Below the pieces are notes generated by a model. The model was not told where the DNA came from. It searched no databases and worked only from the letters and a program-made list of their open reading frames with translations. 64,000 nt of DNA, from assembly GCF_042242105.1 (NCBI RefSeq), contig NC_092019.1, forward strand, positions 13,016,328-13,080,327, given 5' to 3'. This document shows positions 1 through 64,000 of the stretch, piece by piece. Source of the stretch: Pempheris klunzingeri. Lineage: Eukaryota > Chordata > Actinopteri > Acropomatiformes > Pempheridae. Both the position numbers and the translations under genes were made by a program. Position 1 is the stretch's first letter. The number at the start of each line of letters is the position of its first letter.

Positions 1-2529
1 TGCACCTTTGCTCTTGCCAGTGCAAGTGCCTCCTGTCTGTCTACAAATAGAAGAGAACATGAAAAAAAAAAAATATAACAAGGTACTTAAAGCAGGGAGT
101 CGCATTTTTATGAGAGAAAATCGCTCCACGGGAAGGAACAGCAGGGTTCATTTTGTACAAGCACAGAAATGTCAGACAATAGTAACTTAGGATGTCTCAT
201 TTTTCCAATCACAAGCAATAGTCATGTCTCGTTAGAGTCCAATTAAATGTTTAAGTTTTTGCTTTTTGCTAGCTAAGGGAGTTGATGGAGAGATCATCAT
301 ATATATATGTACAAACAGAGCAGTAAAGCAGCTATTCCACGTTTGGCATAATGTAACATCTTCCTATATGAACTCTAATGATGTGACTGCTGTAAAACGA
401 TGAAGCACCGCAGTCTGAGGCAAGCTCACTCATACACACTCATGATTGATTGATTGATACACAGTGGTAAATCAAAGAGTGGAGGGGGAGGGCGAGGGGG
501 CTTTTCAATCAAAGCCAAAGTCTTTGAACATAAATAACAGCTACCATCTTGCCCATGGCAGTTTCAGTTCTCTATAAACACAGGCACTTGGCAGTCTGTA
601 TTAGACGGAGACAGAATTATTCACAAATGCAAATTTATGTACACCCAATTGACACTTTCCACTCTTGATTGGTTTGTATTTTGCCTCCTTCTACTTCCTA
701 CCCATTATCAAAGATGATTAGCATTATTTCCAAGCCCAGTCGGGCAATGAAGAAGACGACTGGGTGGAACAGGGCCATGAAAGCACCACTAACTCTGACT
801 AGTACCCTGTCAGCCACAGATATCCAGCAAGTAATCCCTGTCTTCTGTTAACAACAAAGACCCACAGCAGCCATTCACCTGAGACCTGAGCCTGCAGAGG
901 TACAGTAATAACAACTCTGCTAACTGCGCGTTTAAGATGGAGCTTTCTCCAGAGGCAATTAGCACTGAAAAGCTTGTCTGTTCCTTTCTTGTCTATAATT
1001 TCAGGAATAGCTAACAAAATTACAGAGCCCTGGAGAAATTACTGCAGAACTTCTAGTCGTACTTAAGAATGTAAAAAAGAAAAAAGCAGTCACATTTACA
1101 ACATTATTTCTGATATTTGTTCCGGCATTAAGCTGTGTTCAGCTGCGAGCGAGGTATTTATGCACATTATCTTGAGACCAATATCTCAGCATTTAAGAAA
1201 ATGACAGTCTGCCAATTTGGCCATTAATAGACCTATCACTTCTGAAAACACAGCCAACAGAATTACTTCCAAACAGTTCCAATAATTCTTTTTTTATATT
1301 GTTTGACAATGCTTTTCAGGAGTTTTGCCAGTTTTTTTTACATTTAAGAGAAAATTAATCAAGAGGAATCGCCTTTGGGTAGGACTGGATTTTTTTAAAA
1401 GGAGGCATCCGAGCATATTTTTTTACACAGAAAAATATACATAAATAAAGCATAATAAACACACTTAAAACTTTGAGTTGTGTATTTACAAGTCTTTTTA
1501 TCTTTCAGGGGCTTTGGGAATCTCAGAGTGGACTACCAACTGGAGTGTGGGACAGACAGCATGATGATTTCTCCGTGGGTGTGAACTGAAATAAACAAAA
1601 ATCATTAATGGGCAAGAGTTTTGTACAATTATTTGCATACTAAATAAACCATTACCATGTCAAAAGAGGTCTAGATTCCTTCAAAACGTTGTAATCTTTA
1701 ATGTATCACCATTTGCATATTTCCTTGCATCCAATAAAACTGATTCACAGCTTGCATTGAGTCAGTTATCACTTCATTGCCTTAAACTGGGTCATCATAT
1801 CTCCAGGCACAATTACAGCCAAAAACCTCAGCGAGACAAATTTGCTGTCAGTCGCTGTGCCACTTTTATGTATGAACAGCGAGCTGTCAGCGGGACAGGC
1901 GGAGATAAAATAACAGAGAGAGGGTGGAGAGGATGCGATGTGGATCGTGCAGCAGGCCTAACAGGTCGATGTGAGACAAACGTATGTCTAATAAGCCAAT
2001 GATGAACCCAGAGCGGTCCCTCTTGTGGGGGCCAGGCCTGCTTCTAACAAATGTGTTATTGACTTCACACAAGCAGCCAGTCATAGAAATGCGCTCAGTA
2101 TCGGAGAAGGGGACGAGACATGAGAGACTGCTGCAGTCGGTTAAAATATCGATCATACAATCCTGCTTATACCCTCGAGCTAATGACGAGCAAGATATAA
2201 TTGACACATAACAGTGTGACAGCTTGGGCATTAGAGAAATCATTAAAACAAATCAACCTATGTACTGTATGGACGGAGATTTGTATGAGGAAAGCTCCTA
2301 ATACCTGAAAACACAATTAGAATCAGTCCAGTGTTTTACACAATGGAAAATCAATTGTCATAACAAGCTACCTGAGCTACTCCTTTATCCGCGTGCATTT
2401 ACTGAGTACAGGATGTTGCTACTTTAGAACAGCAGAAGCAGGACTGTAACTAAGGACCAGTTTCAACACTGATTAATTAAAAGCTATCACAATTAAAATT
2501 ACTTCTTCTGTCCAACCAACAGCCAGCCA

Positions 2530-2700
2530 AAGTCGATAGATATTCAATTTACCGTAATGTAAGTCAAAGAAATTCCCACGCTTGAGAAGCTCGAACCAAC
2601 GATCGATTGCAATTTTGGCTTGAAAAATGACTCAATTCTTATCAAATACTTGCCAATTAATTTTCTGTTCAATCGATTAATCACTTCAGCAATACACTGA
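2530..2700 (+). repeat. Degenerate copy of a GGGCTGCAA-type dispersed repeat
   Basis: The segment carries the run AAAAATGACTCAATTC followed by TTGCCAATTAATTTTCTG and AATCGATTAATC. These words recur in the same order in the copy at 25,750-26,009 and, more loosely, at 7,979-8,187. Only the right part of the repeat is preserved. Confidence 0.5.
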
Positions 2701-3563
2701 AGGACAAACACATCCTGGTCACTAAAATAAGTCCTTCATGAATTTAGATTGCATTGATTTAATGATAAGTGCTGTTGAAATTCAGACGCGTATACTTAAA
2801 TGAGTTCTACATCATGAAGACAAAATAGCAAGATTGCGTTCATTGATTATTAATGTGTTGGCTCCAAATAGAACTGTAAAGTGCCCAGCCCGACCCTGTG
2901 TAGTGCTTCCTAGAGGGATCCGGCAACAATAAGTCAGGACCATATTAAAGCCATTTTGTCTGCAGTTATTCATCAGAATGATTCAGTAACATTAACTACC
3001 GCTATGCAGTTGCATGCCGTGCATTATGGATATGACTTATAGAGCTCTGAGGCTGAATTACACTCACATGACACAGAGTCCAGTGAGTCAGACTGCGATG
3101 AGCCAGGCTGTGGCTGTGTGTTTATGTGTGTTTGTGGACATGATGCTGTGCAGGAAGAAAAAGTACAGTTTGTCATTCACCTTTAATTTCCTCCCCCCAA
3201 AAACTGTTTCCCAAAACTCAGGTTCAACATCGCTGCCTTAAATCTGCAATCACTTGACAGAAATAAATAAATGTGCTGCTGTGTCTGCATAGACTGCATA
3301 ATGAGATTAATTTACAGTGCTGCTCGGTAAACACTCTTGGCCTTGTGTTTATTTTATTCAAATTTTATTATCTAGTAAAAGAGTGACACAAGTATTTGCA
3401 CAGTCCCCATTAGGCTTAAGGTCTAATAACTTCTAAAGCATAACTGGTTATCTGCAGTTTCAGTTTAAGCTACAGTAATCAATATTTTTTTAATAAAAGC
3501 TACAATAACTGACTGAGCAGCAGAAACAAGTAAACACTATACATTTTAATAACCCAGCTGATA

Positions 3564-3690
3564 TAATAATAATAATCCTTTAATGGTCAATTTTTGTACA
3601 GCATACTTCACTTCTCTCAGTCCATGCTGGTCTAGGGGTACGAACCAGCGACCCCCCGGTCTCTCAAACCACTCGGCCACCACTCCCCCA
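3564..3690 (-). repeat. tRNA-derived SINE, short copy with (ATT)n tail
   Basis: Read on the minus strand, the segment has an A-box-like TGGCCGAGTGGTT (3,667-3,679) and a B-box-like GGTTCGTACCCC (3,635-3,646). These are the internal promoter words of a Ser/Leu-type tRNA. A unique body follows, ending in AAAGGATTATTATTATTAT. A tRNA head plus a short simple-repeat tail is the standard SINE layout. The spacing between boxes is too short, and the flanks unpaired, for a working tRNA gene. Confidence 0.65.
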
Positions 3691-4543
3691 TATGGTGAAT
3701 TTGTTAGCAAACAGTTGCTTATCTATGCATCCAGCAGACACAGAACAACGTTACCAATCACGGAGTTTCTGACCAAACTGATCGGACTAAAATGGAAGGT
3801 GCCTCAGTCTGTATGTGTGTATGTCTGTATTTTCTCAACAACTATTTATCTCATCGACACCACAATTGGCAGGTGTACTGCCGAGTGCAACATTTTGAGA
3901 TCTATAGGATATATTTAGCACATTTTGCATCACTACATACACACTGTGTAGTATATCTAGGGGGAGCCTGTGCCAAACGGCATGCTGGGTACAGCTCGCT
4001 CTCCATTGCTCACTAAAATACACTCAACAGCAGATGAAGAGATGAAGATGTTACACTGCAGAAAACTTAAAACATTGCAAGCACCAGCAATGTAACCTTT
4101 GAAATGCTTTTGTTTCTGGAAATAGGCTGGTCACCAATTTTGTCTGCCTGCTGCTTTTTAGGCATCTTTTAATTCATAGTTTTGGTTTTACGGCAAGCAA
4201 CAGCTCTGGTTCACTCTCACAGCAGGCAGCTGCTTTTGGCAGAAAAGCTTAGTGTGAAAATAAGCTACTATTTACCAACAACTTTGCAATATTAACTTAA
4301 TGCTTCAGTTTATAGCTTGTTGCACTCCCACAAAGTGAGTGAACACACAATTAATGCAGGTTTAAGATAACAACACCATTCTAATTTCATTTCATTTCAG
4401 AATTTATTAAATGTGAATTAATACATCCAGCCGCCATGCTGCACCTCAAGACCAGTGAAAGCTTCACACAACCATGACTGACCCTCCCAACCACACACAG
4501 CTCACACAAAATGTATAACTATGACATAAAAAAGTAAACAATA

Positions 4544-4564
4544 TGTGTGTGTGTGTGTGTGTGT
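4544..4564. repeat. (TG)n microsatellite
   Basis: Uninterrupted TG dinucleotides, about ten units. Confidence 0.95.
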
Positions 4565-7546
4565 TGTAGCATGTTTGTAGGTCAAAAAAACTGCTTCAGT
4601 TGTCTGTGTGTCTCATTATGGAAATTTGTGTGTATTTGTACGGTTTGTGTAGATGACAAAACCACAGTGGGATTGCAGCCCACGTTTCTCATCATTATTT
4701 ATTATCCACACATGCATGAAAGAATTATCTGTATCTCTGTGTTTGTCTTCCTGTGTTTGCATGTGGTCCATATATATATAGAGATATGAGCTACCTTCCA
4801 TGCTGTGTGGGGTTGCAGAAGTGAGGTGGAGTTAGTGATAAATGTCCTGTTTGGTGCTGACAGGGCAGGTCCTGGAAAGCTATATGGTCCCAGGGGCGGA
4901 AGGCTAATCACAGTGGTTTCTCTGGAGCCCGTCTGCCTCTGAATGACAAACAACTGTAACCCCCACTCAGGAGAAAAACACACACAAATAAACACACACA
5001 CACACACTCATAACAATGATTTCATTTGTACCGTCCCAAATGTAAATGATCAAGTTAAGTTACATGAAATTTGTCCGTAAAGCCCGTTAGCAAACAGGTT
5101 TATCACAAAGTGGGAAGAAATGAGAAAGAAACGAACAATAAAACTGGTACACTTTATTATTTGCTGCAGTCACGACACATTCCTACAGTTGGTGATAAAT
5201 TCACACCGGAATTCAAAAGCATCTGAATGGCGCAGAGAAAAAGTAATGAGCGTTTTCAGCTTTTCATTACCTGAAAATTAATTACCTACAACCACCAGAG
5301 TAATGAATGTATATGGAGGGTTTGTTTGGCCCATTGTGAAGCATTTTGAGAGTTTTCCACACTTATCCTCTTGACAATATTTGCATTTGTGATCGGAGCT
5401 GATACTGTGTGTAGACACAGTTCTGTTTAACAAAGCATTAATTATGTAAACTCAACAAAAGCAAAGCTGGTTCCCCTGGCCTCTGTTTTCCTCTCTCCCT
5501 CTCTCTCTACATCCATCCCTCCGTCCTGCACATCACAAACACACGCGCTCAGACACACACAAAGTGCAGTGAAGCAGAATGCATCTGGCTACACAGCCTG
5601 TCAATCTCACGTTGCTGTGTGGCCTTGCTGCGGGACGACACAGGCTCTGCCTGGTTTTGGTGCTGGTGTTGATCTGAGGCTTCACACAGGACAGCGTAAG
5701 ATCCCACAGAGCAGAGGCTGGAAATATACGAGGACGGGGCGAGACAGAGTGAAACAGTGAAGTGGAGAAGGAGAGGGAAAGCCAGGAGGAGAGGAGAGAA
5801 GGAGTAAAGGGAAAGGAAAACTGTAGCAAAGATAGAGGGGGACGAGAGAGGGATCTGGAAGATGCATCTTGTGCCCACCAAGCACCTCTTTTTCAGCTCT
5901 AGCAGCACTAAACACATGAATATGAAAAGTACTGGTTGTGGTTATTGCTCCAAGACTCTTGAGAACTCGTCTGAAGCGTGGCGCTGTTTTGTAGAGGAAA
6001 AAATGAAACATTTTCAGCTCCTAGTGCTCTGTACTGTGGGCTTAAGGCATGCAAAGTTCTCTCCGCTGCCAAGAACATGCCATAGCGCATCTGAAAATAA
6101 TGTGAAAAAAGGAGGCTGGCACGTACATAGAGGCCCCCTGTGAACATGTAGCCTAAGGGCGTGGAAGGGGATGGCGGGGTGAAACGGTGTCAAATGAATG
6201 GATCAGGTCAATCGAGATGTCAATGGAGCGCCCCGTAAACGGAAAGTATGGCAAACGGAGCCAAGCCTTGACGAGTCATAAAAGCATTACCACTTCTTCT
6301 AACCCCCTGTGCTCATTCCTTCTCTAGGTAACAATGACTTTTGCTGAGAACGCCGGAGCGAGAGGAGGTTTATAAGAAGCTGTGGAGAATGCAAAGTGCA
6401 GCTGGGAATCCTCAGGCAGATACTAAAGGAGCACTCCACTATATCTTCATACTAATCCTGCTCCTTCAGGCACAAAGTGAATGCACCACTCTGCCTTAGC
6501 TGATGTCTGCAGCTGATGAGTGCTACACCGTCATTGAGATAACAGCTTTCTTTCTAAATACAACAAGGACACGGGAAGTAAGGGTGCTCAGGGGGCTACA
6601 GCAGCCCTAAAATCAAGCATAATAAAAATCACTAAACTCACAATAACTTTCTCTTGCTTTACTGGCATGTATATATGCATTGCACTAGTATTTGTTGCAG
6701 GAAAGATCAGCCGTTTATCATTGATATATATTAGTCTATAATATGGAAACAACATTATTTCCAAAACCCCTTTAAGGCAAGGTGAACAAGTTGCTGTGTG
6801 TTGGTGAGTTTAGACTGACATTTCAAGTGTCCCACTGAATCAAAGTCAATGATGAAGGGCACTGGTCACGCCGTCAGACAGACCCAGAGAGTTCAATCCA
6901 GCCAGCCACAACTGGAAAACAGAAGGTGACTGCAACTGCTGCCACTGTAGAGCAACACATAAAACGTTGCAAATGGTTGTGTGATTTGGTGATAGATCTA
7001 CATTATGAAATATATCTGGTGACATAGAGCTTGTTCTAATTTTTTACAGTCTGACAGAGTGTTATTACTTCAATGATGCTTAAACGTGCTGCACTCCCCT
7101 CGTGGGAGAGAAAAAGGTCATGCATATGGACAGTTTCTTTCAAGTGGAGACATGAAAAAAAAAAAATGAAACAAGAACTGATCATTTGATCATGAAGCCT
7201 GTTGTAACTCTCTAATTCTCAGGTTCATCAGTGAAGTGTATGAACTACACAGCAGACTTGAGTCTCTGTTAACAGCAAAGAGGCTGGCAGCTGTCTCATA
7301 TGAACGAAGCCATCGCTGGTTGAATGGGCATCTCGTACACATTTGCACGTATACTCTCATCTCCTGCATGAAATGTCTGTGTCCTCCCTGCGCCTCATTA
7401 TTCTAAACTATGACAACGTGATCGTGAGCGTGGGTGCTGTCTCACTCCCTCTTCCTCTCCTTGCAGTTTTCATGCTTTAATTCAGCATTCCTGCCTGTGT
7501 AGTTGCTGTGGCTGCTTCGCCATGCAGTACGATGGAGCTCATGTTT

Positions 7547-7611
7547 CCCTTCCCAGAAACACTGAGCATACTGTAGATCCCGGAGAAGCCTTGAGGCTGA
7601 GAGGACATGGA
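7547..7611. repeat. 65-bp dispersed repeat, copy 1
   Basis: The segment starts CCCTTCCCAGAAACACTGAG and matches 10,754-10,818 over 65 bases without gaps. I count five mismatches. It lies in the putative long intron. No known repeat family is recognised. Confidence 0.8.
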
Positions 7612-7978
7612 TCGAGAGGAAACACTGGCCTGCTGCCGGCTTGTGAAAAACTCTAAAATTATTGTCAATTACTGTTGATAACTATTAGATATAAATGATA
7701 CTGGCCATTGAAATTAATGCAAAATCTATGAATGCCTTGGCATTTTTGCTTGATAAATGACATAATAATTGATCTATAATTAATCAATTTTCGGTCAAGA
7801 GACTAATCATCTCATAAACCAATAATTTCAAACCTGATGAAATACCTGACAAATCAAGATACTTACTCACTTTGATGCAGTCCTGCTCATGGATTGACTG
7901 AACTACCTGAAATAGTGCAATACAACTACAGACAATAAAGACAGACAGTGTGGCTAAATCAGCAGAATAGTCTATAAT

Positions 7979-8187
7979 GGGGCTGCAGAATTATTTTCTT
8001 GATTGCTGTTTATAAAATGAAGATTCTGAAAGATGTCGATCAGTGTTTCATAAAGCCTAAGAGGACGTTCTCAAATGTGTAGTTTTGTCCATAACCAAAC
8101 ATTTTTACTTTTTTCCTGATAAAAAAAATACTCAAATCAATTATCAAAATAGCTGGCAATTAATTTAATCAGTAACAGTTGCAGCTT
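7979..8187 (+). repeat. GGGCTGCAG...TTGCAGC dispersed repeat, near full-length copy
   Basis: It begins GGGGCTGCAGAATTATTTTC and ends CAGTAACAGTTGCAGC, so the ends are short inverted repeats of each other (GGCTGCA / TGCAGC). The interior includes AGATGTCGATCAGTGTTTC and TCAAAATAGCTGGCAATTAA. I recognise the pattern from teleost intergenic DNA, but I do not know an agreed family name. Relatives in this window are at 2,530, 25,750, 36,078 and possibly 41,249. Confidence 0.65.
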
Positions 8188-9190
8188 AAATGTATAGTAT
8201 ATGGTCATATTGCCCAACCTAAATATCCTATCTCTGCCAGAGATGCAGCATGTCGTCCAGAACATGATACGCCAAAAGACCATGTGTCCAATCTGCTGTA
8301 GAAACCCCTCCTGTTCTGCCTATACTATTTGCAGACAGCAGAAAAAAAACAATCCTGATCACATGACCATTCCTAGTTATTTTACATGATGTAGACATTT
8401 ATCAAAGGCTGCAGAGAGAGGGCAATATTTTTCCACGCAGGCAACCGATCCCCTGCCCTGAAAAGGTGGCGAGGAAAACAAGACCTGTGACAGGAAGCTC
8501 TCCGCCCTGCGTACTGCTAGAGGCAAAAACAATGTGAGTATAGTGGCTGCTGAGATAATAACATGGCATGATGTGTTATGAGCTTTCATGTTGATATAAC
8601 CACTAAGGATCTACCTGAGTAGCTGCCGTTGTCTGGGTTTGTTGGTGCCTTGTGGCTCTACAGTAAGTCTGTGCCACACACAGTGCCATCATAATAGAGA
8701 TGACTGGAGGAATTCAAAAGCTGCAATTTTCCTGAAATTATAATCTGCTCCTGTAAATATATATTTGTCCATGTGTTCATTTACCCTGCAGCAAAAAAAA
8801 ACTGTTACTGCTATCTTTGCTGAGCAGTGACCGAGGAAAGAAAAATTAGCCCCAAAACTCTCTTCCAGAAATCACTGCCAGGATAACTTCATTTTCATGA
8901 GCGCAGTGTTTTAAAGCCAGAGGTTGCAGTCAGCTCAGTTTTCCTCATTTCCTGTAAACATTTCATCAAAGCGGCAGCTCGGCAGAATCCCACTGAATCT
9001 GGCCTGTCAGCTTGAGACTGACCAACAACAGGGCGGCTGTCGGCAGGACATGTGAGAGGGTGCGTTTTCCATCCCTGGTTCCCTCCTCTCATCTCCATGT
9101 GTCTGCATTTCTCCAGCTTCACCCGGCCCCCCTCACACTTCTTCACCTTGACCAGGATACATGACGGCGGAGCTGACAAGCCCAGGCATG

Positions 9191-9192
<2 letters not shown>

Positions 9193-9239
<47 letters not shown>

Positions 9240-9240
9240 G
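9193..9240. repeat. (TG)n microsatellite
   Basis: About 24 TG units with a single GC interruption near the right end. Confidence 0.95.
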
Positions 9241-9361
9241 TTTTCTGAAGCATTTGTAGGTCAGAAAACATAGCCTCACCATGAGTCTGACAGAAGGCTT
9301 AGAAATACTTGTTAGTCTGGACTGGCACTAAAGCCTAGCTTGTGAATGATATATTATAGAA

Positions 9362-9378
9362 GTGTGTGTGTGTGGTGT

Positions 9379-9425
<47 letters not shown>
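9362..9425. repeat. (GT)n microsatellite, interrupted
   Basis: GT units with a GG and a CT interruption near the left end, then a pure run. It lies about 120 bases from the tract at 9,193, so the two together form a compound microsatellite region. Confidence 0.95.
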
Positions 9426-9426
<1 letters not shown>

Positions 9427-10168
9427 AGAAGAATACAGAATTTACAGTCTATACACAGGTTAACAGAGAAAAAAAATGTTCTGTTTCAACAGGTGACTGC
9501 AGACACAAAGCTATAACAATGTATTACAGGATAAGAGGCGAGACTATTCAGGAAAGTGGCCTTCATGACAACTCCCTCAAGAGATTTAAAGTGTTTAATC
9601 TAAAACACACAGCTTCACACGGAAGGCTTAGACAGTTGTAATCTAACAGGCCCGAGGAAACTACATTCCTCTATTTTCTGGTCAATAAAGTCTTAGAGAA
9701 TGAAAGGAACCGGGCTGCAAAAATGACCATGAAGATATGGCAAGTGACTGTTTCAATTAACTGCTTCCTGTGAATGATACAAATTTATCTTAAGTCTATT
9801 GCCCATGGTGCACCGCAGGGGAACACAGAGCACTAACATACCTGTAAACCCACACCAATCCCATCACTTAATGTGGAAAGTAAAGTCAAGAGGTGATATG
9901 GATCAATTCAGGTTAAAAGAGGTTAATATTGTTTCCCCTCTGAGTAATGGAGGGGCAAGTGTGTGACTGTGCATGACTGCAAATATTTGTGCATATTATA
10001 TGCTAAAGATATGTTGTCAGATCTTGCAGATACAGTCCAAGTGGAAACAACTGATAGTTACGCTTTGTGGAAGTGAGGAAGGAATTTTAAAACAAAAACA
10101 AAAAAAGGACAGGGCTAAGACAATGGGGAATGTGTGCCTGAAATCTTAAATAAAAACTACTAAATGTA

Positions 10169-10188
10169 TGCGTGTGTGTGTGTGTGTG
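10169..10188. repeat. (TG)n microsatellite, short
   Basis: About nine to ten TG units. Confidence 0.9.
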
Positions 10189-10753
10189 AGTGCGCACATG
10201 TACAGGCATGCAGAAAGTAGAGAGTGTGGCTTCCATCAACGAAATTATACAAAGGAGTTTCTAGACCACTACCTGCTCATTACCTGAAGATGAGTCACTT
10301 TGCAAATTACAGAGCAGCCAAATGTCCCAGGTGTATCAATTGACCCTCCTTCTCTCCCTCCCTTCATTGCGCTAACTGACCCACACCCAGTCACACACAC
10401 ACAGATGCACACACCACTGCTTCTAAAAAAAGATGCCAGATTTTTGTTCCAGGTGTGACATTTGTACTCTGCACTGGTGTCGCCATCCAGACTTGGTTAG
10501 TATAATCAAGTTAATCTGTACAGCGGGAACTGGCTAATGAAGTTACCTTCTCCCGTCGCCCCAGGCTGGGAAATTATGTCTCTGTCGGGGGTCTTTTAAC
10601 CTCCACATGCACGCATGTTTCCCCCCACAGCCTCCGGAAACACACACCTTCACACACCAGCTTAATGAGTGCCTGGGGAAGCAGGCAGACACACACACAT
10701 ACTCAAAGACAGGTCTGCTTTGAGCTCATGTTCACCCTGCCTGGTATACTGAA

Positions 10754-10818
10754 CCCTTCCCAGAAACACTGAGCATAATGTAGATCCCCGAGAAGCCCTC
10801 AGGCTGAGAGGACAAGGA
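10754..10818. repeat. 65-bp dispersed repeat, copy 2
   Basis: Same orientation as 7,547-7,611 and about 3.2 kb away, with five mismatches counted by eye and no gaps. Confidence 0.8.
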
Positions 10819-13800
10819 CAAAGATGGAGGGGAAACACAGAGCCTGGTGAAACACTCGAGGGGAACAATGGAGCAATGAAGACTGAAAAATTAAGAACAG
10901 GAAAGCAAGCAGGATGTGTACGACGTGTTAGAAAGCTCAGTGATATTTTACTTCATGTCCAGTTCATGATAATCACAGGACCGACTCAACATGGGGGGCT
11001 GGTAGAGAGTAAGCTATGGCTATTCAAAAAAATACAGTTTTATAAAATACAGTATGTTGAATGTGGCATGCTCAACGTCTGAGACATCATATGAAAGATC
11101 TTAAGCTGAATTTTTTTTTTTTAAAAGAAATACAATAGAGTTATTGATGTGGGACGTTGATCCACAGGATCAAGTTTGGTCAGAGTCAAGACATTTTCAA
11201 TGAATCACTATCAAACATATATAAAGCTCAATACTAAATTTTGTGGCCAAGACATCCCTAAAAGTACAGTGTCTCACAATGAGCAAACTTGACTGAAGAG
11301 CTAGAGAAGCAGACAACAGCTGTGAGAAAAGATGCTTTCCATTTTGTTTTCCAGTTATTCAGACTCAACGCTTTCTGCAGCTGCTTCACAATAAAAGCCT
11401 TCAAGAAAAACAAACAGATGGCAGCTGATTACTGTGACGCAACTGTATCGAGGGTTGGGCTACAGTCACTAAGGTTAGCTTGAATATTTAGCCACTTTGG
11501 ACAGGTTTTGTTCTTTTTTAGCCTCGGCATACCTTTAGATAGAGCATTAGCTTCATGCCCAGCCAGGGAAAACCTTGTAAAGACACTATATGTAGACACT
11601 ATTGTTATGAGAATTGCCATCCAAGGACATGCTCATGAATTGCCAGACAGAGTGGCAATCGAGGGTGTGCTCTGCAACGGTGGGAAGCCTCATATCTACA
11701 AGGACAAGAAGAAGTTCTCACGCCAGTAGATGATCACACGATGTGTGAGAACTGCACCCACAACGCCCATTATAAAACCTAACTATATTATGCTCACCAG
11801 ATGAGCCTTTTACTCTGTAACCTCTATGATGTTGTTGCACTGTTAAACGCTCCTCTTACATGTAAGATTAAACTTTGTTATAACTTGCAAGCTGGCTCCA
11901 ATCTCCTCAACCTAAAGAAGAAATCTTTTGACAACTATACTGTGTAAAATATCTAGAGCAGAGGTTTTCATCTATCTGGCTGGCATTCACCTTCAGTAGC
12001 ATTAGTAAACAATGAAGTAACCAATTGATAATCTCTTAGTTACAACTTAAATTTCTATAATCCTTTTTAAAAGAGTGCTACCAAGGTTTCTAGCCCCATT
12101 TCATACAGAAGTTGTGTAAGAGCACACAATACTGTCTGCACTTATTAAAGCCATATTTTATTCTCAATAAGTTCCTTGAACTTTACCTTTCACCAACCCC
12201 ACCATTATTAATTCATTCCAATCGTATCAACCACAGGTGCAGACGAACATTTATTGCAGCTTAAGAAAAATCTTTCTTCCCAATTTCTGTAGACAGATGG
12301 ACAGACCAATCTTAAATCCTTCAGCAGGAGTTTGTGGCGCCACAGAGACTCACTGGACTGGGGTAAATCCTCAGTTCCATGGCCTAAGCACTGAATGAGC
12401 CCGTTCCCCCAGGAGCACATGTGCCTAACCAAGCCAAAAGATAACCAGTGGAGCGAGGAACACTCCTCTGAGAGGTAAAACCTAGTTAATTCATCTGCCA
12501 TAATGACAGTCTAAGCCACTATTGCGTCTTCCCAAACCACTACCGAATCCCAATCAAGAGTTGTCTCCTGCTTTCACTGAGGCCCACAGAATAAGACACT
12601 TGCTCTTTACCCGACGAATTAAGAAGTCAAGTTGTCTGGAAGGAGTTATTCTCCTTTGCTTTTCCAGTCAGGAGTGAATAAAGCCAAGTTAGCCAGACAA
12701 ACACATTCCTGTCTGCCTCTTGTTCTGGCAGTGCTACCTCAGACGTGACTGAGTTAGCCCTCCATGCTGTGCAGTCTCTCTGATGGGATTAGCTCTTAAA
12801 GACTGTGGAAAACAATTCCCTGCTCCCTCTCAACAAGGTCAAAACAAAGCATTGCTGTGTCACTTCATGCACTGATAATTCTGCCAACTATCCACCTGCA
12901 GGAATGTTTTCTAACACAAGCAGAGCTGATAACAGAAATAAATGCACAGGTTCATTGTAAATAAGAGTAATGCTACGGATTAGGTGGGTCATTTGATGTA
13001 ACCTTTCTGTGTTTGGATAAACCCTCTTCCTGTGTTGTTATCATTCACACTGGCCCGGTTCCATATCCTTTTTAAAGGGTAACAAATGGATTCACTTGTG
13101 GTGCAGAGGCCACAAGCATCGGGTTACCTCTCCATGCAGATCACAAAAAAAGGCTAGTCTAACAAGAAAGTAGGTATCTTACCACTCTCTGTTTTACATG
13201 CCAAACACAGGCTATCCGTTTCAGCGACCGTGTTTCCTAAAGTAGAAGAGGGCAAGGACCCGAGGGTATCAGGCTTTTAGTTCTGCCTTACAGCTCGTTC
13301 ACTCAGTTAATGAGAACATTAATTACATTCCACAAAAATGTCTCAAAAACAGCAAGACTGTGTGTGTGCATTCACAAGAGAGATGAACAATCATGCATGT
13401 TTCGTTTCAAAGGTGCTGGTGTAAGGCAAATACGTCTGAACACTGCTAAAATGCCTCAGGGAGGTGTACAGCAAAATATTACCATTTTCTAATTAGGTTG
13501 AGACAAATTATAAAAAGTTTGAATGTGTGAGGAAGGAAGATAAAGCAGGAAGGTGGAGTGCACACTGTGGATAAACAAAGCTATCTGCAGCAAAGCCTAT
13601 TAGTGCAGAGCGAGGGATCTCAGCATCAACAGGGTTCCATTGTCAGTTGTCTTATTGTCACATGATACTACTGCTAAGCAGAGTAATACCCGTATTAACC
13701 ACCATTCTCGTAATGCCTTTTCTCCTGTCCCCTGTGATCAGCCTACTTCTAGCCATAATCCCAGCCTAAGCTGATTCTTAATTACCCTGGCTGTCCGGAC

Positions 13801-15018
13801 GGACAAAGGCCAGGACCAGCACACTGGTCTCTGACACAATGTGTGCACCAGCTACTCTCTAAGCACATAATGGCTCCAGAGCCTGTTTCTATGGCGAAGC
13901 CAGCTTTTTGATCTTTGCAGTGCTATGTATTTATCATCAGAAGAATATGTCCTTAGCATGGCATGCAAATTTCTTCATTAGCATTTTCACACCGTGGAGG
14001 AATAAAGCAAACAAAAGCTCCATAATAATCCACATGGCTATGATTTATGGAAGTTCACAATGGCCAGCAGAGTTCAGCAAATATTTACATATAATCAGGT
14101 GGGAACAATCACCAATCTGCCCCTTCCATATACACAAACCTCACACCTGGACCTTCGCCAGCATGCATACAAACCCTAACTCAAACACCCACACATTCAT
14201 CCACACTGAAGGGCCAAGCAATTATTATAATCTTCTGTTTGTGGTTTTGAATTAAGCTCTTTGTTAACGACACCCCGTGGGCTCCCTAGACATTCTTGCA
14301 TATTTGTGGTCTTGTGCTAATGTGAAACACGCAAAAAGTCCACTGCCTTTGACTGCAGAAGGTCCACGCTATTTGAAAATGGCTTGAAAGCTTTCCATCC
14401 ACATTAGTTTTTCCAAGCCGTTCTCGAAAAGTTTGCCATTCATATCAAAATGCCACAGAGAAAAGTGCTAAAATCTCCTCCATTGGGCATGCGCAGGCCC
14501 CTTGAGCCAGCAGCTTTACAGTAGATCACATCACAATGGTGGTGTCAGCGTTTTTGAAAAGCTTCCTTTCCCCTTGTTCACATGACAATGCCGGACCAGC
14601 GTTTTAAGAATCATTCATAGGAATTCTGAGTGCCAGCTTAGTAAGGACAGCAGGCCAAGAGCAGATGCATTTTCAAACGTATTCACATTAGTGTGGTCTG
14701 ACAGTAGAAGGAAACATGAAAGGCTCCGCAAACAAGGCTCTGGGTCATTTGGTGCAACTTCAGTCCACGCATAAGCCCCTGATCTCTTGGGACGATCACC
14801 TCGCCCAGTCTCCCCTTAGCTGTCGAGCCAAGCCAGCACAGGAACAAAAAAAGGTCTTTCAAACTGTTCGACGAGCTGTCTCTCCAGACCGCCAAGCAGC
14901 TTAGCAGTCACCACCCCGCGAGGACCCTGGGGGGCACTGCAGGACTGTGAAGTGTCACAGAGCCCTGAGGGAAGGTTTGTCAGAGCTACCCCACCTGGCA
15001 TTCAGATGAGAGGATCAC

Positions 15019-15021
<3 letters not shown>

Positions 15022-15050
<29 letters not shown>
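15022..15050. repeat. (GT)n microsatellite
   Basis: About 14 uninterrupted dinucleotide units. Confidence 0.95.
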
Positions 15051-15053
<3 letters not shown>

Positions 15054-18000
15054 CAGATCCAAACATCAAAGTACATATGCAGGCATTATGAAGAATTGTG
15101 CTGTACCTGTTTCTGAGCAACACAATAATAGCACAGTGATGTGAAGATAAAGGGCACATATTTTCTTGGTCAGGAGCTATCTCTCTTCATTAGTGTCCCT
15201 GCCGAACTGACTCTCACACACTGTCTAAATACACTGGGCGGCAAGTAGAGATTCATCTCTTTGCCCTCAGGCAATTATACTACCTTGTCAGAAGAAATGA
15301 ATAATAGACACTGTTTTCAATGAATCAGCTGATAATGAGCGACTTGAATCGTGCATACTGACTACATGATACAGGGGAAAACGTCAAAAGCGTCAAACCC
15401 TGAATTGTTTGTCCCTGCAATGTCTTATAATGATAACAGCCAAGAGGGAAAGGGATTTTTTTTTTTTATGAAAAAAGTACTCAGAATCCCCCGAGCAACT
15501 GCTGACATAGTGACATGCCAAAGTGAGGAGGATTGTGATGGGAGGTCATGTAGGATCGAAAGGAGAGTTTTCAGGAGGAAGAAGACAATAAGCTGACTGT
15601 GACAGGCTGTGTTTGAGAAATCAATAGGCTTTGCTTTTGTTCTGTCTCACTTCAACACCTGAATCAGAACAAAGCGTCCACGTCTGGCCGAGATCTCAAA
15701 CTGTCTTTACGAACATCACTCGACAAAAGATTTTCAGCCAAACTGGCGGTCAGAAGCCAGTATGATGCCAGTATATAACAGCACACTCTGCTTTCTGTTT
15801 ATGTTTAAATAACATAAGGGTAAGTTTTCCCTACAGTCCAGAGTAGAATGAGTATTACATACATAATAACAAATATTACAAAACTTTTCTTTCTTTTTTT
15901 TTTTCCACAAACCGGTAGACTACTGTGGAATTTTCCTCGCATTGGAGCTGTGATGAAACTGTGTGCAACAGTCACATCACTGCAATTCCAGTTTGACTGA
16001 GTCTGATGTTTTCATTTCAACTAAAGATTTCATGGACTTGGAAAATCCTAGATGAACTCCTAGAAAATCCCATTAATGTCATCCAGCCAAAAATGAAAGT
16101 TAGTCAACATCACATTTTTGTTAATAAGACTGTAAATCAAGTACTTCATACATGTTATACGTGCTCAACAGTTGTGGCATCGGTCCGCTGACTGATTCAT
16201 CGCCAGCTGGCACCTGTGCTACCACGGTTTCGATGACCTACCCATAACCCACCAGCAACAGCAGCTGTCACAGCTGAGTGTCGCCGCTGTGCCATGCGAT
16301 TGTGCTACACGGAAAGAAGGACAAAATGCCTTCAATTCAACAGCAAACAGGGAGAAGTAATACAGTCTCAACATTATATAACTGAGCAGGGATGGCATTT
16401 CTAAAAGAGCTCAGGTTTAGTAAGATTTCATGCCATGAAGGCCTCAAATACTACGCTCTTATAAATCAGCACACTAGACATTATCCGTGCTCTGTTACAC
16501 TTTAATGCTCCCCAATTTCCACTGTCCTAATAAAGTTTATGTGAAAGAGTGTCAGTCTAATAAGTGTGAGATACATCTCGGTGATAAGTGTTCCGGTTCA
16601 TGGCTGGGTCTCTGAGAGGATATTTCTTTTTCTACAGGGTCTGGTCAAACCAGAAATACCACTTTCCCTTAGAGAGCAGACATCGGGGCACAAAGACGAC
16701 TAAAGCTTGCATCCATTACACCACCAGGGAGAAAAATGTCCTGAAGAGAGTGTTTTGACTTTTAGAGAAGTGTCAGCAGTTCAGATTTCACTGGGGGTTT
16801 CATATGCAGAGGACTACAGGCAGCTCAACAACAGGTCACATCTCGACACTGCAATCCTAGCCTAGTCCTGAACCCTGACTCCAGTGACCTGAGCATTTGT
16901 CACGCACGACACACACACCACAACAGAGGGCCCGAAGAATCTGGCTATAATTTTGTTGACACAGGAGAAAGGTAAAGAACTGAAACACGGCCAATGGGCT
17001 AAATATAACCCGCTCAAGAGGCTTTCTTTCCTTTGGGTAGGGGATAAGGAGCAGCACTCGCAGCATCAGTCTTGCAGACCCACTTTTTGCAGTCTGGAGC
17101 TCGCTACCTCAGGGAAGAAAACACAGGGACTGAAACGGCAGCAATTCACAGCCCTGCTTATTTCCTTGTTGGATAATTACACATCTGTGTCTGTTCTCTA
17201 GCTACGCAGTCTCACTCTCCATCATATTCAGACGACAAACACAGGCCCATCTGTGTTGAACGATAAATTTCCGTGTCCATTATTCAAGCAAAACATATGC
17301 TTTTAAGTGATAATGAGTATAATAGTCCTGTCATTTTAGACCAGTACATCAACAGGATATTTCGGAGCTTATTTGTAATACATACGGCCTTCTTATGGAA
17401 ATGAGACTCCCTCTTTCATGTTTCTGAGGATTTCTGCTTTTTCCTGTCCTTTGCTCCACACAATGCTGCTAAGCACTGCTGCAATCCCAACGTTTACGTC
17501 ATGCCAGTCCTGGCAGGCTGGCTAATTCTCACCCCTACATCAAACCTGCAAGCCACAGGCGGGATGCCACTTTGATCAAATTTAAGTAAAATGGACTTGC
17601 TGGAGTTTGAAAGATCAATACCACATTAATAACACCTGGCTGGGGGAGCTGAGAAGCCTGCACTCTGGTTGTGCTGCGGAGTGGAAAGGAAGAGGCAGGC
17701 CTAGGCAGGCCACTGGCTCTAAATCTCTCAGTCTTGGCATCTCTTCCAGGGTGCTGGAAGGTCTCAGAGTAGCCCTGAAGAGCTCATAGTGGTGGCAGCT
17801 CCAATCCCTGCTAGCATCAATGTCAGTGGGGCTGAGTCACTCAGTACTGTGGGACCTTCCTGGCATGGCGAGACTTAAGTGACTGATTTCCACCTCTTAC
17901 TGACAAAGATGGTAATGAACAAGGACGCTAATTAGCCCATGCATACACTAGAAAATGTAAAAACAACACAAACGCATTCATTCATATACTGCAGCAGTGC

Positions 18001-21000
18001 AAGTTTCAAATGAATAATAATAACAAGAATAGTAATTCTTTCTCTTTCTGCTTTCAGAGCCCTTTGTCGGCCAGGAGAATTGGAGAGGACACTCACAGCA
18101 GGAACAGTCATGCTTTTGGGCATAACCCTCTTCTCAAAGGCAGCGACCTTCTCTTTCTCCGCCTCAGAAACACGACTCCCAACCTGTACTTGACCTTTCT
18201 GCAGAGCAAACAATGCTGCGCCTAGTAGATCACAACTCGCAAAGCCTTTAACAAAGGAAAAAAAAAAAAAGTTGGGACTGATCATAATTAAAAAAAGAAC
18301 AACATGCTTAGCAGGATTAATTAACAATAACAAGATGTGCATGAGCTGCAGTCTGGCAAACAGAAATGTCTGCACACTCAGCAAAGCACAAACTCAGGTG
18401 CGAATCACAAGAAAAATGAGGAATGAGACCAGCTCAAGACGGAGGAGCTCCATGATCGAACACGTGCTCCCAGTGATGAGGAGCAGGAATCATGGCGTTT
18501 GACATTAAGCAGAATTCTTTGAACACACACAGTCGATGGATATGTTTCATCCTCCAGCCTTGTGAGATGAGAACGCCAGTCGGGGGCTGGCTCCACTCCA
18601 CACAGCTCCACATTACAATAGATCAGAGGGAGAAACTGGAGGAGACACGTTGCAGAGCAGAAGACTCCTCTCATAAGCACCCTGTTTAATCACTTACACA
18701 AGAGCTGAGGTCAGACTGGCCGGCACACAAGCCCAGCAAAAGTCCTGCTGTGCCCTCAGCCGAAAACAAAACATCCCGACGATCTATCTGAATAAATCCC
18801 TCTGTCATTCTCAGCTTGTTTCTGTAAAAATTCTCTCCCCGTATTCTTCCAGTCCAGTCCTCTCCCTCCTTGTTGCAAAGTTTTCCATCTGCTCCCTGAA
18901 TTACTGCCCGTGATCCCGCAAAGATGGAAATCAACCAGTCTTTTCAGGGGTCTGATTTAGGCCCAATCCCTACCGCCCCTCACCCTCTATCCACAGATGG
19001 TGGCCTGGCTCCTGCAGGGACCACTTCCATTTTGTGGATTTGCAACTCTGTGGTGCAAGGAAACAATTTCAACATGACGGTTACATTTATTTCCCACAAT
19101 AATTCAAAAATGCGTCTTAGGCTTTTTGTCCTATTTAGTTGAATGCCTATTATAGTGAGCACATCTAATGGACTCTCTAGAAGAAATATTCAACATCCAA
19201 AAATAGACTCCCTGAGATGAATAATGTCGCAATAATGACCATTTGCCATAAAAAGAATGCTTAAATTTGTACAGCAAGCGCAATTAATAGTGCCAAGGCA
19301 AGTCGTTTGAAGAAAAGTGTTTTGTGTTAACAATTTTGGTTATGTTCTAAATAGCCTTGTCCTTTTTTTTTTTTTTAAGCACAGTGTTTTCTATGTCCCA
19401 TCTCTTTTATGTTTTCCTGTCTGTTTGGTGTGTCTATCAGTGTGTAAGTGCAGCTGGTAATGCCTGTATATCCCATCAGGCTTTCTATAAAATGTCAGAA
19501 AATAGTCAGAAATGTCTAAGTTTCGTCTAATTAGCCATACAAAACTCAAACACATTCTGTTTGCTATCGTATATGACAAAGAAAAGCATTAAATTCTCTA
19601 ATTTACAATGGTGGAATTAGCAAATGTTTGGTATTTTTGCTAAAAATATTAGTAAGACAATTATCTGATGATCTGATGATAAAAATATCATTGCAGTTCT
19701 TGTCTCTTTATGCTGGTGGTCCTATTTTACATTTCCCCGTGCTGCTGCTGCTGATGTTTATGCAGCGTAAACTTGAAGCCCTAAAGTAATATTCATTCTA
19801 TGCCATGCTTTAACTAGACAGTCTGAGCTTCACAGTCCTTTTCATCTCGATCCAAGTGTTATCTTATTCACTGAAATAAGCAAAAAGGATATTCTGCCTT
19901 AACTTTTGATCAAACTGGGAGATGAGTCATGAGACACAGGATAATTACACCACTCAGTTGACAACATTTGTTGCTAATAGAGGAGACAGATGGTAAGTGA
20001 ACATGCATTTAATTCCCATAAGAGACAACAAAGGGGCGAAAGTGTCATAGTGGGCTTTTACATCATGAAAAAAAACAAAGATATACACCTCGAAACTGGA
20101 CTTTCATGTTCTTAACCTCTTTGTATCTGAGAAGATGCGATGCACATATTTTTTTTCCTCTTATCAACCTCACTACAGTCAGCCCAGTGCAGCAGAGAGC
20201 CTCCATATTTCATAGCCTCTAATAATTTCACTTCCCCTAAACTGACAGCCTGGACCGACCGCGGCACAAGCATGTAAGAGTTATGGAAAATATGGATTAG
20301 ATCGAGTGAGAAAGGAAAGAAATCCCTGAAGGAGGAGGAGGATGAAGCGTCTTAGCTGTTATTAAGCACTCAAGGTTAAGGTGTGGTCTTCACACAATTA
20401 TAGCAATAAAGGCAGAGTGTTAATCAAAGGAGACACTGTGCAATAGTGGGAGTCAAGCCTCAATTTATGCTCCTTCATTTCTCCTCCTATAGGGCGTAGG
20501 CTGGTGCAGAGGCATGAAAGGGGCCAAACCAAAGGGATCAGTCACATAGAGAAAACCAACAGCATCAACTATTAGCAGCTAATGGGGAGGTGAAAGCGCA
20601 GATGGCCAGGCTCGCAGCAACAGTAAAAAAGTGAAAAAAAAAAAACACAACCATGTCAATTTTAGTTGACAGACTCTCTCACGCAGCCGTAATGAAGCAT
20701 CCCTGTTCCATTCAGCTCTCTTAATTGCCTATGTGCGTGATTTAATCCTTCATACGTCTCAGCCCATTCCTCTTAATGATCTGCTCCATTCACCTCTTGA
20801 CAATACACATCCTGCTTGTATGGTTTTGTTGTTGTTGTTGTTGTTTTGTTTTTTTTGTCTCTTTTACAATGAGTTACACATACAAGTGTTACACTGAGCT
20901 TTACTATGTTTTCCCATTTGACATGAAACAGAAGCACAGCCGGTGAGAAATACAAGCGTTATTCAAATTTCAATGAAAAATAACAAGTCAAATCTCCAAG

Positions 21001-22467
21001 TGATCTCAGCATAATCAGGCTGTTTTTCAATGTGCATGTGACAAACACTGTGCCGCATTGTTATACAGTGTTGAGGCAGCCTGCAGTGTAAATGTTATCA
21101 ATATTCTTCTTATTACCCTGGTTTTATGTTCTACAGGGGTGAAATTATGCAAATCTATCCGTGTGTGGTGTGTGTACGTGTGCCAAAGAGGACAGGCCCA
21201 AGTCATTTTAGCTTTTAAACAAAAAGTATCCAAACTACAGCACTGCAATTACACTGCATAAAATGAATAAGAGAATTCAGTGAATAAAAGCAGAATATGA
21301 AAAATGTGAAAGTCTGTGTTAGACTGTCATACAAGACATTCTTACCACTGTGACTCTCTCTTTTCATCTCTCTGATAAGTGGCTGATTTTCAAAATTGAA
21401 AAAGATTTATTTATCCCAATGGAGCACTACTGCAGAAACATAATGGGAAGAAGAGTCAGACTAAATTTCGGGGGGACGATTTACAAAATTACACGATTTT
21501 GATTCTTTTAGCTGAAAAATGCTCTCACTGTGGTACAATCCAGCTTGTTTGCACACAAAAAAGAGGACTTTTAAGAAGTAAAACCGACCATTTAACGTGC
21601 GAACAAGTGCCATTTTTCTCATCTTGGAAGATTTGGAGCCAATTTGTGAGCATGAATATGTCCTCTACAGTTAAACAATCAGAGAGTCTCGAGGCAGCTC
21701 GACACATCAGGAGAAAAGAAATCCAGCAGCTCAATCTGACTATTTCCCTTCAGTAGAAGGCTGCATCTTTGGATATTATGGAGAGAATTTGCTTTTCAGA
21801 CATCAATAAGGATAACAATTCATCAAACCTCATTCACATGTAAACTTAAAAGGAGTCAGAGTAAAACTATGCAGCCCAACTGGAGCATTTCCAGGTTTTG
21901 GTCTCTGGATGTCATCACAGTTTGGATCAGGCTGTTGGGATTTTCATGCTCACAAATGTTTATTAAATTGCCTAAAGATCCTGGGAATGTCGCTCATTCT
22001 GACTAAAGGTAAAATTGTTGGTGAGAATAAACTGATATCTAACTTTGGATCACAATGTCTGAACACCTTCCAGTCTACCTGGCGCCTTTAAATATGCTTG
22101 AGCAACAGCAAAAAGCAGAGGCAGCGAGGACTGTGTTGTTTGGGGAAATGGGAGCTTTCCCCTCAACGCCCAGACGTAGTCCTCCTAAATAACCTGCATT
22201 TTGGCACTAAGAAAACTTAATACTTCATTTAACAAAGTTATTAAATACTGCGTTTCTATTTTCTGCCTGGAGGACTAACACTGTCCCATTAGTAAGTCAC
22301 GGAAAGCAAATGTCAGCCGCAGATAAACGCAGCAACGTGTTTGGGAAAGGGGGCACAAAGTTGACATCTTCACCAGACTCGCTCCGTTTTTTCTCTAAAT
22401 GGAGTTTAATCCACATGTGCAAACTTCCCAACTGCGTTTAGGAGAGCTAGATGAGTATGTGCCTTAC

Positions 22468-22537
22468 CTGTTGGCCCCTCAATGCCATCGGCGTAGATCT
22501 GAACAGTCAAAATCAACAGAAAGGCGCAGGTGTTCAT
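22468..22537 (-). CDS. ptpru: Signal-peptide first exon, possibly receptor tyrosine phosphatase U
   Basis: The exon starts at the ATG (22,537-22,535) and runs 23 codons plus one base to a strong donor, ACAG|GTAAGG. It encodes [20 protein letters not shown] and then GPT: a short N-terminus, a hydrophobic core (AFLLILTV) and small/polar residues suited to signal-peptidase cleavage, so the product should enter the secretory pathway. A phase-1 intron directly after the signal peptide fits the type IIB receptor phosphatases (PTPRU/K/M/T), where exon 2 opens the MAM domain. In human, PTPRU and GMEB1 both lie in 1p35, and a gmeb1-like gene lies next door here. The name is therefore an inference from phase, hydrophobic start, intron length and synteny. 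No MAM or phosphatase exon is visible in the window. Any other secreted or membrane protein remains possible. Confidence 0.4.
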
Positions 22538-22869
22538 CGTGTAGCTGTTTTAGTCCACTTTGAATGTGCAGAAGAAATCATTTCATTCACTCCGTGAGGT
22601 CCGGGCGCGCAAGTAGTAGAGCCGAGCCCCATCTACTCCCCCAATTCTCACTGAGTGGAGTTTCAGAGACACTGAGGGAGACAGGGCAGAGCTAGTTCTG
22701 CAAACTGACGTCAGGGTAAACAGTTCAGGGAAGAGATTTCTTTCCCAAGCCCACTTTCCTTCCCAGCCTCCACTTGGCTGCAGGCACTGAGTGTGAGCCG
22801 GGCGCCTCCAAGTGGCCGAGTCCTGCAACGACACTGTGGTAGTCAAACCTCTGTCAAGTAAAACACCGG

Positions 22870-22871
<2 letters not shown>

Positions 22872-22908
<37 letters not shown>

Positions 22909-22952
22909 GTGTGTGTGCGTGTGTGTGTGTGCGTGTGTGTGTGTGTGTGTGC
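22872..22952. repeat. (GT)n microsatellite with GC interruptions
   Basis: An 81-bp alternating purine-pyrimidine tract with three GC interruptions, about 335 bases upstream of the ATG at 22,537. Such tracts can adopt Z-DNA. Confidence 0.95.
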
Positions 22953-23330
22953 TGCTATTCTTGTGTCTTTGTGGGGACCAGAAAGAGTTTTACATGAGGG
23001 AGGACACTTTTGGAGAGTGTGGAGAGTTTTGCCTGCCACTACCTCGTCAAAGGGCAAAGGGGTTGTCTGAGGTTTAAAACTGGATATTAAGGTGAAATTC
23101 AGAGTTAAACTGAAGTTAAGGGTAAGGTTTGTGATTGGGATTTGCTAGGCATGTAGGTTTGATGGTGTGTGTGTGTGTGTGTGTGTTTGTATAGTTAAGG
23201 GAACACATTTTGGTTTTACACCTCGTTGTGAGGATATTTCTGCATCCTGAGGACATTTTGCCTCGTCCTCACAACTTCAAAGGGCCATTTGAGGGCTCAG
23301 ACTTGGTTTCAAGGTTATGATTAGAATTAA
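22953..23330 (+). repeat. Two tandem copies of a microsatellite-associated repeat
   Basis: Each copy follows a GT tract (22,872-22,952 and 23,165-23,186). Both contain TTTTAC, a GAGGACA word, CAAAGGGC and a TTTGAGGG or TCTGAGG word in the same order. Resemblance is to the teleost repeat reading TTTGTGGGGACCAGAAA after a GT tract. Divergence is high, so the boundaries are approximate. Confidence 0.5.
23165..23186. repeat. (GT)n microsatellite
   Basis: Eleven GT units. Confidence 0.95.
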
Positions 23331-23334
23331 CGCC

Positions 23335-23384
23335 TGTCGAGCTAACACCTGTAATTACACCTGCTTGATGCATGGCAGCCATTT
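23335..23384. repeat. 50-bp perfect direct repeat, copy 1
   Basis: The segment runs from TGTCGAGCTAACACCTG to GGCAGCCATTT and is identical to 24,265-24,314. Flanking similarity falls off within a few bases on both sides. Confidence 0.9.
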
Positions 23385-24264
23385 CACACCTACGCTGCAT
23401 GTAGGCTTGTATTGTTAAAGTAATGCCTGCGATAACTGACAGTTATATTTCTAATGTTTTAAAACCACATCAGCTCTCTGAGGGCTAATTTATACACAAC
23501 TGGTAAAAAAAACAAGTTTTTGATATATTAGCTGTTGCTATATATTAACACAGGACTGACAGGTAAGCATGCCTTCACTTCTCCTCATGATTGCTGCAAA
23601 GCACAATATCTCCATAAATCATGCTGTATGCATTGAATTTGCATTTGATGAGATTCTATTTTTTGTTCTCTACCCACAGTAGGCCATGTTTGTGAAAGAA
23701 TACCTGACAGAAGCCACTCTTGGATTTAATGTGTAAACTTCAATGTAAACATCACCATGCAGAAAGATTTGAAAAGCCAATGTGACTTTGACGCACATAG
23801 TTTTGCCAGAGCAGGTTCTCTGGTATGTCATAATCCTATTTAACATTTAACATGTTATGTAGTTGATTTGGAGTTGTTGGACACATAGTCACATGCTGCA
23901 AGGTGTCCTCTTGTATATCTGACATTCACCTTTGAAATTAAACATCTTGCACAAGTGCTGATGCTGCAGCCACTCCTCGGCGTGAACCAAGCTGGTATTA
24001 AAACATGGCTGGGCTGACACATTCAGCTGTGCCTCCAGCAGTCCCAATTGGATCAAGATGCCATTATGCAGGCTGTTCATCATTCATTTTGTTGTCATGT
24101 GCGAGCATTAAAACTGTGAATTAAATTAAAGGGGGCTAACAGATCGCATCTAAGGCTTCCAACGTGAGTGCACATCTCAGTCTCTAATGTTGTTAGCCCC
24201 GAATGACAGATGAACGATGGATTGCTCAGTAAATTACTTAATTTAACCAAAGGAGCACAGCGTA

Positions 24265-24314
24265 TGTCGAGCTAACACCTGTAATTACACCTGCTTGATG
24301 CATGGCAGCCATTT
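24265..24314. repeat. 50-bp perfect direct repeat, copy 2
   Basis: Second copy in the same orientation, 930 bp downstream of the first. Confidence 0.9.
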
Positions 24315-25749
24315 TGCACCCTGGTATTCAAGGCACAGAGTAGCAATTTATTTAAACTAGGGAGTATTTTGGCCTGAATCTAGTCAACTGCATGATAGTT
24401 TAATTTGCAGTAAACCTAACAGGATGTTACAAAATACTGCTCAAATCCGGCAACAGGACAGGCATCAGCGGGGATGCTGACAGCTGCACTATGATGAAAG
24501 TCATTTTATCGAGCATTTTATCAGCTGCCACTCATGACCCCTCACAAACAACTACATCTGTGCAGGCAGTGTTGTGCATGGATTTATAATAACGTGTCAT
24601 TACGGTTCTGAGGGAAGTTGTCAGAGGCTGGCTATCAAACTATCACTGTCTATCCCACAGCCCTGGCATACAAAATGGTGCTTCAAAAAACAAAACTACT
24701 GCTACACTGCTATCTGTGGGGTAAAACTGTGAAACATAGTGCTCTGCTGGCCGCATGCCAAACAGTGATATCACTAAAATTGATTTCACACATCTGTCAA
24801 ATAGAAAATATTTGTTTGACTTCAGTGTTTGTTGCGTGACCACAAGGCTGATATTCTTGTAAGGCGAAGCCGCAGAGCAGCACTTTTCTCTCGTGTGATT
24901 TACTGTTGAATTACCCTTTAAATTCTGCTTTTATGACTGGACCCGATGTAACAGTTGTTCACGTCAGAGGTTAGCTGAACCTGTCTGTAAGAAAGATAAG
25001 AGGATGTTGAACAACCAACAAGTGAAGTAGAGGAGTAAAAAGAAACTTTGGTAGGTAAATCTGTCTTTACATCTAAAATCTTAGCTTCCTGCAGTGAGCA
25101 CTCTTCCTGTCTGCGACTTCAGTGACAATGGTGAAGTTAGCTCTTAAATACAACCATAAAGACTGCTTCTGTCAAAATATCAAACATAAGGGTTTTTATT
25201 TCAAATGTGTTTATCTCACAAGGTCAATTTGGACCATCAGTGTCCTTTTCATACTCTCACATGCACAATATATTTTTCTTGTTTTTATTTTTCATGACAA
25301 AAGAAAAGGAAGAAGTAATTCAGATTATGTATTTTCAGTTAATTAGTAAACAGTTTAAAGCAACAGCACATCTACAGTCACAATACTTACTTTATGTATA
25401 GTTTTCACTGTCAAAAATTAAGAGAAATCTATTCTTCAGACAGTGAGTGTCAGGTGCATGGATCTGAGGCAGGTTTTAGGTATTATAACAAGGGCCTAAT
25501 TACAAACCTGAGTGAGATATATTTCACAAAATGCAAATTATATAAAATTCAACACACAAGTGTAACTCACAAAATATGTTTTTTCAATTACAAATAGTAT
25601 TAGAAATTAATTATAAAAGTAAGAAGAAGTACTTGTCACGAATACCTAAAAAAGTTGCCAACTAGTTTTAGACAAGGGAAAATCCTATCACCAAAGATCA
25701 TAAACAGAATAAAATCATACATTTACAGATATCTCAATCAAACTGTTTT

Positions 25750-26009
25750 AGGGCTGCAACTTACAATTATTTTCATTGTCAGTTAAACTGCTGTTTTTTC
25801 TTGATTAACAGTGAATAAAAAATGTCATTTAAATCTCCAAAATTTTGTGTGACCAACACTAAGACTATAAAAACCAGGAAATATTCACATCTGTAAAGTT
25901 GGAACCGTTTTTGGCATTTTTGCTTTAAAAAAGTGATTAATTCTTTATCAAAATTGTTGCCAATTAATTTTCTGTCAGCCGACTAATCAATCAATCATTT
26001 ACAACCTGC
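25750..26009 (+). repeat. GGGCTGCAA-type dispersed repeat
   Basis: It begins AGGGCTGCAACTTACAATTA and contains AACCAGGAAATATTCACATC and TTGCCAATTAATTTTCTG, closing near TTTACAACCTGCA. The order of words matches the copies at 2,530 and 7,979. Confidence 0.65.
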
Positions 26010-26069
26010 AAGACTGTGCAAGAATGCGTGCCTGTAACACTGCTGCAGTGACCACAACTGAAGTAACAG

Positions 26070-26080
26070 TATATATACTG

Positions 26081-26114
<34 letters not shown>
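26070..26114. repeat. (AT)n tract at the edge of a MITE
   Basis: TATATA repeats run directly into the left TA of the element at 26,115. A TA-inserting element landing in a TA microsatellite is expected. Confidence 0.9.
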
Positions 26115-26290
26115 CACTGTTGCCCATAAAGTTGGAATAAAATGTATTTTACCTCTTCTCGTGAAATTATTGTGACAATGTGATTTATTCTTGATAAATA
26201 AAGTGTATATCTTCTCAACTTTATTGATCAAACTCTTCCATTTTTTTTGTATTGTATTGAACAATTATTCCAACTTTATGGGCAACAGTG
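26115..26290. mobile_element. Tc1/mariner-type MITE, 176 bp
   Basis: The left end CACTGTTGCCCATAAAGT continues to GGAATAA at 26,140. The right end (26,265-26,290) is its exact reverse complement, giving perfect 26-bp terminal inverted repeats. TA flanks both sides, the target site used by Tc1/mariner transposases. No transposase is encoded; the small open frames inside are not protein-like. It lies 125 bp downstream of the gmeb1 stop codon and contains two AATAAA signals on the gmeb1 sense strand (26,184-26,189 and 26,220-26,225). Confidence 0.9.
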
Positions 26291-26414
26291 TATCTGAGCA
26301 TACAAGAAAACAAAAGTATAGTCTGACAAGGTAGTTTCTAAATCGTTTCCCATTTTAGTCCTCTGGTCTATTCCCTTACTTAGTCCAGAATCCCTTTGGA
26401 GTCATGTCTCTTCC

Positions 26415-29400
26415 TCACTTACTTTTATGTTTTTTTGATGCCTTTCTTCCCATAACCACCTTTTCAATGTCATGCAAGCTCTCTGTCTCTTGTGGTTCCT
26501 CACTTCTACGGTGCGGGTCTTCTTGAAACTTAACATTCCTCTTTCCAGGCTCTTTGTGAATCCCTGAGGTGTCCTCTTTCTCCACGCCCTCCTGTCTCAG
26601 CCTGTGAAGCTTCTCCTGTTTCCCCGTCTTACTGAGCTCACGCTCCCTCTCCTGCGTGACACCATGGCCGTCCCCATGCGTCCTGCCAGCTCCAACATGG
26701 TGGCACTCGACAGAGGAGGCAGAGAAATGGGTGAAGAGCTGAGGGTTGATGGTGAGCTGAGCATAAGATGCAGAAGACGCACCAGTGACAGAGAGAGGCT
26801 GGATGACTGGGCTCATTTTGACCGAGGACAATAAGTTGTGGGTTTGACTGTTTGAGGAGTTGTGACGTTGCGGCCGTTGGTGTTTCAGGGATTTAATTTT
26901 GTAGAAGGTGCTTTTATCACAACCCTGTTTCCTCTGGTCCTCCAAAATCTCATCCAACACTGAGAAAAAATAGGATATTAGTTACTACAATCCACTGGGA
27001 TATCGCTGTATGTACTATATGTTGCCTTCAGCACTTTTCTTACCATAAACATTGTTATGGATTTTGTTTCCTTCATCCTGGCTGCGTTTCAGTTCCAGAG
27101 CTTGCTTCACTGAGTCTAAAAGCCCAAACATCTTACACAGGGAATTAAGTATGATGGCATCTGATAAAAAAAAACAAAAAAAAACATCAAAAGTCAGTTT
27201 GTCTGCATCAAATCACTTAAAAAAAAAATCAATATCAATGAATTTCCTTCTCAAACCACATTTAGCTGATGGAGTCTTTTTTTTTTAAATTGATATACAT
27301 TTTTTTCTAACTTGACTGACATTTGACTTAATTAAAGCAATTCTTTTCACAGTCCAGAGGTTAGCCTGGTGCCTCTGTGAGAACTCACCTGTTTCTTGCA
27401 GGTTGGCCTTCTCACTGCGAACCTCCACTCCCTTAAGAGTCGCTAACAGTTCAGTCTGGAGACTGGACAGAACCTCCCCCATCAGCCCCGAGTCTACCAC
27501 ACCCTTCCACAGGCTCAATACTCCATCTAGAGAAGGTCAGTTAGGTGGTACATTATTCTGATATGTGGGGAACTCTGCACATGTGTGTTTGTCTGTGTAA
27601 GCGAAAGTATTGGCACGCATGTATTGGACTCAATGGGAAGAAAAGGCAGAGCAAAATAAATAAGAAATGCGGGACAAATGAGATGGTGTACGGAGGCAGG
27701 GGAATGTCTGGAAGGGAGATTTGAGGAGAGTTAAAGGGTTGAAAGGGGGTAATAAACTGAGGAGGGAAACATAGGAAGAAGTGTCACGGTTGAGGAAACA
27801 ATGAAAAAAGATGTACTGAGATAGGGAAAATGGGAGAGGTGCAGCACTTGGAGAGCGGATGTTAAATGGGTGATAGAGGTAGAGAGGAAAGTGTTGGAAA
27901 ATGGGTTAGAAAAGAGGTGCTCTAAGAGGAGAGAAAGGAGGACAGAACAGATTGGAGGAAGACTAAGAAATGACTTGGGATCTGTGCAAAACTGAGCAAA
28001 ATAGAAGTAGAGCATATTAGAGTGATAAAATGTCAGAGGTGCTTGATATCTTATCTTGCAAGAAATGGGTCCACTTTAACGTTTGCTTAAATGTCTGCCA
28101 AGATAAATCCAATATGCCGACGGAAAATATTCCAAATCCCATTTACAGCTATCTGAAGCTCATGTATTTCTTCATGTCAGGCATATATACTAATGGAAAG
28201 AAACACATTTCTGGAGATAGAGGAGTGTAGTTATAGGCTGAGTACATTTACTGAGAGTTGTCAATTTGTTTTAAGCCCCATGACAAACAATATCACTTGT
28301 GCAGTGAGGCAGTGCAATTTGCCTTTCCCACAAAAGATCACTTGAGGCTATGTTACCAACTGTGGTCCGGCTGGAACAATGCCTAATCAGGTCACCTTTA
28401 AAAGCCCTTAAATCAAAGCTTAGGTCCCTGCAAGAAAAAGCCACACTTACAAATGTCAAATGCCGTCGATGGTAATATAAAACAATGTGACTCTGCCTGC
28501 CAGAGGTCAGCAACTTTTTAAGGCCAGTCTGCAGGAATGGCAGAACATCCCATAACTGCAGATTCAGAGGTTCATTGGCTTAATGTATCAGAGGTGTCAT
28601 GCAGCAGTGGCTGCAAGCGGCGTGACTGACGGACTACAAGTAGCCTGACGTTATTCACAGTTGTCAATGTTTTCCTGTTTTTTTCATTTATTATTCATGC
28701 AGTGACAGTGGAAATTTAGTCTGAATGTTACATTTCTTTTCCTGGTCATTTGACATTTTTATCCCTCAGGATACAGTGTTGCAAATTAAGGTTCGCCTCC
28801 TTTAAAGGACATGGCTTATGAATGCGTAGCCTCTGGAGGACTGAAGGTCAGTGGATTGAACATGTGCCTCCTCCCATAATAAAGAGGTATCTTATAAACT
28901 TTCCAAATTTACCTCGAGGACATTGCCCTTGGTCAGCTGACAAACTGATTAATATTAGAGGTAAATGCAGCATCTGTGATTCCAGAGTTTACATTGGAGG
29001 TTATAACATATCCATGGATAGACATCTGGCAGATTGCTGGATTGCAAAGCTTTTAAACACTGTGCCTCACTGTGGTTTTTACTCCTGTAAGTAGTAGTTT
29101 CCTGTTGTGTAGGCCACCAGTAAATGAATGAAGCCTCTCTTAAGCCTTAACAGTCAATATAATGTATTAATCCTGTCTTTTTCTCTACACCCATTCTTTC
29201 TAATCCTGTTTAGTCTGTTTAACAAGCGCCCGTATATCCTTTCTTGTATTTACCAGATGTGTCACCCCTCTTTCTTTTTGAAGCATGTCCATTGGCTGTT
29301 GTAGGATTTAAAGGCCGGGCTGGACCAGGGCTCCACTCTGCTGTTGCATTGAACTTCTCCTCCAAAGGCTCCTCTACTTCTGCTGCATCATGTACAATCT

Positions 29401-31704
29401 CTCCTGAAATGAGAACATAAAGGGTGCATAAACATCTCATATAGCCATTGAAGATGAGTAGGCAGAGGAAGGACTGCCAACAACATCCATTTTTTTTTCC
29501 TGTGCAGTGGTTGCTCATTAAGGATGCAGTCGCATTATCAAAGGTATCTGACTGCTATAAATGTTCAGCTCAATTCTTAAATCTTTATTGTCCTTGAGCT
29601 TCAATGGCATGTGTCAGAAGGTTCTATTTGTTTATGACTGCAAGTACATTTTACAATGTTTTTGTCTGCATTATCTCTAAGATATAACACAAAACAGCAG
29701 CCCAAGCATATGCGTGAGAAAAAAAAAACTCAATCTGTAAATGCCAACTGAAATCTACCTGTCAGGGGAGGCATCTGTCCTCCAAGAGGGTCGAGAGCCA
29801 GACATGACGGGCTCGGCTGCACTAAGGTCCCTGGAGGAAGCCGTGTGCTGTTGATCAGCACATCAAATTTAGTGCTGCGGCAGGTGTTGCTGCACACTGT
29901 GTCATGCTGGTAGAAATCTATCTGGCCCGAGTCCATCATTTTCCTGTGTGGGGAGAAGCAGGTTAAAAAGAACAATGCATCTATCTATCCGAGAACATAT
30001 TTTTGGTACACAGCTGGAGAGGGGTGTTAAAGTATGGATTTGTTGAACAATCCCGATGGCTTCTCACAGGTTTGTTTGACACAAAGCCCATTGATCTGAC
30101 CTCTAGAGGAATACAGATGAAAAGAGCAGATATTGCCTATTGAGTTGGCATATTGACTCACTGTAACACCTAGAACAAGCACAAACATGATAAACGGGTG
30201 AGAAGTATCACTCAGCTGCTTGCTTGCTTGGTATTTGATCCTGCTATCATAATAACGCTGCTTACCCACTGCCTCTGGAATTTACTGGCAAACCTCAACA
30301 CAGACAGACTTGACGCAAGCGCAAATTATACGAATGAGATATGCTGTTGGCTGCATTAGATTAAGGTGGGTTAGGTGTGACACGTTAACCCCAACGTAAC
30401 AAAGTAATTTCACCCCATTGAAGGTCATTCAGATTTACAGTTAGCATGTATGTGTCTACCTGCAGCGTTGAGAGGGAGGTCAGACAGACAAATAGTGGTT
30501 TTCTTTTTGTTATTCTCATAAGTCTACCTGAGCATTACCCCTCCCAGTCTGATGGCTCTTTTCCAGTCCTTCAGAGTGGCTTTCCCTGCCAGGTGTACAA
30601 ACTGCTTTGGACTGATGAGCTGGTCATTGAACTGTGAGAGAAGAAGGCGACACAATGTATATTTATCAGAGTTACTGGGAATGTGTGGCCCAAAGAAGAA
30701 CACATGAACAGATGAGATGAGAAGATGATCATGTCTGGTTTAACTAAGTTGTTTTATATTATTGATGAACAGATGAGTCACCGCCTTTTGATCACGCCAA
30801 ATCATCTGCTTACTTTGACACATCTGACGTTGATTCCAGGGCACACAAACTTCTTAAAAAGTAGAACCGCTCTGCTGTCTCCACAGGTGATGGGGTAGCC
30901 ATACTCGATCTCCTCTCCTTCTGCTTTACTGTCCTCTAAAGATTACAAGCCGAAAACATAACCGCTTGCGGCAACAGGGTGGGATTTCACTGTACACTCA
31001 TCAGTAAAACACTAAGTTCAAGTTCAAACCCGGGAGGTTAATTGGTATTCTTCATGTTTGTGCACAGAGGGAGATTCATTAGTGGACTTAACACATTCAT
31101 GGTAATAAATTAGTTGTTAATTTTATGCGTCTCTGAGTAGTGAAGAGAAAAGCCTCCGTGTCACTTACCATGATGTGTCTCTATGGCCAGGACTGTCGTG
31201 CCAGTGTCAGCAATGTCATCATTTACCCTGCAGAGGGCGACAGATTCTCACTTTAAATAGAAACATCGTGCCATGCTGAGCCGATATTTCTGAATTTAAC
31301 AGCAGGATAGGTGAATAGCTAGTGAATATCCAACCATTTCTTTTTCTGGACATAGCTTTACTGTTGTGTTCTGCATCAAACTGAATAAAAACAGCACTAA
31401 TGTAGAATAATGTCATAAGATTTGCTTACATGGGCAAGAAGCGCAGGACAAAATGCCATTATGATGCTGAAAATCTGTATCTGTCTATACATTTATACAA
31501 AGCTGTCATCACATTAATATTTGTCTCATTATTTTTTCACACTGCACATGCAAAACCTCTAGTGGCCCTTTAGTGGTAGAAATCACGTTACCCATGCAGG
31601 TGCAGGATGACTTGAGTATTATGGTTGCTGCCACTGGACTCCCCTTCCTCTTCCTTCACTGTCATGACATCCCCTGAAGACACAGTGACCTCAGCACCCG
31701 CCAT
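26415..31704 (-). CDS. gmeb1: Glucocorticoid modulatory element-binding protein 1-like (SAND domain)
   Basis: Nine coding exons: 31,592-31,704; 31,169-31,227; 30,814-30,935; 30,528-30,631; 29,759-29,943; 29,254-29,403; 27,389-27,526; 27,044-27,160; 26,415-26,959. All have GT-AG borders, all phases join, total 1533 nt (510 aa). The SAND domain (about residues 69-152) has YPITCGDSRAVLLFKKFVCP, LISPKQFVHLAG, KATLKDWKRAIRLGG and KMMDSGQIDFYQHD followed by VCSNTCRSTKFD, which is GMEB rather than DEAF1. The start MAGAEVTVSSGDV matches the GMEB1 N-terminus; an in-frame ATG upstream exists but extends past it. Downstream, LWKGVVDSGLMGEVL and LNSLCKMFGLLDSVKQAL match the conserved GMEB helical oligomerisation region. 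Family role: nuclear factor binding the KDWK-containing SAND target sequence and modulating glucocorticoid-induced transcription. The C-terminal 180 residues are poorly conserved, charged and end in a lysine-rich tail. The protein is somewhat shorter than mammalian GMEB1. Confidence 0.9.
27527..29253. other. gmeb1 intron, no other gene seen
   Basis: The interval between the exons at 27,389 and 29,254 contains a G/A-rich stretch (about 27,650-27,960) and a 90-codon plus-strand open frame at 28,822-29,094 that lacks any motif or splice support. I see no repeat with clear ends. Confidence 0.6.
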
Positions 31705-32773
31705 CACCCCTCCCCACAGAGCTGCACGCACAGAGGGCCAAGCACGCATGTTAACATCCAGCTCACACACATGATGCTATTTAATGCACACACAAGTCAA
31801 TGAAACCTTCCCCCAACAGTGTTTTCTGGCATGCAACTGTCATAGATGAGAATCCATGCTGGGCTTAAAATGACATAATCCTCATATGTGCAGGCCCTGC
31901 TTCTTATATTGCTGTTGAAAATGCACATGAATATGCCAGATGATGGGACAAGGGCTTACAATTTAAAAAAATCCTGGGTTATAAACCCTAAATCGTAAAA
32001 AAAAAAAAAAAAAGTGTGCTGCAATACAATAGCCACAGTGGACTCAACAGGTGAAATGTTGTGTTTTTTAAATCTATTTAGACAGACTCTCAAATCAAAT
32101 CATATCAGCACTGTTTTATACAACCTTGTTGCATTCAGACTGCTACTTTTGCCACAAATCATGCCAATAAAAGACCTGTTGAACAAATCTTATCTGCAGG
32201 AGTGTTTTTACAAATTCATATCAAGCCTGATAATCAATTTCCAGTTGTTATCAGCTTCCAGAGAATTATTTCTTTGTGTCTGCTGTCATGCTATGATCCT
32301 ACACACTTTCTGAGAAGGTTACAGTTAAATTATTGAGTATAAGGTTATTACACGCCTTCAATTACTGCTAATGTAGATGTTAACAAATGCACAACATATA
32401 AAAACTGCATTTATCCTAGTTTGATTCTGTCCATAATATTCTTTTCTACTCAAGCAGCAGCTGAAGCGTTTAGACATACAGGCACAGACATCAGAAATGG
32501 AGGATCACTTTACAAACTGTGTGCAAGGATTATTTCATGGTGGAGAAACACAACAAGGCAGCCTTTCCATGCAGGGAGGTGCAGCCTACAATAAACTGAT
32601 CAACACGCTGTTTATCAAGTAACTCTTGTTGGATCACCAACTCCTTCACGGACAGTTGCGTGCCTTTCTCACCCTCCTTCACCCACTCAACTGACGTCTG
32701 TTGGAGCGGCGGCACGCACACCCCGGCCAACAACGGTGAGACGGTGCGCGCTCCTGAACAACAGGAGGGTGCA

Positions 32774-32774
<1 letters not shown>

Positions 32775-32808
<34 letters not shown>
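32775..32808. repeat. (CA)n microsatellite
   Basis: About 17 CA units, inside the divergent promoter region. Confidence 0.95.
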
Positions 32809-32810
<2 letters not shown>

Positions 32811-33166
32811 AAGAAGAAGAAACAAATCTCTACACTTCCTGCTACTTTAAACAATATAGTCACAGTTTCACCTACCGTGTTACAGCGGGAGATAATTCAT
32901 CCTCCGCTTGTCGGAGTGGCGCTAGAGCATGCGCCGTGCTGCTCCGCCACACTTCCTGCAGTGGATGCAGCATTTGCCTGAGAAGCATCTGTCCCGCTGT
33001 CACGAGAAGCGGTTAGTTCGCACGCGATGTGTAAATCGGTCAAACTGCTCTTTACGTGCGAGCGCGCGGCCCGGCTAGAGCACCTCTGAGCCAGGGCGCT
33101 GCACGAGCTGCACGACTTCGAGCTCCACACACACATTTTCCACCCATGAGGAAGCCGTCAAGTGTC

Positions 33167-33193
33167 ATTATTATTATTATTATTATTATTATT
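33167..33193. repeat. (ATT)n microsatellite
   Basis: Nine ATT units between the CpG-rich segment and the dcbld2 CCAAT boxes. Confidence 0.95.
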
Positions 33194-33708
33194 AAATGAA
33201 TGTTTTCCCCATGGTGGGTGTTAGACTTCACAGCGCTGCATTGTGTGAGCTGTTTGTTGTGTTCGTCATTCATGAAACAGTTGCGTGTTGTGCTTTTGTT
33301 GTAGCCCGTGTTTCACCGGAAGGTGGCGGAGTTTGCTCTTAGAAAAAAGAAATGTAGTTCTGTATTTATATGATGGCGTTAAATATAAGAAACAGCCGCT
33401 GTGGGCGAATATAGCGACACGAGATCCAGGTTCAGTTTTGCCCTCCTAACAAATGGGAGTGAATCATTAATATTGACGCCAAATGCTGGTCTCAGATCAG
33501 CACACACCTACAAATCAGCCCGCCCCTATTTGGGAATGGAATGCCCGAGTCTTTGATTGACACTCCGGAGAGCCAATGAGAGGCCGAGTTTACTTCCCAT
33601 AGCCAATAGTAAATATTCAGTACTTTGTACTATAACTTTTTACTGGAGCCAGAGCCTCCAGCCGTCGGAGTTTGCACCTTACTTTTTCCACGAAGAGCTC
33701 TGGAAATC

Positions 33709-36700
33709 ATGCTTGTAAAGTGCGAAAACATCCGGCATGCCGTGAAGTCTCTTGTTAGTGGTTTCTGGATCACTTTTAGCGTCTTTTCCGTAGGTGTTCA
33801 CGGCCAAGAGGGTAAGAAAAAACCGATTTTATTGACGCTTTTGATAAGATAAAGAATGTGACATGAGGTGTTATTTCAGTTATCTCGTTAGCTAACTGCT
33901 ACTGCTGCTACTCCCGGTGACGAGCTGCTAAAAACAGAGTATTTCGTCCTTTATTTTAACTTAACGGTGCGTTTCTTGTATGTAGTGACATAGCTTGAAA
34001 CCACTGGCACAAGTAGGACAAGCACCAGTGACCAACAGGCTTTAAAACATTAACTGTATCCCACCTAAACTAAACTAGCTAATCATACAGACGTCCTGTT
34101 TAACATTAGCAGCTGTTATCATTAAGTATTCAGGTATTACCTGGGCCTGGATTCTGCACAGCACAAGTCTTGACAGTTTTGACATGTTCTGCTGTCAATT
34201 CTACTTTTATGGTCTTAACCACCCGAAACTTCAGTCTAGTTATACAGTATGTGTTTAATTTAGAGGCAAAATACTGTATTTGAAATTGAAGTGGGTGTAA
34301 AGGTCATGTGGAGTCATGGTAGCATTCTTTACATACTATCCCCTAGTGCATGTTTACTTACTGAGCCCAGCTATCAGAGCACCTTTCCCACAGGTTTTTT
34401 TTTTTTTTTTTTTTAGACAGCCATCCAGTCCATCTGCAGGGTGATTCACAGTGACCATACATACACACAGACAAACAGAAAAAGCAGTTTACTCCCCCGC
34501 AGTCTGCGACTGCAGCAATCAGCCTGTCCACAAGTCTTTTCTGTTGTTTTTATCTGTCTCTGGGGTTTAGGTTTCCTCACATCGGAAGATGATTAAGCCC
34601 AGGGTCAATTACTTATTCTGAATCATGTTGAACTTGCTGGAAAGTATGCAAGCAGCTTTGGTGGGGCCAGGATATGGGGGGGAAACATTTCAGCGTCTCT
34701 GTTGTAACGTTGTGATTGGCACACAAGACAGGATAAGGTAAGTGTAGTGACAGGTAGCACAGGTGAACATCCTGTCTGCTAGCGTGGACCTGCAAAGGCC
34801 TGCCAGCAAAGCCTCAAGTGGAAAACAATGTCGCTGGGCTGCTTTTGATTGACTGTCTGCTATCTTGCCACCCAGCTCGACTCTAGTTTTCAGTTTTTCA
34901 CCTTCTAATTTTTCGAAACTGGTCAGAACAGGCTGAGCGCGTATCCCTTTCTGTATGAAACTAGACACAGACTGTAGGTGAAAGGGTTCAGTGAGCGGGG
35001 GAAGATTACCGGCCACCCAGAACGTCCCCAGAGCTGCGGTCTCTGTGGCCTCCCACCGGAAGGTAACGGCGGATCCACACTCTGTTGCCTACGGTTACAG
35101 TATGTCGCTTTGGCATTTCCAGGGAATCCTCTGGGGACTTGAGGAGGGGCAATAACATCCAAAGGTTTATGGTATTAGGGAGCTGAAGAGCTGTCGGGAA
35201 GTAGGGGAACAGTAGGGCTGTGATGGAGGATGTGTGTGACACAGGGTGAGAGGGTGTTTCCCCTTCAACAAATGTCCTGGAGCCTTTTATGGAAGACAAG
35301 GACAGGGTGATGTGTAGGCTCAGACATACCCTGATGCCTTTTTCAAGTTTTGACCATTCTTGGAATGCGTCCACGTACATTTGACGTTCTGGGGGTAGGT
35401 TTCGTGTCCGCCGCCCCCACAGCTCTTACATCTGTGTGACCACTGTGGGAATTGACTCATTTATTTTCTGCGAGTGATGCTAGATTATCTAAATATTTGT
35501 GTTCTCCGTTCCAGTCAAAAGTGTTAGTCACAGCAACCACAGGTCAGAGGATGTAATGAATCAGCATTCAACAACAAAATATTGTTCAGAGGGAAAGTAA
35601 ATTAATAAATTAAGAAAATACTTTTGATCCATTTTCTGGCTCTTTCTCTCTAGATTCAATGTATTCAATCTTGTATTCAATCTTAAAAGAGTGTGTGCAG
35701 TTTATCCATCTTAGTCTTTGGAGCTGAGAACTTCATCACCGGCAGGATCTCACGGTTATGATCAGAAGAGAATAAACATGGCCTGGTCTGCTGTGCATGT
35801 TCAGAGGACATGTTTTACTCATCTGTTCTGCATCAGCAAAGCCCTTAATATTGTGTGTATTGAATTAAGGAAATGAATGATGAAACTGTTGGCAGGATTT
35901 TGGCTTTATTTAGGCTCGAGGTGCTCAGCTGGTAACTCTTGGCCTGCAGATGTTGCAGAAGTGAAACCAATTTGTACTAAAATACTCTGATATCCATCAG
36001 CCGTGTGAGAAATGAACAATTCTTGGTAGTCGGTATGTGTAAATATGATTGACGGTACACTGTACAACTGAGACAAGTAGGCAATTAATCAGTTAGTCGA
36101 TCAACAGAAAGATCTGATTATTTGATGATAGAAAAAATGCCAATAATTTATTTGTACCAGCCTGCCAAATGTGAACATGTGCATGTTCCTCTATAATACT
36201 AAACTGAACAACTTTGGATCTTGAGTTGTTGGTCAGACTAAACAAGCCAATGTACCAACTTCAGCTCCTGGAAATTTTTTCTTAATGAAAATAATCAATA
36301 GTTGCAGCCCTTGTACACGGTGTGAAGTGAATTTAGACATCAAAACTGTCTGTACTTTACGAGAATAGAAATGTATTCTGTTCTATTAATGTTTTAAAGG
36401 TGAAGACATTAGTAACTTTTGTTAATTTCTTCTATGGTTGAAGCTTCATCCAGCACTGAAAAACCGAACACGGTCCAATCCTCATAAAGACAGTTTTTTG
36501 TGGAAAAGTTATTAAGTGACTCAAAACATCAAACTCTAAGGTAACTTTTAAAGAGCCTGTTCATTCGCGAGTGGCCTGTATCTAAATTTGGAATGAAACT
36601 CTGTTCTTTTTGTTTCAGGTAATGGCTGCGGACACACAGTGCTGGGCACAGAGTCTGGCACGCTGGCCTCTCAGAACTACCCCGGCACCTACCCCAGTAA

Positions 36701-39700
36701 CACCTGGTGTAAGTGGAGGCTGCGTGTGCCTGAGGGACGCTCGCTGCGACTGCTGTTTGGGGATTTTGACATTGAGAGCAGTCCAGGCTGCAGCAATGGC
36801 TCTCTTGTGATCACAGGCAAGGACGGAGAACCCAGTCTGGGTAAGCTTGTTCACACTGATGGAATACAGTGTGTTTAAAATATGTCCCTCAGGTCTGATC
36901 ACTGTGTCTGGGACATTACAGAAGTGCCATCATGCCTCCTGTGTTGATTCTTTTCTGAAATAGCCACTGATCGATTTTTCACACTCCATGTCCTTACTGA
37001 TGTTCTGCCAGACATGATTGTGGACTACACACAGAGCATGCCATTCCACTTACACACTGACAGCAGAGGCAAACCCAATTTCACAACAGACGTATGCACA
37101 TCTTCCAACCAGGTGTATCAAGACGTGTCTTGAGGGCATAAAAGTTTGACATCTTACCAAGATGAGAGCTGAGAGATTCATGGGATATAAATATTCTGTT
37201 GGGCTATTATTATTATCCAATTCCACAAAACCTGGCTCATGCTTTTTATTAGTTGGGAGGTTGGTGGTTTTTATTAGATGTGTTCTTGCGTGCAGATTTC
37301 CCATGTGACAGTCCCAACGGCTCTGCTCTTTACTTTGCAGTTGTAGCTATGGGATGCAAACATGACAGGAAAGCACAGGTAGGGTTAGACTGACTTATAT
37401 CATCTACGTCTGTTGATACATGCACACAAAGGGACTGACAGTAGTCCACTGTTCAAGACTGTGATTTGCTGGCATTTGTATACACTGTGTGTCAGAAAAT
37501 GACTTGTTTTTGTTGATGTGCTTTTTAAAATGTGGTTTATGTGTCTTGTGTGTTCACAGGTCCGGTGTGTGGGAAGCTTGATGCGTCACAGAAGAATGTG
37601 ACACTTGAAAGCAATGAAGTGACAGTAACCTTCAAGTCAGGCCCACACCGCTCGGGACGAGGGTTTCTACTGTCCTATGCCACAAACCAATATCAAGGTA
37701 TGACATTTGTAACTGAACAGCAAACCAATACTTATCGTAATCACTTCACAATTAGCAATAATCCATATGTTACTGTTGTGTGTTATTGTAACTGAGCACA
37801 TAGAGCACGTAGCTCAGCTGGATCCGCCAGATTTGAATTGAATTTCTAAAATTTGATCGTTGACAAGTTTGCACTGGTGTAATTTAACACCAGCGTCTGT
37901 GTGAATATTTGTTCCTGTGTGTGTGGTTGTGAGAGCATGAGTCACTTCTTATTGGCATTCATCCTCCATCGCTGTCTTTGCTTTGGCGTGTTTGCTCAGA
38001 AAGTCAGACTCCTTCTCTCAGGCTGAATGGAGTGAGGCCTCAGGCTTCAGTCTGTCACTCGGAGTGGCTGGATTTCTTTTTCGCTCCTCCTCCTCTTCAT
38101 CAGCCGGTTAACCAGTGCAAGCCCACTAGCCACTACATGTTTGCTGCAATCCAGAGGCTGTTGATTAAGCAGTTATCAAGGCCACACATTGTACCTCTCT
38201 CTTCCAGTGCAACAACAGATATTACATTTGCATTTGAATCCCAATCAATGTGCAGTTACTGTTTGTGGTAGTTACAGAGTTCATGTTCTTCTCGTGTATC
38301 ATTTTAATGACCATGCAGACTTGTTTGGTCTGAGTCCTTGTCTATATTTAGAGGTAGTTTCCTTTTGTCTGAATGAAGTAATCCATTCTGTACAGTATGT
38401 ATCATAGTTTCCTGTTTTGTACTGAGTTGTTTATGAAATCCGGCGATGTCTGGATCTAAGCCCGTGCTCAGACATACAAACCACTGTCTGTTAACTGTGA
38501 TCACACGAGGACCACTCGCTGTGCTCGTGAACTATGACAAAGTCACAGAAACAAAGGGTTTAGTCACTTCAACAGTGATGACCACTCATCCCCTAATATA
38601 GCACACGTAGAACATGCTAGACCGTCTCACACAGAGTCTGTTTGTGTGTGGTTGAGTTAATGGCGGTGGGTGTTATGTAACCCTGACATACTGGCTCCCA
38701 CACAGCACTACTCAAGTCCACCAATACAGAAACTTACTCCTGTAGACTAATTCATAAGTTTGAATTAGTCTACAGGAGTGTTTTTAATTTAAAGTTTAAT
38801 CTCTGTGTGTTTTACTGTTGCAGATCTCATTTCTTGTTTACAACGAGGATCTCATTTTAGCTCGCAGCATTTTCGGTAAGTGGTCAACATCTACATTTTC
38901 CATAACAGAATCTGTTTCAGTAGAACAGCGAATGTTTCTCACATGTTGCTCTGCTGTTTCTCAGTGTGTACTGCCCTGCGGGATGTAAGAATGTCACAGG
39001 GGACGTTTGGGGAAACTCTGAACAGGGTTACAGAGATGTAAGTAAAGTGTGGTGAACTTTTTTTGACTTCCGAGCACAAGTTATTCATTGAATTTGTGTC
39101 TTAAGGTGTTTGGTATGCCCCCCTCTGCTACAGACCTCAGTCCTGTGCAAGTCTGCTGTCCATGCTGGAGCTGCATCTGACAGTCTGGGAGGCCACGTCA
39201 CTGTGAATCGTGGGAGAAGTCTTACACTCTATGAATCCACCTTCGCCAATGGAGTCCTCTCAAAAATGTGTGTCTGCTGTTATTCAGTTGAAAAATGAAT
39301 GAGAGATTACATTAATGTCATAGTGGCTGCTGTTGAGCTCAGATTAGTTTATATTGGATTTTGTGTAGATGTACTGACCTTTTCACCGTTTTCCTTTGAC
39401 AGGGGATCATTATCTGAAAAGAAGCTGCTCTTCAGCCAAGGTATGAAGGCAGGCCCAGTCTTTTTGCATGTCTCAACCCATTTACTACAAGTAACACATT
39501 ATTTACATTCCTGCTTTTCATTTCTCAAGGCATGCTGTAGTATTTTAGGATTTTAGAAAAGTGATTCCTTCAATCCTGTCATCCATAAGCTCAGGGTTAC
39601 ATAATGAACCACTTTGATTGGTCCTCTCTTTCCTGCGGTCCCCAAACAGAATGCAGCAACATCCAGAGTGTTTCTGGTTTGAATGCTTCATCTGTCTGGG

Positions 39701-42700
39701 ATAGAAACAGTCAAGAGCACACAAAGTTCTGGTCCTCCAGAAACATGGGTTCTAGCCAAGAGTTCCTACCCTGGGCAGCAGGTAGTAATGACCCCAACCC
39801 GTGGGTGGAGTTGGAGCTGAGCGATAGACGCACTGTAACAGGTAAAAATGTGTGAATTTATCATTAAAATGACGCTTATCTAAAACATTTCAATACACTT
39901 CAATGAAGCGGTTGAAAGGATATGTCTGATAATATAATACTGAAAAGGCCAAAATCAACAAAGAATTTATCCTACAAATGTACTAATGGTACTATGTATT
40001 ATGTGTCCTCCCTGATATATTTTTAAGATGTCCAAAAACTATTAAAAACATCATATCAGGGAGCCACACGCTTTCATGTTCCTTCATTAAAATGAACAAT
40101 ATTTAGTTTTTACTCAGTACTACATTCAAGGTCCTGTTTATTGTGTGTCAGTCTATTTTTTAATTTCCGCAGTGTCTTGCTGTATTAAATGAAATCACTT
40201 CATCTCAAGTGCCGAGCCAAAAACGTGCTCTCTTTCTTTCAGGAATAATAACGACAGGATCAAACGAGAACTACATAGAATCCTACAGTCTTTTTTTCAG
40301 CAAGGACAGAAAAAATTGGAAGCTTTACAAAGGTGCTCTCAGCAAAGAAAAAAAGGTATGCATTGTACTGTACTCACTGATGTTCATGTGATGTTACTTT
40401 TTGAGTTCCGCAGAGCTGATGTGGTAACTGGGTTTAAACTGTAAGCTCCCCGGTGGTCTCTGTGAATGAGTAACATGGTTGTTGTGGCTCCCAGGTGTTT
40501 CGGGCCTATACCGATGGCCACCTCAGGGTTCTCAACAGCTTTGTTCCTCCGGTGGTGGCTCGCTTTGTACGGCTACAGCCGCTGAGCTGGCATGGCCGAG
40601 CTTCAGCTCAGGTCCAAGTCCTTGGCTGTCCTGTTGCCAAGGCCACACCAAGGTCACGCTCAGCCGCTGGTGGGTATTCTCACTAAACTTAATCTGTTGA
40701 TACAGTCTGTTAAGCAGTGTGAAGTTATGTCTGTACTCCTGATATTATGATCCAACAGAATCTCCATCCATCAAAGTGAACATGGGTACACCACGCCCCG
40801 GCCCCACTCCGACACCCACAGACGGCCCAGTGTTAGTGGAAACAAGACTGAGTGTGTACATGTATTACCCACTAATTTCACATGCGTGTGCAATGAGAAT
40901 GATTATCCTCTTACATTCAACATTGTGTACATTGCAATAAACTGCATTTCCTCCTCACACACTGTTTACTCACTGAGACACTTACTGTCCCTCAGGCTCC
41001 AGTCAGCCGGTCATAGTGGCAGTGGGAGTGGTCCTGGCGCTGATAATGTGCGGCAGTTGTCTGTTAGCTGGAGTCTGGTGGAAGCGAAGGTACTGTGTTT
41101 TAATACTGTTGACTTTTTCTGAATTCATCTATTGAATACAATTTGCACACACCCTAATTGGAGTACTTCACTCTATATTAAAAGCTATTATTTGATTCAT
41201 ACCTTAGTAATTTTGGTGACAGCCAAAGATAACGAGCTTGATAATGATTATTTTTATTTTTGATTAATTTGCTGGTAATTTGTTTTTTCAATTAAATCAG
41301 AAATTTTAAAAAAAATTTGAGTGAGAAATGACAGAAATTCCAAATCGATGATTGAAATATTTATTGACCGATTTGTCATTTAATTGTTTGAGCTCTAGTG
41401 AGGATGATTCAGTAGCCACAGTGTGTACTTAAATGCTTTGTGTTCATCTCCTTCTCCATGTAGGAAAAAGGATTCACAGATGAAGTACTCCTTACCAACA
41501 AGTAAGTCAAGCGCTCTTCGACCTTTTTCTGGTACTTTTCAACCTTCTGTTAAAAAGCCTCTGACTATATTCATTTGTGTGTCAAGTAGGTTGTCAGAGT
41601 TTCCAGGCAAAGGGTCTCCCCTGCCCACAATCAGAGCTCATCTCCTACCCTCTGGAGCGAAATGTCCATGATGCTCTACCTAGCCCTCCTCTTAATGGTG
41701 AGAGTTCATACTTACAGCTGCTATTATCAGCTGCTGCTTTTTTCCTAGCCCTTTTCACTGCCCATTCAGAGGTTACTGCTGATGTTAAGTTGTGAACTCT
41801 GCCTTCGCTGCTCCATATTTCCTGCTCTAACAATCTCTGGCTTCAGTGGTCAGTTTGAGGAGCTCATGCCAGGCCTGACAGGCAAACAGCTCTCTCCACG
41901 GGCTGTCCATTCTTTCCCCTGGCTCAGCCCATCACCCAGTCGCAGTATAAACATTCCTTTCTTTGGTCCACAGAGCCTTTCTGAAAGAGACCCTTTAATT
42001 GGAGCTCGATAAAGGGCGCTCAGCCTACTCCCCCTCCACACCACCAGCCCTCCTCACTGCCTCCCCCGTCCCTTCCCCCACTGTGGGGGCCCTTCACTGA
42101 GAGGTCCAGTGATAAACAGGACAGAGGGTCAAAGCTAAGACAATCAAAGCCCTCACTTGAAGCCTGTCTAATTAAAATAGCTCTGGCTCTGAGGCTCCCC
42201 GTGGGCTCTCAAGTAAGGTCTAGGCCTCCCACACCACAGAGCTCCTCTGTAGGGGCGAAGAGTACAGTCTGGTTCAATCTGAGTACGACTCTGTCAGCCC
42301 CTGTCCCTGTGATTAGAGGAGACATTGTTGGTGGCCAAGACACTCATGCAGGGGCTCAACATTGGCCTGGTATGAGACTGCTATTGAGTAGAAAAGAAGC
42401 ATTTCCCAGAAATTGCAGCACAAGATGCAAATAAGTAATTGATCATAGAGGAATTTTTACCTTAACTGAAGGATACTGCTGTGAGGTATAGTTGATGTTT
42501 TCTTACCCATTTAATGACATTTTCCATCACAATGATGGGAGTAGTAGTGAGGTATGTATCAAAGTGTGTTTTAAAGCTCATAAAATGTCTCATATTTCCC
42601 TCATATAGTGGCTAATCCTAACGCTGATGAATGATGCGTTTAGTAAGAGAGATATAGAACTAAAATGGGTAAACCTTCCCTGACATGTCTGTTTGAAAGT

Positions 42701-45296
42701 CCTCCTAAGGCATGAGCCTAAAGTTAAGAATTTTATCACAGTATTTTAAAGGTGCCTTAAGGTAATTATGTGGTTTTAAAGATTATACTTTAATCCTGGT
42801 GAATTTGAGGGTTACATTAGGTGGCATTAATGGATTGAATTCAAATTTTTTTTTACAGGGTAAAGCCACTAAGAATAAGGTCTCTGTATGAGTTGTACAG
42901 GGATACACTAAACAGGTGTAACAATTTTTTTTTTTCCCATGATAAAACACTTAATTGCTACCAAGAGTTGAAAAGTGAAACACAACAAATAAATCATAAC
43001 AAGGACAGAGTTAAAACAGTTACCAGTTAAAACCATCACATTCAGCTGTTCATGTTTCAGTGACTGTGAGAAACTTACATTCTTAGCTTAGCACAAAGCC
43101 TGCAAACAGGGAGACACAGCTAGCCTGGCTCTGGCCAACAGGAACAAAATCAGCCCAGCAGCACCTCTAAAGCTCCCCAATTAACACATCATTTCTTGCT
43201 TGTTTAATCTGTACAAAAACTGTGTAAGTGTAAAAATGACTATTCACGCATTACAAGGGATCATGTACCAGACTATTTCTTGGCTGGGGCCAGTAACATC
43301 CTGGACTCTGCACTGGTTGCCTGGTGACTGCCCTGAGCTGGCAGCACCTACAGAAATGACCAGTGTTGGTCAAGTTACTTGGAAATAGTAATAAGTTACT
43401 GATTACTGATTACTTCTCCAAGAAAGTAATCCAGTTACTTTACTGATCACTTACTTTTATAAGTAATTAGGTACTTTAATTACTTTACTTAGTTACTTTT
43501 CAAAAACATGATGCACAACCTGAATACACTATAAAGCGATAGACCTTTCAGCCTAATTCTATTCTTTCTGCATATTCCATTATAGAAAATTGAATCAAAT
43601 GAAACTGTCTTTTTTAAAACTTGTTTTATCAGTTTCAGTCTTTTAACTTTATGCACATTGCATCACTAAGTCCTGTCGCTCTCAAGTCTATTTTCACCTG
43701 TTTAGCAGGAGAGGGGCCCTCGAAGTTTCGCCCGGTGGAACTGGATGTGGTAGCCGCAGCGGGCATGTCGGTGGGGGGAACCGGGGGTTTGACATTCCCG
43801 TGCCGGCTAGCTAGGTGCTTGGTTAAATTTGAGGTGGAATTTTTTGATGTGGATAAAGGTTTTCTTCCCACGCACAGTGAACAGCGGACGCTAATATTTT
43901 TGTCACCTTTTACCGAGTCAAACTCAAAGTAATGCCGGTACTTCCAACCATTAAACGCGGTATGTTCCTGCTCTCTCCCGCGCTCCATGTTGTCTCTTGT
44001 TCTTCACTTCACCTGTCTGTTGTTTACCACTGACGTCGCGCCGCTAATACGTCATTGTCACGAGACAGTCTCACAAAACAAAATCACGATTTAGTAACGC
44101 AGTAACGCAGCCTGAAAGTAACAGTAATCTAATTACTGTTTTTGCAATTGTAATCCCTTACTTTACTCGTTACTTGAAAAAAGTAATTAGATTACAGTAA
44201 CGCGTTACTTCTAACGCGTTACTGCCCATCAGTGGAAATGACGGTACCACAAACTGAATATGTAAGATTAATTTTGGACTGAAACTGAACTGGCTCTTGA
44301 TGGTGATTTTAGCTGATACCCGTGCCAATGTTTAAAGGTCCCATATTCTGCTAATTTTCGAGTTCATACTTGTATTTGGAGGTCTACTTTAACAGCTTTA
44401 CAGGGTTTAATGTTCAGTGAAAATATTTTTTTCACAGCAGGCATTCCTGCTGCAGCTGTTTCAGCCTCTGTCTGAACGCTTTGTTTTGAAGGAACAGAAC
44501 AATCTGCTGCTTCACTGTCATCTTGAACGTCTTCGTGTTACCAGGAACTGGAGTTAGTGAGGAAATTATATAATGGTGGACAGGAGGTTTTCAGTGGGCG
44601 AGGACAGTCAGCCTGCTGAGGGGCTGGAGGAGGTCACATGATCAACAGATCCTCTTATGACATCATAAAGGGGGCCAAATCTAAACTGAGTGTTTTCACA
44701 CACATTTACTGAAAGTTGGAGCAGAAGAAACGGAGAGAGGGTGGTCTTTTCTCAGAGTTTGGCAATCTATAGGCACACCAGGGACGCACATTTATGCTGA
44801 AAAGGCATTAAAAAGTGCATTTTGCATAATACGGAACCTTTTAATGAATCTCCAATTAACAGATATATATATTTTTTTACTCATCTTTCCAGACTACGCC
44901 GAGCCTGCTGTTGCAGCTATTGGACCGAAAGTTGGGTCAACATTTAGGCCCTCCTCAGATGAAGGCTACACCGCCCCCTTCACCTTCAACCATTATGACA
45001 CTCCAGGCAACCTGCCAGAGTATGCGGAGCCTCTTCCCCCAGAGCCCGAGTATGCCACCCCATTCAGTGAGCAGCCTTCAGAGTCTCATGGACCTCTTGC
45101 GCCAGCACCCGCCGCTGGTACCAGGACAATATCTGGCCACGCTCAGTACGACTGCCCCTCACACAGGATGCTGTCTAATGGCTACTGCACTCCTGCTCTA
45201 CACGCCAGTGGCCCACGACCAGTCAGTGTGGTCTATGCCGAGCCCAAGTCATGTGACTCTTTACTACAGAAGCACACGTACGAGGAGCCCTTGTGA
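33709..45296 (+). CDS. dcbld2: Discoidin, CUB and LCCL domain-containing protein 2-like receptor
   Basis: Fifteen coding exons: 33,709-33,811; 36,619-36,840; 37,560-37,697; 38,824-38,875; 38,965-39,037; 39,134-39,267; 39,403-39,440; 39,650-39,841; 40,243-40,355; 40,495-40,669; 40,759-40,851; 40,996-41,089; 41,464-41,501; 41,590-41,697; 44,893-45,296. Total 1977 nt, 658 aa. Order: signal peptide (1-about 33), CUB (about 36-154, [29 protein letters not shown]), LCCL (about 155-250, ISCL, YCPAGC, GYRDTSVLC, LGGHV), F5/8-type C (about 254-413, [22 protein letters not shown]), Pro/Thr-rich stalk, transmembrane helix (about 448-472, [15 protein letters not shown]) and a cytosolic tail with nine YxxP motifs. 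In this family, YxxP tyrosines recruit CRK/CRKL SH2 domains. CGHTVLGxESGTL, IITTGS and YAEPLP favour DCBLD2 over DCBLD1. Donors of exons 6 and 11 are weak (GTGTGT), so these two borders are less certain. Shorter than human DCBLD2. Confidence 0.9.
33812..36618. other. dcbld2 intron 1
   Basis: The 2.8-kb first intron starts with GTAAGAAAAA and ends TTTTTGTTTCAG. It holds a poly(T) run near 34,396-34,415 and one reverse-oriented GGGCTGCAA-type repeat. No exon is seen. The 124-codon minus-strand frame at 35,006-35,380 has no motif and no splice context. Confidence 0.6.
36078..36311 (-). repeat. GGGCTGCAA-type dispersed repeat, reverse orientation
   Basis: It ends AATAGTTGCAGCCC, the reverse complement of GGGCTGCAACTATT, and begins near GGCAATTAATCAGTTAGTCG. 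It is the same family as 25,750-26,009, inserted in dcbld2 intron 1. Confidence 0.6.
38736..38779. repeat. Perfect inverted repeat, 19-bp arms, 6-base loop
   Basis: The left arm ACTCCTGTAGACTAATTCA (38,736-38,754) and right arm TGAATTAGTCTACAGGAGT (38,761-38,779) pair without mismatch around TAAGTT. It lies in dcbld2 intron 3, 45 bp before the LCCL exon at 38,824. Confidence 0.95.
41249..41400. repeat. Possible decayed copy of the GGGCTGCAA-type repeat
   Basis: Words TGATTATTTTTATTTTTGATTA, read as two overlapping pieces, plus GCTGGTAATTTG and AATGACAGAAATTCCAAATC resemble the family. The ends are not preserved. It lies in dcbld2 intron 12. Confidence 0.35.
41698..43030. other. dcbld2 intron 14, left part without recognised element
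   Basis: It begins with the donor GTGAGAGTTC. The stretch 41,800-42,430 is GC-richer than the rest of the intron and has short open frames on the plus strand, but no acceptor/donor pair gives sequence resembling the DCBLD tail. An unannotated alternative exon or conserved noncoding element cannot be excluded. Confidence 0.5.
43030..43345. repeat. Teleost dispersed repeat (GCTAGCCTGGCTCTG type)
   Basis: It carries the successive words AGCTTAGCACAAAGCCTGC, ACAGCTAGCCTGGCTCTGGC, CAGCACCTCTAAAGCTCCCC and GACTATTTCTTGGCTGGGGC. I recognise this order from many percomorph introns. No family name is claimed. The hAT element at 43,361 inserted just to its right. Confidence 0.55.
43361..44234 (-). mobile_element. 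hAT-superfamily element with BED-finger fragment
   Basis: An 874-bp element flanked by a perfect 8-bp target duplication, GAAATGAC, at 43,353-43,360 and 44,235-44,242. The outer ends are short imperfect inverted repeats (CAGTGTTGG on the left, CACTGATGG reading inward from the right), followed by AGTTACTT/AGTAAC-rich subterminal sequence on both sides. Eight-base duplications and this end structure are typical of hAT transposons. It sits in dcbld2 intron 14. Confidence 0.9.
43635..43988 (-). pseudogene. BED zinc-finger N-terminal fragment of a ZBED/hAT transposase
   Basis: The 117-codon frame starts MERGREQEH and holds a BED finger: aromatic [14 protein letters not shown], then HLASRH, with the linker STSNLTKHL shared by hAT/ZBED proteins. 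The catalytic RNase-H-like core and dimerisation domain are absent, since the frame stops and the element ends soon after. It is the 5' coding piece of an internally deleted, non-autonomous copy. It lies antisense within dcbld2 and no host function is indicated. Confidence 0.8.
44334..44842. mobile_element. MITE-like element with AAAGGTCCCATATT-type inverted ends
   Basis: The left end AAAGGTCCCATATTCTGC and the right end, read inward as AAAGGTTCCGTATTATGC, form imperfect terminal inverted repeats. Inner words ATGACATCATAAAGGGGGCC and AAATCTAAACTGAG match a repeat I recognise from teleost introns. TTTAA-like bases occur at both borders but the target duplication is not clear. The right end is only 50 bp from the acceptor of the last dcbld2 exon. 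Confidence 0.7.
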
Positions 45297-47170
45297 ACAC
45301 AGAAATCTGAGAGACTAAAATGTGTGTTGGGACCAGAGGACCACTCAGGGTGACCTCACGTGGACACTAAACTGGACTGTGCTGTCCAGACTGTACTAAC
45401 GCTGACAGAGCTGAACCTCCAGGGAGTGATGCACCCAAAGCTGAGAAATCACTTTGGACTACTATGCATATTTGAGGATACTCCACCCAGAGTACACAAT
45501 GAACTGAGAGCCATAGAGATGCAAATATTTCCTCCCAGGAAGTATGTAGATGTACAGTGGAAATATCCTGTGATGCACAGGAGGAAATGCAGGTTCAGTG
45601 GTGTCTCAGAGATACTGTTTATTGATGAAATGTTTAATCACAAGCTGCACTTTCAGAAAACACATACATAAATGTATGTTTCAGTCTATTTAACAGGTTA
45701 ATGCAACAAAAAAAAAAAAAAGTGGATTGAATATGTTACTTGTCCTCACAAAACATTGTATTCACAATGTATAATTTCAACTTGTTCTTGTAAAAGAAAA
45801 AACATTTTAAAGAAGCACTATAAAAGGTACACTTTAACAAAGTGGTTAAGATTGTTGCTATGGTCATGTATAACCACTAGGTGGCTCTCTTGAATTTTAA
45901 ACGTCTAACAATAATGAATTCTGTAATTGTTTGCCTACTGGTTCTCTTTCCTTTGATTATTGTTATCTATTTCTAACATACACAGGCGCATGGATGATAG
46001 TATAACACAGAAAGGCACAACAGGTAAGGTGGTGTTGCGATTAGGATGGAGGACTTTCCTTCACGTGGGTGAAAGCCCCTGGGATTCAACCTACTGCAGT
46101 GTCCTTGAGCACGACACACATACCTCAACCAAACTCCACATCTGCTGTCATGTTGTTTCCCACCATTCTGGGAAAGCAGAGATTTATTTTCCCTTTTGAG
46201 GGCTTAAGTGTCTCAAAATCTTAACATTAAAAACCAATTCCAGCATGTGGCTTTCATGTTATTTATTAGGCTTTTGCCACTGAGAGAAACACTTCAGTAT
46301 TAATTATAATTAGCTCTGTATTCTCTAATTTTCAATTCCATGCAAAGACTACTGGATATTCTTTGATTTCTCAATGATAAATATAGGTCTTTCCTAGATT
46401 CCTAAGACTCTTAAACTAAATAAACCAATGTGACGTTGCTTCTGTTCACACAGATCACCTAAGAGGAAAAATACAAAAGAAGAAGAAAGCATAACATAGG
46501 AAATTGTACTTTTCTGTATTACAAGACTCCTCATACGAGGGTCAGGTGGCAGTGAGAAGTCCTCATGTATATTTGAAAATGTTACAAGACCCTAAAAAAT
46601 GTGATCTTTTTAGAAATGTTTTGAAAAGCTTTGTGGTGTCACATTTAGTTGATTCGCTAAACTCCACTGCTGAATAAGGCACAAGAAAACAACTGTATTA
46701 AGTGAAACACTTTAGGAGCCGGCCTGGTGCAATAAGGTGTTTAAGGTTACTTTAAGATAGACTTCAAGCCTGTGGCAGTGATGGCGATGAATCTGCACAA
46801 ACAGGCCAATTGATTCCTCGCTAATAGAAAAATGTCGACGGGCGTCTGAAGTATAAACTTCTGTTAAATCATGAATCACAAGCTTTTTTTTGTTATGGCG
46901 TGATTGACTTTCTCAATATAAAATGTACAGAACCTTTCCTTAAAATGCTTTGAAGTGTCAAAAATTTGTAATAGAAAAGCTTAATTGAAGTTCAAATAAT
47001 AAGAAGCTTGAAAAGAGGTAATGCTATATCAAGGGTTTTTGATAAGAATAATTAATAACTGCAGAATATATTTCACAAATAATTTGAACACATAAAACAG
47101 TTTTAACCACTGTTTAGATGCTTCAATGTTGTTTATGCTCGGCCTCTTTTAATGTACCGGCAACATTCGT
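45297..47170. other. dcbld2 3' UTR and tail-to-tail intergenic region
   Basis: The dcbld2 transcript presumably continues past the stop; an AATAAA lies at 46,419-46,424 on the plus strand and an ATTAAA near 46,226. On the minus strand an ATTAAA near 47,148 lies just after the zinc-finger gene's stop codon. No further gene is seen. Confidence 0.5.
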
Positions 47171-49181
47171 TCACTCTCCACTGTTATCACGGACCCTCTC
47201 GTTTGTGCTCGACTCTTTCCTCTGCACCTCCTCCTCCTCCTCTCTGCCCTCAGACGAGTAGTGCATCACACTCTGGTGTCTGTTCCTGGACGGGGCGTCC
47301 TTAAAACGCAGCCCACAGTCTTCACATGCATACAGAAGCCCCTCTCTGTTACTGCCTGGGTTTGCTCGCTCTGACTGGGATTTGCTGCCATCACGGCCGA
47401 GCAGAGCGGAGCCAGGATTAGTTGGAGAATCTCTGGAATTTGGAGCTGAGTGTGAGTTTCTACCTGGGCTGCTGGGTGCATTGAGCCCAGTGCTGGCTGG
47501 AGGAAAAGTCCTGGGACGCCCAGGCAGACAGCCACGGCCCGCTGGTTCCCCAGCACCAGTTTCTCCGGCATGTTCGGGGGCCAGTCCGTGCACTGTGCGA
47601 TAGTGGAAGCGGATCCCGGAGCGGTTGGAGAAGCCTTTTCCACAGACGCTGCAGATGAAGGGCCTCTCTCCTGTGTGGATGCGGGTGTGGATCTTGAGAG
47701 CTCCCGACTGGGTGAAACATTTCCCACACTCACTACAGCGGTAGGGCTTCTCTCCTGTGTGGGTCCTCTGATGGGCCCGGACCCCGGCCAGATGGGGAAA
47801 TCCCCTGCCACAAAATCCACAAGAGTATGGCCTCTCGCCCGTGTGAATCCGCCTGTGGATCTTCAGAGCCCCCGACTGGCTGAAACTCTTCCCGCAGTCG
47901 GAGCAGGTGTAGGGCCGAGCGCCAGTGTGCACGTTGAGGTGGATGCGGAGGTTGCTGTGCGAGTTGAAGGTCCTGCCACACTCTGTGCAGAGGAAGCCGG
48001 ACGGTTTGTGGGCGTGCTCGGAGCGCTGGTGCTGCAGCAGCTGGGACGGTCTGGGAAAAGAGGCAGAGCAGTGCATGCAGGGATGTAGCGACAACATGGT
48101 CATAGCCGCCCTGCCTCTTTCCTCTTGTTGCTGAGTGTGTGTTTGTCTGTGGCACGCCTGAGTGCAGGCAGGGAAGGAGTGCTGGCAAGACAAGCAGGGA
48201 AAAGTGCCCGAGATCTGTGGAGCTTGAGAGCGGGCGAGCTGAGGGCAGGGCAGACAGGATGTTATGGGACAGTGGTGGTGATGAAAATGATGGGCGTGGG
48301 TGTGAGAGAATGGGGAGTTTGTGCCCTCCTGGTGGCTCAGTATCTGGGCGCAGGTTTGTAGACTGCGCTGGCAACACAAGCAGGGAAACATGGAGAGGTG
48401 GGACAAAGAGCCTGAGGACGCTCTGGCAGGAGGAGTGCCTGAGTCCTGGTTCGAGCTCCGAGTCCCTCTGTCTGCCTCCTTCCTCAGCTGTTGGCTGGAC
48501 GGCCTGGTCTCTAGCTCAGATGTGGTGGTGCTGCTTGGTTCAGTGTCCGGTAAGGGGTGGCACGCCGCCTCCAAGGACATGGATTGTCTGGGCTTTAAAG
48601 TCTCAAAGGAGGAAGCGGTATAAGGGCAGCGAGGGCAGGTGCAGGCATAATGCACATCTAAGCATAAAAAAAAAAACATAAATTACAATAAAATTAAAGT
48701 ATTTGCAAGAAATTGGATGAATTATGTTGAGCTCTAACCTCTCCTGTCTCTGGCCTCTCCCTTCCTCTGTCGGCTCGGCTCTGCCTCTGCCGTGTCCTGG
48801 GAAGGTCGAGACAGTGGTAGGGGTCCGAGTGAAGCACCTTTGAAGCCCAGAGCCTCTGCACCACCGGCACCAGCACCCTCACCTGCAACAGCCAGGCTCC
48901 ACGCTGCGCTTAGCACATCTGGCTGATCCTTCGAGCTGTTTCCAGATGTCATAAGGTCACCAATGAACTGATGCATCTCCATCCAGGAGCACTGACCATG
49001 CTGCAAGAAGCACAAGGCAGAGTCGCAGAGTCAGAGCGCGTTTGGTGTGTAAAGAAAAAAAAAAAGAGGTCAAAACGCTTCGTGGCTTCAGCTGAAAACA
49101 TTGGCTCCTTCTAATCAAAAGCGACTGATTCAAAGATCGGGGTCGCCTACTTACAACGTCGCTGCACTTGTCTTTGTCCAT
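47171..49181 (-). CDS. C2H2 zinc-finger protein, 543 aa
   Basis: Three coding exons: 49,155-49,181; 48,883-49,000; 47,171-48,657, joining in frame (1632 nt). Start MDKDKCSDV, then [16 protein letters not shown] and a Ser/Thr-rich, low-homology N-terminal half with three degenerate CxxC repeats (FPCLCC, FPCLSC, HPCMHC; the third completes a finger). Five fingers run in tandem at about residues 270-405 ([50 protein letters not shown]), four of them joined by HTGE/ARP-type linkers. This arrangement is typical of sequence-specific DNA binding in the nucleus. One more finger ([10 protein letters not shown]) lies near residue 491 before an acidic tail. No KRAB, SCAN or BTB domain is visible. I do not recognise the ortholog. 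A second donor at 48,739 would retain 48 in-frame codons. Convergent with dcbld2. An ETS-like ACCCGGAAAT lies upstream at 49,341-49,350. Confidence 0.85.
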
Positions 49182-51054
49182 GAATGTAAACACACGCCGC
49201 TGCTGTCGCCGGATCGTCGGCTTAGCTGAACGTCAACGATTTCAAGATGTCAGAGACACACACAATACACATGTTCTTTATTATGTTACACCTCCACTGT
49301 CGCTTACTCCTGTTAAAACACGTCACCTGGCAAACAGTGTATTTCCGGGTTCTTTAGTCATGTGACAGGAGTTGTAGCCCCCCCCACTTTTTTTCCCCCA
49401 CTAAAAAATGTATTTAAAACGTACTTTATATACAGTTTGTGGTTGAATATATTATGATTGATTATATAGAAAGACATGTTTGAAGATATTTCAAAATATA
49501 CAAGAAAAATGAAAAATTATTATTATACTTATTTCAATAATACTGTAAATAAAAAAAAGTACTTGTGTTTGCCAAATTTAGGACATTTCAAGATGTAGTT
49601 TTACAGTTACACTTTTTAAAGCCTTTTATTTAATAGTAGTTCCTATATGCATGTTTCCTTCAAGAAAACAGGGGCGAGCAATTTGCATCCATGAATAAAG
49701 CTTCTGGGGGGGGAAATACAATTAAGCTGCAAAACTGTTGAGCAAAATTGTGCAAATTGAAATTAAATTATAAAATTGTGCAATACCACCAGCATATTAT
49801 GGTAATACAGAATCCACGCTAAAAGTTCGTTTTGTGACAAATCTAAACATCTAAAAATCTAATTTTTTCAACTGTTAACTTTTTAGTTTTTCCAATCAAA
49901 AGCAAATTTTCCCCAAATTTTAAAGTTGTGTAATCATGATGGAGCCTGATCAGAATAACACACAAGACTCACTTATTAAATGCCACAAGCACGATACAGT
50001 TAATCCTGATAAGGAAAACTGGCAGTTCTATTGAGTTTTCCGTCAGGATTTTCTGTATAATAATGATCTGCTACATATGATGGAAGATCTCAATGAAAGG
50101 ATATTTGAGTGTTGATGCTATTGTCCAGTCTAACTATCACTTGAGAAGGATCAAGATTGAACCTTCCAGCTCAATATTTAGACATATTTTTCATTAAAAT
50201 ACTTACCTGATTCAGTGGATGTACGGTTGTGTTTCTCAGTTTTCCTGTCCGCACAGCAATTGAAATAACAATAAATTAACAATAAGAAAATGATGATACG
50301 ATATCAACCAAGCTTACATCGTGGTCAAATGTTTATTTGTTTTTAGAAAAAACATCAAAAAAATACCTGCAGACAGTAAATATTCAGCAAATGTAAATCA
50401 CCAGGTGACAGTGTCACATTAAACTGATCAGTACTATTATTCATTAAATAGTCAACCTAGTATTAAAGATCAAGCTCCTACACACATAGTTTCAAGTTTT
50501 CAGTTGAATACTAAAAAAAAAAATCCAGTGTTTTCACTCAACTTAAAAAACGTTAACAAACCTAAGGATTCAGTTTCCCACAGAAATACAAGTACGTAAC
50601 ATAGAAATCAGGAATGTGTTTTATACTGTAAGAAATCCTGCACGGTGTTGCATAGGCTTCACGACTGTTTGAATTACCACTTTACTGTGATGACCTGAGC
50701 CACAAGCTTTACCCCAAAATGCAAATACAAAAGCTATATTGAGCGAAAGCTTGGAAAGTGTCGTTTAAATTACAGAAGAAACAAAAAAGGAAAAAAAAAG
50801 CCACACAGTCCGACTGCTACAAAGACACTGGAAATCTTCCACAGTCTATTTATAAAAGTGGAAAGTAAAGTAAAAAAATCTCTGCTTTGTCAAGTAACAG
50901 TATGATGGCAGAAATACTTCTTAGAGATTTATGCAGTATTGAATAGTACATCATTCTGGCTGTAGAAGAACATATTTGGTTTACATGGCTACCAGTCAGA
51001 CTCCTCCTCCAGCAGGGAATGACGGAAATGTAATCTCTTTTTTTAATTCTGCCC
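49182..51054. other. Promoter of the 543-aa zinc-finger gene and AT-rich intergenic region
   Basis: Within the first 180 bases upstream of the ATG (minus strand) lie an ETS-like core (49,341-49,350) and TCATGTGAC. The rest is AT-rich and includes the probable 3' UTR of the next gene, with AATAAA on the minus strand at 50,332-50,337. No coding exon is seen. Confidence 0.5.
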
Positions 51055-54000
51055 TCACTGAAAATGTGACATGCATTTCTCTGTATCAGTATAAGCACGG
51101 CACGAAACATCGACCTCCATCTTGATTTCTTTCTCTGTGAGCTGATTATGTCTGGATGGCGACAAATCGCCATCAACGGCAGCAGGCTGTGGCTCTTTCT
51201 TAATGTCTTTCTTAATGTCCCCATTAAAAGCGGAGAGATCCATCCGATCCATTTGAAGCCGCTTCAATTCAGTATGTGTATCCGTCTCTCCAGGATAAGT
51301 TTTAGCAATCGCTTTGCTAATACCGTTTTTAAATTCTTGACTGTCAGTGGCATCAAATTTGTCCGGCTCACTTTTAACAGGAAGAAGAGGAATGTCGTTC
51401 AGAGCAGACGTAGAGGAGTTACACTTCTTGGACAAATCCAGAGGTGCTTCACAGTCCGGATCCTGTTTAATCTCAGTTACCAAATCCATGGGTGCCACTC
51501 CGGCAGCAGCATTCACTCCAAGGTTTTCGTGTGAGACAGTCAGGAGAGCTGCTTGAGGCTGGACCTGCATAGCTGGACCTGGCAGCGTCTGAGAGACGGC
51601 AGATGGGAGCGCAGGGCCAGTGGTTTGCGTTGGAGTGACGGGAAGAAAAAGGACAAGTTTAACACCTGGAGGGGGTCGTTTGTTGAGGGTTAGCTTCCAC
51701 ACTCCATCTGCTGGACTGGAGCCAGCAGACAAACCAGGGGGCGCCACAAGTCCCGGACTAGTTGAATCTGTTGGTTTCAACGAGACGGGTTCTGCATCAG
51801 GCTTTTTCCTCTCAGACGAGGAGGACTTCGAGGCCTGCCGTTTTTTAGGTGCAGTCTAAAATGAGAAACAAAACAAATGCGTCTCAGCCACTCAGTGAAT
51901 TATACAAAACACAAGTGGGACATGCAATGTAACAGGTGGTGATCGCTGTAACTTTCAACCAGTTAAATTCTCAACATAACGACACAGTGCCAACTGTTTT
52001 CCAACAGGAAACGTTTTGTAATTCTTTTGTTATTGGTGCTTAAAGGAAATTCCAAAATTTAAAAGTCCTCTTCCACTCAAAAATCTGTTTTGCTTATTGT
52101 TACTTCACTTCGATGTTTGACCGTCACCATGCAGAATGATGCACAGGCAGGAGGCTGTTTTCAGTTTCATCTACTGAGGGCCAAATAAGAGACGAGCACA
52201 TGCAAGCAGACTTTACTTGTTTGCGAGCCAATCATTGTCCAATGTGAAATGTACACAGAGTGGTCCTTTAAGTGAAGTAGGAGACGCTTTGTGTCCAGCA
52301 GTTAAACTTTTGGGAGGGAAAAAATTTGTTTACTTGCAGAGTCTGGACTTTTTTTTTTTTTTAAGAGTAATTTAGGAGACTTTAGCAGCAAAAGGTAATT
52401 TGACTGTTGTGGGAAAACCATCGACACGACTTTTCATTCCAAGCTGAGTGTTTTTATGTGTCTTATGAAACATCTCTGGCAGGAATCTTTAACAGTCAGA
52501 TGCCAAAAAAAACATTCTGTGATTGGCTTTTTTGACACAAAATCAAACCAACGGTAAACAAACACTGATAGTGTGAATTTAATTTCTTAATTTCCAGGAG
52601 CAAACTCTCAAATTCTGGATGTTGGAGTTTCACCTTAACTGCTAGATGACAATAATTAAGATGTTGTCAGCGACATGCAGTTTTTATGGATTACCTAACC
52701 CAAGAAAATTTCATATCTGTGCAATTTCATCATCACGTACAGTTGAATTATTTAAAGTTTTTTTTTTTTTTTTTATAATTAAGAAGTAGGACATCAATTC
52801 AAAAATGTTAACACGCCTTGAAGTTTGTGCCTCCAGTCGTCTAACTTCTTGCCTGTGCAGTGCTGTGCAGGTGCATGCGAGCATAGAGTTACATCACTCT
52901 TGGGTGTGGTTACAGGTACAATAAAGCACGCTGCAGCACACATCCCACCACACCCCTGATCCTCCATTTCACCCTTCAGAGGTGAAAAGCTTTCAACTGC
53001 AGGGGGCTATGAAAATCCTGTCAGACTGGTAGGAAGTTACTTTTAAATAAAGTGCTATACGATTTAAATTTAAAGGGCAGATCAAAATATTGGTCCTTTT
53101 AAACTCATACTGTGCGTCGCCATGACGCCCCACACTCACCGCAGGCTGGGGTGTTTGTCCACAGGTCTTAAGGTGGCTGTCATAATTCTGCTGGTAGGGA
53201 AAGCCCAGTCCACAGCTCTGACAAAGGCAGGGCGACTTGCCGGCATGACCGCCCATGTGGGACATTAACAGCAAGGCTGACCGGAACCCCTTTCCACAGT
53301 CAGCACATTTCAGCACCCTCTGGTGAGCCCCGGCATGTTTCTTCAGCTCTTCTGAAGTGTCAAATCTCTGCCCGCACTCCAAACATCTGATCTCATCCCC
53401 TTTGGGCTCCTGATTGCCCCAGCAGCCTGTGTCCTTTTTGTGCTGCTGGAAGTCCTCCTGACTGAGAAACTCGCGGAGACACGCCACGCAGTGAATGCGC
53501 TCAGGCTCACACTTGTGGTGGCGGTACAGCTTTGCCAGGCGGAAGTGGCAGCGGCACCGTATGCAGGTGTAAGGCAATAAACCAAGATGGGAGAAGCTGT
53601 GTTTCAGGAGAGCATTCTTCTTCGTAAATGTCTCTGTGCAGTCCGTGCACTTAAAATTTCGACGGCACATCCTCCTCTGGTGGCGAGCAAGGGATTTTGG
53701 AGAGGAGAAATTGCGACCACATACTTCACATATGATATTCATCATACAATCGTGTGACTGCACGTGATATTGACACTCCGTCAGGGAAGTGAACAAGCGT
53801 TTGCACAGGTCACACTCGTAAAACTCATTCTCAAAGTGAGTTCTTGAGAGGTGGTCTTTCAGATCTTCCTCTGACACAAAGACCCTCAGACAGATGCGGC
53901 ACAGCTGACGGTCCACCTTGGTCTGGGCGTGCGTGCGCAGGTGGATGCGGTAGCTGTAAATCTGACAGAAGCGCTTTCCACATTCGGCGCAGCAGTACGG

Positions 54001-55339
54001 GCGTGCTCCAGTGTGCAGGTTCATGTGGTCCTGGAGCTTGAATTTGGAGGGCAGCTGGAGATCACAGATGCTGCAGCAGTAGTCACCTGACTCTGTGGAG
54101 AGAGGATGGAGATCAATGGTGCCGACTGATATGAGTTAGATCATTACTGAAAATACACACTCAGCAGGCAGGAGTGATTAGACATGGACTGACCTTGTCA
54201 GCGTACATCTTCCATTTCTAAAATCCATACTTTTCCACAGACTTTTCGGTAGATTTTTTAAAACATATTTGACATCTGAGTACAAATAGTAAATGGTTTT
54301 AAAATCCAACTGTTAAAATGTTACATTCTGACTGCTGAGATGCCATTTGACGTGCTTTGTTCAACATCACAAGTTGCTGCCAAAACTAACGTACATAATA
54401 CGTTGCAAAAATTAGTAACTTACTAAAGTAAGTCAGTTTATTTTACATATTACTGTCACAGTAATATGTGTAGCATGATTTTCTACGCTATGGACTATTG
54501 TGTTGGTTACATTTAACTTCACTTCGGCGTCACTGTGTGTTCACTGCTCTGTACCTCCTCATCTCCTGAGTGCTGCCTCGTGACAGTAACACCTATGATG
54601 CTGATTAGACTTGAGGCAGGATGTGTTCTGGATGTTTCATCTGTTATGTGTAAACATGCTGGACCAGTTGTGTGTGTGAGTGAATGTGCAGGAAGGTGTT
54701 TGTGGGCTCAACTCAAAGTAAACTATAGTGCCCAATACACTGGAAATTAAACTACAGCAATTCAGCTAAAATGCTAGTGTTTTCAGACAGGCTGAAAACA
54801 AAACACTACTGCATGCTTACAAGAGTCATACCATTGTTTAGTCCTTCCTCGTCCACATAATCCTCTTCCTCATCAACCTCCTCTTCGTCGTACACATCTG
54901 AAACCTCACTGTCGTCGGAGTCATTCTCCTCACCCTTCAGTGATGCATCTCTCCCTCTATTGCCACCCTGTTTGGTTATTAGCGGCCGAAGCTCTGCAGT
55001 TTGTGGACCAGCAGGGCTTTTGATAGCTCGTCTGTCTTGAGGAACTTGTGCAGGATTTTGGGTTAAACAAGGTAACACAGAATCCACTGTGGTTGGTTGA
55101 TTATTTGACGTCTGTTTTTCTGCACCTGACTTTTTATCATGACCTGACTGCTGGCCTCCGACCCGCCGCCTTTGCTTGTGTGTTTTTGGACGTGAGGGGG
55201 GAGTGTGGCTGGGTGAGAGGGAGTCCTCAGAGGAAGTGGACCGTCGGGGTGCGTCTCTGTCCGACGTGTCCAGCGGCTGCAGGATGTCCGGAAATCCCAG
55301 CTCAGTTAGCTGGATGTCAATGGTGTATTCAATGGACAT
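51055..55339 (-). CDS. C2H2 zinc-finger protein with PLDLS motif, 753 aa
   Basis: Three coding exons: 54,832-55,339; 53,140-54,092; 51,055-51,855, in frame (2262 nt). The start MSIEYTIDIQL is chosen over an in-frame upstream ATG because GCAGCCATGT is a near-ideal Kozak context. The N-terminal 170 residues are Ser/Pro-rich and basic, ending in an acidic run (YDEEEVDEEEDYVDEEG). Eleven C2H2-type fingers follow at about residues 172-482. Several are unusual, ending in Cys or with a shortened spacing (HQRRMC, HHKC, HLKTC). The last exon encodes a 266-aa tail with PLDLS at about 625-629 (51,430-51,444), the core CtBP-binding motif, and four KxE/D sites (IKQD, VKSE, IKKE, IKME) matching the SUMO consensus. 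Together these suggest a transcriptional repressor; that is inference. The ortholog is not recognised. A donor AGAA|GTGAGT at 55,851 may end a noncoding first exon. Confidence 0.85.
51856..53139. other. Intron of the 753-aa zinc-finger gene
   Basis: 1.28 kb, starting GTGAGTGTGG and ending TCTCATTTTAG on the minus strand. Homopolymer T runs occur at 52,350-52,362 and 52,759-52,775. No other feature is seen. Confidence 0.7.
54093..54831. other. Intron of the 753-aa zinc-finger gene
   Basis: 0.74 kb between the acidic N-terminal exon and the finger exon. Nothing distinctive is seen. Confidence 0.7.
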
Positions 55340-55987
55340 GGCTGCTGGCTGAGGAGTCAGCACGAGACACAAAGGGCAGGTGTTCAATGGGCATCTGACA
55401 TTCAGATTAGCACAAAGAGTTATGGACTAAAGTTTAAGACAGTAAATGTATGTTTGTTGATAATTAAATTAACAATAAGAGATAGTATTGCCAGAAATGT
55501 CTGTTTTGCCTTACCTGTCGACCGACTACATCTGTAGATATTCCTCTCAGCCTTAGTTTTCTCCTTTCTTTTGTTACCTATAGCGCTCAGCAAACACCTT
55601 TTCCATAGAAAGTAATTCGTGACACACCTGAACGCACCGTGGGTCACCCCGTTCACCTGGCAGGAGGAGCTGATGATAACAAAGCGTGGCTCCACAACAA
55701 TTAGACCACAAGCTTTACCCTCGACTTTAGCCTCTTATCTCAGAGCAAATTAGAGGCGTATTTTGTACCAGAAAGAAAACAAAGAATTTGCCTAAAAGAC
55801 GTGGTAAATGGCGCGAAAACAATTAGCCAAACAGCTAGCTACAAACTCACTTCTGCCGATGATGGTGAAGAGGAGCAGGCACAGAGGAAAACAGATGAAG
55901 CATCAGAGGCAGAGCGCACCCCTGTGAGCGCTCTAGCACGCCTAGTGTCCTGGAGCGGTATTACATGACAAACCAGCAGCACAGTAC
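55340..55987. promoter_or_regulatory. 5' region of the 753-aa zinc-finger gene
   Basis: A likely noncoding exon ends at the donor AGAA|GTGAGT (55,851, minus strand), and a possible acceptor TGACTCCTCAG precedes the start codon. Transcription probably starts near 55.9 kb. No TATA box is evident. Confidence 0.45.
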
Positions 55988-56105
55988 CCAGTGCTGGAGG
56001 TGTTCAGATCCTTTACTCAAGTAAAAGTACTCAGACCACTATGTAAAAATGCTCTGTTACAAGTGAAATACCTGCATTGATTTTTTATTTGAGTAAAAGT
56101 TTGTA

Positions 56106-56370
56106 AACTCTCGACCCAGTGGAGGTGGTGGGAGAGAGGAGGATGATGGCAAAGCTATCATCCATGAGACCGAACGACTCCCACCCCATGAAGGACACAC
56201 TGAGGGCACTGGAGAGCTCCTTCAGCGACAGACTCCTCCACCCTCAGTGTGTGAGGGAGCGATATCACAGGTTCTTCCTTCTGCCAGCTGACTGTACAAC
56301 CAGCACTGCTCCTAGTAGACCACACTGTACCAAAACTGACAATAACGGCTCTATAATGCACACCAACTGT

Positions 56371-56427
<57 letters not shown>

Positions 56428-56640
56428 ATCAGAACAACCTCCCTCTGTGCAAAACATGTATTTATATTTTCATCTCACTTCACCATGTCTAATACTTTCT
56501 AATATCTCCCCCTTCTTTTTTATATTCCCCCTATGTATATGTATATTGTACTTCCTGTGTCTTAACTGTACATATTCTTTATTATATCTCTTCCTGTCTG
56601 CTGTGACGTTGTAAACTGTAGTCACTAATTATATACAAAT
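56106..56640 (+). mobile_element. LINE 3' end (reverse-transcriptase C-terminal fragment plus 3' UTR)
   Basis: The plus strand encodes MRPNDSHPMKDTLRALESSF followed by SDRLLHPQCVRERYHRFFLLPA. The pattern N(D)SHP-x-SSFSDRLL-P-R-R-FLP-A is what I know from the C-terminus of teleost non-LTR retrotransposon open frames. A 3' UTR with a long AT tract follows. The rest of the LINE is missing, as in a 5'-truncated insertion. Confidence 0.6.
56375..56421. repeat. (AT)n microsatellite
   Basis: About 23 uninterrupted AT units inside the LINE fragment. Confidence 0.95.
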
Positions 56641-57065
56641 TACAGCGATTTTTGTAATCAGTGTATTGTATTGTAATCACGTAATATTTATGTATATAGG
56701 TCCAATTCATCACTCAAGACACTTTCCATAAAAGAGCAGGTCTAATCAAGGATAAAACTGAAATTGTCAAAAGTAAAAGTATTCACTGTATTAAATGTTG
56801 TATTACTGGATTATTATTACTGATCATTATTACTGCAGTTTGTCAATGTAAAGCAAATTCTAATTACTTTAGCTACTGTATATAACTGATCTAAATGCAT
56901 CATACTTACTCAATAAACATAAGTACAGCATTTAGGTTAACGTATTTATCTATAAAGTACCTATAGCTGTAAATTGAATATAGTTTAGTAAAAAGAACAT
57001 GTTATTCTGATTCCAAGGAAATCTGAAGTACTCAAGTAACTTAAAAATGCAGTACTACCTATAGC

Positions 57066-58605
57066 AACAACGAGGCACTTAGTTTCACAGAACATTAAGC
57101 TATAAGAAAAAAAAAAAGAAAGCAGTTTGGATTTTGGTTATCATTTAGTAGACCCCTTTTTCTTAAAAGGAAATTGAAAAGCCGGGAACGCATAAATCTC
57201 ATTACTTTAACCCACTTGGACTCCACATAAAAAAAACTATTTGCATGACAATTACATATACAAGTATTGCATCCAAATATGAAAACTAGAACAGAGACAC
57301 ACAACAGCAGCATGTCCCAAACTATAAAGAAAGGACACACCAATATCAGCATGCTGGGATAAAAAGTAAAGGTACATCAGCAAAATCAGAGCTTCTCACT
57401 GAATCAATTTAAACTCCAGCTGGGCTTGTGAACAACCTAGCAACAACTAAACCTTTAATGATGCTGTTGCTAGGCAGAAAAAAGGTGAATCTTGGTATTA
57501 AACAACTAAATACGGCAACATTAATTTAACCATTGATACCCAGCATCTTTCCCATTGTGGGAAAACATACCATGATAAAAAGACCATATTTCAGGCTGTG
57601 TTCTTTCACTTGAAGCAAGAACAAAGACAAAAAGGCAAGTTATTTCTTCAGCAGCCTCCCTTGGGATAGCATGTTTTATTACATTTTTTGCAGTGTCCAG
57701 ACACATTGCAGTAGGGAGAGAAACAATCCAATCAGTGAATAACACATGATATACACAGTTCCTTATGGGACTCTAAGGCATTAAAGAGCCATGAGTTCCA
57801 TTTAAGAAATGTCTAAGACATGAAATATTTTTTCTAATAGGTGGAAAAATAAAAAGGGAGTAAATTTCAATGTAAGACAAATCAGGATTAAAGTGGATCA
57901 TTTCTGCCCACGTGTGAAACACTCCACATTGAATCTGGAGCACAAATACATTTTCAGCAGAGCTTAATCATGTTATTTTAAATTCTTCTTCAATGAGACT
58001 TAATTTAGAAAGGAACATAATCAAAATATTAAGTGTAAAAAATGCAAAAATATGAACCAGAAGCTGTACATTACACATTTCCTTTGACAGACTGTCTAAA
58101 CATTCAAACATAGTATCTCTACTAGGCATCTAATTTGCTTCAAAATATGTACTTATCCAATCTGTTTGAAAAAAACATGAGGAAAAAAAAAAACAAACAT
58201 AAAAAACATTTTTTACCACAAAGTGAGTTTAACAACTAAAGACACAAAGTAATAAATTCACACCACACGCATTTCACACTTTAAAAAAAAACTGAAACAA
58301 ATCATTTAAAAAGGTTAATCAAAACAGTTTTTACAAATAAAATATGTTTTGTGACAATGGGTAAAATACGGATTTAACGACATTTGGTTAGTTAATTTAG
58401 GAGATGTGTCTGCTTGTCCAGAATTTCAACAGCCTGTGATCAAAACTCAACTTTAAATCCAAACCTTGCTAAAACGTCATTCTCAAAACCGTTCGAAACT
58501 CATCTGAGACCATCATCTAGAGCATCAGATCTCCAGTTTTAAAAGAAAAAAGGACAATTCCTGACTAAAATCTCTAAAACCAAGCACTTTCTGCCCACGT
58601 CTCAA
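57066..58605. other. Intergenic region and probable 3' UTR of the 416-aa zinc-finger gene
   Basis: AT-rich sequence. A minus-strand AATAAA at 57,675-57,680 could end the upstream gene's transcript. No coding exon is seen. Confidence 0.5.
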
Positions 58606-60775
58606 TTATCTCTTAGCACTTGGGTTTTCAGGCTTTTCCTCCGGGTGGCTCTTCTCGTGAGCCTTCAGGGTGCGCTCACGGCCGAAGCTCTTCCCACAGG
58701 TTGGACAGGCGAAGCGGCCCACAGCGTGAGCCCGGGACATGTGGGCGTCCAGCTGCTCAGGACGGGCAAAGCTCTCTTCACATTCTTCACAGGGATGGGC
58801 TTTCCGCGGGCTGTGTTTCTCCTTCTTGTGAGCGCGTAGCTGAATCAAACCGGGGAATGTGAGGTCACATTCAGGACAGGGATGCTGGCGGGGTGGAGCA
58901 GGCTCTACTTTAGGTTTCTTCTCCTTTCCTGCAGCTTGACTGTCATCCTCAGGACTCTTCTTATCCTCCGTTTCTGATTTTGCTGCTGCTTTAGAAGGAC
59001 GGCCGCGCTTCGCTCCGGCTGCTTTTCCCTTTTCCTCCGCTGCTGGTGGCGCTGCCGACTCTGATGTGCTGCTGGCCTTCACTGCTTCCTCTGATGCCTC
59101 TGCCTCGTCCTTCTTTTTCCGCTTTCCCTTTTTCTCAGCGCTTGCTGGTTCTTCAGTTTTGGAAGGCCGCCCCCGTTTCTTAACGGATGAAGCACTCCCG
59201 TTGCATTGCTGGCCTTCAGGATACTTCTCCTGGTGTGCTGCCAGCTCCGACTCCGTTTCAAAGCCCTGACCACACTTCTTACAGCGGTGGGTTTTTGTGG
59301 CGTCCTCCGGTTGTTCTGCGGTCTCTACGTCTGGGCGGGGATGCTGCGCCAGGCGATGAGTACGCAGCAGCCCAGCACTCCTGAAGGTTTCATTGCAATC
59401 CTTACATACCAACTGTTTCTCTGGACACACCTGTCTTCTGTGGGCTGTGAGCTGCGAAGGACAGGAGTAAAACGGGGACATTCAATATAAAGTGGAATAC
59501 ACTTAATATTCTTTTTGGTATTCTTCAGGTCGTTTTGCTTTAATACTGCTAGTGGCAATAACTTTCAAACAATTTTCTAGAAAATACTTCTTCTTATTAT
59601 ACTCACTTCAGAGAAAGTTTTAAAGCTCTCTTTGCAGTGAACACATTTGAAAGGCTTGTCATCCTTGCTGTGTGTCGGCTGGTGCTGCGTCAGTTCCTCA
59701 GATGACAGAAATGTGCGGTCACACACGTAGCACGTGAACAATGTGTTACCCTGCGAAGAAATAACGAAGGAGGGGCAAAGTTAAAACAATTCAAGACCAA
59801 GAAGAGTACTTGTGAAATGTTAGACGGCAACTTTATTAGATTCACTTTGTTCCCCAAGGACAAATAAAGTGCAGAAGTTCATCCTGGATTATTAAAAACT
59901 AATCACTGCAATAATGTATTAAATGTGTATGCTGTACATAGAGTGTGCAGTCTTGACTATTCTCAAGCAACATCTAGCTCAATGTTTGCTTCATAAAATA
60001 TCAATCTCACCTTCACAGAATAACTTACTCTAACACAAACTATAACAAGTGAATGCATTTAAGCCCTTTGTGACCATCTTCTTTTTCTTGCATTGCAACG
60101 GCATTAACTTCACAACAATATCAAGGATAAGGCAACGCAAAATCTCAGACTGTACTTATAACCTAGTAAGGGCAACTATGATAAAGTAATGGTTGCTTAA
60201 CACATAAGAAACCTCTTTCATTGCCTATGCGAGTACATTTAAGCACTGAAAAGTAGAAAGGGAAGAAAATAACAGGCACTGCAACAAGATCAAACACCTC
60301 ATTGTCAGCACGTAGGAAAACCCATCATAAACACCTATTAAAAGATCTATAAGTTTAATGTAAGGGCAAATATGGCCACACAATTTTCACTACTCACTTA
60401 ACAGACATTGTGAAGCTTACCTGCTGAAGCTGTTGCTTGTACTCTTCCCGGTGGCTCTTCTTCATATGCCTTTCCTTGGCTTTGGCACTGCAGAACGTGA
60501 TGAAGCACTGGAAACACTGCAGGTTTTCATGCTGGTCTGGGGGGGACAGGAGGAGATTAGAGAGATCAGGCAAAGACAAAGTTAATCTTTCACCACACAG
60601 AGATAAAGTTGCAAAGCCTGTTACACTTACAGGGCTGAACAGAGGATGCAGGAGGTCCATTCAGAGTGATGGGCTTGTATGGCTCTGCTGGCTTTTCAGG
60701 GGGAACTTCTGGAGGTGGATCAGGTAGCCCCCGTCCCATCACTATCTCTTCTATGTTCAAAATCTCCGAGTCCAT
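58606..60775 (-). CDS. C2H2 zinc-finger protein with two AT-hook motifs, 416 aa
   Basis: Four coding exons: 60,631-60,775; 60,421-60,536; 59,607-59,750; 58,606-59,451, in frame (1251 nt). N-terminus MDSEILNIEEIVMGRGLPDP is followed by a Pro-rich segment. Fingers or finger-like units: LQCFQCFITF, FTCYVCDRTF, FKCVHCKESF (split by an intron, closing HRRQVC), LVCKDCNETF, HRCKKCGQGF, then after a 120-residue charged linker HPCPECDLTF, HPCEECEESF and FACPTCGKSF. The linker is Lys/Glu/Ala-rich and carries KKRGRPSK (about 226-233) and AKRGRPSK (about 282-289), both with the GRP core of AT-hooks that bind the minor groove of AT-rich DNA. The combination suggests a chromatin-associated DNA-binding protein; the ortholog is not recognised. 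The neighbouring zinc-finger genes share no linker or exon pattern with it, so it is not a recent tandem duplicate. Confidence 0.85.
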
Positions 60776-61650
60776 CCTGGTATATTGGGTGGTCTCAACA
60801 GGCACTCACAACTAATATCTCTGGATTCAATTAAAGCACAAAGCAGAAAGAAAGACAACAGGAAAGCGGGTTATTCATTACATTGGAGAAAGCAAACAGC
60901 TGTTTGTTTAATAGCGGGAACACAACAATGTTGTAATCCCACACATGTCGTCGGGAATCAGTTATGTTCAACAGATGAAAACATATATAACATTTTAGGT
61001 AACTGAAAAACTATTTTTTTCAAAGAAACCACAGCGTGTGTGTTTACACTATCCAGTTTCCCCGCATGAATCACTCAAGTTCCTGCTAATTTTGGCTAAC
61101 GTTGCGTTACTGACTTTAAGGCCGCTAGCTAAGCTAACTAGCTCCATGCAAACCTACGAGCGCGTAGCCATTAATTAGCTGATTAAAAATACATTAACTG
61201 GTCTGGCTGGTAAACTGGGGCGGTTGCAGAGAAGCTAAGTGCTTTAGTTTAAAGTCTGTGCACGACGCTAACGCTAATCATTAAGGACCAGGCTATCGAG
61301 CGGGCTAACGCTAGCTAGCTTGCTACTAGTTAGCGCTAACAACACTGACTGCCATTCAAAGCGGATCGAAAGACTTTTCACACACCAAGTTTTAACAAAT
61401 TGTTCGGCTCTAGCAAACATCTGCTATGCAGCAATATGATGTGCGCCAATACCTATACCTGAAGCAAACTATTTAAGTAACACAGATATAACAGAGTGAA
61501 CGTTTGCGTTTACCTTTAGCCGCTCTTTGAATGTAGTTTGACTGAGAGAGTTGACCCTAGAGAAGTACAACGGGTAGATCGGACACTTCCTGGTGTACGG
61601 TTGTGTTAGCCGATGCTACAACTAAGATGGCTGCCGGGGACTCTTCAACA
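60776..61650. promoter_or_regulatory. 5' UTR intron and promoter of the 416-aa zinc-finger gene
   Basis: On the minus strand, a donor TAAAG|GTAAAC at 61,514 and an acceptor TTGAATCCAG at about 60,821 frame a 5' UTR intron. Upstream are an ETS core (minus CCAGGAAGTG, around 61,585-61,592) and a YY1-like AAGATGGCTGCC on the plus strand at 61,624-61,635. The intron has many GCTAA/TTAGC words (61,095-61,340). No TATA box. Confidence 0.5.
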
Positions 61651-63106
61651 CTATGTTGTTATTGATCACGTTCAGACAAACCATTCAAATATCAAGTATA
61701 GATCTGGCAAGAATTTCCGTCACTGATACAGAGCAGAGTTTTGCATTGCAGAGAGCGCAGGAAGAAATATAAACCTTTCATGGAAACCAGGCACATGATT
61801 TCAACACCATACTTGGTTTTTGTTTCAAAACGATGTCGCACTTGTTAATATACTGTTTCAGCTAATAAAAGCTGCAAAAACACACAACAGGACGGCTATA
61901 TAATTATGGACATTGATTTGAACTATCCTGCTTTTCTATTCAGCCGGAATCTATGGCTGATCTCTGTCACGTGACCCAAAACAACTTAATGAAAAGTACT
62001 TTACGTTTTCATTCGCTGGTAATAGTTATTGTTTTGTTTACCTCCCTCTCTCTCACTTTTATCTATTAAATCTTCGATTGCATGTTTACCTGCACACGAA
62101 CAGGCCCCTCATACAGTCTGTTTGTACAATCCTATGTTGGCTCATATATATAATCATATATCATCCATATTGGAGTATGAATATGTACTCAGTTTACTCA
62201 GTCAGGTAGTTTCAGTATTTGATTGGTCATATGTGGCCATAGAGTCTATGTCTTTCACCTTCCATTTCCCTGTGGGGAAATGACAAGTTAAAATTTCTGT
62301 TGTCAAAAAGGTGGATCGGGAAAACTTCAGATTCAGGATCTGCTTCATTAGACCAGCATGTGTACACAGGCAATGAATTTAAGTTGTTTTTGCTGTACAG
62401 AACAATTTACAGGATAGAAATAGACATACAGCTAAAACTAACAGCAACGCTGAATAAAAACTGTAGAAAAAAGTAGAAGAAAAAGTGTGTATACAAATAG
62501 ATGTATAAAAATGGTGTACAGTGCTCTATAGCACCTACCAGAGGAGAGAAGTTTGAGTGTGTCCACGGTGTGATGGATCTGTGGTTAGATTTAATTTGCC
62601 AGTAGTCTTAAAAGGAAAAAAAAAAAATCAACAATTTGTGTATTGTTTCCATTTGTCTTTAATTTCTTTCTGAAATTCAAATAAATAATGTTAAAATTCA
62701 TAAAGTCATGAACATAGTCATCATACAATGCAAATGAGAACAGGCTAAAATGAATAGTAAAAAACATTATGCAATACTGTAATGTAAAAATGATATTTTT
62801 GTGCTTCTTTTGCGGCACAAAAGTATGGCTATGAGTATTTTTTCCTTCTGAAGGCAAATTCATTTTTACACTTTACGCTCAATGACATCATAAGCCACAT
62901 CACAAAGCATTTGTTTGTTCTTTAACTGCAGCACAATAATCCTACAAAACAATGACACTGCCAACGAAAGGCATCATGGAAAAGTTGTAAGGACAGGAGA
63001 TCATTCCATTTTTTGATTACCTGGGTTTACATACACAAAAAGCACAGTTATATTCTAACCAGACAGCAAAATGTTGAAAAATAAATGGTTAAATCTGTAG
63101 TGGATA
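61651..63106. other. Intergenic region
   Basis: It contains the palindrome GTCACGTGAC at 61,966-61,975, an E-box of the USF/TFE type. It also covers the presumed 3' UTR of the piggyBac-derived gene. No coding exon is seen. Confidence 0.5.
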
Positions 63107-64000
63107 CTACTCTTTTCCCAAACTCCCTTGATTATGGAAGTTTAAAAAGCAGTTGTGGTTGCGGGAGATACAAAGAAAGACGCAGCACTTAAGGCATAGC
63201 ACTCGAGATGTTCTCTGACAATCCCCAAAGCGACACCTGCCTCCTTCTCCCTCCCCAAGCTGCTCTGGCCAGTGGCCTGAACCATCGTACCGTGTAGCCG
63301 CATCTGGTAGAGGACTTTCGTCCACCAGGCTGGGACTGGAGGTTTCATTTGTTGCATGAGCCTCCTCTATGGGGGTTTGAGGAGGTACTGAGTCCTGGTT
63401 ATCAGAGCCACTGGAGAGGATCAAAGCCTTAGACACCTCCAATCTGAAGGCCATGAGAGTCAAAGGTGCAGACGCTGCCCTGTGGTCCTGTCTGTATAGG
63501 AGCCATGAGTTGACCAAAGCCAGATCTGTTAGGTACCAGAGCACCGCTTGGGGCCAGCAGGTTGGTGCAGAGGCAGTGAGAGGGATAGAGTAAAGCTTTA
63601 GCAGGTCTCTGTTGAGGTGAGCCGACATCTGGGCCTTCTCAAAGTTGTCAATGAGCAACGCCATGTTCCTCTGGCCATTTCCCGCAGTGGAAAGAATGAA
63701 GCCGCAATGCGATCTGCGTAACATCAGCTTCCCATCTGAGCTGACGAACTCATCTCCGATCTGTCCTCGCGCTCCTCCCACTCTGCCGGCCCCGTGAATC
63801 CCGGCAACCAACAGACGTTCCAGCATAGCAGGGGTGGAGAGTTCCTGTTTGCAAAGAAACACCATACTACCTCTGGGGACCATTTTCTCTATAGCATCTT
63901 CTTTGTCGGTCAAACCCAGTTTAAGATCCACATGTAAGAGCAAACCGCCAAATCCAATTAACGTAGTACAGAGGAGAGACGGTTTCTTATTGTGCATCTT
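63107..64000 (-). CDS. piggyBac transposase-derived (PGBD-like) protein, C-terminal part
   Basis: Open frame of at least 296 codons, ending TGA/TAG-type stop at 63,107 and still open at the window edge, so the start lies outside. The fold pattern is that of a DDE_Tnp_1_7 (piggyBac) core: GKLMLRR-type strand, then YLTDLALVNSWLLYRQ, the family's conserved terminal helix of the catalytic domain. A Cys-rich zinc domain follows (GRCRFGDCQRTS, VLCLKC, FLC, NHNCFLNFH), which in piggyBac enzymes binds the transposon ends. The positions where active enzymes have Asp look changed: the usual MDNFYSS reads LCKQELS, the WxDxRD segment reads AGNGQRN, and GGVDxSDQ reads SAHLNRDL. The frame is intact despite this, which suggests a domesticated host gene rather than a dying transposon. 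No inverted terminal repeats or TTAA borders are seen on its right or left within the window. Confidence 0.75.
   Translation of the reverse strand, partial: KMHNKKPSLLCTTLIGFGGLLLHVDLKLGLTDKEDAIEKMVPRGSMVFLCKQELSTPAMLERLLVAGIHGAGRVGGARGQIGDEFVSSDGKLMLRRSHCGFILSTAGNGQRNMALLIDNFEKAQMSAHLNRDLLKLYSIPLTASAPTCWPQAVLWYLTDLALVNSWLLYRQDHRAASAPLTLMAFRLEVSKALILSSGSDNQDSVPPQTPIEEAHATNETSSPSLVDESPLPDAATRYDGSGHWPEQLGEGEGGRCRFGDCQRTSRVLCLKCCVFLCISRNHNCFLNFHNQGSLGKE

Follow-up and report, generated by a model that had tools for sequence, protein, structure and literature searches.

A piggyBac-derived open frame with a replaced catalytic aspartate and a Cys-rich C-terminal domain in a fish genome

Proteins that combine a dead piggyBac core with a kept Cys-rich domain are already in print, namely human PGBD2 and Paramecium PgmL1-5. 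The catalytic DDD triad is reported as lost in PGBD1 and PGBD2 (PMC6143343), and PGBD2, PGBD3 and PGBD4 are named as carriers of the Cys-rich domain, which in PGBD2 follows the layout of PiggyMac and piggyBat (PMC8086355, PMC11707139). PgmL1-5 are described as domesticated piggyBac proteins with a broken triad and kept zinc ligands (PMC8086355, PMC6143343). PGBD5, a vertebrate protein, lacks most of the catalytic aspartates and has its transposase domain distributed over 7 exons (PMC3902484); it is described as having no recognisable Cys-rich domain (PMC8086355). Domesticated PGBD proteins of the fishes Oreochromis, Pundamilia and Takifugu appear in a published alignment of the Cys-rich domain (PMC8086355, Fig. 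1). Among the active enzymes, the catalytic residues are given as D268, D346 and D447 for the piggyBac transposase of T. ni (T. ni PB; PMC2533014) and as D237, D309 and D413 for piggyBat (PMC11707139).

The gene considered here lies at the edge of a 64 kb stretch of DNA from Pempheris klunzingeri that was analysed as a whole (the window). With human PGBD2 it has in common the damaged triad and the Cys-rich domain, but PGBD2 is described as conserved in mammals, and the two were compared by description rather than by sequence. Similarly, PgmL1-5 share the broken triad and the zinc ligands, but belong to a ciliate and are reported to act with the catalytic Pgm in DNA elimination. PGBD5 resembles the gene in being a vertebrate protein with missing catalytic aspartates and differs from it in that the Cys-rich domain is present here and 297 codons run without interruption. 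The solved structures of piggyBat (9c0f) and T. ni PB (6x67) show the same order of core elements and the same terminal helix, but both are active enzymes with all three aspartates, and the Cys-rich domain of T. ni PB is described as having another fold (PMC11707139). The first-pass annotation had presented the gene as a candidate for an undescribed system. This novelty was overrated because the comparison made at that time covered PGBD5 only; in the published accounts of PGBD2 and PgmL1-5 a broken triad is already paired with a Cys-rich domain. The kind of protein is already known, and the gain is therefore modest. If orthologs and selection were confirmed, the gene would be a further case of a piggyBac gene taken over by its host after retirement. 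It would also be one in which the separation of a dead core from a kept zinc domain is open to direct testing, as the latter may bind the ends of old transposons, may bind histones, or may do neither.

The frame runs on the minus strand from 63110 to 64000, comprises 297 codons without interruption and ends with a stop at 63107-63109, while its 5' side is open at the window edge (Table 1). The earlier description of an intact frame of nearly 300 codons was thus accurate. In a set of 200 simulated first-order Markov windows of 64 kb each, the longest open frame measured 233 codons (mean 166), and none of the 200 windows reached 297. The G+C content at codon positions 1, 2 and 3 was 0.55, 0.45 and 0.55, compared with 0.417 for the surrounding region 62001-64000. 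The codon-usage score of the frame was 0.012, as against 0.06-0.29 in the five training stretches, which were window stretches taken as coding (three with zinc-finger matches and two without a Pfam match). This score was matched or passed by 2 of 2000 non-coding stretches, and one frame read in the reverse direction scored higher. The open frame is real, and codon usage gives a weak coding signal.

Table 1 Features of the piggyBac-derived frame (residue numbers refer to the protein P0001, counted from the window edge)
Feature	Position	Strand	Basis
C-terminal part of piggyBac-derived protein P0001, 297 codons and stop	63107..64000	-	Open frame, homology
Residues 8-29, probably a pair of strands, matching those that follow the first catalytic Asp	63914..63979	-	hhalign; low-confidence model
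C50-K51, K51 at the second catalytic Asp column	63848..63853	-	MAFFT, hhalign
Residues 128-132 (HLNRD), next to where the third-Asp motif GGVDxxDQ would lie; motif probably deleted or replaced	63605..63619	-	MAFFT, hhalign
Residues 147-171, C-terminal core helix TCWPQAVLWYLTDLALVNSWLLYRQ, best-conserved piggyBac segment	63488..63562	-	PF13843 profile end; HMM of T. ni PB and piggyBat
Residues 243-289, putative Cys-rich domain	63134..63274	-	Ligand layout compared with PMC8086355 and PMC11707139

The descent of the frame from piggyBac is remote, yet well supported. Three overlapping pieces of the protein scored 11.6, 13.0 and 12.0 bits against the Pfam family PF13843, for which the cut-off is 22.4 bits, and we call the protein only 'piggyBac-derived' because its score lies below this detection threshold. 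The helix LTDLALVNSWLLYRQ was paired with the C-terminal end of PF13843 (at best profile positions 298-349 of 349), so that the terminal piggyBac helix recognised in the first-pass annotation was recovered, with the weak scores given above. Homology to the solved members of the family rose above the level of shuffled sequences. Profiles for HMM and hhalign comparisons were built from T. ni PB (6x67) and piggyBat (9c0f), with or without an assumed piggyBac consensus. Residues 1-175 reached an hhalign score of 42.9 against the two enzymes plus the consensus (best of 200 shuffles 21.3) and of 31.1 against the two enzymes alone, with 24 columns aligned (best of 200 shuffles 20.0). When the whole protein was searched with the HMMs, residues 147-170 were aligned and 0 of 2000 shuffles reached the score with either profile. 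The C-terminal helix provides the homology signal, to which residues 50-171 add when the three-sequence profile is used.

In tblastn searches of the window the frame was the top match for T. ni PB (E 0.004) and for the assumed consensus (E 0.006), and was absent among the matches of the piggyBat core at E values up to 10. No match to P0001 was obtained among PDB sequences at E values up to 10. Pattern searches for relatives of P0001 returned 8 matches in viral contigs and 106 in genome contigs, and the assumed consensus returned 49 in viral contigs; none of these matches was confirmed. Towards the window edge, hhalign set residues 8-29 against the T. ni PB segment KYGIKILMMCD...YMINGMPYLG. A single-sequence AlphaFold2 model of P0001 (mean pLDDT 35.9) places strands at residues 8-17 and 20-29. 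The order of elements in this model agrees with the alignment, but the model is too poor for a comparison of folds and proves nothing.

The catalytic columns were located with six MAFFT runs and with hhalign. In piggyBat the three aspartates would fall on the motifs SLDEG, YMDNY and GVDRADQ of 9c0f, given an offset of six residues. For the second Asp (D346 in T. ni PB, D309 in piggyBat) the result was uniform, as all six MAFFT runs and hhalign placed Lys51, which adjoins Cys50, in this column. For the third Asp, five of the six MAFFT runs and hhalign left the column of D447 as a gap, and the sixth run (genafpair) filled it with Tyr137. The motif GGVDxxDQ is missing from the frame. In the gapped MAFFT runs, D132 lay one column from D450 and four columns from D447. 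The alignments suggest that the third catalytic Asp was likely, though not provably, deleted or replaced, with D132 close by.

For the first Asp, three of four hhalign settings put residue 1 at T. ni column 24 and D268 at column 11, and the fourth setting covered residues 50-171 only. By this alignment the first catalytic column would lie some 13 codons past the end of the window; the spacing of 78-81 residues reported between the first and second Asp (PMC10813416) would shift it nearer to 28 codons beyond the edge. Three MAFFT runs (localpair with both sequence sets and genafpair with one set) placed the whole window part of the protein after the D268 column, and the two globalpair runs did so for residues 2 onward, with residue 1 stranded in front. 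In the remaining run (genafpair on the trimmed set), the first 22 residues were spread across the D268 motif and the D268 column itself was a gap. A window residue thus filled the D268 column in none of the six runs. The tally suggested by these alignments is one catalytic Asp clearly gone, one probably gone and one outside the window. An active transposase would have Asp in all three columns; here the second holds Lys51 and the first lies beyond the window.

In the first-pass annotation all three aspartates had been considered lost, with Cys, Asn and Asn in their places. Lys51 bears out that one catalytic residue or more has been lost. The loss of all three was rejected, since the first column was set 13 columns before residue 1 in three of the four hhalign settings and the third Asp is only likely to be lost, with D132 near its position. 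The residues Cys, Asn and Asn were given by none of the MAFFT or hhalign runs, and the manual alignment from which they came seems to have put the first Asp inside the window.

Behind the core, eight putative zinc ligands were recognised (H243, C256, C261, C269, C272, C277, C284 and H289), along with an extra C273 and H282. Their spacing is H-x12-C-x4-C-x7-C-x2-C-x4-C-x6-C-x4-H, compared with H-x10-C-x2-C-x7-C-x2-C-x10-C-x7-C-x3-H as printed for PiggyMac (PMC8086355). The order H-C-C-C-C-C-C-H is the same in both proteins, and by sequence the domain has the layout of a His followed by seven Cys or His. The Cys-rich C-terminus with kept ligand residues, as first annotated, is borne out. The second half of the domain is spaced nearly like the piggyBat segment C-x2-C-x4-H-x3-C-x4-H. 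Pairwise similarity of the Cys-rich domain alone was not convincing, as the score with piggyBat was reached by 302 of 5000 shuffles and that with T. ni PB by 48 of 5000. The domain was assigned because of the order of its ligands and its position after the core. The only Pfam match of the C-terminal piece was to the C-terminal domain of Tc5 transposases (E 0.042; 14.7 bits, cut-off 27.4).

Two published findings bear on the partner of this domain. The Cys-rich domain of PiggyMac is reported not to bind DNA and to bind histone H3 weakly (PMC8086355), whereas that of piggyBat contacts bases by the loop residues R543 and E545 (PMC11707139). The loop between the ligands comprises 7 residues here, as in PiggyMac, and 12 in the DNA-reading loop of piggyBat. 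When the loops of the printed sequences were counted back from the following Cys, the positions of R543 and E545 held Q and T. Because the piggyBat loop is five residues longer and its base-contacting residues fall on Q and T, we lean towards a contact with chromatin or protein rather than sequence-specific reading of DNA. Against this lean, proteins with the Cys-rich fold, PGBD2-4 among them, are ranked as a DNA-binding family (PMC11707139). The domain had been labelled as DNA-end-binding, a label for which we find no support: the ligand order equals that of the non-DNA-binding PiggyMac domain, and the loop has 7 residues versus 12 in piggyBat (PMC8086355, PMC11707139). As an established fact the label was rejected, since similar structures are stated not to let the preferred substrate be predicted (PMC8086355, section 15); it is an assumption.

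On balance, the locus is probably the 3' half of a host gene that arose from piggyBac in the manner of the PGBD genes. The core of its protein would no longer cut DNA, and the gene would be retained because its scaffold and Cys-rich domain are of use. We infer that the gene has lost catalysis and is upheld by selection, and that it acts in the following way. The dead transposase core would dimerise, and the Cys-rich domain would tether the protein to chromatin, possibly by histone tails as in PiggyMac or, alternatively, by remaining ends of old transposons, a mode reported for PGBD3. The tethered protein could then affect expression or silencing in the vicinity without cutting. A more specific form of this idea, in which a single-copy dead piggyBac protein present throughout fishes has switched its Cys-rich domain from transposon ends to histone tails and serves as a lone regulator, is improbable. 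If this chromatin reader were real, vertebrates would have a counterpart of the non-DNA-binding domain of the PiggyMac type, with the 7-residue loop as the mark of the change of partner.

Upkeep of the frame was assessed by simulating neutral decay. Over the part that the window covers, T. ni PB and piggyBat have 61 columns in common in the localpair alignment and 70 in each of the other two modes; 15 of these are kept here in all three modes. The simulated frame was still open in 3 of 3000 cases at 54% residual identity, in 1 of 3000 at 45% and in none of 3000 at 32%, 24% and 19%, where identity was read over residues 1-172 and the ancestor was assumed to resemble the active enzymes. Since so few columns were kept while 297 codons stayed free of stops, and neutral decay seldom leaves the frame open, the result speaks for upkeep of the frame during the divergence of the core, provided that the ancestor resembled the active enzymes. 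The earlier argument that a preserved frame points to host use therefore retains some force, but it presumes such an ancestor.

In a separate simulation of decay, 534 of 1000 frames were still open at 96% identity to the start. A copy from a piggyBac family that had already diverged from T. ni PB and piggyBat, and that was inactivated recently without any host use, would have an undecayed frame and look equally open. In a survey of small animal genomes, 127 of 212 piggyBac types are reported without an intact copy (PMC10813416). However, a recently dead copy is expected to retain the triad, which is described in the same survey as highly conserved across seven clades (PMC10813416), whereas here Lys51 occupies the second column and GGVDxxDQ is gone. 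Traces of a transposon around the frame were also sought. A second copy was not detected at a significant level within the window; the best other DNA match measured 26 nt (E 0.11). The motifs TTAACCC and TTAACCYT, which we take to be piggyBac transposon ends, were both absent from 58319-63106, the 4.8 kb downstream of the frame and thus on its 3' side, the only side visible in the window. This absence likewise counts against a recently dead copy, which we consider unlikely.

The nearest end motif, TTAACCTT, was found at 58311-58318 on the minus strand and thus in an orientation that does not suit a 3' end; on the plus strand, TTAACCC at 57207-57213 came closest. End motifs were rarer than in shuffled sequences (2 observed against 5.1 expected, and 3 against 6.7). 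Among the inverted repeats in 60000-64000 none was tied to a transposon end. An imperfect inverted repeat of 25 nt with 80% complementarity (60466-60490 and 62950-62974, 2459 nt apart) sits downstream of the frame and may be due to chance.

Two further readings keep a piggyBac origin, and both are very improbable. In the first, a domesticated protein would still handle DNA by a non-canonical active site, as reported for PGBD5, which is described as lacking three of four conserved Asp (PMC3902484) and for which transposition activity was reported (PMC4625184, PMC12324416, PMC6143343). D132 near the third position would fit such a site, but the second Asp column is basic here (Lys51), and changes at D268, D346 or D447 were found to impair excision by T. 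ni PB (PMC2533014). In the second, the frame would be the 3' exon of a gene like CSB-PGBD3, a fusion that joins by splicing a 5' part of host origin with an end derived from piggyBac. The 5' end lies beyond the window and such a fusion is described from primates (PMC3902484), but no feature of the window favours a fusion, and the frame reaches the edge inside the transposase core. Least probable is an origin outside piggyBac, with a coding exon of another kind that resembles the family in its helix and Cys pattern: the PF13843 score below the cut-off, the weak Tc5 match and a structure model too poor to help would all allow it, but helix, core segments and Cys-rich domain stand in the correct order, and shuffled sequences never reached the profile scores (0 of 2000 for the HMMs, 0 of 200 for hhalign).

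Several other coding stretches were recorded in the window, while Rfam and tRNA scans of the 64 kb yielded no matches. The nearest downstream frame with a Pfam match (at least 100 codons, same strand) is a stretch of C2H2 zinc fingers at 58606-59481, and further C2H2 zinc-finger coding stretches on the minus strand were found at 47171-48682 and 52993-54135. Two minus-strand stretches without a Pfam match lie at 51055-51855 and 54806-55426, the former with a motif of the PLDLS type, which we take to be CtBP-binding. On the plus strand, frames between 36.6 and 40.7 kb matched CUB (E 5.7e-14) and F5/8C (E 1.4e-4 and 9.8e-4, both below the Pfam cut-off), and a Tyr-rich frame was found at 44685-45296. 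Together these plus-strand frames (36597-45296) presumably represent a DCBLD-like receptor gene. Opposite the receptor-like frames, a minus-strand frame at 43635-44003 encodes a BED zinc finger (PF02892, E 3.2e-5, above the cut-off), which is perhaps a hAT-derived fragment or a ZBED-like gene.
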